This document shows positions 1 through 64,000 of a stretch of DNA of 64,000 bases, piece by piece. The stretch is from Sulfurovaceae bacterium (lineage in GTDB: Bacteria > Campylobacterota > Campylobacteria > Campylobacterales > Sulfurovaceae), in the NCBI GenBank assembly GCA_028715055.1, contig JAQTLE010000002.1:124001-188000 (forward strand). The letters run 5' to 3'. How positions within the stretch are numbered: position 1 is the first letter of the stretch; every line of letters starts with the position of its first letter. The notes beneath the pieces were generated by a model that worked only from the letters and a program-made list of their open reading frames with translations, did no database searches and was not told where the DNA came from. The translations under genes and the position numbers were made by a program.

Positions 1-1
1 T

Positions 2-235
2 CAAAAAATATTTGCTAAAAATCTTAAAGCTCCATGCGGTATGACCGGTGCTAAATTCGCTGCTAAACATACTCAAGACCAATGGGAAGCCATTAAAGAT
101 GGTGGTAAATTTGGTGCTGAATTGAAAAAAATCTGCCCTAAAGCTTCTGCTGTTTATAAAGATGCATGGACAAATGATCTTTATGATTTCTCTTATGAAT
201 ATGCTTCAGATTCAGGAAACGTACCAAGCTGCTAA
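2..235 (+). CDS. C-terminal part of a small Cys-containing protein (5' end outside window)
   Basis: The reading frame is open from the window edge to a TAA, so the ORF-track ATG at 41 is probably internal. The visible ~77 residues contain three cysteines (APCGM, KKICPK, and a C-terminal VPSC) and a charged helical middle. No CxxCH haem motif is visible. It lies directly upstream of a monohaem cytochrome gene, from which a strong hairpin separates it. A periplasmic or redox-related role is possible, but I do not recognise the family. Confidence 0.6.
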   Translation, partial: QKIFAKNLKAPCGMTGAKFAAKHTQDQWEAIKDGGKFGAELKKICPKASAVYKDAWTNDLYDFSYEYASDSGNVPSC

Positions 236-241
236 TTTATT

Positions 242-278
242 GCAGAATACCAATATCGGTATTCTGCTGGCATTTTTT
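242..278 (+). terminator. Rho-independent terminator
   Basis: A perfect 10-bp stem (gcagaatacc / ggtattctgc) with a 6-nt loop is followed by a T-rich stretch with TTTTTT. It lies just after the stop codon of the preceding gene and ends that transcript. Confidence 0.8.
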
Positions 279-309
279 GGTAAAATTGAAAGGTTAATTA
301 AGGTATTTA

Positions 310-615
310 ATGAAAAAAATAATTTTTATATCTATGTTATCAGCTTTTACTTCTATTTTAATGGCGAACGGTGCATCGATATATGCAAGTAAATGTGCTA
401 GTTGTCATGGTGCTCATGGCGAAAAATCTGCATTAGAAAAATCCAAAGTAATAGCAGGTGAAGATGAAGGTACATTGATTAAAAAAATTCAAGGTTATAA
501 GTGTGGTATACTCAATCAATATGGAATGGGTGGCGCTATGAAAAACATGGTCAAAGGTCTTGATGATTCATCAATAAAAGAAATTGCAAATTATATTTCC
601 AAACTTAAACAATAA
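310..615 (+). CDS. Monohaem c-type cytochrome (c553-like), periplasmic
   Basis: A 101-residue protein with an N-terminal signal peptide (Lys pair, hydrophobic stretch, cleavage near MANGA). One haem c attachment motif, CASCH, follows at about residues 29-33. A Met in the YGMGGAM segment is the likely sixth iron ligand. Size and layout match small class I cytochromes c553, which carry electrons in the periplasm, for example to a cbb3 oxidase. Such cytochromes are numerous in Campylobacterota. It appears to be a single-gene unit. Confidence 0.85.
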   Translation: MKKIIFISMLSAFTSILMANGASIYASKCASCHGAHGEKSALEKSKVIAGEDEGTLIKKIQGYKCGILNQYGMGGAMKNMVKGLDDSSIKEIANYISKLKQ

Positions 616-915
616 ATGTTTTTGTTAAATTAGTTTAGCATTTTCTACTTTTATTTTTATTATTATCTATGTTTCACTATAGGTTTATTACTATTTTCTA
701 ACAAAAATATTTGATTTTAAAACCAGCATAGCTTAATGGGTCGATAGACTATTTTAGCTCCTTCTCAAATCAAAGTCATCGTAACATTCCAATGTATATT
801 CTGTTTATGAAATATTAAATCATACAAAATATTTTTATACAGCCCGATAGTCTATCATCATTTCTTTAAGTCATTTTTGATATAGTCCATTATCATTTCT
901 AAGGTAACATTATTT
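616..915. other. Intergenic region upstream of dnaE, no gene seen
   Basis: About 300 bp of AT-rich sequence with no convincing ORF. It contains an inverted pair gatagact (near 752) and agtctatc (near 848) that could form a long-range hairpin, and presumably the dnaE promoter. I cannot assign a definite promoter. Confidence 0.4.
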
Positions 916-3900
916 ATGTCTGAACCAAAATTTACACATCTCCATTTACATACCGAATATTCATTGCTTGATGGCGCAAATAAGATAAAAGCGTTAGCAA
1001 AAACTATAAAAAATCTTGGCATGAATGCTGTTGCTATGACTGATCATGGGAATATGTTCGGTGCTATCGATTTTTATACTACAATGAAAAAAGAAGGTAT
1101 CAAGCCAATAATAGGAATGGAGTGCTATTTACACAACCAAGATAGCATTGATGATAAGAGCATAAGGCAAAGATTTCATATGTGCCTGTATGCGAAAAAT
1201 GAGATCGGCTATAAAAATCTAATGTATTTGAGCTCTAAAGCATATATGGATGGATTTTATTATTATCCACGTATTAATAAAAAATTACTAAAAGAACATA
1301 GTGAAGGGCTAATATGTTCTAGTGCTTGTTTGCAAGGTGAGATAAATTGGCATCTAAATCAAAACGAAAGAAATGTAAGTTTTGGTGCAAAAGGGTACGA
1401 AGAAGCTAAAAGAATTGCTTTAGAATATAAAGAGATTTTTGGTGAAGATTTTTATCTTGAACTTATGCGTCATGGTATAAGTGATCAGTATCGTATTGAT
1501 GCGCAAATTATTCAAATATCAAAAGAATTGAGCATAAAAATTATTGCTACAAACGATACTCACTACAATAAACAAGAAGATGCAAATGCGCATGAAGCAT
1601 TTATGTGTATTGCTATGAATAAACTCTATGATGACCCAAATAGACTAAGACATTCCGTTCATGAATTCTATATCAAATCACCTAGAGAAATGGCTAATCT
1701 TTTTGCAGATATTCCTGAAGCTATCATCAATACTCAAGAGATAGTAGATAAATGTAATCTTGAAATACAATTGGGCAATCCCACACCGCCAAATTTTAAA
1801 TTTTGTCGAGAGCGCTCATCGATCCATGGCATAGAACTTCCTTTTCCAAATGAAGAATATTCTTTGGAAAACGACAAAATACTATTTGCATTTGAAGCGC
1901 AAAAAGGCTTAGAAAATCGTTTAAAATATATAAATGTTGAGCAACATGAAGTATACAAAAAGCGTTTGGCTGATGAGATAGAGATAATAAATTCGATGAA
2001 ATTCCCTGGGTATATGCTTATTGTTTGGGATTTTGTGAGAGCTGCCAAGGAAATGAATATTCCAGTAGGCCCAGGTAGAGGAAGTGCGGCTGGTTCGCTT
2101 GTGGCTTATGCTCTTAAAATTACCGATATTGACCCGATACCTTACGGATTGCTTTTTGAGAGATTTCTTAATCCTGAACGCATATCAATGCCGGATATTG
2201 ATATGGATTTCTGTCAAGCAAGACGCCAGGAGATCATAGATTATGTAGTGGATAAGTATGGCAGAACAAACGTTGCCCAAATCATTACATTCGGTAAACT
2301 TTTGGCCAAAGGTGTTATTCGTGATGTTGCAAGGGTTTTGGATATGCCATACGCTAAAGCAGATGCTTTTGCGAAGCTTATCCCAGATGAATTAGGTATT
2401 GATCTTGAAAATTCATACAAAAAAGAACCAAAGATCGCAGAATTAATTGCCGACGACGAGAAATCAGCTCAAGTTTGGGAGTTTGCAAAAGCACTTGAAG
2501 GGTTGAATCGAAATGCCGGTACTCACGCAGCAGGAGTAGTAATATCAAATGAACCATTATGGCTAAAAACGCCGCTTTTTAAACCTACAGGAATGGATAC
2601 GGTTGCTACTCAATACAGTGGCAAATATATTGAAGATGTCGATCTTATAAAATTTGACTTTTTGGGTTTAAAAACTTTAACTGTCATTGAAGAAGCAAAA
2701 AAATTAGTAGAAAAAAGATATGGAAAAAAAATAATTTTTGAAACAGAAGATATAAATAATAAACAGGTATATGATTATATAAGCACCGGTCAAACACTTG
2801 GATTGTTTCAAATAGAATCAACAGGTATGCAAGATCTGGCAAAAAAACTAAAACCATCTGGGTTTGAGGATGTAGTTGCGATGTTGGCGCTGTATAGGCC
2901 AGGTCCTATGGAATCAGGCATGTTGGATGATTTTGTAGAGAGAAAACATGGTAGAGCAAACATTACATATATGTTTGAGGAACTGGAACCAATATTAAAA
3001 CCGACATATGGCGTCATAGTTTATCAAGAACAAGTTATGCAGATCGTACAAACGATAGGCGGGTTTTCATTGGGAGGTGCTGACCTTGTACGTCGTGCTA
3101 TGGGTAAAAAAATCAAAGAAGAGATGGATAAGCTTCAAGCCGACTTTGCTAATGGGGCAGAACAAAAAGGATTTAATAGAACAAAAGCTGTAGAGCTTTT
3201 TGATCTTATCGTAAAATTTGCAGGGTATGGGTTTAATAAATCTCATTCTGCAGCATATGCCATGATAACTTTTTATACTTCATATTTAAAATGTTTTTAT
3301 CCTACAGAGTTTATGGCTGCATTGTTGACACTTGAAAAAGATAATACTGATAAGATCGTAAAATATGCTGAAGAGTTAAAAAGAATGAACATAACTTTGG
3401 TTGCACCAGATATAAATCGTTCGGATTTGGTATTTGTAGCCGATAATATTGATGGCAACGATGTGATCTTGTTCGGTCTTGGTGCAATTAAAGGAGTAGG
3501 GGATGTTGCAGTCAATTCTATTTTGGAGGAAAGAACAAAGGGTAATTTTGAGTCTTTGGAAGATTTTATAGCTAGAATCGATACATCAAAAGTTAACAAA
3601 AGGGTTATAGAAGCACTTATAAAATCAGGTGCTTTGGATGTGCTTGGATATTCTAGGCAGGCAATGCTTAGCCAAATCGAAGAAATTTTAGATGCTTCAG
3701 CTAAGGCAACACAGGCTAAGAAGATGTCTATCGGCTCTCTTTTTGGCGAAGAGGAGGATATGATACAGATTAACATAGAATTATTCAATATGGACGAATA
3801 TGAACCTCTTTATGTGTTACAAATGGAAAAAGAAACTTTAGGTTTTTATATATCAGGTCATCCGCTCGATAAATATCGCGCACAATTGGATGGGATAAAT

Positions 3901-4464
3901 TACACTCTAAGTTCCGAGATAGAAGAGCTTGTCAATGGCTCTCAAGCACTTTTAGTCGGCAAAGTAGAACATATCAATGAAAAGATTTCTAAAAAAGGCA
4001 ATAAATTTTGTATAGTTACTTTGCTTGATTTGCATGGAAATATAGAATTGATGCTTTTTGAAGACAAATTAAGGGAGCTCAGGGATGAATTTGACTTAAC
4101 CAAACCAATTGGATTTAAAGTTAAAATCACAAAAGAAGGTGATTCAGCGCGACTTAATTTGATTAAGATTATTACACTTAAAGATGCGAAAAAAGAAAAA
4201 ATCAATATTATAAAAGAAGAAAATATTACACAAGAAATACCAACCATGTATAAACAAATTATATTGGGCGTACCACTTGGCAATAATACGATTATTTTGC
4301 AAAATATTTATAACCTTGCCAAAGAATATTCAGGCAATCATCCATTGATTATTTGTATAAAAAGTAAACTAGCAGATATTGTATTAGAGTCAACTTTGAG
4401 CGTGAATGAACATTTTCTACCAAAAGCAATTTCGTTGGGAATTTTTGAAATAGAAAATATTTAA
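916..4464 (+). CDS. dnaE: DNA polymerase III subunit alpha
   Basis: The replicative polymerase catalytic subunit of the chromosomal replisome, 1182 residues, a normal length for bacterial DnaE. The N-terminal PHP domain opens with THLHLHTEYSLLDG. The polymerase core shows the glycine-rich PGRGSAAGSLVAYA segment and the catalytic acidic motif MPDIDMDF (about residues 420-440). Later come the helix-hairpin-helix region and an OB-fold segment near residue 1000. The gene stands alone between intergenic regions, with no sign of damage. Confidence 0.97.
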   Translation: MSEPKFTHLHLHTEYSLLDGANKIKALAKTIKNLGMNAVAMTDHGNMFGAIDFYTTMKKEGIKPIIGMECYLHNQDSIDDKSIRQRFHMCLYAKNEIGYKNLMYLSSKAYMDGFYYYPRINKKLLKEHSEGLICSSACLQGEINWHLNQNERNVSFGAKGYEEAKRIALEYKEIFGEDFYLELMRHGISDQYRIDAQIIQISKELSIKIIATNDTHYNKQEDANAHEAFMCIAMNKLYDDPNRLRHSVHEFYIKSPREMANLFADIPEAIINTQEIVDKCNLEIQLGNPTPPNFKFCRERSSIHGIELPFPNEEYSLENDKILFAFEAQKGLENRLKYINVEQHEVYKKRLADEIEIINSMKFPGYMLIVWDFVRAAKEMNIPVGPGRGSAAGSLVAYALKITDIDPIPYGLLFERFLNPERISMPDIDMDFCQARRQEIIDYVVDKYGRTNVAQIITFGKLLAKGVIRDVARVLDMPYAKADAFAKLIPDELGIDLENSYKKEPKIAELIADDEKSAQVWEFAKALEGLNRNAGTHAAGVVISNEPLWLKTPLFKPTGMDTVATQYSGKYIEDVDLIKFDFLGLKTLTVIEEAKKLVEKRYGKKIIFETEDINNKQVYDYISTGQTLGLFQIESTGMQDLAKKLKPSGFEDVVAMLALYRPGPMESGMLDDFVERKHGRANITYMFEELEPILKPTYGVIVYQEQVMQIVQTIGGFSLGGADLVRRAMGKKIKEEMDKLQADFANGAEQKGFNRTKAVELFDLIVKFAGYGFNKSHSAAYAMITFYTSYLKCFYPTEFMAALLTLEKDNTDKIVKYAEELKRMNITLVAPDINRSDLVFVADNIDGNDVILFGLGAIKGVGDVAVNSILEERTKGNFESLEDFIARIDTSKVNKRVIEALIKSGALDVLGYSRQAMLSQIEEILDASAKATQAKKMSIGSLFGEEEDMIQINIELFNMDEYEPLYVLQMEKETLGFYISGHPLDKYRAQLDGINYTLSSEIEELVNGSQALLVGKVEHINEKISKKGNKFCIVTLLDLHGNIELMLFEDKLRELRDEFDLTKPIGFKVKITKEGDSARLNLIKIITLKDAKKEKINIIKEENITQEIPTMYKQIILGVPLGNNTIILQNIYNLAKEYSGNHPLIICIKSKLADIVLESTLSVNEHFLPKAISLGIFEIENI

Positions 4465-4655
4465 ACCTCATATATCTTATAGATACTTAATCAAACAATA
4501 AAAATTTCTACACATGTAACATTATTTATTGTGTAATATAGAAACATATAACCAATATAAGATTTTGCTTGCTATTAAAATGATATATTTTATGATAAAA
4601 AGATGTTACACTTTAGATACAAAAATATAATATCTTAGTTTTTAAAGGAAAATCA

Positions 4656-6860
4656 ATGTCATCATTGCCAAAAATCGTATGGTCAAAAATTGACGAAGCA
4701 CCAGCGCTTGCAACATATTCATTGTTGCCAATAGTAAATGCATTTACTAAATCTGCAGGGGTAGAAGTAGAACTTAGAGACATATCTTTAGCAGGTAGAG
4801 TAATCGCTACTTTTCCGGAGTATTTATCTGAAGAGCAAAGACAAAATGATGATTTGACATATTTAGGAGCATTGGTACAAAAAGCTGATTGTAATATTAT
4901 AAAACTACCGAATATTTCAGCTTCTATACCACAACTTAAAGAATGTATTGCAGAACTTCAATCACAAGGCTATAGAATACCTGATTTTCCTGAAGATCCA
5001 AAAACTGATGCGGAAATAGCACTTAAAGAAAAATTTTCTACTTGTCTTGGAAGTGCAGTTAACCCAGTTCTTAGAGAAGGAAACTCTGATAGACGTGCTG
5101 CTGTGGCAGTTAAAAACTTTGCGAAAAAAAATCCACATAAACTTAGAGCTTTTAGTGAAAACTCTAAAACTTATGTTGCACATATGGATGCAAATGATTT
5201 TTACGGCAATGAAAAATCAATCATCAAAAATGGTGACGGAAAAGTAAGAATTGAGCTTAATGGTAAACTTTTAAAAGAAATAGACGCAAAAGATAAAGAG
5301 ATATTGGACGGTACATTTATGTCGGCTTCAGCTCTAAAAGATTTTTATGCTAAAACTCTTGAAGATGCTAAGACTAAAAACGTACTTTGGTCTCTTCACT
5401 TGAAAGCAACTATGATGAAAGTTAGTGACCCAATTATGTTTGGTTATGCTGTGGGTGTATTTTATAAGGATGTATTTGCTAAATATGCTGATGATTTCAA
5501 AGCAATTGGCGTAAATCCAAATCTTGGTCTTGGAGATCTTTATAAAAAATTAGAAAAACTTCCGACTGATAAAAAAGCAGAAATTGAAGCAGCCATAATG
5601 GACGTTTATACAAAACAACCACATATTGCAATGGTTGATAGCGATAATGGCATTACTAACCTTCATGCATCAAACGATATAATCATCGATGCTTCTATGC
5701 CGGTTGTGGTTAGAGATGGCGGTAAAATGTGGAACAGTGAAGGGAAAGTTGAAGAATGTGTTGCAGTCATACCGGATAGAACTTATGCAACTTTTTACGA
5801 AGAAATCGTCAATGATTGTGTAAAAAATGGCCAATTTGATGTAACAACTATGGGTAGCGTATCAAATGTCGGCCTTATGGCTCAAAAAGCCGAGGAATAT
5901 GGTTCTCACCCAACTACATTTGAAATAGCTGAAGACGGAGTAGTTAGAGTATTGGACAGCGATGGCAGTACTCTCATGGAATTCAATGTCCAAAAAGGTG
6001 ACATCTGGAGAATGAGCAGAGCAAAAGATATTCCTATCCAAGATTGGGTAAGATTAGCAGTTGAAAGAGCTAAAATAGAAAATGTTCCAGCAGTATTTTG
6101 GCTTGATGAAAAAAGAGCTCATGATGCGAATATGATCAAAAAGGTAAATGAATATCTTAAAAATTACGATACAAATGGACTTGAGATATTAATACTTGCT
6201 CCTGAAAAAGCAATGGAATATTCATTGAAAAGAGTAAGAGCTGGACTTGATACTATTTCAGTTACAGGAAATGTTCTTAGAGATTATCTGACAGACCTTT
6301 TCCCAATTTTGGAACTTGGTACTAGTGCAAAAATGCTTTCTATTGTTCCATTGCTTGCTGGCGGCGGTGTATTTGAAACAGGTGCCGGCGGTTCTGCTCC
6401 TAAACACGTAGATCAGTTTTTGGCTGAAGGTCACTTAAGATGGGATAGTTTAGGCGAGTTTTTAGCACTTGCAGAATCACTCAGAATGATAGGCGAAAAA
6501 AGCGGCGATGAGAAAGTAAAAGCTCTTACGGCTGCACTTGACAAAGCAAATGCGGCTTATCTTGATAATAATAAAGCACCTGGAAGAAGTGCGGGTGAAC
6601 CTGATAATAAAGCATCTCACTTTTTCTTGGCGCAATACTGGGCAGACGCGCTAGCCCATGGTGACGATAAAGAACTTTCTGCTAAATTTGCTCCTATTGC
6701 AAAAGAACTTAAAGACAACGAAGCTCAAATAATGGAAGAGCTTATGTCTGTTGAATGTAAAGCGCAGGATATCGGTGGATATTATCATCCAAACGAAGCT
6801 AAAACATCTGCAGCAATGAGACCTTCAAAAACACTAAACGCTATTATTGATGCTATTTAA
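4656..6860 (+). CDS. icd: Isocitrate dehydrogenase, monomeric NADP-dependent type
   Basis: Interconverts isocitrate and 2-oxoglutarate plus CO2 in the cytoplasm. The 734-residue length is diagnostic of the monomeric family, since dimeric IDHs are ~420 residues. The substrate-binding segment LGSAVNPVLREGNSDRRAA is intact at about residues 130-150, followed by KNPHK. It is the first gene of a TCA block on this strand. In this lineage it can work reductively, fixing CO2 onto 2-oxoglutarate made by OorDABC; that direction is an inference. RBS aaaggaaa sits upstream of the ATG. Confidence 0.96.
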   Translation: MSSLPKIVWSKIDEAPALATYSLLPIVNAFTKSAGVEVELRDISLAGRVIATFPEYLSEEQRQNDDLTYLGALVQKADCNIIKLPNISASIPQLKECIAELQSQGYRIPDFPEDPKTDAEIALKEKFSTCLGSAVNPVLREGNSDRRAAVAVKNFAKKNPHKLRAFSENSKTYVAHMDANDFYGNEKSIIKNGDGKVRIELNGKLLKEIDAKDKEILDGTFMSASALKDFYAKTLEDAKTKNVLWSLHLKATMMKVSDPIMFGYAVGVFYKDVFAKYADDFKAIGVNPNLGLGDLYKKLEKLPTDKKAEIEAAIMDVYTKQPHIAMVDSDNGITNLHASNDIIIDASMPVVVRDGGKMWNSEGKVEECVAVIPDRTYATFYEEIVNDCVKNGQFDVTTMGSVSNVGLMAQKAEEYGSHPTTFEIAEDGVVRVLDSDGSTLMEFNVQKGDIWRMSRAKDIPIQDWVRLAVERAKIENVPAVFWLDEKRAHDANMIKKVNEYLKNYDTNGLEILILAPEKAMEYSLKRVRAGLDTISVTGNVLRDYLTDLFPILELGTSAKMLSIVPLLAGGGVFETGAGGSAPKHVDQFLAEGHLRWDSLGEFLALAESLRMIGEKSGDEKVKALTAALDKANAAYLDNNKAPGRSAGEPDNKASHFFLAQYWADALAHGDDKELSAKFAPIAKELKDNEAQIMEELMSVECKAQDIGGYYHPNEAKTSAAMRPSKTLNAIIDAI

Positions 6861-6930
6861 ATAGTATTGATAATTTTTTTTGATTACAATTTAAGCATAT
6901 TTATATTTGCTTAAATTGTTACTAAAATGA

Positions 6931-6936
6931 TATAAT
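6931..6936 (+). promoter_or_regulatory. Probable -10 element for mdh-fumC
   Basis: A TATAAT lies in gatataatttgg, about 120 nt upstream of the mdh start, in the 198-bp gap after icd. No clear -35 box is present, as is usual for sigma-70 promoters in Campylobacterota. Confidence 0.5.
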
Positions 6937-7058
6937 TTGGCTCTACACTTAAAGTGGCAATAGTCAAATTTTAGCAAAGCATAATTGATACTATTTACGT
7001 AGTATGAGTGATGTTTTGCACCCATGCGATATTTGCTTAAATATACAAAGGACAAACA

Positions 7059-8018
7059 ATGATAAAACGAGGTAAAAAAGTTACTGTAATCGGTGCTGGC
7101 AATGTTGGTGCTACAGTAGCATATATTCTAGCAATGAACGGCGCATGTCATCACGTTGTACTTCGCGATAGAGATATTGAAACAGCAAAAGGTAAAGCTC
7201 TAGATATGAGTCAGGCAGCTAATGCAGCTAGAATGCATACCATTGTATCTGTAGCTGAAAAACCAGAAGATATTGCGGATTCTGATGTAATCGTAATTAC
7301 TGCCGGCAGCCCAAGATTGCCTGGAATGAGCAGAGATGATCTACTTATGATAAATGCGAAAATTGTAAAAGAAGTTATTGTAGATATAAAAACTTATGCC
7401 CCTGATTCAATTATTGTTATGGTCTCAAATCCACTTGATGTTATGACATATGTTGCATTTAGAGAAAGCGGGTTCCCTAGGGAAAGAGTAATTGGAATGG
7501 CCGGTATATTGGATAGTGCTAGAATGGCGCATTTTATACATGAAAAAATTGGATATGGATCCGGACAGATCAGGGCATCTGTAATGGGTGGACATGGCGA
7601 TGACATGGTGCCGCTTCCAAAATTTTCAACTGTAGCCGGTGTACCTCTTTCTGATATCCTTAGTGATGAAGAAATTGCTGAAGTAGTAGAGAGAACAAAA
7701 CATGGCGGTGCAGAGATAGTCGGCTATTTAAAAACAGGTTCAGCTTATTATGCGCCCGCAAAGTCTACGTCTATGATGGTAGAAGCTATGCTTAAAGATA
7801 CCAAGCAAATCTACCCTTGTGCGGTGTATTTGAATGGCGAATATGGATATAGTGATGTAGTTTCCGGTGTGCCTATTGTGCTTGGTGCTGCTGGAGCTGA
7901 AAAGATTTTTCAAGTTACTCTTAATGAAGATCAAGAGCTTAGATTTTCAAAAAGCATCGCATCTGTAAATAAAATGATACAAGTATTAAAAAATAAAAAT
8001 TTTTTTGAAGGAGAATAA
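7059..8018 (+). CDS. mdh: Malate dehydrogenase (lactate/malate dehydrogenase family)
   Basis: Interconverts malate and oxaloacetate with a nicotinamide cofactor. The 319-residue protein has the Rossmann motif GAGNVGATVA near the N-terminus. Substrate-binding arginines lie in PRLPGMSRDD, and MVSNPLDVMTY and the catalytic MGGHGDDMV histidine are present. The short form resembles the MDH type of Campylobacterota and Chlorobi. RBS aaagga precedes the ATG. The gene is followed after only 3 nt by fumC, so the pair is co-transcribed. Confidence 0.95.
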   Translation: MIKRGKKVTVIGAGNVGATVAYILAMNGACHHVVLRDRDIETAKGKALDMSQAANAARMHTIVSVAEKPEDIADSDVIVITAGSPRLPGMSRDDLLMINAKIVKEVIVDIKTYAPDSIIVMVSNPLDVMTYVAFRESGFPRERVIGMAGILDSARMAHFIHEKIGYGSGQIRASVMGGHGDDMVPLPKFSTVAGVPLSDILSDEEIAEVVERTKHGGAEIVGYLKTGSAYYAPAKSTSMMVEAMLKDTKQIYPCAVYLNGEYGYSDVVSGVPIVLGAAGAEKIFQVTLNEDQELRFSKSIASVNKMIQVLKNKNFFEGE

Positions 8019-8021
8019 AAT

Positions 8022-9419
8022 ATGTCGGTAAGAATAGAAAAAGATACAATGGGAGAGGTAAGAGTACCTAATGATAAATATTGGGGAGCTCAAACACAAA
8101 GATCATTAGAGAATTTTGAAATCGGTAATGAAAAGATGCCGCGCGAAGTAGTGTATGGTTTTGCAAACCTCAAAAAAGCTTGCGCTTTAGTCAACCATGA
8201 TCTAGGAAGACTTGATGCATCAAAAACAAATGCGATTGTAAAAGCTTGTGAAAGCGTATTAAACGGTGAGCTTGATAATGAGTTTCCTTTGGTAGTTTGG
8301 CAGACTGGATCCGGTACACAATCAAATATGAATATCAATGAAGTAGTTGCCAATAAAGCCATAGAAATCCTTGGCGGTGATTTTACAAAAGATAAATTGA
8401 TACATCCAAATGATGATGTAAATAAAGGCCAAAGTTCAAATGATACATATCCTACAGCTATGCGTATTGCAGAGGTAGTGGCAGTTACCGATGATCTTTT
8501 TCCAGCTATCGCGCAGCTTAGAGCTACATTACACACAAAATCTATAGATTTTGAAAATATAGTTAAAATTGGAAGAACACATCTCCAAGATGCTACTCCT
8601 CTTACACTAGGACAAGAGCTTGGTGGTTATGTAGCAATGCTAGATACAAATACTAAGCAGCTTCATGATGCATTGGCATATTGTAAAGAACTTGCCATTG
8701 GCGGAACTGCAGTTGGAACTGGTCTAAATTCTCATCCAGAATTTTCGGAACGTGTATCAGCTTCATTAAATAGTTTTATGAACAAAGATTATGGCTTTGT
8801 ATCACAACCAAACAAATTCCATGCGCTTACAGGACATGACGCAGAAGTAGTACTTAGTGGAGCATTAAAAGCGCTTGCAGCAAATCTTATGAAAATAGCA
8901 AATGACGTTAGATGGTTAGCGTCTGGCCCTAGATGTGGAATTGGCGAGATTACAATACCCGAAAATGAGCCGGGAAGTTCTATTATGCCGGGTAAAGTAA
9001 ATCCAACACAAGCTGAGGCTATGACCATGGTTGCCGTGCAAGTAATGGGTAACGATGCAACTGTGGGTATTGCTGCGTCACAAGGAAACTTTGAACTAAA
9101 TGTATTTAAGCCTGTTATTGCTTATAATATCTTACAATCAACTAAACTATTAGCTGATGCAATGAGAAGTTTTGATAAAAACTGTGCAGTCGGAATTGAG
9201 CCTGTGAAAGAAAGAATTGAGAGTTATTTACACAATTCACTTATGCTTGTAACTGCACTAAATCCGTATATTGGATATGAAAATGCAGCAAAAATTGCTA
9301 AAACTGCCCACAAAAACGGAACAACTCTAAAAGAAGAAGCAGTAGCTCTTGGACTAATGAGTGCTGAAGATTTTGACAAATATGTAAAACCTGAAGAGAT
9401 GATAGCCGCAAAGGCATAA
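8022..9419 (+). CDS. fumC: Fumarate hydratase, class II
   Basis: Interconverts fumarate and malate. It is iron-independent and oxygen-stable, unlike class I fumarases. The 465 residues carry the superfamily signature [15 protein letters not shown] at about residue 318. They also carry [14 protein letters not shown] and the [10 protein letters not shown] segment. It follows mdh by 3 nt, with RBS gaaggag inside the end of mdh, indicating translational coupling. The enzyme links mdh to fumarate reductase, which lies outside the window. Confidence 0.96.
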
Positions 9420-9577
9420 TGCATGCGTTGCTATAAGCAACATGCATCTCATCCTATGCAAAAAAGTGTGTAAATATGTACCATTTGCACTAAAATTAAA
9501 CTCCCTTAACACATATTTCATATAAAATAACACTATAAAGTTCTATAATTTACACATTCAATCAAGAAGGAGTTCTA

Positions 9578-10753
9578 GTGAATATACACGAATATCAAGC
9601 GAAACAAATTTTCGCCAAATATGGTGTTCCTACACCTAGAGGAATTATAGCAAATACGCCAGATGAGGCTGTTGCAAATGCAAAAGAGCTTGGCGGTAGC
9701 ATATGGGTTGTTAAAGCTCAAATACACGCAGGTGGCAGAGGATTAGGCGGAGGCGTAAAATTAGCTCGTTCTTTGGATGAAGTCAAAACATTGGCTAATG
9801 AGATCTTGGGAATGACTCTTGTTACACACCAAACCGGACCAGAGGGGAAATTGGTTCAAAAAGTTTATATAGAAGAAGGTGCAGATATCAAAGATGAACT
9901 ATACTTAGGTGTAGTTTTGGATCGTGCAAAAGAAATGCCGGTTATCATGGCAAGCACTGAAGGCGGTATGGCTATCGAAGATGTAGCACACGATACTCCA
10001 GAAAAAATTATCAAAGTTGCTGTTGATCCGGCTATCGGCTTTCAAGGATTTCACGGAAGAGAGTTAGTATTTGGTCTTGGCATCACTGATAAAGCTGAAC
10101 AAGCCAAACTTATCTCTTTTGCATCGAAACTCTTTAAAGTTTATATGGAAAATGATGCAGAAATGATAGAGATCAATCCGCTTATTAAAACCGGCAGCGG
10201 TGACTTCTTGGCACTTGACGGAAAAATGGGATTTGATGATTCTGCACTTTACAGACATCCAGAAATTGAAGCTATGCGTGATATAACCGAAGAAGATGCA
10301 GACGAGAGAGAAGCTGGAGAATACGGACTTAGCTATGTATCTCTTGATGGTGAAATAGGTTGTATGGTAAATGGCGCAGGACTTGCAATGGGAACTATGG
10401 ATACAATCAATTATATGGGTGGAACTCCTGCTAACTTTCTTGATGTCGGCGGAAAAGCAAATGCTGAAACAGTTGCAAAAGGATTCGAGATCATTCTTAA
10501 AAATCCAAATGTAAAAGCGATCTTCGTAAATATATTCGGTGGAATTGTTAGATGTGACAGAATTGCAAACGGTATACTTGAAGCTACAAAGCTTGTTGAT
10601 GTTCATGTTCCGGTTATTGTCAGACTTGACGGAACAAATGCTGCTGAAGCTGCTGAAATATTGAAAAACGCAAATATACCAAATGTAATAGCTGCCACAG
10701 ACCTTGCAGATGGTGCAGCAAAAGCAGTTAAAGCAGCAAAAGGAGAGAAATAA
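9578..10753 (+). CDS. sucC: Succinate-CoA ligase, beta subunit (ADP-forming type)
   Basis: ATP-grasp subunit of succinyl-CoA synthetase, 391 residues. The start is GTG (9578) with a good RBS (aagaaggag). It begins with [17 protein letters not shown], typical of SucC, followed by [13 protein letters not shown]. The C-terminal half has the [11 protein letters not shown] segment that contacts the alpha subunit. It overlaps sucD by one base (TAATG), so the two subunits are translationally coupled. Confidence 0.97.
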
Positions 10754-11625
10754 TGAGTATTTTGGTCAATAAAGATACAAAAGTTATCGTGCAGGGCTTC
10801 ACTGGAAGCGAAGGTACATTTCATGCTGAGCAGTGTTTGGCATACGGAACAAAGATAGTCGGCGGTGTTACACCAAATAAAGGCGGAGAAACACATCTTG
10901 GTAAACCGGTATTCAATACTGTTAAAGATGCTGTCGCAGCAACAGGCGCTACCGTATCTATGGTATTTGTCCCACCTGCATTTGTAGCCGATGCTGTTAT
11001 GGAAGCAGCTGATGCCGGCATTGAACTTGCTGTTATTATTACTGAAGGCGCTCCAGTACGTGATATGCAAATGGCAAAAGCCTATGCTACTAAGAAAAAT
11101 ATGAAAACAATTGGACCAAATTGCCCAGGTATCATTACAGCTGAAGAGTGTAAAATCGGCATCATGCCTGGTAATATTTTTAAAAAAGGAAATGTTGGTC
11201 TTATTTCAAAATCTGGTACTCTTACATATGAAGGTGCAAATCAAGTATGCAAAGAAGGTTTTGGGATATCAACTGCAGTTGGAATAGGTGGAGATCCTAT
11301 CATTGGTCTTAGTTACAAACAACTATTGCCTCTATTTGAAGCTGATCCAGAGACACATGCTATCGTTATGATAGGTGAGATCGGTGGTGATCTTGAGATA
11401 CAAGCTGCTGCTTTTATCAAAGAAAATATTACTAAGCCAGTCGTAGCTTTCATAGCAGGACAAACTGCTCCTAAAGGTAAAAGAATGGGACATGCCGGTG
11501 CAATAGTAAGTGGAGGTGCCGGAACCGCAAAAGAAAAAATGGATGCTCTTGAAGCTGCAGGAGTTAAAGTTGTAGTATCACCTGCTGATATAGGCAAAGC
11601 TGTAAAAGAAGTCCTTTCTAAGTAA
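10753..11625 (+). CDS. sucD: Succinate-CoA ligase, alpha subunit
   Basis: CoA-binding and phosphohistidine subunit, 290 residues. The N-terminal CoA-binding Rossmann region contains [15 protein letters not shown]. The phosphorylated histidine is in [18 protein letters not shown] near residue 243. It supplies succinyl-CoA to, or takes it from, the OorDABC complex encoded just downstream. Its start overlaps the sucC stop. Confidence 0.97.
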
Positions 11626-11634
11626 TTTTAAATA

Positions 11635-11665
11635 ATCGCCCCTCTGAATCAATTTCATGGGCGAT
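11635..11665 (+). terminator. Hairpin after sucCD, possible terminator
   Basis: A 7-bp stem (atcgccc / gggcgat) with a long loop lies 10 nt after the sucD stop. No T-run follows, so it may attenuate transcription or stabilise mRNA rather than terminate it. Confidence 0.4.
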
Positions 11666-11762
11666 AATACTGTGTCATGCTGAATTTATGTCAGCATCTT
11701 CTTTGGTAAACCATTAATCACTAATTATGCTATACTTGCTTTAAAAACAAAAGGATTCTGTC

Positions 11763-12041
11763 ATGAAACAAACTTTTGAAGTTCTTAATGTAAAATGCAA
11801 TGGATGTGCCAATACACTTAAGACCAAGTTGGCAAAACAGTTTGGCAATGTTGAAGTAAATCTTGAATCAATGCCTAGACAAATCACACTGGATATTGAG
11901 CCGGGGCAAATGGATGAATTAAGGAATGTTCTAAAAACCATCGGCTATCCATTGAGCGATGAAGACTTGAGCGCAGTTGAAAATGCTACTACTAAAGCGA
12001 AAAGTTTTATCTCGTGCGCTATTGGTAAAATGAATACATAA
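11763..12041 (+). CDS. Heavy-metal-associated (HMA) domain protein
   Basis: A 92-residue cytoplasmic protein with a ferredoxin-like HMA fold (about residues 1-68). The metal-binding CNGCAN motif lies near residue 13 in the usual loop position, followed by a ~25-residue tail with one further Cys (FISCAIG). This resembles copper chaperones of the CopZ/Atx1 type, but the CxxC lacks the Met that commonly precedes it. It has its own RBS (aaaagga) and lies between sucD and oorD. The reason for this placement is unclear; metal delivery is only a possibility. Confidence 0.8.
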   Translation: MKQTFEVLNVKCNGCANTLKTKLAKQFGNVEVNLESMPRQITLDIEPGQMDELRNVLKTIGYPLSDEDLSAVENATTKAKSFISCAIGKMNT

Positions 12042-12252
12042 TTTTATTACCAAATCGGATGGTTTCATCTTTTGAAGCTATTTTGGTGCAACAAAAAGTA
12101 ACAACCTCTACTTTTATTTCATAATTACAATAGTTTCAAAACTTTAATCATTAAAAATTGGTTATTCTATCCACAAGTGAATAGGAATACCATCACTTTG
12201 AAAGAGAAGCCCGTCTCTTCAATAAAAAAATTATTTAAAAAAGGGGAATTGG

Positions 12253-12576
12253 ATGTCTAATATTATGAAAGCTCCTGAAAATACACCGGTTTGGGTTAAT
12301 ACCAAAAGATGTAAAGCATGTGATAAGTGTGTTGATGTTTGCCCGGCAGGCGTACTTTCCATGGTGCAAGATCCTTCATCTACATTAGGTGCAATGATCA
12401 GCGTGATTGTGCCTGAATCTTGTATTGGATGCAGAGAGTGCGAATTGACTTGTCCTGATTTTGCAATATATGTAGCAGAAAAATCAGAATTTAAATTTGC
12501 TAAACTTACTGATGCTGCCAAACAAAGAGCAGAGGCAATTGCCAATAATAATTATAGATTACCTGCGGGTTACTAA
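12253..12576 (+). CDS. oorD: 2-oxoglutarate:acceptor oxidoreductase, ferredoxin-type delta subunit
   Basis: A 107-residue iron-sulfur subunit with two 4Fe-4S cluster motifs, CKACDKCVDVCPAG and CIGCRECELTCPDF. Each has the CxxCxxCxxxC(P) pattern of bacterial ferredoxins. It passes electrons between the TPP subunit and ferredoxin or flavodoxin. It is the first gene of the oorDABC operon, the order established for the Helicobacter pylori enzyme. The 211 bp upstream presumably hold the operon promoter. Confidence 0.94.
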   Translation: MSNIMKAPENTPVWVNTKRCKACDKCVDVCPAGVLSMVQDPSSTLGAMISVIVPESCIGCRECELTCPDFAIYVAEKSEFKFAKLTDAAKQRAEAIANNNYRLPAGY

Positions 12577-12587
12577 GGAGAAAAAGT

Positions 12588-13721
12588 ATGGCATTAAGAG
12601 AAATAATTTCAAGTGGAAATGAACTTGCAGCGCATGCTGCAATAGATGCTGGATGTAAGTTTTTTGGTGGTTATCCGATTACTCCATCTAGCGAAATTAT
12701 GCATGAACTATCTGACCTTCTTCCAGAAATTGGCGGAACATGTATTCAAATGGAAGATGAGATAGCTGGAGTTGCATGTGCAATAGGTGCGTCTATGAGT
12801 GGTGTAAGAGCCATGACTGCTACAAGTGGCCCTGGTATTTCACTTAAAGCAGAAAATCTTGGTCTTGCCCAAATAGCTGAAGTGCCATTGGTTGTTGTAA
12901 ATGTCATGAGAGGCGGACCTTCAACTGGTCTTCCTACTCGGGTATCTCAGGGGGATGTTGCGCAAGCAAAAAATCCAAGTCATGGCGACTACAAATCTAT
13001 TACTTTGTGTGCAGGGAACTTGGCTGAGTGTTACACGGAAACTATAAGAGCATTTAATCTTGCTGATAGATTCATGCAGCCTGTATTTGTGCTTCTAGAC
13101 GAAACATTGGGCCATATGCACGGTAAAGCAATGATACCTTCAGAAGATGAAGTAAAAGCCGGTATCAAACCTAGAAAAGAATTTACAGGCGATCCGGCTG
13201 ATTATAAACCTTATGGTGTAGCTCAAGATGAACCTGCAGTGTTGAATCCTATGTTCAAAGGATATAGATACCATTTTACAGGACTTCATCATAACGATAC
13301 AGGTTTTCCAACTGAAGAGATAGTGACTTGTCGTAAATTAATTGAAAGATTATTCAATAAAGTAGAAGCTCATCAAGATGAAATAGATTTATATGAAGAA
13401 TATATGCTAGATGACGCGGAACTTCTGATCATTGCTTATGGTTCAGTATCACTAGCGGCAAAAGAAGCCATCAGACATCTTAGAGCTGCTGGAATTAAGG
13501 CCGGGCTATTTAGACCGATTACCCTATGGCCGAGTCCTGCTGCAAGAATTAAACATTGGACGGATAAGATCCAAAAAGTATTATGTGCTGAGCTTAATAT
13601 GGGTCAATACAGAGACGAAATACAAAGAGCATCTGGCAGATTAGATATTGATGGGCTATTTAAAGTTAACGGTAGAGCACTTTCTCCTTATGAAATCGTA
13701 GAAAAAGTGAAAGGAATGTAA
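12588..13721 (+). CDS. oorA: 2-oxoglutarate:acceptor oxidoreductase, alpha subunit
   Basis: A 377-residue subunit of the 2-oxoacid:ferredoxin oxidoreductase family. GGYPITPSSEIMHELSDLLP and the TATSGPGISLKAENLG segment are family hallmarks. It forms the active site with OorB and binds the substrate 2-oxoglutarate and CoA. It starts 11 nt after oorD with RBS aaggag. The complex makes succinyl-CoA from 2-oxoglutarate, or 2-oxoglutarate reductively. Confidence 0.95.
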   Translation: MALREIISSGNELAAHAAIDAGCKFFGGYPITPSSEIMHELSDLLPEIGGTCIQMEDEIAGVACAIGASMSGVRAMTATSGPGISLKAENLGLAQIAEVPLVVVNVMRGGPSTGLPTRVSQGDVAQAKNPSHGDYKSITLCAGNLAECYTETIRAFNLADRFMQPVFVLLDETLGHMHGKAMIPSEDEVKAGIKPRKEFTGDPADYKPYGVAQDEPAVLNPMFKGYRYHFTGLHHNDTGFPTEEIVTCRKLIERLFNKVEAHQDEIDLYEEYMLDDAELLIIAYGSVSLAAKEAIRHLRAAGIKAGLFRPITLWPSPAARIKHWTDKIQKVLCAELNMGQYRDEIQRASGRLDIDGLFKVNGRALSPYEIVEKVKGM

Positions 13722-13723
13722 TC

Positions 13724-14581
13724 ATGGCGTTTAATTATGATAATTATTTGAGAGTTGATAAAATGCCAACACTGTGGTGTTGGGGTTGTGGTGATGGCGT
13801 AATTTTAAAGTCATTTATAAGAGCAGTTGATGAGCTTGGGTATAACAAAGATGATATGTGTATTGTATCTGGTATTGGATGTTCCGGAAGATTTTCTTCA
13901 TATATCGATTGCAATACCGTACACACTACTCATGGTAGAACAATAGCATTTGCTACCGGTATCAAGCTTGCAAATCCTGATAAAAAAGTTTTTTGTGTCG
14001 CAGGAGACGGTGATTCATTAGCTATTGGCGGTAATCATACTATTCATGGATGCAGAAGAAATATAGATCTTAATTTTATTCTTATTAACAACTTTATCTA
14101 TGGTTTGACAAATTCTCAAACAAGCCCGACTACACCGCAAGGTATGTGGACGGTTACAATGCAAAAAGGAAATATTGATCCTACTTTTGATGCTTGCAAA
14201 CTTGCAATTGCAGCTGGCGCGTCATTTGTCGGTAGAGAAACTGTTACTGATCCCAAAAAAATAGAAAAACTATTTGTAAAAGGATTTCAACATAAAGGTT
14301 TTAGTTTCTTTGATATTTTCTCAAATTGTCACATCAATTTAGGTAGAAAAAACAAAATGGCAAATGCTATGGAAAACCTTGATTGGATCGATAGCATAAC
14401 CGTATCTAAAACAAAATTTGACAAAATGAGCGAAGAAGAAAGAGCAGGTCTATTTCCTACCGGTGTATTACATCAAGATGAAAATGCTTTTGAATACTGC
14501 GATATGTATGAGCAAGTAAGACTAGCACAGCAAGGCAAACGTAAACCGATTACAGCAGCTGATTTTGCGAAAAAAGCGTAA
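13724..14581 (+). CDS. oorB: 2-oxoglutarate:acceptor oxidoreductase, beta (TPP-binding) subunit
   Basis: A 285-residue TPP-binding subunit. The N-terminal WCWGCGDG motif is typical for the beta subunit. The TPP/Mg2+ motif GDGDSLAIGGNHTIHG continues to NFILINNFIYGLTNSQ. It starts 2 nt after oorA. Confidence 0.95.
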   Translation: MAFNYDNYLRVDKMPTLWCWGCGDGVILKSFIRAVDELGYNKDDMCIVSGIGCSGRFSSYIDCNTVHTTHGRTIAFATGIKLANPDKKVFCVAGDGDSLAIGGNHTIHGCRRNIDLNFILINNFIYGLTNSQTSPTTPQGMWTVTMQKGNIDPTFDACKLAIAAGASFVGRETVTDPKKIEKLFVKGFQHKGFSFFDIFSNCHINLGRKNKMANAMENLDWIDSITVSKTKFDKMSEEERAGLFPTGVLHQDENAFEYCDMYEQVRLAQQGKRKPITAADFAKKA

Positions 14582-14592
14582 GGAGATAGAGA

Positions 14593-15150
14593 ATGGCTAG
14601 AACATTAATGAGATTTACAGGTGTTGGCGGACAAGGTGTACTTTTGGCTGGTGAGATTTTTGCAGAAGCTAAAATCAAGTCTGGAGGATACGGTCTTAAA
14701 ACAGCTACTTATACTTCCCAGGTGCGCGGTGGTCCAACAGTTGTTGACATTACGCTTGATGATGAAGAAATTTTTTATCCTTATGCAAATGATGGAGAAA
14801 TTGACTTTATGCTTTCAGTCGCTCAAGTCAGTTATGATCTTTTCAAAAATGGTGTAACAGAAGGCGGTATTATTGTCATAGAACCAAATCTTATCAAGCC
14901 TACTGACGAAGATCGTAAAAAATGGAAAATTATTGAAATTCCTATTATTACAATTGCAAAAGAAGAAGTGGGTAATGTAATTACCCAATCAGTAGTAGCT
15001 CTTGCTATCGCAAATACTATTATGCATGCTATCGATAGACAAATATTGATTGATACAATGCTTAGCAAAGTACCTGAAAAAGTACATGCACTTAACTTAA
15101 AAGCATATGATCTTGGTGAAAAATATGCTAAAGAAGCTATGAATAAATAA
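14593..15150 (+). CDS. oorC: 2-oxoglutarate:acceptor oxidoreductase, gamma subunit
   Basis: A 185-residue gamma domain. The start RFTGVGGQGVLLAGEI is the signature of the gamma subunit of 2-oxoacid:ferredoxin oxidoreductases, with TSQVRGGPTVVD further on. It is the last gene of the operon and is followed 28 nt later by a terminator. Confidence 0.95.
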   Translation: MARTLMRFTGVGGQGVLLAGEIFAEAKIKSGGYGLKTATYTSQVRGGPTVVDITLDDEEIFYPYANDGEIDFMLSVAQVSYDLFKNGVTEGGIIVIEPNLIKPTDEDRKKWKIIEIPIITIAKEEVGNVITQSVVALAIANTIMHAIDRQILIDTMLSKVPEKVHALNLKAYDLGEKYAKEAMNK

Positions 15151-15178
15151 ATTTTTATATTTTTAACAACCTCCACAA

Positions 15179-15218
15179 CTTACAGCTCCTGCGGCTGTAA
15201 GTATTCTTTTTCATTTTT
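15179..15218 (+). terminator. Rho-independent terminator of oorDABC
   Basis: Perfect 8-bp stem (cttacagc / gctgtaag) with a 7-nt loop, followed by T-rich sequence (attctttttcattttttt). Confidence 0.85.
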
Positions 15219-15316
15219 TTAATTAATATTTTTTATTTTTAATATTGCTATCCTAAGAAAGTTAATATTTTTTTTTGTGTACAATACCGCCACTAAAGCC
15301 AAAAGGATATGTAGTC

Positions 15317-16783
15317 ATGAAACGCTTTCAAAAAATACTGATAGCAAACAGGGGTGAAGTTGCTCTTAGGATTATTAGAGCTTGTAAAGAACTTGAAATT
15401 AAATGTGTTGTTATTTACTCTACTGTAGATTCACACGGCGTGTGGGTTAGAAAAGCTGATGAATCTTATCTGGTCGACGGAGATCCGATACAAGCATATT
15501 TAAATTATGATCGTATTATAGATATTGCAAAAGAAATTGGTGCGGATGCCATACATCCAGGATATGGTTTTTTGAGTGAAAATGCTGAGTTTGCTCAAGC
15601 TTGTGTAGATAATGATATCACTTTTATTGGTCCAAAACCTGAACATATATCACTTTTTGGTGATAAAATGGCTTCTAAAACAGCCATGAAAGAGCTTGGA
15701 GTACCGGTAATTGAAGGCACAGAAGATCCGATCACAGATATTGCTGAAGCCAAAAAAATCGCAACCGAAATAGGCTTTCCTGTTATAGTTAAAGCGGCTT
15801 TTGGCGGCGGCGGTCGAGGTATGCGTATCGTTAAAAAAGAGGAAGATTTTGAAGAAATGTTTCTAGCCGCTTCCAAGGAAGCAGAAAAGTTTTTTGGTAA
15901 AGGCGATGCATTTATAGAAAAATATATAGAAAATCCAAGACATATCGAAGTCCAGGTTATGGCGGATAAATATGGAAATGTAGTGCATTTGGGAGATAGG
16001 GATTGTTCTATCCAAAGACGTCATCAAAAAGTTATTGAAATCGCTCAAAGTCCTAGACTGTCGATGGAAGTCAGAAGAGAACTTTATAGAGTTTCTGAAA
16101 AATCAATGTTTAGACTAGGATATGAAAGCGTGGGAACACTTGAGTTTTTGGTTGATTCGCATGATAATTTTTATTTTATGGAGATGAATACAAGGGTACA
16201 AGTAGAGCATCCAGTAACTGAAATCATTACAGGGATTGACATCATTCAAAGAATGATACAAATTGCCATGGGGGATAGATTAAAATTCTTGCAAGAAGAG
16301 ATCCACTTCAAAGGATATGCAATTGAATTTAGGATCAACGCAGAAGATCCACGAAAAGGCTTTATTCCAAGTCCAGGAAAAATAGAAACTCACCTTGCTC
16401 CAGGCGGTCCTGGTGTAAGATTGGATTCCATAGCATATAAAGATTATGTGATACCACCAAACTATGATTCCATGATCGGTAAATTGATCGTTTGGGCATT
16501 AGATTGGGAAACATTGGTAAATAGAACAAGAAGAGCATTGGATGAGTTTATTATAAGTGGAATCCCAACAAATATTCCTCTCCACAGAGAAATTGTTCGT
16601 GATGAAGATTTTATTAACGCCACATTTGACACTACATTTTTAGATAAAAAACTTCCAGAAATGTGCGAAAATATGGTATTTGATATAGACTATAAAGAAG
16701 ATGAATATATTAAATCAGACAATGAAAGCGATAGAATAGCTGCTGCAATAATAGGAGCTTTGAGTTATATGAAAGGAGCTTAA
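15317..16783 (+). CDS. accC: Biotin carboxylase subunit (AccC/PycA family)
   Basis: ATP-dependent carboxylation of biotin on a carrier protein. I chose the ATG at 15317 (MKRFQKILIANRGEVALR) because the biotin carboxylase fold starts there and RBS aaaagga lies upstream. The ORF-track start adds 14 unrelated residues. The 488-residue protein has the ATP-grasp loop KAAFGGGGRGMRIV and the catalytic FMEMNTRVQVEHPVTE. It is ~35 residues longer than typical AccC (~450). That length and its place beside TCA genes make a pyruvate carboxylase A-subunit (pycA) or 2-oxoglutarate carboxylase subunit equally plausible. The paralogue cannot be settled here. Confidence 0.88.
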   Translation: MKRFQKILIANRGEVALRIIRACKELEIKCVVIYSTVDSHGVWVRKADESYLVDGDPIQAYLNYDRIIDIAKEIGADAIHPGYGFLSENAEFAQACVDNDITFIGPKPEHISLFGDKMASKTAMKELGVPVIEGTEDPITDIAEAKKIATEIGFPVIVKAAFGGGGRGMRIVKKEEDFEEMFLAASKEAEKFFGKGDAFIEKYIENPRHIEVQVMADKYGNVVHLGDRDCSIQRRHQKVIEIAQSPRLSMEVRRELYRVSEKSMFRLGYESVGTLEFLVDSHDNFYFMEMNTRVQVEHPVTEIITGIDIIQRMIQIAMGDRLKFLQEEIHFKGYAIEFRINAEDPRKGFIPSPGKIETHLAPGGPGVRLDSIAYKDYVIPPNYDSMIGKLIVWALDWETLVNRTRRALDEFIISGIPTNIPLHREIVRDEDFINATFDTTFLDKKLPEMCENMVFDIDYKEDEYIKSDNESDRIAAAIIGALSYMKGA

Positions 16784-16836
16784 AACAAAGTTTTTAAGCT
16801 CTAATTTATCATTTATATTTATAATATATTGTACTT

Positions 16837-16868
16837 ATCCATAAAAATATTGAATTATATTTATGGAT
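16837..16868 (+). terminator. Weak AT-rich hairpin after the biotin carboxylase gene
   Basis: Inverted repeat atccataaa / tttatggat (9 bp) 54 nt after the stop codon, with only A/T-rich sequence behind it. It may end the transcript, but the stem is weak. The rest of 16784-17017 shows no gene. Confidence 0.35.
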
Positions 16869-17017
16869 ATTTAATACCAAAAAGCTTTTTAATGCCAACT
16901 GTTTTATCTCACAAATATATCATTTATTTTTCATATTATATTACTTTAACATAAATTATATTTAATTATTTTATAGATGTTTAATATAGGAAACTTTTTT
17001 AAAAGTAATTTTTATGA

Positions 17018-17023
17018 TATAAT
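17018..17023 (+). promoter_or_regulatory. -10 element of rnpB
   Basis: TATAAT in atgatataattcc, 7 bp upstream of the mature 5' end of RNase P RNA. A T-rich stretch upstream replaces a clear -35 box. Confidence 0.65.
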
Positions 17024-17030
17024 TCCATCC

Positions 17031-17374
17031 AAGGTGCGATAGGTAGTTGCTATCGATTTATCGGTAGAGGAAAGTCCGAGCTACAAGTGAGACAAGACTC
17101 CACCTAACGGGTGGCCAGAGTAATCTGAGGGCAAGTGCAACAGAGAGAAGACTACCGCTAAAGCGGTCAAAGGTGAAAGGGTGGGGTAAGAGCCCACCGG
17201 TACCTGTGGTAACATGGGTAGCCAGGTAAACCCTGTCTGTAGCAAGAAGTATATGGTACAAGTCTCACATTTTAGTCAAGCTCGCTTGACGAGATACTTC
17301 GCTCGAGCCATGTGGTAACATATGGCCTAGATAAATAACTACCCACGACAGAACTCGGCTTATCGTCGCACCTG
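17031..17374 (+). ncRNA. rnpB: RNase P RNA component (M1 RNA, bacterial type A)
   Basis: Catalytic RNA that removes the 5' leader of pre-tRNAs. Conserved blocks are visible in order: gaggaaagtccgagct near the 5' end, gtgcaacagagagaagac, ccaggtaaaccc, and gacagaactcggctta near the 3' end. The 5' strand aaggtgcgat pairs with the 3' strand atcgtcgcacct (helix P1). That 3' strand is also the prophage core att site, so the prophage preserves the RNA sequence while replacing everything downstream, including the native T-rich terminator. Confidence 0.93.
17359..17373 (+). repeat. Prophage attL core (15-bp direct repeat in the rnpB 3' end)
   Basis: The sequence cttatcgtcgcacct is repeated exactly at 53063-53077. 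The left copy completes rnpB. The right copy is followed by a T-run like a displaced terminator and then host genes. Confidence 0.9.
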
Positions 17375-17483
17375 TCATATAATCATAACCTCCCATACAC
17401 TACTATATGCCCTGAAATACGGACTTTGAGCATTTTTCAACTCTTTACATTTTATACAAAATACTATACAATACCAAGCAGAA

Positions 17484-17531
17484 GTGTACCCAGAAGTGTA
17501 CCCATTTGGGTATTTTTGGAAATGGGTACAC
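17484..17531. promoter_or_regulatory. Probable integrase arm-type sites (gtgtaccca repeats), left end
   Basis: gtgtaccca occurs at 17484 and 17496 (12-bp spacing) and inverted at 17523-17531. The same pair with the same 12-bp spacing occurs near attR at 53002. A perfect 10-bp inverted repeat gtacccattt / aaatgggtac spans 17498-17529, just upstream of int. The sites may serve both recombination and int autoregulation. Confidence 0.55.
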
Positions 17532-17545
17532 CCAAAGGGGTACAA

Positions 17546-18589
17546 ATGACACCTACACGGTACGAAGGCGTGTATTATCAAATTAATCGCAACGGCAAAA
17601 AAACCTACATCGCGCGCTATAAAATCAATGGCAAAAGTCACAAAAAAGTGCTAGGTATGGAGCCAGAGATTAACGCACTCACAGCACACCGCCTAAGATA
17701 TGAGATCATCGAGGGGCATAAGGGCGGTGGCGACTATACCATAGATGAGTATTTCGAGAGGTATTGCGCTGCCAGAGAGGCTACTTTGTCGCACAGTTGG
17801 TATTATAATATCCGGAAAAATTATCGCAAACATCTCCAGTCATTCATTGGCAAGAAATATCCACACCAAGTCTCCAGCGATGAGATCCAAAAAATAATGA
17901 ATGATATGCTCGGCACTGGGTATAAGCCCTCCACCGTAAAGCAAATCAAGGACTGTGTGAGTGGACTGTATGCATATCTGATACGCAATGGTGTAGAGAC
18001 AGAAAACATCGGCAAGGTCCTTGAACTTCCCAAATTTGACAATAAGATCTACTTTACCACGACGATTGATGAAGCCAAGAGGCTATATGAGATCATAACT
18101 ACATATCATGACATCAAGTGGCGCACCTATTTTACATTTTTACTCCATGGACGTCGCAAAAGTGAGGTGATGTTGATGCGCTGGGAATACATCAATTGGG
18201 AGTTAATGAGCTATAGAGTGCCGGCAGATAATGTCAAAACGGTCAAAGAGATAAACGCTCCTATGCTGCCGATATTGGCTGAGTGCCTGCGGCTGCTAGG
18301 AGTGAAAGATAGTGGCTGGATATTTGATGGCGGCGCGGATGGGCATATATCGCTGACGGGGATAGATTTTCAATGGAGAAACATCAAGATGTTAGCTAAT
18401 TTGCCAAAGATGAGACTGCATGATCTGCGGCATTTTATAGGCTTTTGGGCGATAAACCAAGGCGCTACATTAGAGCAGATAGGATATGTGCTAGGACATC
18501 AAAGTATCAACACTACTAAGCGATATTCAAATCTAAAGCTAGATACCGCGTCCAAAGTGCTAGGAGACGTGTTTAAATCGCTTTCTTAG
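17546..18589 (+). CDS. int: Tyrosine recombinase (phage integrase)
   Basis: Catalyses site-specific recombination between attP and the rnpB attB. I chose the ATG at 17546 (MTPTRYEGVYY) because RBS aaagggg lies 5 nt upstream and the typical AP2-like arm-binding domain (YYQINRNGKKTYIARY) follows. The ORF-track start would read through the arm repeats. The core-binding SAM-like domain spans roughly residues 60-160. Catalytic residues are visible as Arg in HGRRKSEVMLMRW, HDLRH, LGHQSINTT and the nucleophile in TKRYSNL. The length of 347 aa is normal. Confidence 0.93.
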   Translation: MTPTRYEGVYYQINRNGKKTYIARYKINGKSHKKVLGMEPEINALTAHRLRYEIIEGHKGGGDYTIDEYFERYCAAREATLSHSWYYNIRKNYRKHLQSFIGKKYPHQVSSDEIQKIMNDMLGTGYKPSTVKQIKDCVSGLYAYLIRNGVETENIGKVLELPKFDNKIYFTTTIDEAKRLYEIITTYHDIKWRTYFTFLLHGRRKSEVMLMRWEYINWELMSYRVPADNVKTVKEINAPMLPILAECLRLLGVKDSGWIFDGGADGHISLTGIDFQWRNIKMLANLPKMRLHDLRHFIGFWAINQGATLEQIGYVLGHQSINTTKRYSNLKLDTASKVLGDVFKSLS

Positions 18590-18839
18590 CTGGGACCATA
18601 GTAGAGTCGATATATCTCTCCAGACTCTCTCTATCGTATCTATATTCCTTGGAATATCTATAGTAAGTTATTGCTCTCTCTTGGCGTAAAGCATCAAGTG
18701 TTTTTTTGGGAATGCCGAATTCATCATTGATCTCTTGGGCCGTCATTAGTTTTTGCTTTGCTTGCACCTGGTTTAGTTTGACTGTTTCGCTTATGATAGC
18801 TTTTAATTCATCGAGTTTGATCACTATTATTTCACTCAT
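18573..18839 (-). CDS. Small HTH DNA-binding protein, excisionase candidate
   Basis: 88 residues. The central part (MTAQEINDEFGIPKKTLDALRQ then YRYSKEYRYDRESLERYI) matches the MerR-like winged helix used by phage excisionases. It is the last gene of the leftward early operon and overlaps the 3' end of int convergently by 17 bp. That position and expression from the lytic promoter fit a directionality factor, but function is inferred. Confidence 0.7.
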   Translation of the reverse strand: MSEIIVIKLDELKAIISETVKLNQVQAKQKLMTAQEINDEFGIPKKTLDALRQERAITYYRYSKEYRYDRESLERYIDSTMVPAKKAI

Positions 18840-19357
18840 GATTTATCCTTTTTCATGGCATTAATTATGTCTTTGGTCGCAAATCCCATGCTAGAAGCAA
18901 ATAGTTTTGATGCTTTGGCTGCTTGTTCAAACGATGCGAATGCTTCGCAAGTGTTTTTAGCTGTTTTGCTTAGTTTTTTTAGTTCATAGTCTAAATTCAT
19001 ATTCAAACTATTAAAGTATACAACAAGCGCATAATCGCCGCTTAACCCCAATGATAAATATGTGTTAGCTAGTCTGCATACTTCTTTGAAATCTACATCT
19101 TTTGGTATTTTTGAGTGGTTAAAGCATTTATTTAAATACTTGACTTTTTCATCGATAAACTCTTCATAAAACATAGCGCCCATAGGATAATGTTGCAAAA
19201 TCTCACATTCTTTTCTGGACCGTAAATCTTTTCTAGTTATAGGCAAAACCAAATCTTTTGCATGGAATTCTTTATTCCCCATAACTAGAGTAAAAAGACC
19301 ACGCTTTAAAGATGGTAGGGCTTGTAATAGTTCATTTACTATACTTAATTTTATCAT
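18836..19357 (-). CDS. Hypothetical phage protein, 173 aa
   Basis: Not recognised. Mostly helical, no signal peptide or membrane segment, with a Cys in the C-terminal third (TAKNTCEAF). It overlaps both neighbours by 4 bp in the leftward operon, so it is translated with them. Confidence 0.65.
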   Translation of the reverse strand: MIKLSIVNELLQALPSLKRGLFTLVMGNKEFHAKDLVLPITRKDLRSRKECEILQHYPMGAMFYEEFIDEKVKYLNKCFNHSKIPKDVDFKEVCRLANTYLSLGLSGDYALVVYFNSLNMNLDYELKKLSKTAKNTCEAFASFEQAAKASKLFASSMGFATKDIINAMKKDKS

Positions 19358-19536
19358 CTCATCTCCTCTTTTGTTTCTAAAATTATTATGATTGCCACAA
19401 GGTCTATTAGAGCTATATAGCCTCCGATATCTTTTCCAAAAATAATATCAAAAATATATACAAAAGCACTGAACATTGTTGTTCCTAAAAAAAGCACCAA
19501 TATTGCTGTAAATATTGTCTTAATATATTCTTTCAT
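19354..19536 (-). CDS. Small two-pass membrane protein
   Basis: 60 residues with two hydrophobic segments (about residues 6-28 and 38-54) joined by a short loop (DIIFGKD). Not assigned to a family. It overlaps the downstream gene by 4 bp (ATGA). Confidence 0.6.
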   Translation of the reverse strand: MKEYIKTIFTAILVLFLGTTMFSAFVYIFDIIFGKDIGGYIALIDLVAIIIILETKEEMR

Positions 19537-19545
19537 CTCTACTCC

Positions 19546-19932
19546 TTATTGTTGCACCTCTATTATTTTCCATAAGTTTGTTTTAGCATATCCCTGACCT
19601 ATAAAACTTCCATATGTACCTTGTTGCTTTGCAAGAAGTTGGCTTTCTCTTATTATTGCTATATATTTTATATTTTCATCGTTTATGATAAATATATCCC
19701 CACCTTTACCCTCTTCGCTAAGACTTGCAAAGATTTTATTTCCTTTGCTATCTATCATAGCAGGGAAGTGTATTGCTAGTGTTGATGGGTCTATTTTATA
19801 GTTTAACCCATGTTGCAGAAAGACCACCTCTCTTATTTCGGTTATACATGGTATCCCATCTTGAAGCCAAAAAAAGCCAATAACCCACTCATCACTATCT
19901 ATCTTCTTTGCTCTATAAATTGGTATATTCAT
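19546..19932 (-). CDS. YopX-like phage protein
   Basis: 128 residues. The layout YRAKKIDSDEWVIGFF at the start, then MIDSKGNKIFASLSEEGKGGDIFI, is characteristic of the YopX family of phage early proteins (Tyr-rich start, G-D-x-G-x-x-I-(Y/F) then G-G-D-I). Function in the family is unknown. RBS ggagt lies upstream. Confidence 0.6.
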   Translation of the reverse strand: MNIPIYRAKKIDSDEWVIGFFWLQDGIPCITEIREVVFLQHGLNYKIDPSTLAIHFPAMIDSKGNKIFASLSEEGKGGDIFIINDENIKYIAIIRESQLLAKQQGTYGSFIGQGYAKTNLWKIIEVQQ

Positions 19933-19949
19933 CCCTACTCCTTTAGCCT

Positions 19950-20552
19950 CTAAATAATTTTATTAAATCTATTGACAATAAAACTATTTTTCTCTACCAA
20001 CTCCCAATATCTATCCGTGAACTGCTTGGCAGCTGTTGTATGGTCCGTCTCGTCTAAGCCCAAGAGATCTTCATACGGCGACAAAATATCACGATCAAAT
20101 GTTTCTATGCCCCATTCGCTTAGATCAGCATTCGGATAAAACATTCTAGCCTCCAGGCATAGAGCGACATTATCCGCCATTTTGATGAGCGCATCATCGA
20201 AGCTCACATTAAACCTCTTCTCTATCATCCGGGATAGTTTATGTTCCATATCTTGATAATTTGGCAGCATATGTTTCAGAGGTCTTGTGACATCACCCAT
20301 GAACGCTTCGGTAGCATCGTGCAGCAACCCTGCCAAAGCAAGAGACGGCGGAAGTATCTTTGATACCAGGACGCTATGCTCCGCCACGCTGTAGTGCCTA
20401 TCGCAATGACCATTGAAACGGCATATCTTTGATAAGCTCCTAGCTATATCGTCTATATGGATGTCGCTTACATTCATATCTTCATCATTAAAGTAAAATC
20501 GTCTCATACCGCAACTCATGGTTATAAAGCTGTAGTTATTTGTTTTGCTCAT
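19950..20552 (-). CDS. HD-domain phosphohydrolase (nucleotidase-like)
   Basis: 200 residues. HD superfamily metal ligands are visible: RHYSVAEHSVLV (first His), AGLLHDATEAFMGD (HD pair) and, further on, a conserved Asp in MADNVALCLEAR. The pattern resembles YfbR-type 5'-deoxynucleotidases and related phage enzymes that adjust nucleotide pools. It is encoded 1 nt from the upstream gene in the operon. Confidence 0.8.
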   Translation of the reverse strand: MSKTNNYSFITMSCGMRRFYFNDEDMNVSDIHIDDIARSLSKICRFNGHCDRHYSVAEHSVLVSKILPPSLALAGLLHDATEAFMGDVTRPLKHMLPNYQDMEHKLSRMIEKRFNVSFDDALIKMADNVALCLEARMFYPNADLSEWGIETFDRDILSPYEDLLGLDETDHTTAAKQFTDRYWELVEKNSFIVNRFNKII

Positions 20553-20870
20553 CTATTGATCCATTTCATCTATAAACTGTTTTAAAACGACAATAAGGCT
20601 TCTCACTTGGTCTGTAGTTAAATGCATTCTTGTCGCTAATAGTACTTCTTCCGGAAGCGGATAGTCTATCCACCCACAATGTTCAGTTGTTTTTACCCCA
20701 AGTTTTTCAGCATCAGATGCTAAAATCTTTGGTCTCGGATTGTCAATACCTAGCCAAATTGCTTTTTCGGTTGCCAAACTGCTTATTTGAAGACTACATT
20801 CTCTGTCGTTAAAGTCATGAAAATCCAAAAATTTAAACCCTCGACCTGTATAGTTTTCTTTGAATATCAT
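20553..20870 (-). CDS. Conserved phage protein, unknown function
   Basis: The ATG at 20870 (MIFKENYTGRGFKFLDF) gives 105 residues and has RBS aggag. The longer ORF-track start lacks one. FNDRECSLQISSLATEKAIWLGID and MHLTTDQVRSLIVVLKQFI recall a widespread small phage early-region protein family of unknown role. Its start overlaps the stop of the preceding 43-aa gene (TGATG). Confidence 0.7.
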   Translation of the reverse strand: MIFKENYTGRGFKFLDFHDFNDRECSLQISSLATEKAIWLGIDNPRPKILASDAEKLGVKTTEHCGWIDYPLPEEVLLATRMHLTTDQVRSLIVVLKQFIDEMDQ

Positions 20871-21001
20871 CACTCTTCTCCTGTCTCTACTTGGAACTGC
20901 TCTATATCGCAAGAGCACTCATCATCTTCTTTGACTTGTTTCCCACTCAAGTGGCAAATACTTTCGCATTGTTTATAAAACGCACATTCATAGCATTGCA
21001 T
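20870..21001 (-). CDS. Cys-rich micro-protein, 43 aa (too short for the ORF track)
   Basis: Begins MQCYECAFYKQCESICHLSG and ends in an acidic tail. Four cysteines and a His lie within the first 17 residues (C-x2-C-x5-C-x3-C-H), with two more Cys at SCDC-like positions further on, so a zinc-binding knuckle is likely. RBS aaaagga precedes the ATG. Its stop overlaps the start of the next gene (TGATG) and its start overlaps the upstream HNH gene, so it fits the operon exactly. Confidence 0.65.
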   Translation of the reverse strand: MQCYECAFYKQCESICHLSGKQVKEDDECSCDIEQFQVETGEE

Positions 21002-21581
21002 TGTTGTTCCTTTTTTTATTGACCGCATTAGATACTTTTACAACTTGCAAAGCTGTTTCTTTAAGGCTTTCATCGATATCAGAATATTTTTGATTTAGTC
21101 TTACAAGTTCAACTCTAGAGACAAGCATTAGATTATCTAGCCGTGTATTGAGGGGGTTTTTGTCTTTGAAGATCACACAATGGTCTTTAGGTATTTTTCC
21201 ATACTTGCGTTCCCAAATATACGCATGAAGCCCTTGCCATATATTTGGTTCTGCAATTTTAATGCGCATATATAGATAACCATTTTTGTCTTTTCTTGTT
21301 ACAATACTTCCTACTTTTTTCACATTTGGGGGAGTATCCCCTTTTTTAAAAGTTGTTTTATTTGCTTTCATTAGTCCTTTTGTGCCTTTGTTTGCTGGGA
21401 TACTTCCTTTTTGGAAGCAACCATTATTAGGACAAACTAGACCTAGTTTTCTACATTTTTGTGCCAATGCTCCATGTGGTATATCTTTTTTAAATTTAGC
21501 GTTAAAAAGTTTTGCAAGTTCTTTTCTTGGCGTTGTCTCATGTCTCCTCAAAAAATCTTCATGAATTTTTAAATACTTCAT
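20988..21581 (-). CDS. HNH endonuclease (homing-type)
   Basis: 197 residues. HNH_3-like core: LHAYIWERKYGKIPKDHCVIF followed by KNPLNTRLDNLMLVSR, the usual H-N-N arrangement. The N-terminal half carries an HTH-like segment (PRKELAKLFNAKF) and a Gly/Lys-rich DNA-contacting stretch. Such enzymes are frequent as freestanding homing endonucleases in phage early regions. It starts within the end of the upstream gene (4-bp overlap). Confidence 0.8.
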   Translation of the reverse strand: MKYLKIHEDFLRRHETTPRKELAKLFNAKFKKDIPHGALAQKCRKLGLVCPNNGCFQKGSIPANKGTKGLMKANKTTFKKGDTPPNVKKVGSIVTRKDKNGYLYMRIKIAEPNIWQGLHAYIWERKYGKIPKDHCVIFKDKNPLNTRLDNLMLVSRVELVRLNQKYSDIDESLKETALQVVKVSNAVNKKRNNNAML

Positions 21582-22036
21582 CGAAAACCATCTTTCTTTT
21601 TCTGTATAAACATTTCTGCTTTGAGAGACAAGTCCGCAATACCTATGATTTTATCAGCGACATTACACACTGCATTTGCTTTTTTAAGCTCCTGCTGCAT
21701 ATCAGTCCCATCATCAGGATCAACTATATTTTGTAATTGCTCAAACAGTATTTTATTTAAAGAGCTAAGACCATCTTTTTTATTATCGTCTGCCGTTATG
21801 ATACCGCCTATAGTACCGACGGTTGGAAGTTGATTTTTTTGCTCTACAAAAAGATGCTGTAGTTTTTCGGGCATATCCACTAACTTTACCATATTGGTTA
21901 TGTATGTTTTCCCTTTATATTGGATATAGCCATCCTTGTCTATAATGACTCCCCCCGCAAGCAAGCCTGTATTGGAAGGAATTACCTCAAATTGGTCGTT
22001 TAACATCGCCTTTTTTTTAAAAAGTTCATAGCTCAT
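21578..22036 (-). CDS. Hypothetical phage protein, 152 aa
   Basis: Not recognised. It has a beta-rich first half (GGVIIDKDGYIQYKGKTYITN), then a helical C-terminus (CNVADKIIGIADLSLKAEMFIQ). The C-terminal helix pattern resembles small phage proteins that act with HNH or RecT-like neighbours, but nothing decisive is visible. Confidence 0.6.
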   Translation of the reverse strand: MSYELFKKKAMLNDQFEVIPSNTGLLAGGVIIDKDGYIQYKGKTYITNMVKLVDMPEKLQHLFVEQKNQLPTVGTIGGIITADDNKKDGLSSLNKILFEQLQNIVDPDDGTDMQQELKKANAVCNVADKIIGIADLSLKAEMFIQKKKDGFR

Positions 22037-22071
22037 AACTGGTCCTTTGTATTTTTAATTTTTATCATCTC

Positions 22072-22287
22072 TCACTTCTCCTTACACTTTTTAATCCAGG
22101 ATCTATTCAGTTCAGCCCACTTTGGATTATTTTTGTGGAATATCACTACCCCATCTTCAAGCAATGTTGATTTTCTTTTCACCATTTGCCATATAAAACT
22201 AATTTCATATTTAGACTCTTTTTCGTATTCTTGAAAAAGCTGATTGTCTTTCAGAAATCTTATGAACTCAGATTTGCTTATACTCAT
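22072..22287 (-). CDS. Hypothetical phage protein, 71 aa
   Basis: Basic, helical, with no recognisable motif. RBS ggagtgaga sits directly before its ATG. It belongs to the leftward early operon. Confidence 0.55.
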   Translation of the reverse strand: MSISKSEFIRFLKDNQLFQEYEKESKYEISFIWQMVKRKSTLLEDGVVIFHKNNPKWAELNRSWIKKCKEK

Positions 22288-22300
22288 CTCTCACTCCTTC

Positions 22301-22408
22301 CTAAAATCCCAAAAGATTGACCAAAAACGGCACTGCGACCATCCCTACCCATGCATAAAACATCAGTAACGCGAAAACATACGGTATTAAATATCTTAGT
22401 TTTATCAT
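22301..22408 (-). CDS. Small membrane protein, 35 aa (too short for the ORF track)
   Basis: Reads MIKLRYLIPYVFALLMFYAW and ends LVNLLGF: one hydrophobic helix nearly the length of the protein. RBS ggaggctaggag. Its ATG overlaps the stop of the upstream 42-aa ORF (ATGA). Confidence 0.5.
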   Translation of the reverse strand: MIKLRYLIPYVFALLMFYAWVGMVAVPFLVNLLGF

Positions 22409-22533
22409 CTCCTAGCCTCCATCATCACTATACTATGCTCCGTCACTATCGGAGAGGAATATTCCACTAAGATACTGATTGCCAAAGCTGCCAAAATAAA
22501 AGCCATTGATTTATAATCTGTTTGTGTTTCCAT
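22405..22533 (-). CDS. Small membrane protein, 42 aa (too short for the ORF track)
   Basis: Starts METQTDYKSMAFILAALAIS, with one predicted transmembrane helix (about residues 10-25) and a polar C-terminus. RBS gagaggg lies upstream. It abuts the upstream gene (1 nt) and overlaps the downstream one by 4 bp, so both tiny genes look translated as a coupled pair. Confidence 0.5.
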   Translation of the reverse strand: METQTDYKSMAFILAALAISILVEYSSPIVTEHSIVMMEARR

Positions 22534-22534
22534 A

Positions 22535-22735
22535 TTACCCTCTCTTCATCATCATGTTAGGCTCAAAGACGAAATCGCCTTTAGTAAAGTATTCGTCTTG
22601 CTTTGCTAAGACCAATCCCCAAACTGCACCGCCAAACCATCTATTGAAGTTCGCTACTTTTGCAAGTGCGGTTTTGTTTCGCAATATTCTTTTAGTTAGT
22701 AGATCAATTTTTCTAAATACTGTCGGTTTTTGCAT
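22535..22735 (-). CDS. Hypothetical phage protein, 66 aa
   Basis: Basic N-terminal half, then WFGGAVWGLVLAKQDEYF. No known motif. The start overlaps the stop of a 24-codon ORF (TAATG), indicating coupling. Confidence 0.5.
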   Translation of the reverse strand: MQKPTVFRKIDLLTKRILRNKTALAKVANFNRWFGGAVWGLVLAKQDEYFTKGDFVFEPNMMMKRG

Positions 22736-22809
22736 TATTTATCCTTTCGGTAAAATCTATCTATGGCTCGCTCTATCCAAGCACCTATTGACTCGATACG
22801 GTTTTTCAT
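22735..22809 (-). CDS. 24-codon micro-ORF
   Basis: Encodes MKNRIESIGAWIERAIDRFY and four more residues: an amphipathic basic helix. RBS taggaga lies 6 nt upstream and the stop overlaps the next start (TAATG). It may be a functional micro-protein or a leader for translational coupling. Confidence 0.4.
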   Translation of the reverse strand: MKNRIESIGAWIERAIDRFYRKDK

Positions 22810-22817
22810 AGTATCTC

Positions 22818-23030
22818 CTATAGTCTTTCCACGATGTATTTTGCGACATCGTAATAATTAAACCCTGCGAGCCTTCCAGCCTCTCTATCTCTGACTACTT
22901 CCCACACCTCTTGGTGTGTCTCGGCGGCCACTTTTTGCACGCTCAGAGAGGTTTGTTTTCGGCTGTATTTTGCTTTCAAGTATCTCACGAGCTGCATGAT
23001 CTTGGCTTCTATCTCGTCTCTCTTTAGCAT
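22818..23030 (-). CDS. Hypothetical phage protein, 70 aa
   Basis: The pattern TSLSVQKVAAETHQEVWEVV suggests an HTH, but it is not clear enough to assign. It overlaps the upstream ORF by 7 bp. Confidence 0.5.
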   Translation of the reverse strand: MLKRDEIEAKIMQLVRYLKAKYSRKQTSLSVQKVAAETHQEVWEVVRDREAGRLAGFNYYDVAKYIVERL

Positions 23031-23251
23031 CTGAGGTCTTTCATGTATTTCGTCTCTGGTGGGTAGATGATGAGCTTATATTTGAGCTCGATACATTCCA
23101 CTACGCCACCGCTCTCTAAGTGTCTGAGCCACTTCTTGACGCTTTCGCTTTGCTTTTTGGTAGGATTACCGCCATGCATAGCATCTGCTATCTCTCCGTG
23201 CGTGGCACTGCCTGCCTTATTCAATATCTTCTTGATCCTTGCTTCCATCAC
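23024..23251 (-). CDS. Small winged-helix-like protein, 75 aa
   Basis: ARIKKILNKAGSATHGEIADAM then SVKKWLRHLESGGVVECIEL has the helix-turn-helix plus wing layout of small phage regulators. It overlaps the upstream gene by 4 bp (ATGA). Target unknown. Confidence 0.55.
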   Translation of the reverse strand: MMEARIKKILNKAGSATHGEIADAMHGGNPTKKQSESVKKWLRHLESGGVVECIELKYKLIIYPPETKYMKDLRC

Positions 23252-23496
23252 TCACCTGCCGTTACGGCTTTTGCTTCCAAAAACACCGCGAAATCTTGGA
23301 GCGGAAATCTCACTCGGCTAGATCCACCAGCGGTCTTGATGTATTTTGGCAAGTCCTTGCCTTTTCTCATCCGCGAAGACAGAGCAGCGACTTTGATGCC
23401 TAGCTCGTCTGCCGCCTCTTTTTTACCTAGGGAGTCTTGATCCGGATATTTGGCCCTCAACCCCGCAAGTATTATTTTCGCTTTTTCGTTCATCAT
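23248..23496 (-). CDS. Small HTH protein, 82 aa
   Basis: I prefer the ATG at 23496 (MMNEKAKIILAGLRAKY): RBS aggag lies 5 nt upstream, overlapping the stop of the previous gene. The ORF-track start lies inside that gene. SLGKKEAADELGIKVAALSSRM is a plausible HTH, followed by VRFPLQDFAVFLEAK, which resembles the excisionase/MerR-like wing. Confidence 0.55.
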   Translation of the reverse strand: MMNEKAKIILAGLRAKYPDQDSLGKKEAADELGIKVAALSSRMRKGKDLPKYIKTAGGSSRVRFPLQDFAVFLEAKAVTAGE

Positions 23497-23501
23497 TGCT
23501 C

Positions 23502-23696
23502 CTATAAGTGCGTGCATATCAGCTTTGCGACTTGCTTTGGGGTAAATGTAACCAACATCCCCATTGAGCGGTAAGTAGATATCTCTTCTCTTGTGAGATG
23601 AGTCTCGCATATCACAGCCGATATTGACAGTTTGGAAGTTTGATACTTTTTATTGATGTATCTAGCCGGCCTATTTATCTTGGCTTCATGCTTCAT
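23502..23696 (-). CDS. Hypothetical phage protein, 64 aa
   Basis: Basic N-terminus (KINRPARYINKKYQ), then a helical part with THLTREEISTYRSMGM. It overlaps the upstream gene by 11 bp. Function unknown. Confidence 0.5.
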   Translation of the reverse strand: MKHEAKINRPARYINKKYQTSKLSISAVICETHLTREEISTYRSMGMLVTFTPKQVAKLICTHL

Positions 23697-23961
23697 CGCA
23701 CACTCCTAATATCACCGGGTTAAGATAATGAAAGTCGTCGCACTCTTTTGTCAGTCTCCACTCCTCGCATCTGCTATGATCTGCTACTGCCATATTGTGG
23801 TATTTGCAAGTCAGAAATACATCATCATCTAGTATGCAAGAACGCCCACAAGATGAGCAATTTTTATCTATAGAGAGTTGGATAGTCACTCTTTTTACCG
23901 GCACTTCGTGGATATTTTGCCAGCCTCTCACGCACGCCATCATTCCTTTTGGTTCGCTCAT
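23686..23961 (-). CDS. Cys-rich phage protein, 91 aa
   Basis: Contains NCSSCGRSCILDDD and then LTCKYHNMAVADHSRCEEW, a set of Cys/His spaced like a zinc ribbon. It is coupled to the first gene of the operon by overlapping ATGA. Not assigned to a known family. Confidence 0.55.
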   Translation of the reverse strand: MSEPKGMMACVRGWQNIHEVPVKRVTIQLSIDKNCSSCGRSCILDDDVFLTCKYHNMAVADHSRCEEWRLTKECDDFHYLNPVILGVCDEA

Positions 23962-24077
23962 CTGCCACCTGCCACAAGGTAGTGGTGGGAGTGGATAAAG
24001 CGGGCAAATTCTGCCATCGTGCGTACGCCTTGCACCCTTGCTAGGATCATGGCTAGTTTTCTATTTTGATTGTTCAT
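23958..24077 (-). CDS. First gene of the leftward operon, 39 aa (too short for the ORF track)
   Basis: Encodes MNNQNRKLAMILARVQGVRT and 19 further residues ending in a His-rich stretch (FIHSHHYL). RBS aaaggagag lies 5 nt upstream. It is the promoter-proximal ORF, 100 bp downstream of the leftward promoter, and its stop overlaps the next ATG. Confidence 0.5.
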   Translation of the reverse strand: MNNQNRKLAMILARVQGVRTMAEFARFIHSHHYLVAGGR

Positions 24078-24113
24078 AACCTCTCCTTTGGTTTTGTTGG
24101 TTTTTTTGTAACC

Positions 24114-24147
24114 TTGCAGCAATTTATGGTAATTAGCTATAATTACC
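24114..24147 (+). promoter_or_regulatory. Probable repressor promoter with overlapping palindromic operator
   Basis: TTGCAG (24114-24119) and TATAAT (24138-24143) are spaced by 18 bp and point toward the repressor. The perfect palindrome ggtaatta-gcta-taattacc (24128-24147) covers the -10 box, so the site could serve repressor autoregulation. Confidence 0.5.
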
Positions 24148-24176
24148 TATGAATAGATATAAATTGTTGTAATTGG

Positions 24177-24206
24177 ATTATAGACAAATTGTTTTGTCTT
24201 TGTCAA
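24177..24206 (-). promoter_or_regulatory. Leftward early promoter (PL-like) with operator
   Basis: On the minus strand TTGACA (24206-24201) is spaced 18 bp from TATAAT (24182-24177). The last 12 bp, tttgtctataat, are identical to the -10 end of the rightward promoter at 26866-26895. An inverted repeat gacaaa / tttgtc (24183-24198) lies within. The shared motif is the likely CI operator. Confidence 0.6.
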
Positions 24207-24233
24207 GGCTTTTTGTATAAAAAAAGGAAAAAT

Positions 24234-24890
24234 ATGGAGAATTGGGGTTTAAGATTAAAAGAAATACGCGAAAAAAATGAATTATCACAAAATGACATAG
24301 CAATTCCACTGCAAAAGGATGTAACACAAATAAGCAGATATGAGCGCGGGCAAGGGGCTTCTAAGATGCCAAAATCTTTTAAAGAAGATTTAAAAGAGCT
24401 TTTTACTAATGGCGAATTAAAATATATTGCTGAGGGCGGAGAATTAATTGAAGAAGAGTCCAATATTGTCATGCTCCCATATTATCCGGAAACATATGCC
24501 AGCGCAGGCGGTGGGGCGTTTTCGTATCTGGAAAACAGTGAGCCGATGAGCTTTAGTAGGGATTTTTTAGAGCTGCACCTAGGGCTCAAAACATTTAAAA
24601 ATATATTTATCATCAATGCCACAGGCGATAGTATGGAAGGTACATTTAGTAATGGGGCATTACTATTCGTCAATCCATACGAGAATGAAGACCGCAAGCT
24701 TAGAGACGGCGGCATATATGTGATAGATGTAGATGACACCAGGCTAGTAAAGAGAGTGACTTACAATCCATTGGATCAGTCACACACCCTCATCAGTGAT
24801 AATGCTGTATATGGCAGCATCAAAGTATATAAGTTCAATGAAAGCGCCAAGTTCATCGGCAGGGTAGTAGGTTTTTTTGATAGGGTATAA
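24234..24890 (+). CDS. CI-like phage repressor (HTH_XRE + S24 peptidase)
   Basis: Lysogeny repressor. I chose the ATG at 24234 (MENWGLRLKEIREKNELSQ) because RBS aaaagga precedes it and the XRE HTH starts at once. The ORF-track start adds 15 residues. The N-terminal HTH spans residues 5-60. The C-terminal LexA-like domain shows an Ala-Gly cleavage-type site (YASAGGGA), the catalytic Ser in NATGDSMEGTF and the catalytic Lys in DTRLVKRVTY. It should therefore self-cleave when RecA is activated, linking induction to DNA damage. Confidence 0.9.
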   Translation: MENWGLRLKEIREKNELSQNDIAIPLQKDVTQISRYERGQGASKMPKSFKEDLKELFTNGELKYIAEGGELIEEESNIVMLPYYPETYASAGGGAFSYLENSEPMSFSRDFLELHLGLKTFKNIFIINATGDSMEGTFSNGALLFVNPYENEDRKLRDGGIYVIDVDDTRLVKRVTYNPLDQSHTLISDNAVYGSIKVYKFNESAKFIGRVVGFFDRV

Positions 24891-25013
24891 ATGCCCAAAT
24901 GGCTGAAAGAAAAATTGATAGTTAGCCTGGTATTATGGATTTTTATCATTGTTTTTATGATGTTTAAAAGGATGATTTGGCTTTTTTACATATTTTTTTG
25001 TACATTTTCTTAA
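24891..25013 (+). CDS. Small membrane protein, 40 aa (too short for the ORF track)
   Basis: Starts immediately after the repressor stop (0 nt gap). Reads MPKWLKEKLIVSLVLWIFII and continues with a second hydrophobic stretch (WLFYIFFCTF). Co-expression with the repressor in the lysogen would suit superinfection exclusion, but there is no own RBS, so translation is uncertain. Confidence 0.4.
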   Translation: MPKWLKEKLIVSLVLWIFIIVFMMFKRMIWLFYIFFCTFS

Positions 25014-25065
25014 TTTAGTATATAATTTTTGTTATAATCTTTAAACTAAATAAAAGGGGGTATAA

Positions 25066-25782
25066 ATGGCACTTCTGAAATGTAAAGAATGTGGGTCTAG
25101 CGTAAGTTCCAGTGCAAAAAAATGTCTAAATTGTGGCAAGCCTACTTCTCCGCAAACATCGTGGATGACATGGACGGTTCTTACATTAATCATATTTGGG
25201 GGGCTAGTTTCTGTTACTAATAATCGAGCAAAAAACGATATACAAGCAAATGCCCCATCGACACAGCAAACGGCCGTTCCGACTGTTCCGTTAAGCGCAG
25301 CCCAGAAGCAAGCTAACAAGAAAAATGATGAAGAACGGATGAAAAAAAAGCTTGATGAGATAGAAGACAGATTGTCAGAGAACAACAAATATATGCAAAA
25401 ATACTACGCCAGAGATGACCAGCTGCAAAAAGCGAATGAAGATTATCTATGGGTATTTGCCACAGAAACAGCAACAGATAGCAATCTATCAAAGAGCATT
25501 GTCAAAAAAGCTCTCGCACTCAAACCCAAGATAGAGCAGCAAGCTAGAAAAATGTATGCATCAGTACTGGAGCATAAAATGATGGATGCCAGGCAAGATA
25601 TATCATTCTCCGCCAAAGGCAAAGAAAATAAAACACTATATGTAAAGTGGGTGTTGATGGGGAATGCTACCGCCTATAACTTTCATAAAGAGATAGCAGA
25701 AAAAGCAAGAGGTTATGGCTTTACTAAGGTTGTTTATACTGATGGATATAATGAGACATGGACTTATGATCTTAGATCATAG
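25066..25782 (+). CDS. Zinc-ribbon, membrane-anchored protein (possible lysogenic conversion gene)
   Basis: 238 residues. The N-terminal zinc ribbon is CKECGSSVSSSAKKCLNCG, then one transmembrane helix (about residues 34-51). A coiled coil follows (NKKNDEERMKKKLDEIEDRL), then a C-terminal domain ending in a mixed alpha/beta stretch (HKEIAEKARGYGFTKVVYTD). RBS aaaggggg. It has its own upstream region and lies between repressor and replication genes, where phage cargo genes sit. The C-terminal domain resembles that of the 26351-26821 product. Function unknown. Confidence 0.7.
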   Translation: MALLKCKECGSSVSSSAKKCLNCGKPTSPQTSWMTWTVLTLIIFGGLVSVTNNRAKNDIQANAPSTQQTAVPTVPLSAAQKQANKKNDEERMKKKLDEIEDRLSENNKYMQKYYARDDQLQKANEDYLWVFATETATDSNLSKSIVKKALALKPKIEQQARKMYASVLEHKMMDARQDISFSAKGKENKTLYVKWVLMGNATAYNFHKEIAEKARGYGFTKVVYTDGYNETWTYDLRS

Positions 25783-25809
25783 CTTTTTATGATGTTTAAA
25801 AAAGAGGTT

Positions 25810-25837
25810 GTGTCTAGGGGCTGCAACCCCTAGACAC
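25810..25837 (-). terminator. Rho-independent terminator of the leftward 5S-like/peptide unit
   Basis: A perfect 11-bp stem (gtgtctagggg / cccctagacac) with a 6-nt loop. On the minus strand it is followed by aacctctttttt. The + strand side lacks a T-run, so the polarity is leftward. Confidence 0.75.
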
Positions 25838-25850
25838 AGTAGCCATTTAT

Positions 25851-25931
25851 TTAATGAAATAAAAATTTCATTAAATGACCAACTAAAACTAAAAAATACC
25901 CGAATATAATAACAACTTCAATTATAAGCAT
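25851..25931 (-). CDS. 26-aa hydrophobic peptide (toxin-like micro-ORF)
   Basis: Too short for the ORF track. Encodes MLIIEVVIIFGYFLVLVGHL followed by MKFLFH: a single hydrophobic helix. A near-perfect RBS (aggaggt) lies 5 nt upstream of the ATG, and a strong terminator follows 13 nt after the stop. Size, hydrophobicity and position after a structured RNA recall type I toxin peptides or small phage membrane effectors. No antisense partner has been identified, so the role is open. Confidence 0.5.
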   Translation of the reverse strand: MLIIEVVIIFGYFLVLVGHLMKFLFH

Positions 25932-25952
25932 TTAATACCTCCTATATTTACT

Positions 25953-26073
25953 CTATAGGCAATAACCTACTTTCCCATACTAGACAAGCATAGTATCATC
26001 GGCGATTAGAGGCTTGACTTCTAGGTTCGGGATGGATCTAGGTATTTATCCCTCTATCTATCTTCACCTATAG
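25953..26073 (-). rRNA. rrf: 5S rRNA-like gene inside the prophage (121 nt)
   Basis: Read on the minus strand, the segment has 5S length and the full 5S fold. Helix I is ctatagg / cctatag. Helix II is gatagagg / cctct-a-atc with the conserved bulged A. Helix III is cctag / cctag around a loop with atcccgaac, followed by gaagtcaagc. Helix IV/V is atacta / tagtat with loop-E-like cgccgatgat and gggaaagtagg. Conserved positions match bacterial, especially Campylobacterota-like, 5S RNA. No 16S or 23S is adjacent. It is either a captured 5S gene or a functional mimic. Confidence 0.75.
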
Positions 26074-26075
26074 GC

Positions 26076-26117
26076 AAAAAAAAAGCCCCGGTAGGATTTA
26101 ATCCTACCGGGGCTTTT
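26076..26117 (-). terminator. Very strong leftward terminator directly upstream of the 5S-like gene
   Basis: A 17-bp perfect stem (gccccggtaggat core) with a 3-nt loop. On the minus strand a run of nine Ts follows, ending 2 nt before helix I of the 5S-like RNA. It should stop transcripts arriving from the right. Confidence 0.85.
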
Positions 26118-26241
26118 GAGGTGTTCATGCTAATGTGTTTGCAGACACATATAATAGAACTGTTATTGATCGGGTATGGAGGCTCTTAAGTGGCAACTCC
26201 TCTATATAACTCATTAGGTACATAAAAGAATAGCCTTTAAT
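26081..26241 (-). ncRNA. Candidate small RNA ending at the strong terminator
   Basis: A minus-strand TATAAT (26253-26248) could start a ~160-nt transcript that ends at the 26076-26117 hairpin. The span has no ORF but has hairpins: gagg / cctc around gttgccac, and atgtgt-ctgcaa-acacat. No known family is recognised. It may be a regulatory leader for the 5S-like unit. Confidence 0.35.
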
Positions 26242-26350
26242 ATACAAATTATAGTGCACCAACCTTAAATCAAAATAAGAAAAAGACCTTTTTATAATGA
26301 CTTTTTAGGTATTTCTTTACTATTTTAGTGTGTTTTTAAACTAAAAGAGG

Positions 26351-26821
26351 CTACTTGCAGCTTTCAACCGCTATTGTTTCAATCTCTCCTGTACGAAGAG
26401 CCTTGCCATAGTCGGTTATTTTTACATTTATTTTATTAACTCCCATTTTGTTAGCTATAGAGCATACATACTCGGCATATCCTTGTTTACCACCACCTTC
26501 ATTCCATATTGCCACATAAAGCCAGTCGCCATCTACCCAAGTCGCATTTTGAGCTTCCGGCTCTTTGTTGGATCTAAAACGCTCTAGTAATTTTTGTTTT
26601 TTAGCCTCTATATCTGCAACTGCTGCCGCTTGTTTATCGGCTGTTTGTTTTCTTTTTTCTGCATCTGCGACGGTTTTGAGCTTCATCTCTGCTTTTGTAT
26701 ATGCTTTTACGTCGGTAGGTTTCGCGTCAGTATTTGGGGTATCTCTAGTTATTATGGCTATTGCAATAAGGGTCAAAACCCCGAATGTAACTATATTTGT
26801 CTTCTTTTTATCATTTGCCAC
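26351..26821 (-). CDS. Membrane-anchored coiled-coil protein
   Basis: 156 residues from a GTG start (26821) with RBS aaagggga. One N-terminal transmembrane helix (FGVLTLIAIAII), a long Lys/Ala/Gln-rich coiled coil (about 40-90), then a compact C-terminal domain (WLYVAIWNEGGGKQGYAEYV). That domain parallels the end of the 25066-25782 protein. It is encoded leftward, diverging from the PR-like promoter. Possibly a lysogenic conversion or superinfection-exclusion protein; inferred from place and topology only. Confidence 0.65.
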   Translation of the reverse strand: MANDKKKTNIVTFGVLTLIAIAIITRDTPNTDAKPTDVKAYTKAEMKLKTVADAEKRKQTADKQAAAVADIEAKKQKLLERFRSNKEPEAQNATWVDGDWLYVAIWNEGGGKQGYAEYVCSIANKMGVNKINVKITDYGKALRTGEIETIAVESCK

Positions 26822-26865
26822 ACGAATCCCCTTTTATTATTTTTCTAAACTTTTTATAACAATAC

Positions 26866-26895
26866 TTGACAAAGTGTCTATAATTTGTCTATAAT
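26866..26895 (+). promoter_or_regulatory. Rightward early promoter (PR-like) with tandem operators
   Basis: TTGACA (26866-26871) and TATAAT (26890-26895) with 18-bp spacing. tgtctataat is repeated exactly at 26875 and 26886, and gacaaagtgtc is a small palindrome over the -35. The same motif occurs inverted in the leftward promoter at 24177, so one repressor probably controls both. Confidence 0.65.
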
Positions 26896-27113
26896 GCCAG
26901 AAGCGACACTCATTAGTTCGCTGTAAGTCCTTTATAATTTAACAACTTTTGTGGTGGGTATCTGCTTCCTTCGAACTAAACAGATACCCGGCACGACACG
27001 AAAATGAGGTGCTTCATATTGTACTTGAAGCTAACTAAAAGAATGTTTATGTATGCCTCTCGGTTCTTGTACCCGCTTGGCGGGGGGCAGACATAAAGCC
27101 AAAAGGGTAAAAT
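26896..27113 (+). promoter_or_regulatory. Structured 5' leader of the rightward operon
   Basis: About 218 nt without an ORF between the promoter and the first gene. It contains a 9-bp stem (gggtatctg / cagataccc, 26956-26989) and a small hairpin cccgc-ttg-gcggg near 27070. It may take part in antitermination, or in RNA-level control by an unknown factor. Confidence 0.4.
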
Positions 27114-27608
27114 ATGAATAAAGATAGACGAACATACCTGGCAGTAGCCAAGGCGATCGACGCTTTCGGTGAAAAACACGAGATAAATGGGCGCGAACAT
27201 ATAGCTAGAGCTATTGGACTCCAAGGCCCAAATGCAGCTATACAACTCTCCAACATCCTAAATACAGAAACTTACAACCCCACAAATCCAAAGCGCCTCA
27301 GCATAGATCATCTTCTTGCTATCATGTTCGAGTTAGATGACGATAACAATATGATGATACTAAATGCTATCGCCGAAGAGTTTGGATACAACATCACTAA
27401 AGCCAAAAGCGACAAACCAAACAAAACAAACGTTTCAAAGGTTTTTAGCTCAGTCCTTGAGCTTAATCAGGGGCATGGGGAGCTATCCCGTGTCTTAAAT
27501 GAGAGTATTATAGATGGCGAGATAGACGAAGATGAGAAGATCAGGCTCCAAAAAGAAATATTAGATCTCAAAACCGCGGTTAGAGCTCTAGAGGAGTTGG
27601 TACGATGA
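27114..27608 (+). CDS. Phage regulatory protein, CII/CP76-like
   Basis: 164 residues. The N-terminal half (EINGREHIARAIGLQGPNAA, then LNTETYNPTNPKRLSIDHLL) matches the layout of the phage CII-type regulatory family (CP76): an XRE-like helical fold with a conserved L-N-P-x-x-P-K-x-L core. The C-terminus is a charged helix that could oligomerise. It is the first gene after PR, as expected for a lysis/lysogeny switch activator. Confidence 0.7.
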   Translation: MNKDRRTYLAVAKAIDAFGEKHEINGREHIARAIGLQGPNAAIQLSNILNTETYNPTNPKRLSIDHLLAIMFELDDDNNMMILNAIAEEFGYNITKAKSDKPNKTNVSKVFSSVLELNQGHGELSRVLNESIIDGEIDEDEKIRLQKEILDLKTAVRALEELVR

Positions 27609-27859
27609 GTGATACAAAACTTCCACCTCCAGGATCTCAATCCCGACAGATTTATGAGATACTTAAATCCGGCGGGACAATTACCGCATATCATGCAGCT
27701 ACTGAGCTTGGTATATTATGCCTTGCCCAACGCATCTATGACCTTCAAAACAAATATAACATCACGATATATACTAAGACAGCAGAAAACAAAGCCAAAG
27801 GAAGGCATTGGACCATTTATAGCATGAAACCGTTTGAGGCGCAAAATGGATCTTTATAG
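27605..27859 (+). CDS. Phage helix-turn-helix protein, 84 aa
   Basis: SQSRQIYEILKSGGTITAYHA, then ATELGILCLAQRIYDLQNKYNI, is the small winged HTH found next to phage replication genes. It overlaps the upstream gene by 4 bp (ATGA) and extends 14 bp into the helicase gene. Confidence 0.7.
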   Translation: MSDTKLPPPGSQSRQIYEILKSGGTITAYHAATELGILCLAQRIYDLQNKYNITIYTKTAENKAKGRHWTIYSMKPFEAQNGSL

Positions 27860-29171
27860 TGCCAATATTGAAAGAGCGATATTAAGCGCCATTATTTTTG
27901 ATAACGATAAATTCAACGATGTAGATGGTGTGCTTGATGTAGATAGTTTTTATTTCCAATTGCACAGAACAATATTTGAGATAATGATAGAGCTAGACGC
28001 AGCCAAAAAACCTATCTGCGAAGAGTTTATCATCTCTGGGCTTATGAAAAAAGAGGTTTTTGACGAGCAGGGATTTTTAGAACTCTTATCGTCAAACCCA
28101 GTCACAGACATAGACGCATACGCATCAGAGCTTAATGAACTCTCAAAGCGCAGGCTACTTGTGAATCTAAGCATCAAGTCCAAGCAATTAGCATCAGAGA
28201 GCGATGACGACAGCGATACTATACTAGCAGCAGTTAGTAGTGAGCTAGACAAGATCATGGATGTCGGTGCAGTTAATGGGCTTTTTGGTATGGATACAAT
28301 CATTAAGAAGCTTGAGCAAAAGATGAGTGAAGCCGTAGATCATGGCAATATCGTTGGATACAAGACAGGCATAAATAGTCTTGATACTATGATAGGTGGT
28401 TTTGAGCCTGGAGATTTAGTGATGATTGCTGCACGCCCTAGCATGGGCAAGACCAGCCTCGCTACTGAAATAGTAGAATACAGTCTCAACCATGGTGTTG
28501 GTGTACTTTTTGATAGTTTAGAGATGGATAGCTATAAGATCATGAGACGGCTCATCTCGGCAAGAAGCGACGAGAGCATAACTAACATCAAGCGTGGTCT
28601 TGTGCGTGATTTTGCCAAGTTTAAAGAAGCAAAAGAATTTTATCTAAAAGCTCCTCTGCATCTGCATGATAAATCGTATATCCCTATTGCTCAACTCAGA
28701 GCCAAAGCTATCAAAATATTTCGTAAAAATCCAAATGTAAAATTATGGGTTATAGATCATTTGCGATATATCAAACTCCCTGGGCTAAACATTCCCCAAG
28801 AACTTAGCGCGGCTATGAAAGTGCTAAAAGCTACAGCCAAGGAATATGGCGTGGTAGTGATCGCGTTATCACAGCTCAACAGAGCCAATGAGTCCAGAGT
28901 CAACAAGCGTCCGATGTTAAGCGATCTGCGCGATAGCGGCGCTGTAGAAGAGGATGCGGATGTGGTTATATTTTGCCATAGAGAAAGTTATTATCGACGA
29001 GCAGAAAGCGAAAGAGAGCCTGATGTGGCAGAAGCTGAACTTATAGTAGGTAAGAACAGAGATGGAGCAACTGGGGTGAATAAGTGTTATTTTGATGCTC
29101 CACATGCTAGGTTTCAAAATATATCTTATGGATACAACACCAATGAAACTCACGGGATGCCTACAATATGA
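27846..29171 (+). CDS. DnaB-like replicative helicase
   Basis: Unwinds DNA at the phage origin. The ATG at 27846 (MDLYSANIERAILSAII) starts the conserved DnaB N-terminal domain; the ORF-track start lies 4 codons earlier. The RecA-type C-terminal domain has Walker A (AARPSMGKTSLA), Walker B-like (LWVIDHLRYIK) and the DLRDSGAVEEDADVVIF segment typical of DnaB. 441 residues. It overlaps the next gene by 4 bp. Confidence 0.9.
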   Translation: MDLYSANIERAILSAIIFDNDKFNDVDGVLDVDSFYFQLHRTIFEIMIELDAAKKPICEEFIISGLMKKEVFDEQGFLELLSSNPVTDIDAYASELNELSKRRLLVNLSIKSKQLASESDDDSDTILAAVSSELDKIMDVGAVNGLFGMDTIIKKLEQKMSEAVDHGNIVGYKTGINSLDTMIGGFEPGDLVMIAARPSMGKTSLATEIVEYSLNHGVGVLFDSLEMDSYKIMRRLISARSDESITNIKRGLVRDFAKFKEAKEFYLKAPLHLHDKSYIPIAQLRAKAIKIFRKNPNVKLWVIDHLRYIKLPGLNIPQELSAAMKVLKATAKEYGVVVIALSQLNRANESRVNKRPMLSDLRDSGAVEEDADVVIFCHRESYYRRAESEREPDVAEAELIVGKNRDGATGVNKCYFDAPHARFQNISYGYNTNETHGMPTI

Positions 29172-29959
29172 GAGATAAATACCTTAGCATGCCAACTGAC
29201 TATATTGGTGAATTAAAAGAGAGTGGCAAGAATTTTAAGGCCATGTGCTTCATGGATTATTATTATGATGTGGAATACAAAAGGGTTAAGTCATACGAGG
29301 ATTATCGCAAGGATTGGGGGCTAACTAGTAAAGGGTCTGTTTTTAAATGGATAGCAGAATTCAAGAACGAAATAGAGCGGTATTTTAACTTTTGGGTGAT
29401 GAAAAATAATCAACACTATAGCTCTGTCAAAAAATCGAGTGAACGCAAAGTGAACGGCAAGTGTACGATTGAACACCCACAAACTCCCACCACACCGAGA
29501 GTTTTAGAAAGTAATGGAACGGCAAGTGAACGGCAAGTGAACAAGTCTAATATAATAGTAGTAGAAAAAGGAGAAGATCATAAATTTAGAACAATATTTT
29601 CTCTCTTTGGTTTCTTTGGAATGTCTGGCAAAAGAAGTGAAGCTTTAGATATATATGAGAAGATTGACGATATAGAGTTTGAAAATCTAGTCTATGCAAT
29701 TAGAATGTATCTCAATGATAGCCGTATAACTCATAAGCTTTGGCTCCCGAACTTCCTAAAAGAAAAGATATATGTGAACTATATGAAACAAACTTTTAAA
29801 ATATTTATAAACGGCGAGTGGAAAATAGGCAAATATGATGCTGCAAAAGAAGTGTTTGAGACGCAAGAACAGAACTATAAACTAACCAAACAAAGAATAA
29901 ATGAGCTGCTTGACAGCAAAGAGCTTGAGTTTATTACACAAGAGGTGGCCGTGGCATGA
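29168..29959 (+). CDS. Probable phage replication/initiator protein
   Basis: 263 residues directly after the helicase (ATGA overlap). N-terminal ~85 residues are helical and basic with a winged-helix feel (SYEDYRKDWGLTSKGSVFKW). A low-complexity linker (about 90-130) is encoded by iteron-like DNA, and a helical C-terminal domain follows. Layout (DNA-binding head, linker containing ori repeats, helicase-contacting tail) parallels lambda O-type initiators. I infer this from architecture, not sequence identity. Confidence 0.55.
   Translation: MRDKYLSMPTDYIGELKESGKNFKAMCFMDYYYDVEYKRVKSYEDYRKDWGLTSKGSVFKWIAEFKNEIERYFNFWVMKNNQHYSSVKKSSERKVNGKCTIEHPQTPTTPRVLESNGTASERQVNKSNIIVVEKGEDHKFRTIFSLFGFFGMSGKRSEALDIYEKIDDIEFENLVYAIRMYLNDSRITHKLWLPNFLKEKIYVNYMKQTFKIFINGEWKIGKYDAAKEVFETQEQNYKLTKQRINELLDSKELEFITQEVAVA
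29438..29545. repeat. Iteron-like repeats, candidate phage replication origin
   Basis: gtgaacg(g)caa recurs in two clusters inside the initiator gene: gagtgaacgcaa and agtgaacggcaa at 29438-29460; ggaacggcaa, gtgaacggcaa and gtgaacaag at 29516-29545. AT-rich DNA (tctaatataatagtag) follows. Same-orientation spaced repeats within the linker-coding part resemble the lambda origin layout. Confidence 0.5.
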
Positions 29960-30246
29960 CAGTAATATTGCATGATGGATATTTCATTGGGACTTGGCTG
30001 GCTAGAGAGTTTGGACTTCCTACCAACTATTTTTCTATCATCAATAGCAAAGCACCAAAGACATTGCATAGAGAGATTGATGTTGCTATGTTTGCCGGTT
30101 TGGTGTTTGTAAAGCTGCCAAGTAAGGTGGTTGAATATATCAGGGCAGGGTATATCACAGCTAAGATAGAGCCCGATGATGATCTAAACATGTATGAGTA
30201 TATCCTTGAGATTACGATCAATACAAAGATAGGATTTTGGATATGA
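29956..30246 (+). CDS. Hypothetical phage protein, 96 aa
   Basis: Contains TWLAREFGLPTNYFSIINSK, then a hydrophobic segment. No family recognised. It overlaps neighbours by 4 bp on both sides. Confidence 0.6.
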   Translation: MTVILHDGYFIGTWLAREFGLPTNYFSIINSKAPKTLHREIDVAMFAGLVFVKLPSKVVEYIRAGYITAKIEPDDDLNMYEYILEITINTKIGFWI

Positions 30247-30653
30247 AAAGAATTTGTCCCATACATGGAATACACTCAGAGACTAGGTGTCCGAAGTGCC
30301 ATAAACAAACAGCCAAAACCTACGATAAAACCAAAAGAGTAAATGCAAAATTTTATCATTCCAAGGAATGGAAAGAGGTCAGGGAGATACAGCTTAAAAG
30401 AAATCCTGTATGTTGTGTAGATGGATGTGGCAAGCCTGCCGTGATAGTGGACCATGACGAAGAGATAGAAGACGGCGGATGTAAGCTATGTCTTGATAAT
30501 CTACGATCCATGTGTATATCTTGCCATAATATCAAAACCAAAAAAGCTAAGGCAGCTAGGGAGGGGCGGTCTAAATCTCTACAGAACTCAAGCCCCAACA
30601 CCGACGCCCCTCCTAAACTTTCACAAAATGTATTTTTGAGGGGTACCCTATGA
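30243..30653 (+). CDS. HNH endonuclease next to terminase
   Basis: 136 residues from the ATG at 30243 (ATGA overlap with the previous gene). Zinc-binding Cys pairs (CPIHG, RCPKCHK, CCVDGCGKP) and the HNH core VIVDHDEEIEDGGCK...LDNLRSMCISCHNIK are intact. HNH proteins beside terminase genes are needed for cos cleavage in HK97-like phages, which supports cos-type packaging here. Confidence 0.88.
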   Translation: MKRICPIHGIHSETRCPKCHKQTAKTYDKTKRVNAKFYHSKEWKEVREIQLKRNPVCCVDGCGKPAVIVDHDEEIEDGGCKLCLDNLRSMCISCHNIKTKKAKAAREGRSKSLQNSSPNTDAPPKLSQNVFLRGTL

Positions 30654-31300
30654 GTATTGAACAAAATATAACAAAAGATAAAAATATAACAAAAAATAGC
30701 TTCCCAAAAGAGAGAAAAGAATATAAAAAAGATGAAGAGATAGACTGGGGCAGCGTACAGTTTGAGTATGAAAATATAAAAATAAGCGATGTGAAGCTAG
30801 CTGAAAAATATGGCACTTATAGCGTAAATATAAAACGAAAAGCTACTGAGGGCAACTGGTTAAAGTTTAAAAAACAAATTGATACCACCCCTGCAAAAAA
30901 TCTAATACCGGCTCACACTGAACAGATACTGGGAACGATAGCACTTCGCAAGATAAAAGAGATAAGGGATGAGCTTGGTGCTAATTACAGCACGGTTGAC
31001 GAAGCTCTAATAGTGATGTATGGCAAAACATACCAACGTTATCTTGAACTTGAAGCAATAGTAGACAAGGATGGATATGTAAAAATGAGTCCAAAGACAG
31101 GGGGTACATATATAAATCCATATTTTTCGTCACTATTAGCCGTTGAAAAAAGTCTTTTGAACGTGGGCGATAAGCTCGGGCTTTCAATAGAGTCAAGAAA
31201 GAAACTAGGGATACTAATAGGGGATCATGACGATAAAGCCAAGGGGCTGTTTGATATGCTCGATGATTTTAATAAACAGTCTATGGATGTGGATATATGA
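30650..31300 (+). CDS. Terminase small subunit (P27 family)
   Basis: Recognises phage DNA for packaging. 216 residues with an acidic/basic N-terminal part containing an HTH-like stretch (DVKLAEKYGTYSVNIKRKA). A C-terminal helical segment (TYINPYFSSLLAVEKSLLNV) is typical of P27-family small terminases. Overlaps both neighbours by 4 bp. Confidence 0.82.
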   Translation: MSIEQNITKDKNITKNSFPKERKEYKKDEEIDWGSVQFEYENIKISDVKLAEKYGTYSVNIKRKATEGNWLKFKKQIDTTPAKNLIPAHTEQILGTIALRKIKEIRDELGANYSTVDEALIVMYGKTYQRYLELEAIVDKDGYVKMSPKTGGTYINPYFSSLLAVEKSLLNVGDKLGLSIESRKKLGILIGDHDDKAKGLFDMLDDFNKQSMDVDI

Positions 31301-32922
31301 TCACTCCTTACTACGAAAAAGCATTTGAGCGGCACAGACAAGACCTTGAGGCAGTAGAGCGTGGCGAAAAACCTCACTTGAGGTTTAATAAAAAGCTCGG
31401 GATGATGTATGTGATGATCATTCAGCAGCTTAGGCATTACAAGGGCGATAAAGCCGGGGATCTTATAGTTCTAGAGGAATGGCAAAAAAAAGCGATTGTA
31501 ATATTGGCCGGGTGGCAGAGACAAAGAGAGGATGGCGTGTGGGTACGTCGATTTCGTACGGCATTTATATTTTTACCTCGTAAAAATGGCAAAACCATCT
31601 TTGCTGCAGCTTTTGCTATAGCTGATATGATAGTCAGAGCCGACCAAGGGGGAGAGATATGCTTCTTTGCAACCAAAAGAGATCAGGCAAAGCTGGCATA
31701 TAACCCAACAAAATATATGCTTGAAAATCATCAAGACCTTAAAAAACACACAAAAGAGAGCTATGGGAAGCTTGTTTTTGATAAAAGCGGCACTGAGCTT
31801 TATACATTGGGCCGCGATAGTGACACACAAGATGGACTCAATGTAAGTGTAGGCATCGGCGATGAACATCATGCCCACAAAGATGATAGCCTCTGGGATG
31901 TGGTGAAATCATCCCAAATGGCAAGACGTGAGCCTCTCATGATCAGCATTACGACTGCCGGTTTTAACGTAGCCTCTCCTGCTTATACTCTGTATGAGTA
32001 TGCAAAGAACATACTAGACGGAGTAATAGAAGATGATTTTTTCTTTGGATTTATCGCTGAAGCTCCCAAAAAGCCAGATGATGAGCCCGACTGGTACTTT
32101 AAAGAAGAGGTTTGGAGCGCAGCCAACCCTAACTATGGGGTGAGTGTAGATAAAGAGGAGTTTGCATCCGCTGCCAAAGAGGCGCAAAGTCGTCCGGAAA
32201 AGCTAAATAATTTTTTGGTTAAGTACCTAAATGTATGGACCAATGCCGCTGAGGCGTTTTTGCCGTTCAACAAATGGCTCGAGTGTAAGGGGGAAGTCAA
32301 GATAGGAAACATTATCGGCGGGCTTGATATGTCAAAGGCTGATGACTTCACCGCATATGTACGAGTCTCAGTGATAGATGGCAAATATCACATAAGCCCT
32401 AAATTTTACATACCCAAAAATAATGTGTTTGATAGAGAAAGAGAGTTGCGGGTACCGCTCTCTAGCTGGGTGGAGCAAGGGTATATCACGGCGACAGACG
32501 GCGACAGCATAGATGAGGACTTTATCATATCTGATATTCAAAAAGACATGCCGGACATGGAAGCTTTTTGTTACGACACATATAAGGCTACCAGGATCGT
32601 CAATATAATGCAAGATGACGGTTATGATAGCTGTATACCCATAAGACAAGGTTTTTTGTCGCTTTCAGAGCCTACTTTTTTCTTACTAAAGCTCATCAAA
32701 GACGGAGATGTAGTGCATGACGGCAATCCGGTTATGACTTGGATGATAAGCAATTTGGCTATTTTGACCGATGCCGCAGGCAATATCAAGCCAAATAAAT
32801 CGGATTATAACCGCAAAATTGATGGGGTAGCCGCATTTATCAACACACTCGCGTATCTAATACACGAAACTCCAAAGCAGGAAAAGTCAATATATGAGGA
32901 GAGAGGGATGCGGTCCTTGTAA
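31297..32922 (+). CDS. terL: Terminase large subunit
   Basis: ATPase and nuclease of the packaging motor, 541 residues. Adenine-binding QKKAIVILAGW, Walker A LPRKNGKTIFAAAFAI, and Walker B-like IGDEHHAHKDD are visible in the N-terminal half. The C-terminal nuclease shows Asp in IIGGLDMSKADDFTAYV and later MPDMEAFCYDTYKA. It belongs to the HK97-type large terminase group. Confidence 0.93.
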   Translation: MITPYYEKAFERHRQDLEAVERGEKPHLRFNKKLGMMYVMIIQQLRHYKGDKAGDLIVLEEWQKKAIVILAGWQRQREDGVWVRRFRTAFIFLPRKNGKTIFAAAFAIADMIVRADQGGEICFFATKRDQAKLAYNPTKYMLENHQDLKKHTKESYGKLVFDKSGTELYTLGRDSDTQDGLNVSVGIGDEHHAHKDDSLWDVVKSSQMARREPLMISITTAGFNVASPAYTLYEYAKNILDGVIEDDFFFGFIAEAPKKPDDEPDWYFKEEVWSAANPNYGVSVDKEEFASAAKEAQSRPEKLNNFLVKYLNVWTNAAEAFLPFNKWLECKGEVKIGNIIGGLDMSKADDFTAYVRVSVIDGKYHISPKFYIPKNNVFDRERELRVPLSSWVEQGYITATDGDSIDEDFIISDIQKDMPDMEAFCYDTYKATRIVNIMQDDGYDSCIPIRQGFLSLSEPTFFLLKLIKDGDVVHDGNPVMTWMISNLAILTDAAGNIKPNKSDYNRKIDGVAAFINTLAYLIHETPKQEKSIYEERGMRSL

Positions 32923-33003
32923 TATTTTTTGAGCTATGGCGGTCATACCAATGGATGTTGGTGACGTAATCGCTATGATTTGAAAAAAGCAAGGATTTTT
33001 GGT

Positions 33004-33213
33004 ATGACCGAAGAACTAAAGTTTGTGCTACTTTATCGCATTTTATTAACAATACTTTTTTTTATTTTGTCATCTTCTTTTTTAATACTGCCTTTGGGCT
33101 GGTGGAGCACACAGCTTTTCAGAATAGCTGCCGGCTTTGCAGTTATCTCCCAGTCTTCCTTGACTCTTTATGACATATACAAACTAGACAAGGCCGCAGA
33201 TGATAAGGAATAA
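33004..33213 (+). CDS. Small membrane protein before the portal gene
   Basis: 69 residues from ATG 33004; the ORF track uses a TTG 8 codons earlier. Two hydrophobic segments (LLTILFFILSSSFLIL and FAVISQSSLTL). RBS aagg lies 8 nt upstream. It overlaps the portal gene by 14 bp. The 57 bp before it holds only a 15-codon ORF, which I do not call. Confidence 0.5.
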   Translation: MTEELKFVLLYRILLTILFFILSSSFLILPLGWWSTQLFRIAAGFAVISQSSLTLYDIYKLDKAADDKE

Positions 33214-34405
33214 TCTTTTTAAAAAAAGAGAACTCTATCCGCTGAGCAGCCCAGAGTTGGCTTCTATATTTTCTAATCTTTTTATTACTTCAAAGTCAGG
33301 CATAAAAGTTACACAAGAAACAGCCATGAGGCATACTACAGTATTTGCCTGCTATATCGTATTATGTGAAGGTGTCGCGGGGCTACCTCTGACGCTAATG
33401 AGACGTAAAACAATAAATGGCAAGGTGATAAAAGAAAAAGCAGTCACACACAATCTATATAATACACTTCATTTGAAACCAAACAATGAGATGACCTCTT
33501 TTACATGGGTATACGCCTTGATGTTAAATCTCATCAGTAGGGGCAATGGCTTTTCCCAAATAATCAGAAACAATAGGGACCAGGTCATAGGGTTTTACCC
33601 TTTACTCTCAGATAATATGAGAATAGTCAGAAGCGAAAGCGGGGAGTTGGGGTTTATTTATGCATCAAGCAATAATGGGGAAGTTTTTCTAGACAAAAGA
33701 GAAGTGCTGAATGTTGTAGGTCATTCACTTAATGGCATAACGGGGATAACCCCCATCCAAGCCAACGCAAATTCCTTGGGACTTTCTATTGCAATGGAAG
33801 AGTTCGGATCTAGTTTTTTTAAAAATGGGGCAAATGGAACGGGGGTTTTTACCACTCCACAGGAACTTAGCGACCCTGCATTTAAACGTCTCAAAGAAGA
33901 TCTAGGTAAAAATTATACCGGGTTAATGAATGCAGGGAAACCTATGCTGCTAGAAAGCGGGCTTGATTTTAAACGCATCACAATCCCTAATAATGATAGT
34001 CAATTCTTAGAATCCAGAAAATATCAAAGAAGTGAGATAGCTTCTATATTCCGCATACCTCTTCATATGATAAACGACTTGGAAAAATCAAGTTTTAATA
34101 ATATGGAGCAACAATCTCAAGATTTTGCAACATATACACTCCAACCATGGATTACTCGCATAGAACAAGCCCTAAATATTGCTCTATTTGATGGTGATAC
34201 AGAATATTTTGTGAAGTTTAATATGGGGGCATTATTACGAGGCGATACTGCAACAAGGTATGAGGCATATGGTAAAGCTATACGAGATGGCTGGATGACG
34301 CGTAATGAAGCAAGAGAAATGGAAGATAAAAACCCAATAGATGGGCTAGACGATCCGATAATACCATTAAATATGACATCAGGAGGTATAAATGGCACGA
34401 AGTAA
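33200..34405 (+). CDS. Portal protein (HK97 family)
   Basis: Dodecameric ring at the capsid vertex through which DNA passes. 401 residues, with the family pattern AMRHTTVFACYIVLCEGVAG...PLTLMRR, a LNLISRGNGFSQIIRN segment and NNMEQQSQDFATYTLQPW near the C-terminus. Overlaps the protease gene by 14 bp. Confidence 0.92.
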   Translation: MIRNNLFKKRELYPLSSPELASIFSNLFITSKSGIKVTQETAMRHTTVFACYIVLCEGVAGLPLTLMRRKTINGKVIKEKAVTHNLYNTLHLKPNNEMTSFTWVYALMLNLISRGNGFSQIIRNNRDQVIGFYPLLSDNMRIVRSESGELGFIYASSNNGEVFLDKREVLNVVGHSLNGITGITPIQANANSLGLSIAMEEFGSSFFKNGANGTGVFTTPQELSDPAFKRLKEDLGKNYTGLMNAGKPMLLESGLDFKRITIPNNDSQFLESRKYQRSEIASIFRIPLHMINDLEKSSFNNMEQQSQDFATYTLQPWITRIEQALNIALFDGDTEYFVKFNMGALLRGDTATRYEAYGKAIRDGWMTRNEAREMEDKNPIDGLDDPIIPLNMTSGGINGTK

Positions 34406-35048
34406 AGTAGAAATCATCGCACGAATGAATGAGATAGGCGTATTGAGGCGCGTTTGTATTGGGAAGTGTCCAGCCACAAGAGTGGACGGAGGAGTACCTA
34501 TAGATATTGAAAAACGTCTTGTGCCGTTTGTGCTTGTGAGCGAAAATAATGCTGGTGAAAGATATGACTGGTGGGCAGATGAAGTATATATAGAAGAGCT
34601 TGATGTTGCTGGAGCAAGCTACGAGCGCTTGCGAACATTTTTCACCGATCACTTTCGAAGCGTGGACAATGCCATTGGGCGCATTGAAAACATACGCATA
34701 GAAGACGGGAGGATCAAGGCGGATGTTATTTTCGGAAGCGACGAAAGAAGTAATACAATATTTGAAAAATACCGTGACGGGATTCTCACTGATGTCAGTA
34801 TTGGCTATTACATTAATGATGTGACTGTTACTGAAAAAAAAGGTGAACCTACTCACGTATTGGTAACTGACTATGAGGTGGTTGAGCTGTCCGCTGTGTG
34901 GCGCGGCTTCGACCCTGGAGCAAATGCGTCTAGGGGAGCTAAAATTGAAACCGACGATGAAATAAACGGTAGTCAGACTCCAGAAATGGATGGTCGATCG
35001 GTGGATGTCCTAAGAAGAAAATTAAAATTGAAAGGGAAAATAGCATGA
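34392..35048 (+). CDS. Prohead maturation protease (HK97/U35 type)
   Basis: Serine protease that trims the capsid scaffold. 218 residues. The His motif is FFTDHFRSVDNAIGRIE and the Ser is in GILTDVSIGYYI, in the order expected for this herpesvirus-assemblin-like fold. It lies between portal and capsid genes, overlapping both. Confidence 0.87.
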   Translation: MARSKVEIIARMNEIGVLRRVCIGKCPATRVDGGVPIDIEKRLVPFVLVSENNAGERYDWWADEVYIEELDVAGASYERLRTFFTDHFRSVDNAIGRIENIRIEDGRIKADVIFGSDERSNTIFEKYRDGILTDVSIGYYINDVTVTEKKGEPTHVLVTDYEVVELSAVWRGFDPGANASRGAKIETDDEINGSQTPEMDGRSVDVLRRKLKLKGKIA

Positions 35049-36223
35049 CATTAAAACAAAGATTGGAAGCGCTGAGAGCACAGCGAACAGTAAAACAAGA
35101 CGAGATGAATGCTCTTCTAAATAAGGCATCTGAAGAAAAAAGAAGCCTAAATGATGAAGAGTCAACAAGATATGACGCTCTTGATTCGGAGTTCGACTCT
35201 ATTTCTGCAGATATGAAGCGTGTTGAAAAGCAAATCGAGAGGGAAAGAGATCTTGACCAACCACAAAGAAAGCCGCTTCATAATGAAGGCAGCCAAGAAC
35301 AACGCGATGAAGATGCGCAACTTTATCAAAGAGCATTCTGGAAAGCACAAAAAGGTGAAGCACTTACTCCTGATGAATCAAGATCACTAAACATAGGTAC
35401 TGCCGACAAGGGCGGCTATTTGGTTCCTGAAAGCTTTGCAACTACGATCATCGCGAAACAGACTGAAAAGTCATACATGAGGGGTATTGCAACGGTATCT
35501 GCTTCAACATCGACCGAGAACCTTCCCGTAGAAGGCGATGATGGCGAGAATGGTTGGATTGACGAAGAAGGCGATTATCCAGAATCTGATCCTACTATCG
35601 GCAAAGTACAGCTTGCAGCGTGGAAAACAGGACGTATCGTCAAGGTAACAGAAGAGTCTCTTAAAGACACTGCCCCTGCTATCGAAGCATATGTTTCTAT
35701 GAAGTTTGCAAAATCAACAACAAAAGCTGAAGAAGCGGCATTTGTATCCGGAAACGGTACTAAAAAACCTATAGGGTTTTTAGTGACTGCTCAAACTGGT
35801 GTGACAGCAGCATCTGCTACGGCTATCACTTCTGATGAGATTATCGATCTTAAATATAGTCTAGATGAAGATTATGATCAAAATGCTGTTTGGATGATGA
35901 ACAGAAAAACACTCAAAACAATCAGAAAAATGAAAGACGCGAACGGTGACTATCTATGGTCTAAAGGTTTTGGCGGGGAGCCAGACACACTTGATGGGAA
36001 GCCAATCGTTGTGAATAAGCATATGCCAGATATTGCCACAGGGACTGCCCCTATCGCATACGGAGATTTCAGCTACTACCACATCAAAGACAGATTGGCG
36101 ATGGACCTTATGAAGCTTGATCAGCTGTATGCAAAAACTGGGCATGTTGGATTCCGTATCACAAAACGCGTTGACGGTAAGCTTGTTCTTGCTGAAGCAG
36201 TTAAAAAACTGGTAATGGCATAA
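35045..36223 (+). CDS. Major capsid protein (HK97 fold)
   Basis: 392 residues. The first ~100 form a charged coiled coil (scaffolding delta domain), probably removed by the protease. The mature part starts near residues 118-130, with TADKGGYLVPESFATTI, followed by LPVEGDDGENGWIDEEGDYP and later KTGHVGFRITKRVDGKLV. The order matches phage_capsid family members. Confidence 0.92.
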   Translation: MTLKQRLEALRAQRTVKQDEMNALLNKASEEKRSLNDEESTRYDALDSEFDSISADMKRVEKQIERERDLDQPQRKPLHNEGSQEQRDEDAQLYQRAFWKAQKGEALTPDESRSLNIGTADKGGYLVPESFATTIIAKQTEKSYMRGIATVSASTSTENLPVEGDDGENGWIDEEGDYPESDPTIGKVQLAAWKTGRIVKVTEESLKDTAPAIEAYVSMKFAKSTTKAEEAAFVSGNGTKKPIGFLVTAQTGVTAASATAITSDEIIDLKYSLDEDYDQNAVWMMNRKTLKTIRKMKDANGDYLWSKGFGGEPDTLDGKPIVVNKHMPDIATGTAPIAYGDFSYYHIKDRLAMDLMKLDQLYAKTGHVGFRITKRVDGKLVLAEAVKKLVMA

Positions 36224-36235
36224 AAGTAGTCCGCC

Positions 36236-36760
36236 ATGAAAATAAAACTACTTGTAGGGCGCGTATCTCTAGAAGGGGCACATAAGCCCGGGGAGATAAT
36301 CAGCGTTGATGACAGAGAAGCGTTGGCTCTTATCAGTTCAATACCATCTCAAGCAGAAGCGGTTAATAAGGCAGAGTTTAAAAATCTAGTAGAGCGTGTC
36401 GAGAAAAATAAACAAGAAGAGTTCGACAAACAAGCGCAGATCATAGCAATTCAGAAAAAGGAAGAGCTGACAAATGAAGCAGATACTTTGCTGGAAAATA
36501 CACTGGCAATCGTTGCCACCTTGAGCAGCAATGATCCTGAGTTTAAAGATAGATTTTTGGAAAGCTTCCATGAAAAATGGCTAGTTGCATTCCCAGAAGA
36601 TGATGCGAATGCCAAAGCAGACGCAGAAGCCAAAGCAGCTAAAGAAAAAGCAGACGCAGAAGCCAAAGCAGCTAAAGAAAAAGCAGACGCAGAAGCCAAA
36701 GCTAAAGAAGCTGTTGTAGGAGGCAAGGATGAAAACAAAACTGATCCAGCCGCCAACTGA
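36236..36760 (+). CDS. Head-region protein with Ala/Lys/Glu repeats
   Basis: 174 residues. The start (IKLLVGRVSLEGAHKPGEII) looks like a small beta domain; the rest is a long charged coiled coil. The end is a perfect tandem repeat of 11 residues (ADAEAKAAKEK), encoded by a 33-bp DNA repeat at 36616-36702. Position between capsid and connector suggests a head accessory protein. Function unknown. Confidence 0.6.
   Translation: MKIKLLVGRVSLEGAHKPGEIISVDDREALALISSIPSQAEAVNKAEFKNLVERVEKNKQEEFDKQAQIIAIQKKEELTNEADTLLENTLAIVATLSSNDPEFKDRFLESFHEKWLVAFPEDDANAKADAEAKAAKEKADAEAKAAKEKADAEAKAKEAVVGGKDENKTDPAAN
36616..36702 (+). repeat. 33-bp tandem repeat (2.6 copies) within the head-region gene
   Basis: The unit begins gcagacgcagaagccaaagc and repeats at 36616, 36649 and 36682 (last copy partial). 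It encodes the Ala/Lys-rich helix and is prone to copy-number change. Confidence 0.85.
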
Positions 36761-37277
36761 TAGCGCAGTTTCTATTCTAGATGCGAAGTCGCATTATCGT
36801 ATCTTGGATGATGGGTCGGATGTAGATATACAGCTGACTATCGATGCGGCTACGGATAAAGCGGAGCAGATGACAAATCGTCAGCTTTGCAAGGCTACGT
36901 ATGAAGGGTATTTGGATAACTTTAAGACTTCTAAAATACCAAAGCCTCCTTTGGTAGAGGTCAAAAAAGTAGAGTATCTCAATACTGACGGAGAGCGAGT
37001 AGCCTATACTGATTATGAGGTGGACTCTTTGGTGGAGCCGGCGGAGATTTGCTTTAATTCAACTCCGACAGATTACAAGGGCGGTAAAAATAGCGTCATT
37101 GTGACTTTCGAGTGCGGGTATGGAAACGTACCTGCTGCTATCAAGCAGTGGGTACTCATCAATGGTCTGACGTATTATGAAAATCGCGAAAACATCGTGG
37201 TGGGCACTATCGTGGACACCGATAACAAAAAATATACTGACCATCTGCTGGATGACTACAGGATCATACCGGTATGA
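36729..37277 (+). CDS. Head-tail connector protein (gp6-like)
   Basis: 182 residues. KSHYRILDDGSDVDIQLTID followed by DKAEQMTNRQL is the classical start of the HK97 gp6-like connector family. It overlaps the preceding gene by 32 bp, more than is usual here. Confidence 0.85.
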   Translation: MKTKLIQPPTDSAVSILDAKSHYRILDDGSDVDIQLTIDAATDKAEQMTNRQLCKATYEGYLDNFKTSKIPKPPLVEVKKVEYLNTDGERVAYTDYEVDSLVEPAEICFNSTPTDYKGGKNSVIVTFECGYGNVPAAIKQWVLINGLTYYENRENIVVGTIVDTDNKKYTDHLLDDYRIIPV

Positions 37278-37597
37278 GAATAGGGCCACTTAATCGCTTG
37301 ATAACCATAGAGCAAAAAGCCCAGACGCGCGACGCTCTTGGCGGTGTTGCTGCTGGGTGGAGTGAATTTACCAAAGCGTGGGCAGCTATCAACCCGGTAA
37401 GCGGCAGCTCGAGATATGTATCAGCCGAGCGACACTCAGAGGCGACACATCAGATAACTATCAGATGGGTAAATGGTGTGACACCTAAAATGAGAGTGGT
37501 TTATGGAATTAGAGTTTTTGAGATCATCTCTGCTCTCAATATCGCGGAGCGAAACAAGCAGATGATAATAGTGGCAAAAGAGGTGCTAGATGGCTAA
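37274..37597 (+). CDS. Head closure / head-tail adaptor protein
   Basis: 107 residues. MRIGPLNRLITIEQKAQTRD...GGVAAGWSEFTKAWAAINP is the typical pattern of phage head-tail joining proteins (SPP1 gp16 type). It overlaps the gp6-like and gp10-like genes. Confidence 0.87.
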   Translation: MRIGPLNRLITIEQKAQTRDALGGVAAGWSEFTKAWAAINPVSGSSRYVSAERHSEATHQITIRWVNGVTPKMRVVYGIRVFEIISALNIAERNKQMIIVAKEVLDG

Positions 37598-38054
37598 TAT
37601 GACAGAGAGTTTCGCGAATGTGCAAAAGGCATTGAGCAAACTGCCTACGCATTTACAAGACAGGGTTGTAGTAGGCGCAACGCGAGCAGCGGCTCAAGTT
37701 GTTGCAGATGAAGCAAAACAAAATGTGCCTGTCGATACCGGGCTTTTGAAAAAAAGCATCGGAGTAGCACAAGCCAAGAAGTCTGATACCAAGCTTGGCC
37801 ACGTCAAATTTTATGCAGTAGCAAAATCAAAAATAAGAGGTACTTCCCAAATAGATGTTGGAGGTCAAAAAGGTAAACTTAAATACAAGATACATGCGTG
37901 GTATGCACACATGGTCGAGTTTGGCACGTCCAAAATGGCAGCAATCCCATTTATGAGGCCAGCCTTTGAAAATAGCGGCGAAAAATCTGTGAGCGCGTTC
38001 CAAGAGTATGCGCTTAAACGAGTAGATAAAGAGATAACGAAGCTGAAAAAATGA
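37590..38054 (+). CDS. HK97 gp10-like tail-completion protein
   Basis: 154 residues. AAQVVADEAKQNVPVDTGLLKKSIG and YAHMVEFGTSKMAAIPFMRPAFE are the signature segments of the gp10 family. It acts at the head-tail interface. Confidence 0.87.
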   Translation: MANMTESFANVQKALSKLPTHLQDRVVVGATRAAAQVVADEAKQNVPVDTGLLKKSIGVAQAKKSDTKLGHVKFYAVAKSKIRGTSQIDVGGQKGKLKYKIHAWYAHMVEFGTSKMAAIPFMRPAFENSGEKSVSAFQEYALKRVDKEITKLKK

Positions 38055-38401
38055 TAGAAACAGAACTCCTTGATCATCTAAAACGTCAATTGCCTGCTTT
38101 GGCTGAGAGGATATATCCCCAGATCATGCCGCAGGGGTGCGTGAAGCCTGCTTTGGTCTATACCGTAGTCAATAGCAGTGATAACCAAGGATTAGAGGGG
38201 TGCGTATCATCAGAAAATACGAGAGTGCAGATAGATGTATATGCGAGCAGCTATTTAGAGGCTAAGACAGTAAAAAACGAGGTGAAAGCCGCTCTTTACT
38301 CATTTGGCTCCATCCCATACGCTATGAATAGCAGGGATGGGGTATATGAAGAAGAGGTCGGGCTTTTTAGACAAATAATTGACTTTAATATAAGGAAGTA
38401 A
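38051..38401 (+). CDS. Tail terminator protein (DUF3168-like)
   Basis: 116 residues. IYPQIMPQGCVKPALVYTVV and RVQIDVYASSYLEAKTVKNEVKAALYSF match the fold order of the DUF3168 tail-terminator family, which caps the tail tube. Confidence 0.8.
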   Translation: MIETELLDHLKRQLPALAERIYPQIMPQGCVKPALVYTVVNSSDNQGLEGCVSSENTRVQIDVYASSYLEAKTVKNEVKAALYSFGSIPYAMNSRDGVYEEEVGLFRQIIDFNIRK

Positions 38402-38402
38402 C

Positions 38403-38867
38403 ATGGCAGCAACAGGCGAAACCAACTACAAAGGAACGGCCGTAGAAGTAGCAAAAAACGGCACGACCACATGGGATAAATTTGTATGTAACGAAAATGC
38501 GATCGAGATAGACTTCGGCACTGATGCGACATCTTCTAGAGTATGTCTTGAGACGGGGGAAGAAATAGTCGGAGCTGGCTCAACTTCATACGGAGAGCAA
38601 GAATTGGACTATGTATGGACGCAAGAGCTGACAAATGCAGCTGATACCACCATCCGTAATGCGAAGATAGCTACAGCAATCGCTGATAAAAAAGTGAATC
38701 TAAGGATCACAATGAATAACAAGACGGGGGTTGAGACAAAAGGAACGTTATACCTCGTCCCATTTATCGTGACGGGGTATAAGCACTTGGGCGTCAAAGA
38801 CGGCGTATGGACCACTAAAGCAAAAATCAAACAAATAGGCGTCCCGGTAGAAACACCGGCTGCATAA
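38403..38867 (+). CDS. Major tail tube protein
   Basis: 154 residues, beta-rich, Ala-Thr-rich start (MAATGETNYKGTAVEV). Size and position between tail terminator and tail chaperones match the tail tube subunit. RBS aggaag. A 64-nt gap with a-rich sequence and RBS aaggaga precedes the next gene. Confidence 0.75.
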   Translation: MAATGETNYKGTAVEVAKNGTTTWDKFVCNENAIEIDFGTDATSSRVCLETGEEIVGAGSTSYGEQELDYVWTQELTNAADTTIRNAKIATAIADKKVNLRITMNNKTGVETKGTLYLVPFIVTGYKHLGVKDGVWTTKAKIKQIGVPVETPAA

Positions 38868-38931
38868 TTTAGCTGGGTTTTGTCTCCTTCCCCGGCACTA
38901 AAAAAAAGGACCAAATAAAAAAGGAGAGAAC

Positions 38932-39318
38932 ATGGCACAAAAAGTAACGATAACAAAAGAAGAGCTATTCGCGCTATATCCAGCTGAGACAAAAGAAATG
39001 CAAGTCAAAGCTTGGCAAAACATGAGCGTTAAAATAAAAAAATTGACAATAAAGCAAGATGATGAAGTCCAAGCAATGCTTATGAATAATGCATCTGCCA
39101 ATGACCTCAAGGACGGTAAACTAGAGGTAAGTGTGAGCCTGCTTCAAAAGTCTCAATGGTTGGCTGTGTCATATGCTCTAGTAGAGCCAAGGCTCACAGT
39201 AGATGAGATTAGCAGTCTGCCTACTGATGCATTTGCTGGGGTAAGTGAGATCTATGATGCATTGCAAGAATGGGGTAAACCAAAAAAGTCGAGGGGCGAG
39301 AGTTCCTCTTCAAACTAG
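38932..39318 (+). CDS. Tail assembly chaperone (G-like), frame 0 product
   Basis: 128 residues, acidic/helical. The ORF ends shortly after a classical slippery heptamer (39282-39288). Ribosomes that do not slip end with a Ser-rich tail (SRGESSSSN). It corresponds to lambda gpG by position and by the frameshift. Confidence 0.75.
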   Translation: MAQKVTITKEELFALYPAETKEMQVKAWQNMSVKIKKLTIKQDDEVQAMLMNNASANDLKDGKLEVSVSLLQKSQWLAVSYALVEPRLTVDEISSLPTDAFAGVSEIYDALQEWGKPKKSRGESSSSN

Positions 39319-39581
39319 CTATTTGCCTCGGCAAGACCGTGGGAGAAATAGAAAACACGATGAGTTCCGGAGAATATCTGGAGTGGCACGAATACTACAA
39401 GATAGAGCCGTTCATGGCGGATAGAAATGAGTTGCAGATGGCGATGTTGTCATCTGCCATGGCGATGGGCAAAACGAAAGTAGGAGATTTTATCATCTCC
39501 AATAAGGCTCTCAAAACAAATAAAAACAGAGATATATCCACAGCATCCGCTGCAGATATAAATAAACTAGCAGGGGTATAG
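39279..39581 (+). CDS. Tail assembly chaperone, -1 frame extension (T-like)
   Basis: The ORF track begins at a GTG (39339), but the frame is open back to 39279 and joins the upstream ORF at the slippery site. The part after the shift reads VEGREFLFKLAICLGKTVGE, then SGEYLEWHEYYKIEPFMADR. The latter is typical of the C-terminal tail-chaperone domain. The product is probably made only as a fusion with the upstream chaperone. Confidence 0.7.
   Translation, partial: TKKVEGREFLFKLAICLGKTVGEIENTMSSGEYLEWHEYYKIEPFMADRNELQMAMLSSAMAMGKTKVGDFIISNKALKTNKNRDISTASAADINKLAGV
39282..39288 (+). promoter_or_regulatory. Programmed -1 ribosomal frameshift site A-AAA-AAG
   Basis: In the frame of 38932-39318 the codons are AAA AAG preceded by A, the most efficient bacterial -1 heptamer. 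The -1 frame is open from 39279 to 39581. Slippage would give a ~216-residue fusion (G-T type). Confidence 0.75.
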
Positions 39582-39584
39582 CAA

Positions 39585-42500
39585 ATGGCAAGTGTCGGCA
39601 CGGTCGTTATCGAAGTAGATGCTAATATAGCGAAGTTGGTAGAGGGGATGAAAAAATCCCAAAGCCAGCTGTCGAATCTACAAAGAACAGCTATGCAAGC
39701 CAAAGATACTATTGCTAATTTCGCCAAAGCTGCTGCAGGGCTATGGGTAGTTAAGCAAGGCATAGACTTGGCAACGGCTGCAGTTGCAAGTTTTGTGGAT
39801 ACTGCTGCACAATTTGAGCAGTTTGAAACCACGCTAACCTCCATCACCGGCTCAAGCGAGCAAGCAAAACAATCAATGAAGTGGATACAGGATTTCGCTG
39901 CACAAACTCCTTTTAACATCGATAAGGTGACAGAGGCGTTTGTGAAGATGAAAGCATATGGATTAGATCCGCAAGATGGTACACTCAAAGCTCTTGGGAA
40001 TACCGCTGCCGCCATGGGTAAAGATATAGTGGACGCGGTAGAAGCGATGGCGGACGCCGTAACTGGAGAGAATGAGAGGCTAAAAGAATTTGGGATCAAA
40101 GCATCACAAGCAGGACAAAAGGTAGCATATAGCTGGGCGGACAGTTCCGGCAAAATGAGAAATATCTCAATCGCAAATAATAAAGACATCATCCAATCCA
40201 CCCTCACCGCTATATTTAACGAGAAATATGCAGGGGCCATGGAAGCACAGTCCAAAACATGGAAAGGGATGGTATCAAACCTAGAAGATACTTGGACGAT
40301 ATTTAAAAAAGATGTCATGAACGAGGGGCTATTTACATATCTAAAAGGCATATTAGCCACTTTTGGTGATTATCTCAAAAATGGGTTTGATGGTGCCAAA
40401 AATGGCGCAGCATCAATGTCAGATAGCATAATAAGCGGTATTAAGTCTATTATATTGGCAGTAGGAAATATGTATGATGCTTGGAATGGCATTAAACTAG
40501 CCTTTGCCTCTGTCGCCCTGGCTTTTGGGGCGCTTCAAGCTCCGTTCGTGGCCGTAATAAACGTAATGGTCAAGGCTTGGGATTTTCTCGGCACTAGCAT
40601 GCAAAATATATTCAAAGATGCAATCAATCATATTCTAAATAATATGAACCCACTAATAGCCGTTACAAATCTTATAATCAAAGGGCTTAATGCAGCGGGT
40701 CTAAGTTCTGCAAAACCTATAAGTATAGATACAAGCAAATATATTGATTTTGGAGCGTCTGCCGCTAAAACATATGCAACTGAATATAAAGCAACGATGG
40801 TTGATCTCTCTCAATTTGTTAAATCAACATATGCGGATGTAGAAAAGGCTATCGGCAAAAATACTGCTTTAAAAGTAATAAGTGATATAGATAAAAAAAT
40901 AAAAGAAATGTCGAAACCACAAAACAGCTTTGAGGCGCAAAAAGAAGCAGCCAAAGCGGCGCTAGACGCTCTAGGAGCGGGGTATGGGGCTCTAGGAAAT
41001 GCAGCGCAAGGTGCAGGCAAAAAAGGATCTGCCGCCGCAAAAGAGCATGAAAAAGCACTTAAAGATGCCGCCAAAGCTGCAGAGGAATTGGCAGCCAAAC
41101 AAAAAGAAGCATATTATGATTATCTAGAAGTGACCGGCAAAAAAGCAGAGGTGGCAATGGCAAAAGCTATGGACCAATATGACAAATACTCATCACTCCT
41201 ACCTAATGATAAAATTAGAAAAGAGTATTTTGATGGGCTGGTCAAAAACGCGAAAGAAGCAGCGGACAAAATAAAGCTAGATTTCACCGATCAATTCAAA
41301 GGGCTTTTTGAAAATTTATTTAAAGGCGATATGAGTGGTGCGATAAAAGGCTTTTTTGATGGCGTATCTATGGACCTAATGAAAGGCATGATAGATAATT
41401 TATCAAAATCATTTCAAAGCAGTATAAGTAGCATATTTGGCGGACTGGGGGATATGGGGAGCGGGTTAGTAGGATTAGCTCTTGGGTTGGCATCCAAACT
41501 ATTCAGCTCTCATGTCACACAAGCGCAAATTGACGCTGCAAAAGGCAAGTCTGACTTTAGCGATGCTAGTATCAAAAATCTAGGCTCGATGTTCGCGAAT
41601 GTACAGTATCCGATGCTTGAAGTCACCAATAAAATGTATAAAAACATCCGCAATATGGATAACAACTTCCAAAGCGTGGCGCGTGCCATCACCGGCAATG
41701 CAAGTGCAAGCGGTATCGACTTAACGGGGGCGAACTTCGTGAATACTGCAACGAGTGGCTTTCTGGGCTTTTCATCAAAAACCGTCTCGCTTATCGGCAC
41801 CGGCTTAAAATTTGAATTGCAAAACTTGACTGATATGATGGATATGGCTTCATTATCTGTCAAAGGCTATACCTCTAAGCTAGTCGAGAGTTCGTCATTT
41901 TGGGGATTATTTAGCAGCTCCAAGATCCAAACCTCTTTGACAAACTTGCCAGACTCTGTGAAAAAGGACATCTCTAGCGTATTCGCAAGCGGATACCAAA
42001 ACATCATGACAGCAGGCGTGGCTCTAGGATTTAATGAGACGAATATCGCAGATGCCTTAGCAAAAGCCCAATTGAATATAGGCAAGATAGACTTCACAGG
42101 GTTAAGCTCTGCGGAAGTCAGTGAAAGATTTAGCCAAGCGGTGAGTGGGGCGTTTAGTGGAGTGATCAACGGTATATCGATGTTTACGGGATTAGTGGAT
42201 AGATACGCCACGTCAAGCGAAGCTTCCTTGGAAACTTTAGTGCGTATAGCGACCGAATACGATCAAGCCACTCATTCATTTAATCTGATAGGCAAAAACT
42301 TCATAGACGGCATAAATGGCTTCAATAAGCAAATGCAAGTCTTAGATATCGTGAAAAGCACCGGCGGATTGACAAACTTTAGCGACGCTATGGGGTCGTT
42401 CATGTCGAACTTCTACACAGATGCCGAGCAGCTGAAATTCATGCAAAGCTCTATCGGCACTGCGTTCCAAACTCTAGGTCTTAGCACAGTACCGACCACC

Positions 42501-42980
42501 AATTCCGAGTTTAGAAAACTGCTTGAAACGATGGACACTAGCACAGAGAGCGGAGCGTATCTATATGGGCAAGTGCTGATGCTATCTGATAGCTTCTCCA
42601 AAATGACATCGGCGTCAGATAACCTCAAGACTGCATTGTCCGGAAGCCTGCAATCTGTTATCGATACTATTACTGGAGATTTGAGCGCATTTACCTTATC
42701 GCAAAAAGCTGATTTTACCTCACAATACTACGACCTGGCACGTCAAAGCAATGGTGCTTTGAGCTCACTAGACGCAGCCAAAGCGCAAGCAGAGATGAAG
42801 CTCAAAACTGTCGCGACTAGAGAGGATTATTATCAGTTCATAGATACGTACAAAAAAGAGATAGAGAAACAAGCCAAAGACGCGTCAAATACGGATCTAT
42901 TGAATGCTATCAACAAGCTGATAACCACAGTAGAAACATCAAGCAACAAACAAATCCAAACCATGATAGGGATAGCGTAA
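39585..42980 (+). CDS. Tail tape measure protein
   Basis: 1131 residues; sets tail length. The N-terminus VEGMKKSQSQLSNLQRTAMQ is followed by a conserved FETTLTSITGSSEQAKQSMKWIQDFA block of the tape-measure family. Hydrophobic segments lie in the middle (about residues 295-330), with long Ala-rich coiled coils at 450-520 and a beta-rich tail. By common scaling (~1.5 Å per residue) the tail would be ~170 nm. It overlaps the next gene by 1 nt (TAATG). Confidence 0.93.
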   Translation: MASVGTVVIEVDANIAKLVEGMKKSQSQLSNLQRTAMQAKDTIANFAKAAAGLWVVKQGIDLATAAVASFVDTAAQFEQFETTLTSITGSSEQAKQSMKWIQDFAAQTPFNIDKVTEAFVKMKAYGLDPQDGTLKALGNTAAAMGKDIVDAVEAMADAVTGENERLKEFGIKASQAGQKVAYSWADSSGKMRNISIANNKDIIQSTLTAIFNEKYAGAMEAQSKTWKGMVSNLEDTWTIFKKDVMNEGLFTYLKGILATFGDYLKNGFDGAKNGAASMSDSIISGIKSIILAVGNMYDAWNGIKLAFASVALAFGALQAPFVAVINVMVKAWDFLGTSMQNIFKDAINHILNNMNPLIAVTNLIIKGLNAAGLSSAKPISIDTSKYIDFGASAAKTYATEYKATMVDLSQFVKSTYADVEKAIGKNTALKVISDIDKKIKEMSKPQNSFEAQKEAAKAALDALGAGYGALGNAAQGAGKKGSAAAKEHEKALKDAAKAAEELAAKQKEAYYDYLEVTGKKAEVAMAKAMDQYDKYSSLLPNDKIRKEYFDGLVKNAKEAADKIKLDFTDQFKGLFENLFKGDMSGAIKGFFDGVSMDLMKGMIDNLSKSFQSSISSIFGGLGDMGSGLVGLALGLASKLFSSHVTQAQIDAAKGKSDFSDASIKNLGSMFANVQYPMLEVTNKMYKNIRNMDNNFQSVARAITGNASASGIDLTGANFVNTATSGFLGFSSKTVSLIGTGLKFELQNLTDMMDMASLSVKGYTSKLVESSSFWGLFSSSKIQTSLTNLPDSVKKDISSVFASGYQNIMTAGVALGFNETNIADALAKAQLNIGKIDFTGLSSAEVSERFSQAVSGAFSGVINGISMFTGLVDRYATSSEASLETLVRIATEYDQATHSFNLIGKNFIDGINGFNKQMQVLDIVKSTGGLTNFSDAMGSFMSNFYTDAEQLKFMQSSIGTAFQTLGLSTVPTTNSEFRKLLETMDTSTESGAYLYGQVLMLSDSFSKMTSASDNLKTALSGSLQSVIDTITGDLSAFTLSQKADFTSQYYDLARQSNGALSSLDAAKAQAEMKLKTVATREDYYQFIDTYKKEIEKQAKDASNTDLLNAINKLITTVETSSNKQIQTMIGIA

Positions 42981-44914
42981 TGGCAACGATATTAGAAGAG
43001 ATAGACTGCGAATTCGTATCATCAAATGTCACGGACAGTACGCCGCTTTGGGATAATACCAAAAACACGGCTATATTAGCCAAAGCCAAGCTGCAATATG
43101 ATAAATATATATTTTTGAATAACACTCCTAATCCTATAATTTTTAGCGATTATGACCCAAACTATACTTATGCACTCGGGGATATATCGTATAAAGACGG
43201 TCATGTATCGATATACTCCAACGGCGATGGGGGCATCTCGCCTAAAATGCCAAGCGAATATGCTGCGCACGATGCCTCTTTTGACAGTTCAGTGTGGGCG
43301 AACAGATATGTATTGCTTGGGACTAACACCGCAACATATCCTGAAATTGCTTTGACAGCTACAAGTACGGATTCAAATATCGCGATTTCCACGGTAAGCA
43401 ACAACGGGGTTTATACATATACTTGCGACATAGACTCTACATCAACCGGACAAATTATAAACACTGATACTGGGTTAAAAAATCCAACCGATTTTAACAG
43501 TGTCGGGGATGGTTTTACTTGGAGTGATTTTAATTCCATTAGAGCAAAAGACGGAATTCTTGCGACTAGAAACATGCTCCAAGGTGATACAAAAAAAAGC
43601 GCAACTCTTTTGAGTTTGGGATATGATTTTTCGTCAATTCCAAATAATGCCACGATAAAAGGTATCGAGATACAAATTACTAGGAAAAGTAGTGGCTCGC
43701 GTTTTCAAGACGTCCTCGTATCTCTCTTTAATGGGATAACGCAGAAAGGTATAAATGTAGCTTCTACTAACTTTTGGTCATCTACTTTAACAACTGCAAC
43801 TTATGGGGGCGCGACTAATTTGCTGGGATGGGCAAACATAACCGTCTCGGACCTAAAATCATCTGATTTTGGGGTGGGGCTTAGCGCATTAAATAATTCT
43901 ATTTACGACTCTACCGCTTATTTAGACTCTATCCAAGTAAAAGTTTATTACGAATATGTAGAAGCTCAAGCGTGGGCTTACAGCTCTAGCCCGACGGCGA
44001 CCAATCTGGTTACCTCTGAAAATGTATTGACCGAAACCAAACCGACAATGCACTTAGATAAAAGTAATTATGCCTATGAGTTCAAATCACTGATAGTTAG
44101 CGGAACAAGCATTTATGCCAGAACAGACAAAGATGTGGGTTATGAAACCAAAACACTCGAGGTGATATGGGAAGCAGTGCAAAGCCCCGCGCAACTAGGG
44201 ATGATATATATCGGACACTCCAATCGCTTCGCGCCGTTCGATGATACGAACAATACGCCTGCTGTCTTCGCAAGTCCGATGACATATGTAGTCAAAGGGC
44301 TTGAAGATTTTAATGCCTTTACCCTGTCTAAAGTATTAGCTTCTAGCGTGACTTATACATTCAAAGACCCGAGCGGAAATGTAGTCAAAACCGCCACTGC
44401 CGCTATTGACTGCAAAAGAGACCCGGGAGGCATACTGTCTCTATACCCTACCACGGTGGTTTTGTATGCAGATACACAAATGGCTCCCAACTCCACGATC
44501 GAGATAACTCTCACTCATGATGATGATATCAAACTTGGAAGCTTCACGGTCAATAATGGTGTAAGAAAAATATTTTTTACTGATCTTGTTTTTTCGAAAG
44601 GCTCGATAAGCTACAACAATATCCAAGCGGACGAGTTCGGGTTCATAGATAAAGGTAATAAGCCGGTCGTTACTTCTTTCAATATCAAGACGCATATGAT
44701 CCTAGACAATTTCAGATACAGCGCTCCGTTCCTGGAAAGCATCGTAGATAAATGGGTCACAGTGGATGGCGCGGATTCATGGGATGGGAAGACTACTTTC
44801 GCCCCATTGGTTAGACGGGCCGTACTTGGAGACCATAGCATCTCAAGTGTAGTAGAAAACGGAGAACTTGGCGACATGGTAGAAGCTACCATCATGGTGA
44901 AGGAGATCATATGA
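42980..44914 (+). CDS. Tail tip / baseplate-type structural protein
   Basis: 644 residues, beta-rich and Thr/Ser/Asn-rich, no transmembrane segments. A middle part (GYDFSSIPNNATIKGIEIQI) looks like a carbohydrate-binding or lectin-like jelly roll. The C-terminal third contains GVRKIFFTDLVFSKGSISYN. Position after the tape measure suggests distal tail or tail-tip function. Family not recognised. Confidence 0.65.
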   Translation: MATILEEIDCEFVSSNVTDSTPLWDNTKNTAILAKAKLQYDKYIFLNNTPNPIIFSDYDPNYTYALGDISYKDGHVSIYSNGDGGISPKMPSEYAAHDASFDSSVWANRYVLLGTNTATYPEIALTATSTDSNIAISTVSNNGVYTYTCDIDSTSTGQIINTDTGLKNPTDFNSVGDGFTWSDFNSIRAKDGILATRNMLQGDTKKSATLLSLGYDFSSIPNNATIKGIEIQITRKSSGSRFQDVLVSLFNGITQKGINVASTNFWSSTLTTATYGGATNLLGWANITVSDLKSSDFGVGLSALNNSIYDSTAYLDSIQVKVYYEYVEAQAWAYSSSPTATNLVTSENVLTETKPTMHLDKSNYAYEFKSLIVSGTSIYARTDKDVGYETKTLEVIWEAVQSPAQLGMIYIGHSNRFAPFDDTNNTPAVFASPMTYVVKGLEDFNAFTLSKVLASSVTYTFKDPSGNVVKTATAAIDCKRDPGGILSLYPTTVVLYADTQMAPNSTIEITLTHDDDIKLGSFTVNNGVRKIFFTDLVFSKGSISYNNIQADEFGFIDKGNKPVVTSFNIKTHMILDNFRYSAPFLESIVDKWVTVDGADSWDGKTTFAPLVRRAVLGDHSISSVVENGELGDMVEATIMVKEII

Positions 44915-45318
44915 TAGTGCTTTTTTGGGATAAAAGTGTAATGCCGCGCCCGGTCTATCCTTTTACTAGAAAACCGCAGACACTGACTAGATATCTAGGC
45001 GGCGGATCTGCGAAACTCCAAAATGCAGTACGGCAGGCGGAATTTTTAGCAGAAGGAAATGAAAAGCAGGCCGCATTTGATGAATTTTTGGAAAATATAA
45101 ATTATGGAGCTGACAGATTTTTGATAGACCTGCGGCTAAATGGGCAGGAGAAGACGTATCTATGCAAGATATCGGATATCGATATCAAGCAAGACTACCC
45201 AACGCTATCCAATATCACGGCTACGCTCACGGTCTTGCCGGTAGAGTATTCTATAAATGCAAACGGCGAGTATGTAGTCGATGACACATACAACACGCCG
45301 ACAATCATCACAATTTAG
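44911..45318 (+). CDS. Tail protein, unknown
   Basis: 135 residues, starting MIVLFWDKSVMPRPVYPFTR, then AEFLAEGNEKQAAFDEFL. It overlaps the preceding gene by 4 bp. A short beta-type protein, probably a baseplate component; not recognised. Confidence 0.6.
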   Translation: MIVLFWDKSVMPRPVYPFTRKPQTLTRYLGGGSAKLQNAVRQAEFLAEGNEKQAAFDEFLENINYGADRFLIDLRLNGQEKTYLCKISDIDIKQDYPTLSNITATLTVLPVEYSINANGEYVVDDTYNTPTIITI

Positions 45319-45326
45319 GAGGTCAA

Positions 45327-47462
45327 ATGAGAACTATTATAGGAACACTGGAGAGGGTGGATGGGACACCGTCAGCGAACACGAAAATAACATTTACGCT
45401 GGTTAACGAAAGCAACAGAGTTATATCTAGCTTTATAGCTGAGACACATGAACAAGTTTATGGCTCTGCGGAAGTGACTACAGATGAAAATGGAGCGTTT
45501 AGCGTTTCGCTAGTTGAAAACACGCTTCTGTCTGATGAGACATATTATTTAGTCAAAACGGATAAGTCAGCAATACCTTCGTTTAGAGCAGCATTGGCAG
45601 CAGGCGCTGGAGATATAGATTGGTTAGAATTCAAAGCTAGTGGCGGCCCAATCGAGCCTGCGGTTTTAGACATCATCCAAACATATATCGATACCGCAGA
45701 AGCAGCAGCTACAATCTCTACAACCAAAGCAGGTGAAGCTTCTTTAGACGCAGAACAAACAGCTCTTGACCGAATAGCAACAGGCGAGGACAGGGTAGCT
45801 ACTGGACTTGACGCAGAACAAACAGCTCTTGACCGAATAGCAACAGGCGAGGACAGGGTAGCTACTGGACTTGACGCAGAACAAACAGCTCTTGACCGAA
45901 TAGCAACAGGCGAAGATAGAACCGCGTGTGGGGAATCTGCTCAAATAGTTTTAGACAATAAGCCGAACATTGACATCATTGCCGCTAACATAGATGTCAT
46001 AGAGAATCTATCCACGAACATAGATGAGATTATGGATGGAATAGTTTATACGATAGGCACAGCAGGACAAATAGGCTTTGGCGTTTCTCCAGCTAGAAAA
46101 GAGATATATGAAAAGTACGGGATGATACCTTTTGAGGGGCATACTAGCATGACTAGCCCGAACAGAGGTAAATATCTTCATGCGGCAAGTGGCTCTATAT
46201 TTTACTATATCCCAAAACATTACTATAAAACTACGGTAAATGAAAATCTATTTAGTGATGTCCCTATAGTCGGATATATACTAGATAGAAGCTTCATAAA
46301 TGCAGGAGTTGAGATAGAAGGTATATTCGTTTTTGGTTTTGGCGGCTCTAATAATGCTGGGAAACTAAGTGCTAGACAAGGATATGACCCAGTGAGCACA
46401 AATTCAGCTCACAATCCTATATCAGCTCTCACAGGAACTCCTGCCAACAACTATGGCGGTGCTTATAAGGCGGTAAAATCTTGTGACGCTAATGCTTGTG
46501 TGCAGACTGTGTGGGTAGATGCTATGCTAGCAAGACTTGCTATCGCGCATGGTAAATCAGCTACAACCCAAACCGCTTGTGCATATATGGATGTGAATCC
46601 TAAGCACCCAAAAGGGAATAACAATAACGCGCTCAAAGATGTTAACGATACTAGCGTGACTTTCACATCAAGCGGATATTCCAACTGTGCTCTGACTGGC
46701 TCAGGCGTTCCATTCGCTAAGACCACACATAATGGACAAGAGTGTGGTATCGCAGACCTTAATGGCAATATGTATCATGTGGCTGCTGGACTAACATACA
46801 AAGCAAGAACAGGGGCTACTGGCACATCTGGCACTAATGCAGTAGTTTTGACCGCTCATAAATATGCGGCAGGACAAAAAATAGCATTTGGCGGCACTCC
46901 TAGCACCGGGACTACATACAATACCGCATTATATATAGTCGATACTGTTGTGGATGCCAATAACTTCACTCTGACTACTAATTTGGAACGCAACATATTG
47001 GCAACGGATGGCATATATACGGGCAAAACCTTCTATATACTAAAAGAAAGCGTAGATATGACGGCAATCCTCGATGATAGCACTACCGCTGGAACTGGGG
47101 CATATGATATGAACTTATACGAACAGATAGATTTGTCTGATTTGATTTTTGATAATACCTTAATAAAATTAGGTAACGGCACAAATCAAGTGTACGGTTT
47201 TAGTACGGACAGAAGTAGTGCTGCATACAAGAGAGCTGCTATCGGGATACCTCTCGCAGGGGGAGTAAGTGCAGGGGGGACTACAGAGTTTGGGGATGAC
47301 GGATTATATAGATACCTCAGACACGACTTGGCTGTCATCGCCGGCGGCGCTTGGGACAATTCTTCCGCTGCCGGTGTGGGCAATGTGACTTTGTACCACT
47401 ATCGTACGGGGTCCGATAACGAGGTTGGGGTTCGCGCCTATATACCAGCGACCTTGTCATGA
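45327..47462 (+). CDS. Tail fibre / receptor-binding protein, DGR target with C-terminal variable region
   Basis: 711 residues. A beta-sandwich N-terminus (IIGTLERVDGTPSANTKITF) follows a tail-attachment pattern. Then comes a coiled coil built of a 21-residue repeat (about residues 140-200), and a C-terminal half with C-type-lectin/formylglycine-enzyme-like features. The last 42 residues are the variable region (IAGGAWDNSSAAGVG...VRAYIPATLS), matching the template at 47921-48027 with differences mostly at template adenines. It probably binds the host surface, with binding residues diversified by the reverse transcriptase. RBS aggaggtc. Confidence 0.88.
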   Translation: MRTIIGTLERVDGTPSANTKITFTLVNESNRVISSFIAETHEQVYGSAEVTTDENGAFSVSLVENTLLSDETYYLVKTDKSAIPSFRAALAAGAGDIDWLEFKASGGPIEPAVLDIIQTYIDTAEAAATISTTKAGEASLDAEQTALDRIATGEDRVATGLDAEQTALDRIATGEDRVATGLDAEQTALDRIATGEDRTACGESAQIVLDNKPNIDIIAANIDVIENLSTNIDEIMDGIVYTIGTAGQIGFGVSPARKEIYEKYGMIPFEGHTSMTSPNRGKYLHAASGSIFYYIPKHYYKTTVNENLFSDVPIVGYILDRSFINAGVEIEGIFVFGFGGSNNAGKLSARQGYDPVSTNSAHNPISALTGTPANNYGGAYKAVKSCDANACVQTVWVDAMLARLAIAHGKSATTQTACAYMDVNPKHPKGNNNNALKDVNDTSVTFTSSGYSNCALTGSGVPFAKTTHNGQECGIADLNGNMYHVAAGLTYKARTGATGTSGTNAVVLTAHKYAAGQKIAFGGTPSTGTTYNTALYIVDTVVDANNFTLTTNLERNILATDGIYTGKTFYILKESVDMTAILDDSTTAGTGAYDMNLYEQIDLSDLIFDNTLIKLGNGTNQVYGFSTDRSSAAYKRAAIGIPLAGGVSAGGTTEFGDDGLYRYLRHDLAVIAGGAWDNSSAAGVGNVTLYHYRTGSDNEVGVRAYIPATLS
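45747..45920 (+). repeat. 63-bp tandem repeat (three copies) in the tail fibre gene
   Basis: The unit starts gacgcagaacaaacagctct and repeats at 45747, 45810 and 45873. The first two are identical; the third degenerates near its end. Each encodes DAEQTALDRIATGEDRVATGL, a coiled-coil shaft element whose copy number sets shaft length. Confidence 0.9.
47334..47440 (+). repeat. DGR variable region (VR)
   Basis: Aligns to the template repeat at 47921-48027 without gaps. Over 110 columns there are 17 differences, 14 at template A. Affected codons are mostly AAT/AAC in the template; in VR they read as Ala, Asp, Thr, Tyr, His, Gly and Glu. The 3' end gttggggttcgcg is identical in both and is the likely initiation-of-mutagenic-homology segment. 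Confidence 0.93.
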
Positions 47463-47489
47463 GTGAACGATAGTGAACGGAGATAAAAC

Positions 47490-47885
47490 ATGGGCATAAA
47501 TAGCGAAGCGATTTTAAATCATAAGTTTTTGGAGATGGCAAAGCTGCTTAATGTATATCTCAATCATTTTCCAAAACATGAAAAATATGCACTCGCTAAT
47601 AATATTAGAAATACCGCGTACTGCATGTACGATCTTATCACTGAGTGTCAAAAAAGGTATTTTAAAAAAACATCATTGACGGAGCTTGATATCGTTCATG
47701 AGAAATTGAGAATGCAGATATATCTTGCAAACGAACTTGGATATTTTGGGTTCAAAGACGGGAAGGAGAGCCAACAGGCAAATAGTGTAAAAAGATTTAT
47801 AGCGCTAACCAAACTCATAGATGAACTTGGGCGAATGATCGGCGCATGGATCAATAAATTAAAAAATATGGCAAATTTTAAATGA
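47490..47885 (+). CDS. avd: DGR accessory variability determinant (Avd)
   Basis: 131 residues, four long helices, basic, no membrane segment (HEKYALANNIRNTAYCMYDL, then KRFIALTKLIDELGRMIGAW). Size, helix pattern and place between target gene and template match Avd, the four-helix-bundle pentamer that partners the DGR reverse transcriptase. Its stop overlaps the RT ORF ATG (ATGA). RBS ggag lies upstream. Confidence 0.87.
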   Translation: MGINSEAILNHKFLEMAKLLNVYLNHFPKHEKYALANNIRNTAYCMYDLITECQKRYFKKTSLTELDIVHEKLRMQIYLANELGYFGFKDGKESQQANSVKRFIALTKLIDELGRMIGAWINKLKNMANFK

Positions 47886-49147
47886 ATAACTTAGGGCAAC
47901 ATAGCAATATGAAAAATGAAGTCATCGCCGGCGGCAATTGGAACAATTCTTCCAATGCCGGTGTGGGCAATGTGAATTTGAACAACAATCGTACGAATTC
48001 CAATAACAATGTTGGGGTTCGCGACTTTATTTCCATGCCTGAAACATCAAGAGATGATACTGGAAATATAGGGGTATGTTGTCCTGCTAAAAGCGAAATC
48101 AAAAATACAAATAATCTTTTGAGTAACTTAGTTGAAAATCAGATTAAATCAAAACGAATAGGCAATTTATTTGAAAAAGCGTTTAGTGTAGAAAATCTAT
48201 ACCAGGCTTTTTTGGATGCTAGAAAAGGCAAAAGAAAAAAAAGAGCGACGCTGAATTTTGAGAAAAATCTAGGCACAGAGCTCTTGGATCTATATAGTGA
48301 GCTGCATGATGGGGATTATAAGACAAAACCATATAAGCAATTTAAAGTCTATGAACCCAAAGAGAGGGTAATCAATGCCCCTCATTTTAGAGACTTAGTG
48401 GTGCAGCATGCTATATATAGAGTTATTTATCCTATATTTGATAAGTCTTTTGCGGATACCAGCTATGCGTGTCGCAAAGGCGGGGGCACGCACAAGGCAA
48501 GTGCCTATACTCAAAAAGAGATGAGAAAGCATGACGGAGAGCTTTATTATGTGAAGCTTGATATTCGTAAATTTTTCTACAACATCGATAGAGAAATCCT
48601 GCGAAAACTTTTCGAGAAAAAAATAAAAGACAAAAAGTTTATAGAGATCATGATGCAGTTTGCAAATATGGACACGAGCAAAGGCATACCGATAGGTAAT
48701 CTTCTAAGCCAACTATACGCGCTGATATATATGAACCCCGTGGACCATTACGCAAAAAGAGAGCTAAAAGTGAAGTCATATGTCCGCTACGTAGATGATA
48801 TTGTGGCAATCGGGGTAACGCTTGATATTGCTAAAAATATAAAAAATAAAATAGAAAAATTCATACAAGATAAGTTGAACCTGGAATATTCTCACTGGAT
48901 GATCTCCAAAATAAAAAAAGGCATTAATTTTGTAGGGTACCGCACATGGAAAAGCGTGAAGTTTGTCCGGAAGCATAGTATGTACAAATTTAAAAAAGCA
49001 ATCAAAAAATCTCGTATTGAGTCAATAGTATCTCTGATAGGACACGCAAAGGGAACGGCGTCGACTTCGTATTTTAGATCACTGTTGGCTGAACATGAAA
49101 TTTTAAACCAAATACCAAAGAGGAGCCTAGCATGTTTAAATATGTAA
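47882..49147 (+). CDS. DGR reverse transcriptase (template repeat in its 5' part)
   Basis: 421 residues as given. The RT domain starts near residue 91 (KRIGNLFEKAFSVENLYQAF). Motif 3 is YVKLDIRKFFYNID, the DGR-type motif 4 is GIPIGNLLSQ (in place of QGxxxSP), and the catalytic box is RYVDDIVAIG. It uses the template RNA to make mutagenised cDNA that replaces VR. The ATG at 47882 is coupled to avd (ATGA) but would translate the template. An ATG at 48035 (MPETSRDD, 370 aa) starts after the template but lacks an RBS. The true start is uncertain. Confidence 0.92.
   Translation: MNNLGQHSNMKNEVIAGGNWNNSSNAGVGNVNLNNNRTNSNNNVGVRDFISMPETSRDDTGNIGVCCPAKSEIKNTNNLLSNLVENQIKSKRIGNLFEKAFSVENLYQAFLDARKGKRKKRATLNFEKNLGTELLDLYSELHDGDYKTKPYKQFKVYEPKERVINAPHFRDLVVQHAIYRVIYPIFDKSFADTSYACRKGGGTHKASAYTQKEMRKHDGELYYVKLDIRKFFYNIDREILRKLFEKKIKDKKFIEIMMQFANMDTSKGIPIGNLLSQLYALIYMNPVDHYAKRELKVKSYVRYVDDIVAIGVTLDIAKNIKNKIEKFIQDKLNLEYSHWMISKIKKGINFVGYRTWKSVKFVRKHSMYKFKKAIKKSRIESIVSLIGHAKGTASTSYFRSLLAEHEILNQIPKRSLACLNM
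47921..48027 (+). repeat. DGR template region (TR)
   Basis: Ungapped match to VR, with AAT/AAC-rich codons (GGNWNNSSNAGVGNVNLNNN when translated). AAY codons are the classical template design: adenine mutagenesis explores many residues without making stop codons. It lies between avd and the RT catalytic domain, as in the Bordetella phage BPP-1 arrangement. Confidence 0.93.
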
Positions 49148-49662
49148 CTTATACACCAGCGACCGACCAATACACCACACACTCTTTTGCAGAGTCAAAC
49201 GATAAATGCAAGGTACATAGATTTGATGTTCCGCTTGTATCTGTAGAGTGTGAAAACGAAAGTGACTTTAATGAGTTGATGGCAAGTCAAAATCCTATCA
49301 TCCAAGCAATTGAGATAACAAAAGAAGAGTTTGCAAGTGCGGTATCAGACAGCGCGCAAGTGCAAAGAATGTATGACAGAGCTAACGAGCTACTTAAAAA
49401 CTTAATGAAGCCTATTTCTAACAAATACTGTAAAGAGGAAAGGGATACTTGGGACAGTCAAAAAGAAGAAGCTAATGCTATTTTAGCAGGAGCTACTAAT
49501 ACAACAATATTAGGAACTTTAGCAACTGCCGAAGGAGCTACTATTCAAGAGTTTGCACAAGCCGTAGTGAGTAATAGAGCGAATTTTGAAGCGTTAAGTG
49601 CTAATGCTCTAGTGCAAAAAAGAGCTTTTTTGGCAGAGTTAAAAGCAGAGGTGGGGCTGTGA
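49132..49662 (+). CDS. Tail fibre assembly-like protein, unknown
   Basis: 176 residues. A first part of ~60 residues (YVTYTPATDQYTTHSFAESN), then a long helical part rich in Ala/Glu. It starts inside the RT end (16-bp overlap) with RBS gaggagcc. Position after the fibre/DGR block suggests a fibre chaperone, but the family is not recognised. Confidence 0.55.
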   Translation: MFKYVTYTPATDQYTTHSFAESNDKCKVHRFDVPLVSVECENESDFNELMASQNPIIQAIEITKEEFASAVSDSAQVQRMYDRANELLKNLMKPISNKYCKEERDTWDSQKEEANAILAGATNTTILGTLATAEGATIQEFAQAVVSNRANFEALSANALVQKRAFLAELKAEVGL

Positions 49663-50111
49663 AACTAGCATTTTATAAAGCATTTCAAAACCAAGCAACA
49701 TGGCTGGATATATTCATAGCACTTGTAACATTTGGCAGATATAGTCATGTGGAAATCGTGTTTAGTGACGGCATGTCGTTTTCAATCAGCCCTCGTGAAA
49801 AAGTCTGTAGATTTAAGCGGATAGACTTTAATCCTGATAACTGGGATTTTATAGAGCTCGTAGTTACCAAAAAAGAAGAAGATTATATTCGCGCAATGGA
49901 ATATAAATATCTTCATTGTACCTATGACTATATCGGAGCGATGACTTCTGCCACGCCTATCTGTCTACAAGTCAGTAGTGAAATGTTTTGCAGCGAACTA
50001 GCAACAGAGCTGATCCGCAATTCACTATCATATAGAAGGCTTAGGGATGGGTGCAGATATAGCCCAAATGCGTTATATAAAATCTTAGGAGGTGGCAGGT
50101 GGCAAAAATAA
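49659..50111 (+). CDS. Permuted NlpC/P60-like (papain-fold) amidase
   Basis: 150 residues. The His site FGRYSHVEIVFSDG precedes the Cys site EMFCSELATELIRN, the circularly permuted order of the YiiX/YaeF-type papain-like family. It may cut peptidoglycan peptides during entry or lysis, or modify lipids. It overlaps the upstream gene by 4 bp. Confidence 0.7.
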   Translation: MKLAFYKAFQNQATWLDIFIALVTFGRYSHVEIVFSDGMSFSISPREKVCRFKRIDFNPDNWDFIELVVTKKEEDYIRAMEYKYLHCTYDYIGAMTSATPICLQVSSEMFCSELATELIRNSLSYRRLRDGCRYSPNALYKILGGGRWQK

Positions 50112-50136
50112 AAGTAAATGAGGGGGGGGATATATA

Positions 50137-50391
50137 ATGGATTGGCAATGGGTAGCAGACGGGCTTTTCGCACTATCAGGTATATTGCTTGGGATGTTAT
50201 ATAGTGATGTGAGGAAAGATATGGCAAAACAGGACAAAGTACTTGACGCATTGACGGAAAAAATCCACGAAGTGGACAAGCTTGTAGCTGGAAACTATGT
50301 TCATAAAAATGATCTAAAAGAGATCACTAATGCTCTATTCAATAAATTAGAACTGATATGCGAAAAATTAGACAGAAAGGCAGATAAATGA
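50137..50391 (+). CDS. Small membrane protein with coiled coil (holin-region)
   Basis: 84 residues. One N-terminal transmembrane helix (WVADGLFALSGILLGMLYSD), then a charged helix with heptads. RBS gaggggggg. This topology matches antiholin/holin-associated proteins at the start of phage lysis cassettes. It overlaps the next gene by 4 bp. Confidence 0.6.
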   Translation: MDWQWVADGLFALSGILLGMLYSDVRKDMAKQDKVLDALTEKIHEVDKLVAGNYVHKNDLKEITNALFNKLELICEKLDRKADK

Positions 50392-50660
50392 AAAATTTAA
50401 AACGCGTGGCATTCGAGCTTTTGCTCTCGGTATTTATATTAGGATTGTTTTTTAGCGGTGGGTATGAGTTGGTACCGCCGGCTTTGCAGCTATTGGCTCT
50501 CAAAGTGGTATTAGTGTCAGTGGGCTTGCTCCATGCTCATGCTGCAGGGAAATTGCTTGTGAATACGACAGTAGATTGGACGGACGATTTTCATCCGGCC
50601 CATTTTGTAAGGATGGTGCTTTATGTGGTTGTACCTATTTGTTATTCTCTCGGCGGTTAG
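50388..50660 (+). CDS. Holin-like membrane protein
   Basis: 90 residues with three hydrophobic segments (VAFELLLSVFILGLFF; LQLLALKVVLVSVGLLHAHA; MVLYVVVPICYSLGG). It lies directly before and overlaps the lytic transglycosylase by 38 bp. This position is that of a holin releasing the endolysin, an inference from topology and context. Confidence 0.65.
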   Translation: MKNLKRVAFELLLSVFILGLFFSGGYELVPPALQLLALKVVLVSVGLLHAHAAGKLLVNTTVDWTDDFHPAHFVRMVLYVVVPICYSLGG

Positions 50661-51204
50661 TCTGAACGCCGGCACTGTCGGCAGGTGCCAGAGCTATGTT
50701 CAGGATGTGCGTAAGGCACACTGGGAGCAGTTCGGAGTAGATTACCCATATCAATATGGAGTAGCGCAGCTCCAGCAAGAATCCAATTGCAGAAATGTGT
50801 TATCTCTTGACGGTGTAGGATCGGAAGGATTGCCACAGATCACTTATCGACTTTGGCAAAAACCACTTGCATCGCATGGGGTGAAATCTATTCGTGCCAT
50901 TCCAGATCAGCTCAAGGCGCAAGCTATCATCATGCGGTCAGTATATCAGCCCAAATATGGGCTTTGGGTGACATACCAAGTCTATAATGGAGGAGGTTTG
51001 GTACTCAAAGAAATAGGGCGTGCAGGCGGAGAGGACTGGGGCAAGGCAAAGGCACAATGCCGTAGAGGGCAAAGCTGCTTTACATACAAGAACGGCAAAA
51101 GGGAATGCGTGAGCAATTGCGTTATCAACTATGACTATAGTAAAAAAATAGATCGATACGCGCAAAATTACGGAATGATCAAAACAAAATATAGATATTG
51201 GTAA
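50623..51204 (+). CDS. Lytic transglycosylase-type endolysin with signal peptide
   Basis: 193 residues. N-terminal hydrophobic leader (MWLYLFVILSAVSLNAGTVG), then an SLT/lysozyme-like domain with the catalytic Glu in QLQQESNCRN and SEGLPQITYRLW. Four later Cys (CRRGQSCF, CVSNC) could form disulfides in the periplasm. A secreted endolysin would need the holin less. Confidence 0.82.
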   Translation: MWLYLFVILSAVSLNAGTVGRCQSYVQDVRKAHWEQFGVDYPYQYGVAQLQQESNCRNVLSLDGVGSEGLPQITYRLWQKPLASHGVKSIRAIPDQLKAQAIIMRSVYQPKYGLWVTYQVYNGGGLVLKEIGRAGGEDWGKAKAQCRRGQSCFTYKNGKRECVSNCVINYDYSKKIDRYAQNYGMIKTKYRYW

Positions 51205-51216
51205 GGAGACTAGCCT

Positions 51217-51393
51217 ATGAAAACTATAATAATCAATCAATACGGAAAATACTTACAAGGTGCGGAATTTGACGAGATACTAGATGCCCACAATAAGGAT
51301 GTCACAACAGTTGTATTCCGGGATAAGAAAGTAAAAATTGTCGAGGTCACAAAAAATGACAACGAGCAAATTATCAAAGTGGAGATAGAGTGA
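51217..51393 (+). CDS. Small protein, 58 aa (too short for the ORF track)
   Basis: Encodes MKTIIINQYGKYLQGAEFDE and ends IIKVEIE. A compact alpha/beta protein with no known motif. RBS aaggaga, and its stop overlaps the next ATG (TGATG), so it belongs to the lysis operon. Confidence 0.55.
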   Translation: MKTIIINQYGKYLQGAEFDEILDAHNKDVTTVVFRDKKVKIVEVTKNDNEQIIKVEIE

Positions 51394-51779
51394 TGAATAA
51401 AATAAAACTATTTCTTAGTGCGGTACAAATGTACTTATGGATCGCGGTTGGTATTATTATCTTAGGGCAGGGGTTTTATATCTATACTCAAAACAAGGAC
51501 CTAGAGAGGAAGGACTTAGAGTATAAAGTTCTTATCGGACAGCATAAAAATCTAGCAGACGCAGTCGGGAAACAAAATAAAGCTATCGAAGGTATGGCAA
51601 TAGACGAAGCCAAAGCAAATAAGAAGTTTGAAGCAGCCAAGGCTAGTATCAAACAAACATATCAAGCTTTAGTAGATAAATATAAAAACACGCCTAAAGA
51701 CAAGCAATGCGAAATTATTATCGAGCAAAATCGCAAAGAGTACGAAGAGGACAAAGGAGTAGGCTATGAAGAGATTTGA
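51393..51779 (+). CDS. i-spanin, Rz-like
   Basis: 128 residues from the ATG at 51393; the ORF track uses a GTG one codon earlier. One N-terminal transmembrane helix (YLWIAVGIIILGQGFYIYT) and a long periplasmic coiled coil follow. It overlaps the lipoprotein gene below by 14 bp. Together they would fuse inner and outer membrane as the last lysis step. Confidence 0.7.
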   Translation: MNKIKLFLSAVQMYLWIAVGIIILGQGFYIYTQNKDLERKDLEYKVLIGQHKNLADAVGKQNKAIEGMAIDEAKANKKFEAAKASIKQTYQALVDKYKNTPKDKQCEIIIEQNRKEYEEDKGVGYEEI

Positions 51780-52020
51780 CATTATTATTTTTGTGATCGC
51801 TGCTATATCAGTATCGTTCTTGCTCTTTGGATGCAGCGAAAAAGTACCGCCAAACCCAACTGCACTAATCCCAGTCGAATGTCAATTCGCTCCGATACCT
51901 CCATTGAAGATGATGGTAGTTAATCCTAAAGACGATGTGGAGATTGATATGAGAATACATGAACAACGACACTTAATGCAAGAGACACTTAGGAAGTGCA
52001 AGAAAGCGAAAGCGAGTTAG
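51766..52020 (+). CDS. o-spanin, Rz1-like lipoprotein
   Basis: 84 residues. The signal peptide ends in a lipobox (SFLLFGCSEK), so Cys would be lipidated for outer-membrane anchoring. The Pro-rich stretch KVPPNPTALIPVE is typical of Rz1 proteins. It starts out of frame inside the Rz-like gene. Confidence 0.7.
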   Translation: MKRFDIIIFVIAAISVSFLLFGCSEKVPPNPTALIPVECQFAPIPPLKMMVVNPKDDVEIDMRIHEQRHLMQETLRKCKKAKAS

Positions 52021-52147
52021 TTCGCTTTGGGTAGTGATATCCAACAAATAATACAGCCGCCCTGGTGAACGACTGCAAAAATATTTTAATGATATTTTGC
52101 GCCAAAGTTCTTTTATATGGTCAAAATGTCATATTTTAAGGATATAG

Positions 52148-52945
52148 ATGCAGAAAAATATAAACACACCTTTTGGTTGGATAGGCGGAAAGAGTCAGCT
52201 CACAAGCGACATCATCAAAAAAATGCCGCAGCATAGTCTGTATGTAGAGGTGTTTGGTGGCTCCTTGGCCGTCCTTTATGCTAAAAATAGCCGGCACTCG
52301 TCTGGGTATCGAGAAATAGTCAATGATATAAACTCGGACCTGATAAATCTTCATAGGATCATACAAACACGGCCAGAGTCTCTAAGGCAGCAGCTGCACA
52401 GGATGTTGATCAGTAGAGAGGTGTTCTATGCCATAAGGCGAAAAAAATATCAACCACGCAATGATATAGAAAAAGCGGCATTTTATTTTTATTTATTGAG
52501 CCAAAGCTTTGGCAGCAAGGGCGATAATTTTGCCATGTCAGCCAAAACAAAAAGGCCCAAAGATATTTATAAGAGTTTTGATGTATGGTCGCGCCGGCTC
52601 AAATTTGTAACTATAGAAAATATGTCATTCGCAGAGCTGATCTCTACATACGATTGTGAAGATGCATTCTTTTATTGCGACCCTCCTTATGTGGGGACAG
52701 AGGATTATTATAAAAATACCGGCGGATTTGGAATAGATGAGCATACCAGGCTAAGAGATTGTTTGGCAGATATCAAAGGTAAATTTTTGGTAAGCTATAA
52801 CGACTGCGAGGTTGTGAGAGATTTGTATAAAAATTTCAATATAGAAAATACGAAGCAGATCAAATATACACTCAATGGGAAAGATAGCAAAAATATTAGT
52901 GAAGTTTTTATTACCAATTATAAAGTAAATACGTTGTTTATTTAG
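52148..52945 (+). CDS. DNA adenine methyltransferase (Dam-type, MT-A70/D12 class)
   Basis: 265 residues. The SAM-binding motif is NTPFGWIGGKSQLT, then VEVFGGSLAVL. The catalytic motif DPPY lies in FYCDPPYVGTEDY. It methylates adenine in a short target, unknown here. As the last phage gene before attR it may protect phage DNA or alter host expression in the lysogen. The 127-bp gap before it contains no gene. Confidence 0.88.
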   Translation: MQKNINTPFGWIGGKSQLTSDIIKKMPQHSLYVEVFGGSLAVLYAKNSRHSSGYREIVNDINSDLINLHRIIQTRPESLRQQLHRMLISREVFYAIRRKKYQPRNDIEKAAFYFYLLSQSFGSKGDNFAMSAKTKRPKDIYKSFDVWSRRLKFVTIENMSFAELISTYDCEDAFFYCDPPYVGTEDYYKNTGGFGIDEHTRLRDCLADIKGKFLVSYNDCEVVRDLYKNFNIENTKQIKYTLNGKDSKNISEVFITNYKVNTLFI

Positions 52946-53001
52946 TGTATAATGCAAAATATATTAGGGATAAAAACACTTAGTGGCACAATAAAACAAA
53001 G

Positions 53002-53022
53002 GTGTACCCAAAAGTGTACCCA
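53002..53022. promoter_or_regulatory. Probable integrase arm-type sites, right end
   Basis: gtgtaccca at 53002 and 53014, the same 12-bp spacing as on the left, within a larger inverted repeat agtggca / tgccact (52982-53030). It lies 40 bp from the attR core. Confidence 0.55.
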
Positions 53023-53062
53023 TTGCCACTTTCTGCCCCTAAAAAAGGGCAAGAGTGGATAA

Positions 53063-53077
53063 CTTATCGTCGCACCT
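53063..53077 (+). repeat. Prophage attR core
   Basis: cttatcgtcgcacct, identical to attL at 17359-17373. It is followed by ttttttatac, probably the original rnpB terminator tail now 35.7 kb from the gene. Confidence 0.9.
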
Positions 53078-53136
53078 TTTTTATACTCTCTTTGTGATAC
53101 AATCAAATCAAAATTTACTGTTATTATGGAAGCAAT

Positions 53137-54921
53137 ATGAAGCAAAGTGCTTGCGGACTTGATTGTTATGATGGGTGTACTATTAATTATGATGAACACA
53201 ATGACAAGATATCTGGAGATACAAGTCATCCAGTGACAAACGGTGCATTATGTGCCCTGCTTAATCGATACCAGCCAAATGCAAAACGCATAGAAAAGCC
53301 ACAAATTGATGGTAAAGAAGTCTCTATAGATGAAGCAATAAATGAAGTTGCAAAGGTCATAAAAGACAATAAAACATTGCTATGGAGAGGCTCTGGAAAT
53401 GTGGGCGCGATGCAGGAAATTACAAATTTGCTTATGGAAAATGTAGGCGGATATCTAACAAAGGGCAGCTTGTGCGATGGAGCAGGAGAGGCCGGTATAT
53501 TGGAAGGTAGGGGTGTAAATCTGCAATTACCTCTTGAGCAAATAGCTTCATCTGAAGTTGCAGTGGTTTGGGGCAGGAATATTACAGTAACAAATTCTCA
53601 TCTGATACCATTTTTAAAAAATAAAATAATTATAGTCATTGATCCGATAAAAACAGAAATAGCTAAAAAAGCACATTTGCATTTGCAAATCGCCCCTAGA
53701 AGCGATTTTTATCTAGCTATTTTACTATCAAGATTTATGTTTATAGAAGAAATGCTAGATAAGGAATGGCTAGAAAAGTTTGCACCAGATTATGATGACT
53801 ATTCTGATTTTGTCCATTCATTTCGTATTAAAACATTATTATCGCTTATTGATATAAATCTAGATGCTCTAGGAGATATGCTTTCTCTATTGCAGGATAA
53901 AAAAACTGTATTTTTAGTGGGCGCAGGTGTGCAAAGAAATAGTATAGGGCACTACACTATTAGAGCTATAGATGGGCTTGCTGCACTTCTTGGATTATTT
54001 GGAAAAGAAGGGTGCGGAGTAAGCTATATTGGCGATTCAAAATTAGGATTTGAGAATCCTTTTAAAGTAAATTGTCCTACGGTTTCCAAGGTACTGACAC
54101 CGTTTGATCGATTCAATACGGTCATAGTGCAAGGAGGCAATCCAGCCTGTAGTATGCCATGTAGCCTTAGAGTAATAAACAAACTTAAATCCGTTAAAAA
54201 TCTTATATATTTTGGGCTGTATGAAAACGAAACCTCTACATTAGCAAGAATAGTGATACCGGCCAAAAATTTCTATGAAAAAGATGATGTTAGACTTAAT
54301 TATGGCCATACTTTGGTGGCTAAAATGAATAAACTTTATGAAACCCAAATGGGCATAAGTGAGTATGATTTTGTATTTAAATTATTTAATATTATGAATT
54401 TAGTTGGTCTACAAAACGAGGAATATTATGTTGATTATTATCTAAAACAATGCGAAAAAATAGATGAATTATATCGATCTCCGGCTCATAGAGATTTGCC
54501 GTATAGTGATGGTTTTGGCAAATATGGAAAAGATAGATCCGTATTTTTAGATGATTATGATGATGATTTTATTGACCTCAAAAAATTGCGCAAATATTGC
54601 AAAGAAAAAATAGAACAAGATATAGATGAATATTGGTTGATTAACAGTAAATCCAAACATGCATTAAATTCTCAATATGAGAGAGATGATACTCTTTATA
54701 TATATCCAAATAACCATTTTTATGATGGAGAAAAAATTCGAGTGACTTCAGAACATGGTGAAGCGATATTTGTTGTCAAATTCTCTGAAAAGGTTAGAAA
54801 AGATTGCATAATGATCTTGACTAATGCCATAGGCATTAATAACTTAACCCCGCCAATAGAGAGTATAGCAGGAAATTCTGCTTGTTATGGTGAAGTAAAA
54901 GTACGATTAAATAAACTATGA
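53137..54921 (+). CDS. Molybdopterin-dependent oxidoreductase, short form
   Basis: 594 residues. The N-terminal Fe-S motif SACGLDCYDGCTI and LCALLNRYQPN correspond to the 4Fe-4S domain of the DMSO reductase superfamily. GRNITVTNSHLIPFL and IDPIKTEIAKKAHLHLQIAP are molybdopterin-binding features. No Tat signal is visible, so it is probably cytoplasmic. It resembles the formate-dehydrogenase-like branch; the substrate is unknown. It stands just downstream of attR, formerly the gene following rnpB. Confidence 0.82.
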   Translation: MKQSACGLDCYDGCTINYDEHNDKISGDTSHPVTNGALCALLNRYQPNAKRIEKPQIDGKEVSIDEAINEVAKVIKDNKTLLWRGSGNVGAMQEITNLLMENVGGYLTKGSLCDGAGEAGILEGRGVNLQLPLEQIASSEVAVVWGRNITVTNSHLIPFLKNKIIIVIDPIKTEIAKKAHLHLQIAPRSDFYLAILLSRFMFIEEMLDKEWLEKFAPDYDDYSDFVHSFRIKTLLSLIDINLDALGDMLSLLQDKKTVFLVGAGVQRNSIGHYTIRAIDGLAALLGLFGKEGCGVSYIGDSKLGFENPFKVNCPTVSKVLTPFDRFNTVIVQGGNPACSMPCSLRVINKLKSVKNLIYFGLYENETSTLARIVIPAKNFYEKDDVRLNYGHTLVAKMNKLYETQMGISEYDFVFKLFNIMNLVGLQNEEYYVDYYLKQCEKIDELYRSPAHRDLPYSDGFGKYGKDRSVFLDDYDDDFIDLKKLRKYCKEKIEQDIDEYWLINSKSKHALNSQYERDDTLYIYPNNHFYDGEKIRVTSEHGEAIFVVKFSEKVRKDCIMILTNAIGINNLTPPIESIAGNSACYGEVKVRLNKL

Positions 54922-55004
54922 TCTAGAAGTAATGAAGCAATTATAATATTAATAAATATTTTATATAAACTGTATTGTATTAAAAAAATATTGCAAAGTG
55001 GTGC

Positions 55005-55010
55005 TATAAT
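55005..55010 (+). promoter_or_regulatory. Extended -10 promoter of argD
   Basis: tgctataat (extended -10, TGN-TATAAT) lies 29 bp upstream of the argD start. Confidence 0.5.
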
Positions 55011-55038
55011 ACGCAAAAAATTATGCAAAGAGAATAAA

Positions 55039-56223
55039 ATGAATTTGGAAGAATTGGACAAACATTATGTATTGCAAACCTATGGTCGAAATTACACCAA
55101 TTTTACGCATGGCAAAAGCTCTACGCTTTATGATGAAAATGGTAAAGACTATATAGACTTTGCTAGTGGAATAGGGGTAAATTCTGTTGGACACGGTAAT
55201 GAAAAACTTGTCAATGCCATATGTGCACAAGCTAGCAAGATAATCCACATATCAAATCTTCAAGTTATAGAGCCACAAGTAAAATTAGCACAAAAAATAT
55301 CAGAACTTTATGGACAAGATGTAGCAATTTTTTTCGCCAATTCCGGAGCAGAAGCGAATGAAGGTGCTATAAAATTGGCACGAAAATACGGCGAAGTTAA
55401 ATTTGATAGTAAAAAATATAAAATCATAACTTTGGAAAATTCATTTCATGGAAGAACATTGGCAACAGTAAAGGCTACAGGCCAAGATAGTTTCCATCCA
55501 ACATGTTTTGCCCCGTATATAGAAGGTTTCATTTGTACTGCTAGCGTCCAAGAAGCGATAGATGCCATAGATGATGAGACAGTTGCTGTGATGCTTGAAC
55601 TTGTGCAAGGCGAAGGTGGCGTAGAAGCTTTTTCAAAAAATGAGATACAGTATTTATCGAGCACACTAAAAGAAAAAAATGTATTGCTGATAGTAGATGA
55701 AGTACAAACAGGAATCTATCGTACCGGAGAATTTTTAGCTTCACAGGTTTATGGCATAAAACCGGACATTATCACTCTAGCTAAAGGTTTAGGCGGTGGA
55801 GTTCCTATAGGCGCAGTAGTGACTCCGCATAAAGATATATTTACTGCTGGCGATCATGGCAGCACATTTGGCGGTAATTATCTAAGTACTTCAGCAGGCC
55901 TTGCGGTTTTGGGAATTTTAGAAGATCTGTACAAGTCAAATAAATTGGCAGAAACCATAGAGTATTTTAATGCCAAATTAGAAAAAATTGCATCTAAATA
56001 TCCTCAATATTTTGAAAAAAGCTCTGGAATAGGGCTAATGCGAGGGCTTAGAGCAAAAGATAGTGAAACTCAAGGCAAGATCATCAAATCTTGCATGAAT
56101 GAAGGCGTCATAGTGCTCAAAGCAGGACGCAACACCGTGCGATTCTTGCCAAGCCTTACAATTACAAATAGTGAAATAGACGAGGGCTTTATTCGATTAG
56201 AAAAAGCTCTAGAGTCCCTATAG
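55039..56223 (+). CDS. argD: Acetylornithine aminotransferase
   Basis: PLP enzyme of arginine synthesis, possibly also N-succinyl-diaminopimelate aminotransferase in lysine synthesis. I chose the ATG at 55039 (MNLEELDKHYVLQTYGRNY); the ORF-track start adds 16 residues that overlap the promoter. 394 residues. Key segments: FANSGAEANEGAIKLAR, LENSFHGRTLATVKATGQ, DEVQTGIYRTG and the PLP lysine in ITLAKGLGGGVPIGA. Confidence 0.94.
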   Translation: MNLEELDKHYVLQTYGRNYTNFTHGKSSTLYDENGKDYIDFASGIGVNSVGHGNEKLVNAICAQASKIIHISNLQVIEPQVKLAQKISELYGQDVAIFFANSGAEANEGAIKLARKYGEVKFDSKKYKIITLENSFHGRTLATVKATGQDSFHPTCFAPYIEGFICTASVQEAIDAIDDETVAVMLELVQGEGGVEAFSKNEIQYLSSTLKEKNVLLIVDEVQTGIYRTGEFLASQVYGIKPDIITLAKGLGGGVPIGAVVTPHKDIFTAGDHGSTFGGNYLSTSAGLAVLGILEDLYKSNKLAETIEYFNAKLEKIASKYPQYFEKSSGIGLMRGLRAKDSETQGKIIKSCMNEGVIVLKAGRNTVRFLPSLTITNSEIDEGFIRLEKALESL

Positions 56224-56225
56224 CA

Positions 56226-57209
56226 ATGAACTTTGGCTCATATATGACTGATTGGCTTTATGGAGAAAATGGATATTATGCTAATTTTAAAGCCATAGGT
56301 AAAAGTGGTGATTTTTATACGGCTGTGAGTACCAGTGCATTTTTTGGGGCAAGTATCGCTAATTATCTTTTAAAACTCGTGGAAGAAGATGACAGCAAAA
56401 AAGAAGGATGGCTAATAGAGATAGGAGCTCATCAAGGTTATTTGTTGTGTGATATGATCCAATGGATATATACCGTAAATCCAAAACTATTAGAAACTAT
56501 GCAGTTTGGTATAGTTGAAAAACATCCAAAAATTCGCGAAGCCCAGTTATCGTATATACAAGAAAGGTTTGGCGATGAAATTAAAGTTCATCACTTTTCT
56601 TCTATTTCCGAGCTAAAAGCTGATTATGCATTTGTAGTATCAAATGAGATTTTCGATGCATTTCCTTGCGAATTACTCAAAGACGGCAAGATAGCCAAAG
56701 TGGATAATCACACCATATCATGGGAAGATGCTTCATCTGAAATGCTAGAATGGGCCAATAGACATCATCTTAGGGTAGGTGAAGTTGCAATAGGTTATGA
56801 ATATTTTGCCAAAGAAGTAGCTACTTTGCAAAAATGTGATTTTGTTTCTTTTGATTATGGAGAAGCTTATGTGAGAAATGATTTTTCTATTCGCATATAT
56901 GAAGAGCATCAAACATTTCCGTTATTTGATGAAAAAGTAAATTTAGAAAGATCTTTTAAAAAAGCAGATATCACTTATGATGTAAATTTTGCTCATGTCA
57001 TAGAGGCTTTTGAAGCCGAGGGATTCATAAAAAATCAATATGAAACACAAGCTAGAGCATTGGTAAGGTTTGGCATCATAGAAATCCTAGGTCAATTTGC
57101 AAAGCAAACGACCCAAGAGAATTACGCTAGAGAAGCAGATAAGATCAAAACTCTACTAGCTCCTACCATAATGGGAGATAGATTCAAGATGGTGCATTTA
57201 TCTAAATAA
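56226..57209 (+). CDS. SAM-dependent methyltransferase (COG1565/NDUFAF7-like)
   Basis: 327 residues, starting 2 nt after argD, so probably co-transcribed. The family pattern is GYYANFKAIGKSGDFYTAVS, the SAM motif GWLIEIGAHQGYLLCDMIQW and ADYAFVVSNEIFDAFPCELL. Mitochondrial members methylate an arginine of complex I. The bacterial target is not known. Confidence 0.85.
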   Translation: MNFGSYMTDWLYGENGYYANFKAIGKSGDFYTAVSTSAFFGASIANYLLKLVEEDDSKKEGWLIEIGAHQGYLLCDMIQWIYTVNPKLLETMQFGIVEKHPKIREAQLSYIQERFGDEIKVHHFSSISELKADYAFVVSNEIFDAFPCELLKDGKIAKVDNHTISWEDASSEMLEWANRHHLRVGEVAIGYEYFAKEVATLQKCDFVSFDYGEAYVRNDFSIRIYEEHQTFPLFDEKVNLERSFKKADITYDVNFAHVIEAFEAEGFIKNQYETQARALVRFGIIEILGQFAKQTTQENYAREADKIKTLLAPTIMGDRFKMVHLSK

Positions 57210-57230
57210 TTAAGCTAATCATTGTTATTA

Positions 57231-57821
57231 TCAAGAAAGCGCTCTAATTCTACTTTGAAATGCTGCAAGATGATTATAGCTTCCTTGCATTAAGTTGTTA
57301 AATACGTTCACTACATCGCTTGGCATACCTATGGAAGCTTTTTGAAGGTCATTTATATCTGTGATTTCTATCAACTCACCTATTTTTACTGCATCAAGGA
57401 GTGACTTTTGACCTTCAGCTACACAAGTATTATAAAGCTCTTGAAGATTCGGCAATATAAATTGGCCCACAATGCTCTCATTGATCCCAGCAATGCTTAC
57501 CCCATATTTTACACACAAATTTTTACAGGCATTCATGTGATTTTGCTCTGAATTCTGTATATTGGCAAATGTGTTTTCTGATGGGTATGCTTTGCCAAGA
57601 GTTATATACACATCTCTAGCAACTTTTTCTTCTTGATACATATACAATAGCCAATCTTTTTGTTCACTTGTTAAAGTCGCCGTAGTGCCGCTTCCGCTTC
57701 CACCTCCTCCACGGTATCCATTTCCACTATATCCCGCAGATACGATACCCATAACGCCTGCACTAACAACTAAAATTTTAGATATAAAATCTCTACGATC
57801 TTGATTTCTACAACTTCCCAT
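57231..57821 (-). CDS. Tat-exported DUF2202 (ferritin-like) protein
   Basis: 196 residues. A twin-arginine signal (QDRRDFISKILVVSAGVM) precedes a Gly/Ser-rich linker. The DUF2202 domain follows: TSEQKDWLLYMYQEEKVARD and SEQNHMNACKNLC carry the Glu/His pattern of a diiron four-helix bundle. Tat export suggests it folds with metal in the cytoplasm. Function is unknown, possibly redox or metal storage. Confidence 0.8.
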   Translation of the reverse strand: MGSCRNQDRRDFISKILVVSAGVMGIVSAGYSGNGYRGGGGSGSGTTATLTSEQKDWLLYMYQEEKVARDVYITLGKAYPSENTFANIQNSEQNHMNACKNLCVKYGVSIAGINESIVGQFILPNLQELYNTCVAEGQKSLLDAVKIGELIEITDINDLQKASIGMPSDVVNVFNNLMQGSYNHLAAFQSRIRALS

Positions 57822-58042
57822 TAACTATCCTTTGTGTAATTCGATATAAGAATAAAAACTATAATAAACTAGTGTTAAGTAGATATTAAATTTTTGTTAA
57901 TTCAAAGTTAATTTTACTAATTTATATATTTTTTATAATAATTGGATTTGTTCAAATAAAATAAAGGTCAATCATTCTTCTTATTATGTATTTGCAGTTT
58001 CAAAAATAATATGATATATTAAATAAAAAAAGGATTGTTAAA

Positions 58043-58711
58043 ATGAAAAAATTATATGTTGTTTTACTTTTGCCGTTATGGTTGATAGGTGATAATGTAA
58101 ATGAACCAAGTTCTAATATTCAACTAAATAAAATTCAAAGTTTGGATAAATTAGACAAAGTTTTATCTCCTTTTGAAGATTTAACTGAATATTCTTTGGA
58201 AAAAGACTCTAAAAAAGTCAATGAAGCTTTCATGACAATCAAAATAAATTCTAAAAATGATATTACATTTAGGCAATCTCTAGATAGTACCAATTATAAA
58301 AAATTACTAAATGATATCAAAACATTGGATAAATACCATAGTCAAAATAATTATAAAGCTATGGCTATACTCTCAACCCAAATATTTGCAAATAATATTC
58401 AAAACTTTAAATTCTCCAATATGATAAAAGAGCAGATCCATATGGAATATTTGGACTATATGGGCTTCATGACATTATCTTTGCTAGAGCAAGACAAAAT
58501 AGACTATAGCAAAATATCATCTACTGTGGCATTATCACAAAAACATTGGTTGGCTATACGAAATAAAATTAAAGACAAAAATGTAGTTGGTTCTTTTGAT
58601 TTGATTTACAAAGGTATGAATTTGAGTATCAAAGATAAAAATAACGAAATGATTAAAATATTTGCAACTATGACACTATACATGGTTGATGTAGGCGAAA
58701 AAATGATTTGA
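58043..58711 (+). CDS. Secreted hypothetical protein, 222 aa
   Basis: The signal peptide is MKKLYVVLLLPLWLIGDNV; the rest is helical and charged, with no known motif. The first ~17 residues and the region upstream of the ATG nearly match those of the ankyrin gene at 59205, suggesting a partial duplication. Monocistronic. Confidence 0.65.
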   Translation: MKKLYVVLLLPLWLIGDNVNEPSSNIQLNKIQSLDKLDKVLSPFEDLTEYSLEKDSKKVNEAFMTIKINSKNDITFRQSLDSTNYKKLLNDIKTLDKYHSQNNYKAMAILSTQIFANNIQNFKFSNMIKEQIHMEYLDYMGFMTLSLLEQDKIDYSKISSTVALSQKHWLAIRNKIKDKNVVGSFDLIYKGMNLSIKDKNNEMIKIFATMTLYMVDVGEKMI

Positions 58712-58804
58712 TTTCACATTTGTTTCTCTTGAGAAAAAAGATAAAATTTTGTAATATATAAAAATAAAAAATCTTAGAAAAGATAGAGACCCATAGGATA
58801 TGGA

Positions 58805-59142
58805 ATGAAATTATTATTAATTGAATATGATATAATGATATGCAAATATTAATAACAATCTTATAGATAATGCAATCAGATATGCACCACATAGAGGACG
58901 AATTGACATTGGGCTATTTTTTGGAAAACAGCAAAATTATATTTGAAATAAAAGATAGTGGCATTGGCATAAGTTATAACGATAAAAATAGAATTTTTGA
59001 TAGATTATATATAGTAAATAACAAATCAATTGTAAGTGTGTGGGGGCAATCCATTGTGAGTGAAATTTGTAAAAAATACAGTTATAGTGTAATCTTAAAA
59101 GACAATAAACCAAGAAGGACTATTTTTAGAATCGAATTTTAA
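58805..59142 (+). pseudogene. Remnant of a two-component system (response regulator start joined to histidine kinase end)
   Basis: At 58805 a frame reads MKLLLIEYDI, the usual start of an OmpR-type regulator, and stops after 15 codons. From 58842 another frame encodes ANINNNLIDNAIRYAPHRGR, the N-box of a histidine kinase ATPase domain. A frame change follows near the T6 run at 58915-58920. The 58870 ORF then continues with FEIKDSGIGISYNDKNRIFDR (G1/F box) and a degenerate G2 box. This indicates an internal deletion plus at least one frameshift. The 58870-59142 ORF alone is not an intact gene. Confidence 0.75.
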
Positions 59143-59204
59143 TTTAATTAATTTATAATTGGTCATTTTAAAATATGATATAATAAAAAATTAAAAGGAT
59201 TTAA

Positions 59205-59765
59205 ATGAAAAAATTATTGGTTGTTTTGCTTTTGCCGTTATGGCTGTTGGCTGATAGTATAAATGGATGGACTCCGCTGCATCAGGCTATATATGACGGC
59301 AATACCAAAAATATTGATAAACAATCAACAAAATATAATATAGAAAAAGCATCGAAAGCAGGAATTAGGCCTTTGCATTTGGCTGTTAAAATGCGTCAGC
59401 TAGATACCGTTGAAAAACTATTAAATAAAGGTGCTGATATTGACGCACAAGATAACAATGGTCAAACGCCTCTTCATTATGCTATAGGGCAAAACCAAAC
59501 CAAAATAGCAAAACTCCTTATTGCCAAAGAAGCCGATATGGATATAAAAAATAAATATGGTATAACACCTCTTCATCAAGCTGCTTTCAAGGGCGACACG
59601 GATATTATACAATATATGATAGACAATGGAGCTACCGTGGATGTTAAAAACAAACAAGGCGTTACACCTTGTCAATTGGCATTTGCAAAACAAAATATAG
59701 GAGCAACTTCGTTATTGCAACATTATAGTAAAATACAATGTGGAATTAAAGTTTTACCAAAATAA
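59205..59765 (+). CDS. Periplasmic ankyrin-repeat protein
   Basis: 186 residues. The signal peptide is MKKLLVVLLLPLWLLADS. About four ankyrin repeats follow, each with the TPLHxA core (WTPLHQAIYDGN, RPLHLAVKMRQ, QTPLHYAIGQNQ, ITPLHQAAFKGD). Periplasmic ankyrin proteins in this phylum are linked to protection of peroxidases or to protein interactions, but the partner is unknown here. The stop lies 10 nt before the next gene. Confidence 0.85.
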   Translation: MKKLLVVLLLPLWLLADSINGWTPLHQAIYDGNTKNIDKQSTKYNIEKASKAGIRPLHLAVKMRQLDTVEKLLNKGADIDAQDNNGQTPLHYAIGQNQTKIAKLLIAKEADMDIKNKYGITPLHQAAFKGDTDIIQYMIDNGATVDVKNKQGVTPCQLAFAKQNIGATSLLQHYSKIQCGIKVLPK

Positions 59766-59775
59766 GGAGCAAAAC

Positions 59776-60330
59776 ATGAATGATATTCTTACATCATTAG
59801 CTAGAAATGCTATTATGGCTGCCTTGGGTCATAGTGTAAACTTTGATCTTGAAGAAATACTAAAAAAATATCCTGAACTCAGCAAAAACGGTGCCTCTTT
59901 CGTAACTTTAAATACCACGCCATCTATGCAACTAAGAGGATGCATAGGATCCATTCAAGCTTATCGTCCTTTATATGAAGATATTATATTAAATGCCAAA
60001 TCTGCTGCTTTGCATGATCCAAGATTTATGCCACTTACATTAGATGAACTAAATAATATCAAAATAGAAGTGTCTATTCTTACTGAACCAAAAGAAGTTA
60101 CATATAAAGACATCGAAGATCTTAAATCCAAAATAACACCATTTAAAGACGGCGTTGTTATGCGTTATGGTTCGCATGGAGCGACATATTTGCCGCAAGT
60201 TTGGGAGCAATTGCCTGATTTTGATATATTTTTTAGCAGCTTATGTCTAAAGGCAAATTTAGATCAAAATTGTCTTGCTAGACATCCGGAAATACTCACT
60301 TATCAAGTCAAAAAATACGAAGAAGAATGA
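59776..60330 (+). CDS. AMMECR1-domain protein (AmmeMemoRadiSam system A-like)
   Basis: 184 residues from the ATG at 59776 (MNDILTSLARNAIMAALGHS) with RBS aaggag. The ORF-track start lies inside the ankyrin gene. The conserved core MQLRGCIGSIQAYRPLYEDI is followed by AKSAALHDPRFMPLTLDEL. It is the A protein of the three-gene AmmeMemoRadiSam set. The partners (Memo and radical SAM) are not in the window. Reaction unknown. Confidence 0.87.
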   Translation: MNDILTSLARNAIMAALGHSVNFDLEEILKKYPELSKNGASFVTLNTTPSMQLRGCIGSIQAYRPLYEDIILNAKSAALHDPRFMPLTLDELNNIKIEVSILTEPKEVTYKDIEDLKSKITPFKDGVVMRYGSHGATYLPQVWEQLPDFDIFFSSLCLKANLDQNCLARHPEILTYQVKKYEEE

Positions 60331-60398
60331 TATAGAAATTTTTCATACGATTTTCACACTCTTTGTGATATAGTAAAATCAAAAATAGGATTTTTTAA

Positions 60399-60599
60399 AT
60401 GATAATTATCGTAAATGGAGAATCCAAAGAAATAGCACAGCGTTCAACCATAGCCAAGCTCATAGATTCTCTTGGAGTCAAAGTGCAAGTCATGGCCGTA
60501 GCTGTGAATATGGAAATAGTCAAAAAAGACAAATGGGATACTCATATATTAAATGAAAATGATAGGGTGGAACTACTTCACTTTGTGGGCGGGGGATAA
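60399..60599 (+). CDS. thiS: Sulfur carrier protein ThiS
   Basis: 66 residues, ubiquitin-like beta-grasp fold. It begins MIIIVNGESKEIAQRSTIAK and ends in the required Gly-Gly (HFVGGG), which is thiocarboxylated to donate sulfur to thiazole. It is separated from the AMMECR1 gene by 68 bp. The other thi genes are not visible. Confidence 0.9.
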   Translation: MIIIVNGESKEIAQRSTIAKLIDSLGVKVQVMAVAVNMEIVKKDKWDTHILNENDRVELLHFVGGG

Positions 60600-60603
60600 A
60601 TAA

Positions 60604-60954
60604 TTAAAAGCTAATTGCCACAATAGCAATGGCAAATCCACCGTCATGGCTAATAGATAACGAGCTTTTTTTGATGCTGAATCGTTTTTTTGCCTCCGTA
60701 CTTAAGTCAAAATGAGGCGCACCTCTTGAATCTTTTGATATAGTAATATCATGAAAGCCAAGTTCATTGCCTATACCACAACCCAAAGCTTTGGAAATAG
60801 CCTCTTTGGCAGCCCAAAAGCCTGCCACGGAGGCAGTTTTTTTGGCGAGTTTTATCTCATTTTCACATAAAAATCTCTTTTTGAAGCTATCTCCAAATTT
60901 TTCCAAAGCTTTTTCTATTCTATCAATTGCAATTATATCTGTTCCTATTTTCAT
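60604..60954 (-). CDS. acpS: Holo-[acyl-carrier-protein] synthase
   Basis: Transfers phosphopantetheine from CoA to ACP. 116 residues. The Mg-binding motif is IGTDIIAIDRIEKAL. VAGFWAAKEAISKALGCGIG is the second conserved block, and SISHDGGFAIAIVAI ends the protein. It is convergent with thiS (4 nt gap) and co-oriented with radA, 20 nt away. Confidence 0.94.
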   Translation of the reverse strand: MKIGTDIIAIDRIEKALEKFGDSFKKRFLCENEIKLAKKTASVAGFWAAKEAISKALGCGIGNELGFHDITISKDSRGAPHFDLSTEAKKRFSIKKSSLSISHDGGFAIAIVAISF

Positions 60955-60974
60955 GATAGAAGTTTAGCATAATC

Positions 60975-62324
60975 TTACACAAACATCCATTCTACTATTT
61001 TGGCAACTTCATCAGCTTCGTAGCATTTGACGTCCATAGTTTCTATAGGCTTAGCAGGAAGTATGGCTTTTTTAAATCCATGTGTTTGAAGTTCTTTTAT
61101 CCTTGATGCAAGGGAAGTAACCTCTCGTATTTCACCAGTAAGACTAACTTCGCCCAAAAATATCGTCTCACTGCTAAGAGGCCTGTCTCGGTAGCTGCTT
61201 AAAATCGCAGCTACTATTGCCAAATCCGCGCTAGGCTCGCTTATTTTTATTCCTCCTGGAATATTGATAAAAACATCATAAGTTCCAAGAGGCAGATCCA
61301 ACTTTTTTTCGAGTAGTGCAAGCAGCATGCCAAGGCGATTATTATCAAATCCGGTGGAACTTCGTTTGGGATTGCCATGGGCTTCTGAAACCAAGGCTTG
61401 TACTTCTACTATAATAGGACGGCTTCCTTCCATGACAATAGTAAGTGCCGAGCCTGCTTGGAGTGTAGTTTTTGAGAAAAATTTATTGGTTATAGTGCAT
61501 GAATCATGCAGCCCGCTTTTATTCATCTCAAATATACCCACTTCATTTGTAGAACCAAAACGGTTTTTAAAACCACGCAAGAGTCTTAATTCCGTATTGC
61601 TGTCTCCTTCGAAATAAAGCACGGTATCAACCATATGTTCCAATACTCTCGGGCCTGCGATCGAACCGTCTTTGGTAATATGGCCAATGATAAAAATAGG
61701 AATTTGCAGTGTTTTGGCTAATCTCATCAATTCAAACGTAATATTTCTAACTTGCGTAACAGAACCTGATGCTGATGGGCTATCGTCACTATATAAAGTT
61801 TGTATGGAATCAATAACTATGAGCTCATAACTATTTTGGGTTATTTCGGCAAGTATTGAGACAAGATTGATCTCGCACAATAAAAATAGATTATCGCTAT
61901 TAGCATCCAGTCTATCAGAGCGAAGTTTAATTTGTCCCAATGATTCTTCGCCAGAAACATAGAGTACTTTTTTTTCATTTTTGGCTATATTGCCGGCTAT
62001 TTTTAGAAGCAGGGTAGATTTACCAATACCTGGACTACCACCGATAAGTGTAAGTGAGCTAGGAACAATACCTCCGCCAAGCACAAGGTCCAACTCTCTG
62101 CTACCAGAGGTAAAACGAGTGATATCTTCTTGACAAACAGTTGTGATCGGCTGTGCAACTGAACTAGCGGATGTATTTTTGCTGCTTTCTTTTAGATATT
62201 TGATCTGTTCGCTATTTAGCTCCATCATGCTATCCCATTCGCCGCAATTTGTGCATTTACCGATCCATCTAGGAGTTTGAAATCCACACGCTTGACATTC
62301 AAATAGAGTTTTTTGCTTTGCCAT
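60975..62324 (-). CDS. radA: DNA repair protein RadA
   Basis: RecA-related branch-migration helicase acting in homologous recombination. 449 residues. N-terminal zinc finger CQACGFQTPRWIGKCTNCGEW. Walker A is GGSPGIGKSTLLLK, Walker B is LIVIDSIQTLYSD. The RadA-specific KNRFGSTNEVGIFEM motif is near the middle, and the C-terminus is Lon-like (NIPGGIKISEPSADLAIVAA). It precedes acpS in one unit. Confidence 0.95.
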   Translation of the reverse strand: MAKQKTLFECQACGFQTPRWIGKCTNCGEWDSMMELNSEQIKYLKESSKNTSASSVAQPITTVCQEDITRFTSGSRELDLVLGGGIVPSSLTLIGGSPGIGKSTLLLKIAGNIAKNEKKVLYVSGEESLGQIKLRSDRLDANSDNLFLLCEINLVSILAEITQNSYELIVIDSIQTLYSDDSPSASGSVTQVRNITFELMRLAKTLQIPIFIIGHITKDGSIAGPRVLEHMVDTVLYFEGDSNTELRLLRGFKNRFGSTNEVGIFEMNKSGLHDSCTITNKFFSKTTLQAGSALTIVMEGSRPIIVEVQALVSEAHGNPKRSSTGFDNNRLGMLLALLEKKLDLPLGTYDVFINIPGGIKISEPSADLAIVAAILSSYRDRPLSSETIFLGEVSLTGEIREVTSLASRIKELQTHGFKKAILPAKPIETMDVKCYEADEVAKIVEWMFV

Positions 62325-62435
62325 GTATTACCCTTGCTGTGTTAATAAAGTAAGTATAGCATGCTAGAAAATGTTGGATAAAAAATATTGCAAATTGTTA
62401 TATTTTGATAATTTTGTATGATTTTTTGGAGATTT

Positions 62436-62512
<77 letters not shown>

Positions 62513-62571
62513 ATATAAAAATGTATTTCGAATTTCAAGTTGTAGATATTAAAAAAGTATAAGTCTAGATT

Positions 62572-62618
62572 TGGTTGCGGGAGCCAGATTTGAACTGACG
62601 ACCTTTGGGTTATGAGCC
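62572..62618 (-). repeat. 3' fragment of a second initiator tRNA-fMet: att site of the right-hand element
   Basis: 47 nt matching positions 62436-62482 of the intact gene with one mismatch (gcgggag versus gcggaag). It runs from the CCA end through the anticodon loop and stops inside the anticodon stem. A second tRNA-fMet seems to have been split here. Its 5' part is expected at the far end of the element. Confidence 0.75.
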
Positions 62619-62750
62619 ATAAACTTTTGGAAGTATATCACAGTTTTTTGATAGAACGCTGATTATGTTAATCTTTTTGCTAGTTTTTCTTCTTTTTTCT
62701 TTGTATCTTCAAGATTTCCTTACTTAAATGCTAAACAAGGCGTTAGCCGT

Positions 62751-62929
62751 CCGATTGAGTTTGACCCAATCGGTGCGAATATGAGCCTTTTTGTGGTCCT
62801 GCAATCGCAGAATGCAGGACGTATTTACAAAAAGAGCGAGTAGATGATAAATAGCGACTAAGGAGCTGTGCATTTTGCCACTTGTGGCCATAAATGCATA
62901 AGCGACGTAAGTCGCCTTGTCTATTTATC
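62751..62929. other. Structured non-coding segment, possible RNA gene
   Basis: Four hairpins in 180 bp: ccgattg / caatcgg (62751-62773), gtcctgca / tgcaggac (62796-62820), nested tgcat-gcca / tggc-atgca (62869-62898) and gcgac-gtaa-gtcgc (62902-62915). The last two are enclosed by the 9-bp repeat gataaatag / ctatttatc (62846-62929). The sequence is GC-richer than its surroundings and has no credible ORF. Bases 62619-62750 show nothing else. Confidence 0.4.
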
Positions 62930-62947
62930 AAAAGTTGTTCAATACTC

Positions 62948-63295
62948 CTAGTTTTTCATTTGTCTTAGTACTTCTTCTTTTGCTTTTAATCTTTCTTCTT
63001 CATTATCTGTCGGTTTAATTATTTCGTTTTTTGGTGTTTGTTTAATTGTCTCGTTTGTTGTTGTTATTTGAGTTTGTGGTATTTGTATTTGTGGCATTTG
63101 TATTTGAGGAACATCGCTTATTTTTTTAAACATTTGATTTGTTGTTTTTGTCATTTCATTTATTGTTTTTAAATTTTCTTTTGCTTGGTCTTCTACTCTT
63201 TGCAACATTATCGATTCTTGTATTTTATTAATTATAAATATTATTATTAGTATTCCTATTATTATAAAAATTGTTTTTTCTGTTTTTTTGTCCAT
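62948..63295 (-). CDS. Membrane-anchored coiled-coil protein
   Basis: 115 residues. One N-terminal transmembrane helix (TIFIIIGILIIIFIIN), a coiled coil (RVEDQAKENLKTINEMTKTT), a Gln/Ile/Pro repeat (IQMPQIQIPQTQI) and an acidic tail. Not assigned. It follows the HTH gene by 11 nt, suggesting co-transcription. RBS aaaagga. Confidence 0.6.
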   Translation of the reverse strand: MDKKTEKTIFIIIGILIIIFIINKIQESIMLQRVEDQAKENLKTINEMTKTTNQMFKKISDVPQIQMPQIQIPQTQITTTNETIKQTPKNEIIKPTDNEEERLKAKEEVLRQMKN

Positions 63296-63306
63296 ACATG
63301 ATCCTT

Positions 63307-63507
63307 TTATTTTAGTTCAAATTTACCACTGCTTGCTTTTAATTCTATTTCTTTGAGTTTTTTAAGTAGCTTTTCAGTTTCTTCTATGGATTTATCTGTT
63401 TGTAGTCCTAGATTAATTAATCTGACAAGTTCAGGTTTTTCTCTTTCCCATTGATTTAATGTTTGTCTTGCGACTCCTATTAAGTCTGCTAGTTCTTGTT
63501 TTGTCAT
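63307..63507 (-). CDS. XRE-like HTH regulator, 66 aa
   Basis: TKQELADLIGVARQTLNQWE is a clear helix-turn-helix, followed by a helical tail that could dimerise. It is divergent from the integrase gene, and inverted repeats lie between them. It is a likely control gene for element excision or integration. Confidence 0.75.
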   Translation of the reverse strand: MTKQELADLIGVARQTLNQWEREKPELVRLINLGLQTDKSIEETEKLLKKLKEIELKASSGKFELK

Positions 63508-63538
63508 TTTATATTACCTTTTTAGTAAATTTGTCAAA

Positions 63539-63574
63539 TTATTTAACAATTTAATATTTTTTTAAGTTAAATAA
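63539..63574. promoter_or_regulatory. Inverted repeat between HTH gene and integrase gene
   Basis: Perfect 9-bp arms ttatttaac / gttaaataa separated by 18 bp. A further pair, tgtaatatt / attttaca, lies near 63595-63611. Probably operators of the HTH regulator. Confidence 0.45.
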
Positions 63575-63627
63575 TGTTACATTTTCTTTAAATATGTAAT
63601 ATTATTTTACATTTAGGAGCTGTTAAA

Positions 63628-64000
63628 ATGAAAGTTTATGAAATATACAAATACTACGAAAACTTTAAACGTCCGATTGTATCTGTTCGTACGTTTAATT
63701 CAAATAAGAGTAATTATTATACTCATATTCATCCAGTGTTTGGAGATAAGGAATTTTTTCAGCTCAAGTATATAGATTATCAAAATTTTGTTAATAATCT
63801 GCTTTCAATCAATCTTAAACCTAAAACAATCAAAAATATACTTATTGTTCTTCAAGGTTTGTATAAACTTGCAAAGAAAAACGATTGGTACACTGGAGAG
63901 AATTATCTCTCTTTTGTTGAGCTTCCACGATTTGATAATCGTAGATATTTTACTCTTGATGTTGCTATCCAAAAAGCATATATAAAAGCTATTCTTGATT
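63628..64000 (+). CDS. int: Tyrosine integrase, 5' part (cut by the window edge)
   Basis: Not in the ORF track because it is open at the right edge. Starts MKVYEIYKYYENFKRPIVSV with RBS aggag. A SAM-like core-binding domain (YIDYQNFVNNLLSINLKPKT, then VLQGLYKLAKKNDWYTGENY) follows; the catalytic domain lies outside. It is probably the integrase of the tRNA-fMet element. Confidence 0.75.
   Translation, partial: MKVYEIYKYYENFKRPIVSVRTFNSNKSNYYTHIHPVFGDKEFFQLKYIDYQNFVNNLLSINLKPKTIKNILIVLQGLYKLAKKNDWYTGENYLSFVELPRFDNRRYFTLDVAIQKAYIKAILD

Follow-up and report, generated by a model that had tools for sequence, protein, structure and literature searches.

A prophage in the 3' end of the RNase P RNA gene of a Sulfurovaceae bacterium, and a proposed clade of integrases at this site

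Introduction

The 3' ends of tRNA and tmRNA genes are the standard sites for elements that carry a tyrosine integrase, and the attachment sites of phage lambda provide the familiar arrangement of a core accompanied by arm sites. Among the approximately 1.75 million islands of the TIGER/Islander database, 33.8% occupy tRNA or tmRNA genes, 43.4% coding sequences and 22.8% intergenic sites (PMC12424338). The locus described here lies within a 64 kb stretch of the genome of a Sulfurovaceae bacterium, referred to below as the window. It resembles the elements of tRNA and tmRNA genes in several respects: the core closes a gene for a structured RNA at its 3' end, within the helix that joins both ends of that RNA, an integrase is adjacent to the att site, arm repeats are present in each arm, and the target gene is restored by the element itself. 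It differs in the target, which is the gene for RNase P RNA, rnpB, and for which the TIGER/Islander scheme has no class (PMC12424338). The lambda type of att site is matched by the short core and by paired direct arm repeats approximately 11–12 bp apart in both arms; in contrast to lambda, the core is the end of an RNA gene, and the putative arm words differ from member to member (GTGTACCC, GTGTACCA, GTGTCACC, CCGTGTTAAA).

A search of the open-licence literature found rnpB used as a marker, a promoter, an annotated gene or a reference, and not as an attachment site. As far as this literature goes, the mechanism appears to be that of tRNA and tmRNA 3'-end integration, while the target gene, with an integrase clade of its own, is new, and the family of rnpB-targeting integrases is undescribed. 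This would make rnpB the third kind of structured, essential RNA gene among the landing sites of tyrosine integrases, backed not by a single case but by an entire clade of integrases, together with several phages and small islands. Surveys that sort islands into tRNA/tmRNA, coding and intergenic sites would probably class such elements as intergenic. The site also lends itself to experiments on how an element can share the terminal helix of an essential ribozyme, and it is a candidate landing site for genetic tools, of which this group has few.

The attachment core and helix P1

The window contains a full-length rnpB of bacterial class A at 17031–17378 on the forward strand (RF00010, 266.5 bits, model positions 1–367), which is the sole copy in the source assembly, a 23-contig draft on which both junctions rest. 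The last 15 bases of the gene are CTTATCGTCGCACCT, with the RF00010 match extending a further 5 bases into phage DNA, and a second exact copy of this sequence is found on the same strand, 35,704 bp away from core to core. The features of the two junctions are as follows.

17359..17373, + strand: attL core CTTATCGTCGCACCT, exact direct repeat, pairing in P1 with AAGGUGCGA
53063..53077, + strand: attR core CTTATCGTCGCACCT, exact direct repeat
53078..53086, + strand: original 3' flank of rnpB, TTTTTATAC, from the sequence and from comparison with the G005 and G007 junctions
53137..54921, + strand: molybdopterin oxidoreductase-family gene (PF00384), directly 3' of rnpB in the prophage-free relatives (L045, L049)

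The cmscan alignment places the core in helix P1 as its 3' strand, opposite AAGGUGCGA at the 5' end of rnpB (from 17031). Since only 0.05 core matches with up to two mismatches are expected per shuffle, the two exact copies are not due to chance. A third copy, at 19545, differs at two positions; it falls within the last part of a coding gene, has no arm repeats nearby and is probably fortuitous. A sequence-only reading of this DNA had proposed a prophage in the 3' end of rnpB, with a 15-bp core formed by the 3' strand of P1 and a left copy that leaves the gene complete. The alignment and the two exact repeats confirm the position of the core, and coverage of the RF00010 model from 1 to 367 at attL confirms that rnpB is whole; the proposal of a prophage is supported by the core repeats, the integrase, the phage genes and the empty site in relatives. 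As in other integrations at structured RNA genes, the core forms the 3' terminus of the target gene and leaves it complete; that gene is neither a tRNA nor a tmRNA, ARAGORN finding in the whole window only a tRNA-Met at 62436.

The empty site in relatives of the same genus

When the host sequences on either side of the prophage are rejoined, the rebuilt attB aligns without an insert across the junction, with 611/750 identical positions in G005 (contig L045) and 668/780 in G007 (contig L049). This comparison with prophage-free relatives was run as set beforehand, and both genomes show the predicted junction, in which rnpB is followed by TTTTTTCTC, containing the T-run, and then by the orthologue of the gene at 53137. 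The corresponding order in the window, attR followed by TTTTTATAC and the 53137 gene, is likewise as the sequence-only reading had claimed. Three further members of the genus (G010, G009 and G008) also have rnpB preceding the orthologue of this gene. In G005 and G007, the biotin carboxylase gene upstream of rnpB is 92–98% identical in protein to that of the window. The locus thus has both direct repeats at the ends of the insert and an empty site in related genomes. In another genome, G006, a run of N starts inside the rnpB core (L043, from approximately 6332), as if the assembly had broken at an att repeat, and an element may be missing from the assembly at this point.

Gene content of the prophage and its arms

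The DNA between the cores contains both structural and replication modules of a phage. Its main features, together with those of the att arms, are listed here.

17374..53077, + strand: prophage, 35.7 kb (PHROGs and Pfam matches)
17484..17531: putative left-arm arm-type sites of the integrase, GTGTACCCA, at 17484 and 17496 (+) and at 17523–17531 (−)
17546..18589, + strand: tyrosine integrase (PF00589, E=4.6e-18; phrog_1, E=3.7e-43; clade tree)
18573..18839, − strand: small HTH_17 protein, candidate excisionase (PF12728, E=5.5e-06)
53002..53022, + strand: putative right-arm arm-type sites of the integrase, GTGTACCCA, at 53002 and 53014

The regulatory and replication genes include an S24 repressor (24189), a CII-like regulator (27114) and a DnaB-like helicase (27834). 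They are followed by packaging and head genes, with small (30650) and large (31297) terminase subunits, portal (33200), head protease (34392) and major head protein (35045), and by the tail side, with a neck or tail completion protein (37590), tape measure (39585), further tail genes, a diversity-generating retroelement (DGR) and a D12 methyltransferase (52148). Judged by this gene content, the prophage is complete-looking and siphovirus-like; its best terminase match in the viral collections searched is approximately 36% identical.

A tyrosine recombinase of the phage integrase family (PF00589, phrog_1) adjoins attL. It is the first prophage gene after the core and is co-directional with rnpB; the reading frame is open from 17426, and the likely start is the ATG at 17546, where homology begins, 172 nt past the core. 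No close relative was found among named phages, the best being approximately 24% identical. The HTH_17 protein beside the integrase is a candidate for its excisionase, and homologues of it also adjoin the integrases in L051–L053 (tblastn). The 64 kb window contains five matches to the word GTGTACCCA, against an expectation of 0.05, and all of them lie within the two att arms, each of which has two direct copies 12 bp apart; AAGTGTACCCATT is common to the right and left arms. This layout recurs elsewhere with related words, with GGTGTACCAAAAGTGTACCA at both ends of the G170 prophage, AGGTGTACTCAAAAGT in both arms of the G003 element and CCGTGTTAAA in G416. By analogy with lambda, we infer that the GTGTACCCA repeats may be the arm-binding sites of this integrase.

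A clade of integrases at rnpB

Related integrases were gathered from the genus, the family and the order and from two public collections. The resulting tree unites the window integrase and ten others as a clade of 11 (support 98/95). Ten of the 11 are located at rnpB, and the contig of the remaining one (G119), only 3 kb long, does not allow its position to be judged. The members at rnpB come from two families of Campylobacterales. Outside the clade, the next branch (G326) lies on a contig end, and none of 15 loci with more distant integrases was near rnpB within flanks of approximately 1.5 kb where the contig allowed. This contrast, 10/11 against 0/15, leads us to propose an rnpB-specific integrase clade on the basis of genomic position. 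As in the window, the integrase is co-directional and just downstream of rnpB in G170, G102, G416 and G491. The layout is not uniform: G154, G148, G146, G142 and G096 have islands in which the integrase lies roughly 0.8–2 kb away and is directed toward rnpB.

G170 contains a second complete rnpB prophage of 39.9 kb, in which the end of rnpB and attR are both CTTATGGCGTACCT, 39,901 bp apart. The layout of its arm sites is like that of the window, and the two prophages share tape measure, tail, helicase and repressor homologues. In G416 and G491, which belong to another family and are single contigs, there are two exact copies of CTTATTGGTTTACCT on the same strand, 35,072 and 15,188 bp apart respectively, one of which is the end of rnpB with the integrase beginning just downstream; helix P1 of these hosts has AGGTAAACC as its 5' strand and GGTTTACCT as the core. 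From host to host, the repeat remains inside the 3' strand of P1 (CTTATCGTCGCACCT, CTTATGGCGTACCT, CTTATTGGTTTACCT, TTATAGTCGCACCT) and the bases 3' of it differ. That the core differs between hosts exactly as P1 does is the strongest argument for the P1 strand as the target.

How the prophage came to lie in rnpB

These data are best explained by the site-specific integration of a temperate siphovirus-like phage through a 15-bp attP core identical to the 3' end of rnpB, the 3' strand of P1, a reading to which we give a probability of about 0.95. Recombination would join the attP core with the identical strand of the gene, the phage copy of the core would restore P1 and with it a full-length RNase P RNA, and the sequence once downstream of rnpB would be displaced by 35.7 kb; the neighbouring tyrosine integrase is the presumed catalyst. 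The target could instead be the intergenic stretch 3' of rnpB, or its T-run, with the overlap with P1 being incidental, since the core stops at the border of the gene and the junction also takes in the downstream flank. We consider this very improbable because the core remains in the 3' strand of P1 and varies with it across hosts, while the bases that follow differ.

Slightly less probable still is that phage DNA was joined to rnpB by a chimera of assembly or binning. The assembly is a draft, and the N run in G006 that begins inside the core would fit such an error; however, similar architectures with matching att pairs occur in unrelated assemblies, including the single contigs of G416 and G491, and the host flanks on both sides agree with the gene order of relatives.

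Consequences for rnpB and its transcription

Integration would exchange the base opposite 17031, so that the terminal A–U pair of P1 would become A–G, and leaves the next eight pairs unchanged. The terminal pair is not conserved, being missing in G008, G009 and G001, all of which are without an element. As read from the predicted pairing, integration would cost rnpB at most one terminal A–U pair, and the RNA presumably stays functional in the lysogen.

The sequence-only reading had also held that an essential RNA loses its terminator. The T-run does now lie behind attR, but its role as the terminator of rnpB could not be established: T6 directly after P1 is present only in the closest relatives within the genus, no canonical hairpin precedes it, and the run is missing in most relatives without an element. 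Within the 130 bases that follow rnpB, a hairpin resembling a terminator was seen in only two of the relatives' rnpB genes examined, and none was found at attL and the left arm of the window or at the rebuilt attB.

An addition to the integration explanation, rather than an alternative to it, is that transcription, no longer stopped by the rnpB terminator, continues across the left arm, so that int in the lysogen is partly driven by the rnpB promoter. The orientation of int, its likely start 172 nt past the core, the left arm without a terminator-like hairpin and the like layout in G170, G102, G416 and G491 all speak for such read-through. Nevertheless, we regard it as doubtful, as the T-run is no conserved terminator, a canonical one is likewise missing in most relatives free of the prophage, islands with the opposite orientation of int exist, and a promoter-like site at 17444–17472, a match no better than chance, could drive int itself. 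A broader conjecture, equally tentative, is that a Campylobacterales integrase lineage is dedicated to rnpB, with an attP core that evolves with the P1 of its host, so that the pairing of the phage-supplied strand would limit host range, and with read-through from the rnpB promoter feeding int in the lysogen where the two are co-directional.

Smaller elements at the site

Several elements at rnpB are shorter than the prophages. G148 and G154 carry elements of approximately 13.7 and 13.2 kb, with one or two mismatches in the core, G142 has a 3.7 kb element whose integrase is interrupted by a transposase gene, and G096 has a 2.5 kb island. In G003 an element of 2.2 kb (L040, 3391–5650) lies in the 3' end of rnpB with a core and arms matching those of the phage lineage; no integrase gene was found inside it and no integrase match in the genome. 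The integrase-less G003 element and the 2.5–3.7 kb islands of G096 and G142 resemble phage satellites that share the att site of a helper, but may be deletion remnants. The cargo of the G003 element includes a TIGR04255-family gene and a gene weakly similar to the candidate defence protein PDC-M32A.

Viral contigs were also scanned for rnpB 3' ends. Eight have a P4-like integrase near rnpB; where the flank is long enough, rnpB is followed by a tRNA-Met, in or close to which several contigs end, and this tRNA gene is therefore the likely target. Two other candidates (L085 and L131) fit the pattern but are not rnpB. On viral contig L074, a different tyrosine integrase (6152–7756) ends 34 bp from the 3' end of rnpB in converging orientation; no second core was found within the contig, which is possibly an independent rnpB-targeting element. 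Within the window itself, a second tyrosine integrase, 29% identical, extends from 63613 to beyond 64000, approximately 1.1 kb from the tRNA-Met gene (62436–62512, − strand), and probably belongs to another mobile element running past the end of the window.

Other features of the prophage

The prophage includes a 5S rRNA-like gene at 25954–26071 on the reverse strand (RF00001, 71.1 bits); the draft assembly as a whole has no other 5S match. With 89/109 positions identical to the 5S of three members of the genus, the gene is a diverged copy and not a typical host gene. No 5S match was found in the scanned part of the G170 prophage, and a word from the phage 5S was absent from the viral contigs searched. 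The DGR has a 110-bp variable repeat (47334–47443) at the end of a 711-aa gene of the tail region (45327–47462), a template repeat 587 bp further on (47921–48030) and a reverse transcriptase (47882–49147), with 14 of the 17 differences between variable and template repeats falling at an A of the template. The same 711-aa gene contains three tandem 63-bp repeats at 45747–45935, two of which are identical.

What the first reader, a model, noticed from the sequence alone, without database searches (positions are those of the whole stretch)
47334..49147. Diversity-generating retroelement in a Campylobacterota-type prophage
Direct: VR (47334-47440) and TR (47921-48027) align without gaps; of 17 differences in 110 columns 14 are at template adenines, mainly in AAT/AAC codons. 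The RT has the DGR motif-4 form (IPIGNLLSQ) and YVDD. Known: target-avd-TR-RT order as in Bordetella phage BPP-1. Inference: the phage diversifies its fibre tip to change host-surface recognition.
Basis: partly seen in the sequence, partly recalled or inferred. Interest (0 to 1): 0.9.

Follow-up and report, generated by a model that had tools for sequence, protein, structure and literature searches.

The report
Phage tail-protein diversity-generating retroelement
A virus lying dormant in a sulfur-cycling type of bacterium carries a complete copy of a known mutation machine (a diversity-generating retroelement) that scrambles the tip of its probable tail protein; it is a real and well-formed example of a known kind, with a few unusual details.

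Summary
Confirmed. The window holds a complete diversity-generating retroelement (DGR) of the Bordetella BPP-1 type, in an apparently intact 35.7-kb HK97-type prophage integrated at the 3' end of rnpB in a Campylobacterales genome (same family as a Sulfurovum-labelled MAG). VR and TR differ at 17 of 110 columns, 14 at template adenines (p~3e-7). One of those 14 (TR A48024 / VR C47437) is a fixed end marker (IMH*/IMH) shared by 82 of 86 relatives, not mutagenesis. RT and Avd match DGR families. The target's C-terminus models as a C-type-lectin variable protein (TaqVP Z 25.4; Mtd Z 11). In relatives with near-identical RT-side DNA, VRs differ almost only at template adenines (e.g. 20/37 A vs 0/93 others), so the clade diversifies in nature; activity of this copy was not tested. 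Details: the TR end pairs with the spacer in a covarying RNA helix; a GATA-loop hairpin follows VR; the RT frame stays open through TR and spacer, although the spacer evolves as RNA, not protein. TR/RT overlap is already in the literature. New member of a known kind. In passing: a diverged 5S rRNA gene inside the prophage, and target-RT fusions in a related genome.

The parts
17359..53077 (.). Prophage, bounded by 15-bp att repeats CTTATCGTCGCACCT (17359-17373 = 3' end of rnpB; 53063-53077)
   Evidence: exact repeat; RNase P RNA RF00010 17031-17378; empty sites in G005:C6 and G002:C5, where the rnpB match and the downstream match overlap by exactly 15 bases
17426..18589 (+). Tyrosine integrase
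   Evidence: PF00589 4.6e-18, phrog_1 3.7e-43
31297..42980 (+). Head/tail morphogenesis: large terminase, portal, protease, HK97-type capsid, adaptor, tape measure
   Evidence: PHROGs/Pfam hits
45327..47462 (+). DGR target: 711-aa putative tail protein, coiled-coil-like 21-aa repeats then C-terminal C-type-lectin variable domain
   Evidence: ORF; AF2 model of aa 245-711, pTM 0.87; TaqVP 5vf4 Z 25.4, Mtd Z ~11, TvpA Z 10.4
47334..47439 (+). Variable region (VR), target C-terminus
47424..47439 (+). IMH-like invariant 3' end of VR (gttggggttcgcgcct), fixed C at 47437
   Evidence: 82 of 86 VRs carry C opposite the A of the TR-terminal GACT
47461..47480 (+). Candidate target-site hairpin, GATA loop, stem interrupted by tandem G.A mismatches; overlaps the target stop codon
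   Evidence: score 10.1, shuffle p 0.06 alone; similar position and loop in most relatives, several with perfect stems
47490..47885 (+). avd (accessory variability determinant), 131 aa
   Evidence: PF22296 bAvd 2.5e-15 above cut-off; phrog_3206 'Avd protein of DGR' 2.2e-19; NF033474 below cut-off
47921..48026 (+). Template repeat (TR), ends in GACT (IMH* marker A48024)
48025..48094 (+). Structured TR-end/spacer RNA: helix 48025-48035 with 48061-48071, helix 48072-48074 with 48082-48084, helix 48086-48087 with 48093-48094
   Evidence: 94.9% of cells paired, 23 double changes vs 7.4 expected, covariation score reached by 0/500 shuffles
47882..49147 (+). RT ORF (421 aa), start overlaps avd stop (ATGA), in frame through TR and spacer; RT core about 48140-49144
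   Evidence: phrog_1423 7e-113, PF00078 7e-19; motifs IPIGNLLSQ, YVDD; frame analysis
52148..52945 (+). Phage D12-class (Dam-type) DNA adenine methyltransferase
   Evidence: PF02086 8.5e-36

Best explanation
A BPP-1-type DGR in a temperate phage. The avd-TR-spacer RNA is copied by the RT-Avd complex; the spacer, paired to the 3' end of TR, sets up cDNA synthesis; template adenines are copied with random bases; the mutated cDNA replaces VR at the 3' end of the target gene, guided by the IMH-like end and the hairpin just after it. Result: 13 Asn (AAY) codons in the C-terminal lectin-fold domain of a tail protein are varied, 10 of which encode another residue here, so phage particles can differ in what they bind. 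Shown here: repeats, adenine bias, gene content, fold model, conserved RNA helix, end marker, natural diversification in relatives. Inferred from BPP-1: priming, homing, receptor switching, and that this copy is active.
For: Adenine bias; single locus in the genome; Avd and RT family matches; 146 loci (some duplicates) with an adenine-biased pair whose TR lies 500-1100 nt upstream of RT motif 4, mostly 660-690 nt among close relatives; sister loci with identical or near-identical RT-side DNA differ in VR at template A far more than elsewhere: 20/37 vs 0/93, 11/29 vs 0/100, 6/43 vs 0/87, 21/41 vs 2/89, 16/32 vs 1/98, and in a Campylobacterota pair 17/28 vs 1/102; fixed IMH*/IMH marker; hairpin; covarying TR-end/spacer helix; lectin-fold target; apparently intact prophage.
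Against: Three of 17 differences are not at adenines. The hairpin in this copy is imperfect (p 0.06 alone). No second isolate of this phage was found, so activity of this very copy is not shown. NCBIfam's Avd model is below its cut-off (64.5 vs 80 bits).
Confidence: 0.96

Rival explanations
1. A decayed DGR: correctly built but no longer active, VR fixed since an earlier homing event.
For: Non-adenine differences in VR (3 of 17); imperfect hairpin; related genome G071 holds two derivatives with avd and one repeat missing.
Against: RT, Avd, target, TR-end/spacer helix and IMH marker are all intact; the Asn codons of TR have not drifted; phage structural genes are intact.
Confidence: 0.15
2. A different RT system (group II intron, retron or defence RT) beside a chance or duplicated repeat.
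For: Weak hits to group II maturase, Drt3a and UG-type RTs.
Against: All NCBIfam hits lie far below cut-off (121 vs 300 bits and lower); DGR motif-4 form; Avd; adenine-biased TR/VR in the same place in over 100 relatives.
Confidence: 0.01
3. The TR-encoded N-terminus is a functional domain of the RT rather than a by-product of read-through.
For: Frame open in a set of 21 loci with spacer lengths all equal modulo 3; ATGA overlap with avd.
Against: Spacer codons show no protein constraint (synonymous share of changed codons 0.13-0.21 vs 0.59 in RT core); a subclade within the same group has a broken frame with the RT starting after the spacer.
Confidence: 0.12

Closest known systems
Bordetella phage BPP-1 DGR (mtd-avd-TR-brt, AY029185)
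   Same: Gene order, Avd, DGR RT (35% identity), VR at the end of the target gene, hairpin after VR, similar TR-to-motif-4 spacing (685 vs 662 nt)
   Different: Target is TaqVP-like rather than Mtd-like in overall fold match; RT ORF starts in the avd stop and is read in frame through TR (brt is annotated as starting after TR); GATA-loop hairpin with G.A mismatches instead of a perfect GAAA hairpin; IMH/IMH* marker is A/C in a GACT/GCCT end
Thermus aquaticus DGR variable protein TaqVP (5vf4)
   Same: Best structural match of the target C-terminus, Z 25.4 over 298 residues, rmsd 3.6, 19% identity
   Different: Here a phage protein with a stretch of about 70 aa (250-321 of the model) that resembles phage adhesin and tail domains instead
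DGRs of Campylobacterota phages and MAGs in IMG/VR and GTDB (e.g. L004-L010, L023, L025, L036)
   Same: RT 65-75% identical, same layout, same kind of hairpin and spacer, open RT frame through TR
   Different: Different phages; target C-termini 47-57% identical
DiGReF structural group 3 (TR overlapping an end of the RT ORF; PMC3521204)
   Same: TR overlaps the 5' end of the RT ORF
   Different: The section read classifies the overlap but does not test whether the frame is kept open

Membership tests
Diversity-generating retroelement (BPP-1 type) | RT of DGR type | tested here: met
   phrog_1423 7e-113, IPIGNLLSQ and YVDD; about 30-51% identity to RTs of phages including BPP-1
Diversity-generating retroelement (BPP-1 type) | TR/VR near-repeat with differences at template adenines | tested here: met
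   14 of 17, p 3e-7
Diversity-generating retroelement (BPP-1 type) | VR at 3' end of a target gene with a C-type lectin fold | tested here: met
   aligned VR ends 17 nt before the stop; TaqVP Z 25.4, Mtd Z 11; the fold is a prediction
Diversity-generating retroelement (BPP-1 type) | Avd accessory protein | tested here: met
   PF22296 above cut-off, phrog_3206
Diversity-generating retroelement (BPP-1 type) | IMH/IMH* distinction at the 3' end of VR/TR | tested here: met
   C in VR vs A in TR in 82 of 86 loci
Diversity-generating retroelement (BPP-1 type) | Hairpin/cruciform after VR | tested here: inconclusive
   Window copy imperfect, p 0.06; relatives often perfect at a similar place
Diversity-generating retroelement (BPP-1 type) | Structured spacer RNA after TR | tested here: met
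   Covarying helix, 0/500 shuffles reach the score
Diversity-generating retroelement (BPP-1 type) | Mutagenic retrohoming in cells | not testable with these tools
   Only sister-locus variation in relatives
Group II intron maturase / retron / DRT | Curated score cut-off of the family model | tested here: not met
   121 vs 300, 48 vs 235, 55 vs 200 bits

The most novel reading that the evidence does not exclude
In this Campylobacterota phage clade the RT is made only by ribosomes that start at the avd stop (ATGA) and travel through the template and the structured spacer, so that template folding and RT synthesis are coupled on one RNA: a built-in control not described for BPP-1.
Probability: 0.3. 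Interest if true: 0.5.

Novelty: new member of a known kind. Interest (0 to 1): 0.35.

Why it matters
It adds well-formed DGRs, with signs of activity in relatives, in phages of sulfur-cycling Campylobacterota, and gives a comparative set of over 100 loci in which cis elements (end marker, hairpin, TR-end/spacer helix) can be read from sequence alone. BPP-1 was reported to lack a clear ribosome-binding site before brt (PMC12875486); the read-through frame here suggests one testable answer to how the RT is translated in this clade.

Tried and rejected
Exact TR pattern in viral contigs: no match, so no second copy of this phage for a direct VR comparison. Same-genus genomes: none of the other 10 carries the RT. 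Other RT systems (group II, retron, DRT): NCBIfam scores below cut-offs. Spacer as protein: rejected on codon pattern. Remote VR for the fused loci of genome G071: none found; Avd in that genome: none found with this query, which is weak evidence. Literature on DGRs with Sulfurovum: no paper in the library. A paper search for phage-borne 5S rRNA genes gave nothing on the point.

Full report
OBSERVATION. VR 47334-47443 and TR 47921-48030 align without gaps at an offset of 587. There are 17 differences, 14 at TR adenines (7 A>G, 5 A>C, 2 A>T), 2 T>G and 1 T>A; the hypergeometric probability of at least 14 of 17 at adenines is about 3e-7. The pair occurs once in the 1.76-Mb genome. Of 13 Asn (AAY) codons in TR, 10 encode another residue in VR (read from the translations).

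COMPONENTS. The ORF after VR is Avd (PF22296 2.5e-15, above its cut-off; phrog_3206 2.2e-19). The next ORF is an RT (phrog_1423 7e-113; PF00078) with IPIGNLLSQ and YVDD; it is 35% identical to the RT of Bordetella phage BPP-1 over the core. Matches to group II, retron and DRT models are far below curated cut-offs. The target C-terminus (aa 245-711) was modelled from 28 sequences (pTM 0.87, mean pLDDT 83). The best match is the T. aquaticus DGR variable protein TaqVP (5vf4, Z 25.4, 298 residues aligned, rmsd 3.6), followed at a distance by Mtd of BPP-1 (Z about 11), formylglycine-generating-enzyme-like proteins and T. denticola TvpA (Z 10.4). Residues 250-321 of the model resemble domains of phage tail and adhesin proteins.

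SETTING. The cassette lies in an apparently intact temperate phage: tyrosine integrase, CI- and CII-like regulators, DnaB helicase, terminase, portal, protease, HK97 capsid, adaptor, tape measure, DNA adenine methylase. A 15-bp repeat (17359-17373 and 53063-53077) marks the ends; the left copy is the 3' end of rnpB (RF00010 17031-17378). In two same-genus genomes (G005, G002) the rnpB match and the match to the right flank meet with exactly 15 bases of overlap, i.e. the empty site. Host: by its relatives, order Campylobacterales. One same-family genome (G112, contig 312 of 27070 bases) corresponds by contig number, length and coordinates to JALVXW010000312.1, labelled Sulfurovum sp. (L036). 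Within the family 4 of 175 genomes, and within a phylum sample 6 of 397, carry a related RT.

IS THE CLADE ACTIVE? Scans of viral and genome contigs gave 146 loci (some duplicates) with a TR 500-1100 nt upstream of RT motif 4 and an adenine-biased partner. Sister loci identical or nearly so on the RT side differ in VR almost only opposite template adenines: L130/L131 20 of 37 A vs 0 of 93 other; L144/L145 11/29 vs 0/100; L134/L135 6/43 vs 0/87; L139/L140 21/41 vs 2/89; L030/L039 16/32 vs 1/98; and the Campylobacterota pair L027/L038 17/28 vs 1/102. Several other pairs are identical throughout and are probably the same phage. For the window's own phage no second copy was found, so its activity is inferred.

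CIS ELEMENTS. (a) The A of the TR-terminal GACT is C in the VR of 82 of 86 loci, whereas other template adenines read A 1031, G 631, C 303, T 272 in VR. This is therefore an IMH*/IMH-type end marker, and the window's A48024/C47437 difference is not a mutation. (b) After VR most relatives carry a hairpin with a GNNA, mostly GATA, loop; some are perfect (L014, L129, L156), many have tandem G.A mismatches next to the loop-closing pairs; the window's is of the second kind (47461-47480, p 0.06 on its own). The GNNA form was chosen after looking at the sequences, so the scores are descriptive. Hairpins after VR are known to matter in BPP-1 (PMC3240598). (c) The end of TR pairs with the spacer: 14 pairs, 94.9% of cells paired, 23 cells with double changes vs 7.4 expected, covariation score reached by 0 of 500 shuffles and far above the slid versions. 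The structure was derived from the same alignment, so the slid control leans in its favour, and related rows inflate the shuffle control. In BPP-1 the spacer is known to fold and to prime cDNA synthesis at IMH* (PMC12875486).

THE RT FRAME. The RT ORF begins in an ATGA overlap with the avd stop and runs through TR and spacer. In 21 relatives with this layout there are 0 stops in the RT frame over the spacer, against about 63 expected from shuffles and 50 and 122 in the other frames, and spacer lengths are all equal modulo 3. The 21 were chosen for being open, so the zero and the equal phase follow in part from that choice; the informative part is that most of a wide and diverged clade is open. 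Changed codons in the spacer are synonymous in only 13-21% of cases against 59% in the RT core, so the spacer is kept as RNA rather than as protein. On the RT tree open and closed states changed about 13-14 times, and within the window's own clade of 29 rows one subclade of 6 is closed. I take this to mean that in these phages the RT is probably translated by read-through from avd, with the leader tolerated; an internal start cannot be excluded. TR overlapping the RT ORF has been described (DiGReF group 3, PMC3521204).

RELATED ODDITY. In genome G071 two loci, the window's nearest neighbours on the RT tree (100/97 support), have target and RT in one ORF with a single repeat and no avd. They look like VR x TR deletions; in L180 the repeat is VR-like at its start and TR-like at its end. 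They are too diverged from each other (RT 67%, target 52% identical) to be one recent event, and an assembly artefact is not excluded. No other VR was found in that genome for the L181 repeat.

VERDICT. A real, complete DGR; new member of a known kind. The unusual details are refinements, not a new system.

Noticed in passing
window 25954-26071 (-): A full-length 5S rRNA gene (Rfam RF00001, 71 bits, E 5e-13) lies inside the prophage; it is about 78% identical to the 5S genes of two same-genus genomes (99% identical to each other) and is the only 5S found in this draft assembly. A terminator-like hairpin with a T run sits directly upstream of it in its own sense. Phage-borne rRNA genes are rare to my knowledge; function unknown.
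   Followed up: partly
L180:2216-4852 and L181:2325-4709 (genome G071): Two loci where the DGR target and the RT form one ORF (879 and 795 aa, stop to stop) with a single VR/TR-like repeat and no avd; on the RT tree they are the window's nearest neighbours. They look like VR x TR deletions, but an assembly artefact is not excluded.
   Followed up: partly
window 17359-17373 and 53063-53077: The prophage attachment site is the 3' end of rnpB (RNase P RNA), with empty sites in two same-genus genomes.
   Followed up: yes
L182 (genome G071, C1:400500-407000): A second, different DGR type in the same genome, whose target ends in RASDWDSYVWYSDWSVGSRFACDHVKLA.
   Followed up: no
window 58038-58103 and 59200-59265: A 66-nt near-repeat (10 mismatches) is the shared signal-peptide-like start of two neighbouring host proteins, one with ankyrin-like repeats; not a DGR.
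   Followed up: yes
window 45747-45935: Three tandem 63-nt repeats in the target gene (21-aa units), two of them identical, suggesting a recently expanded shaft.
   Followed up: no
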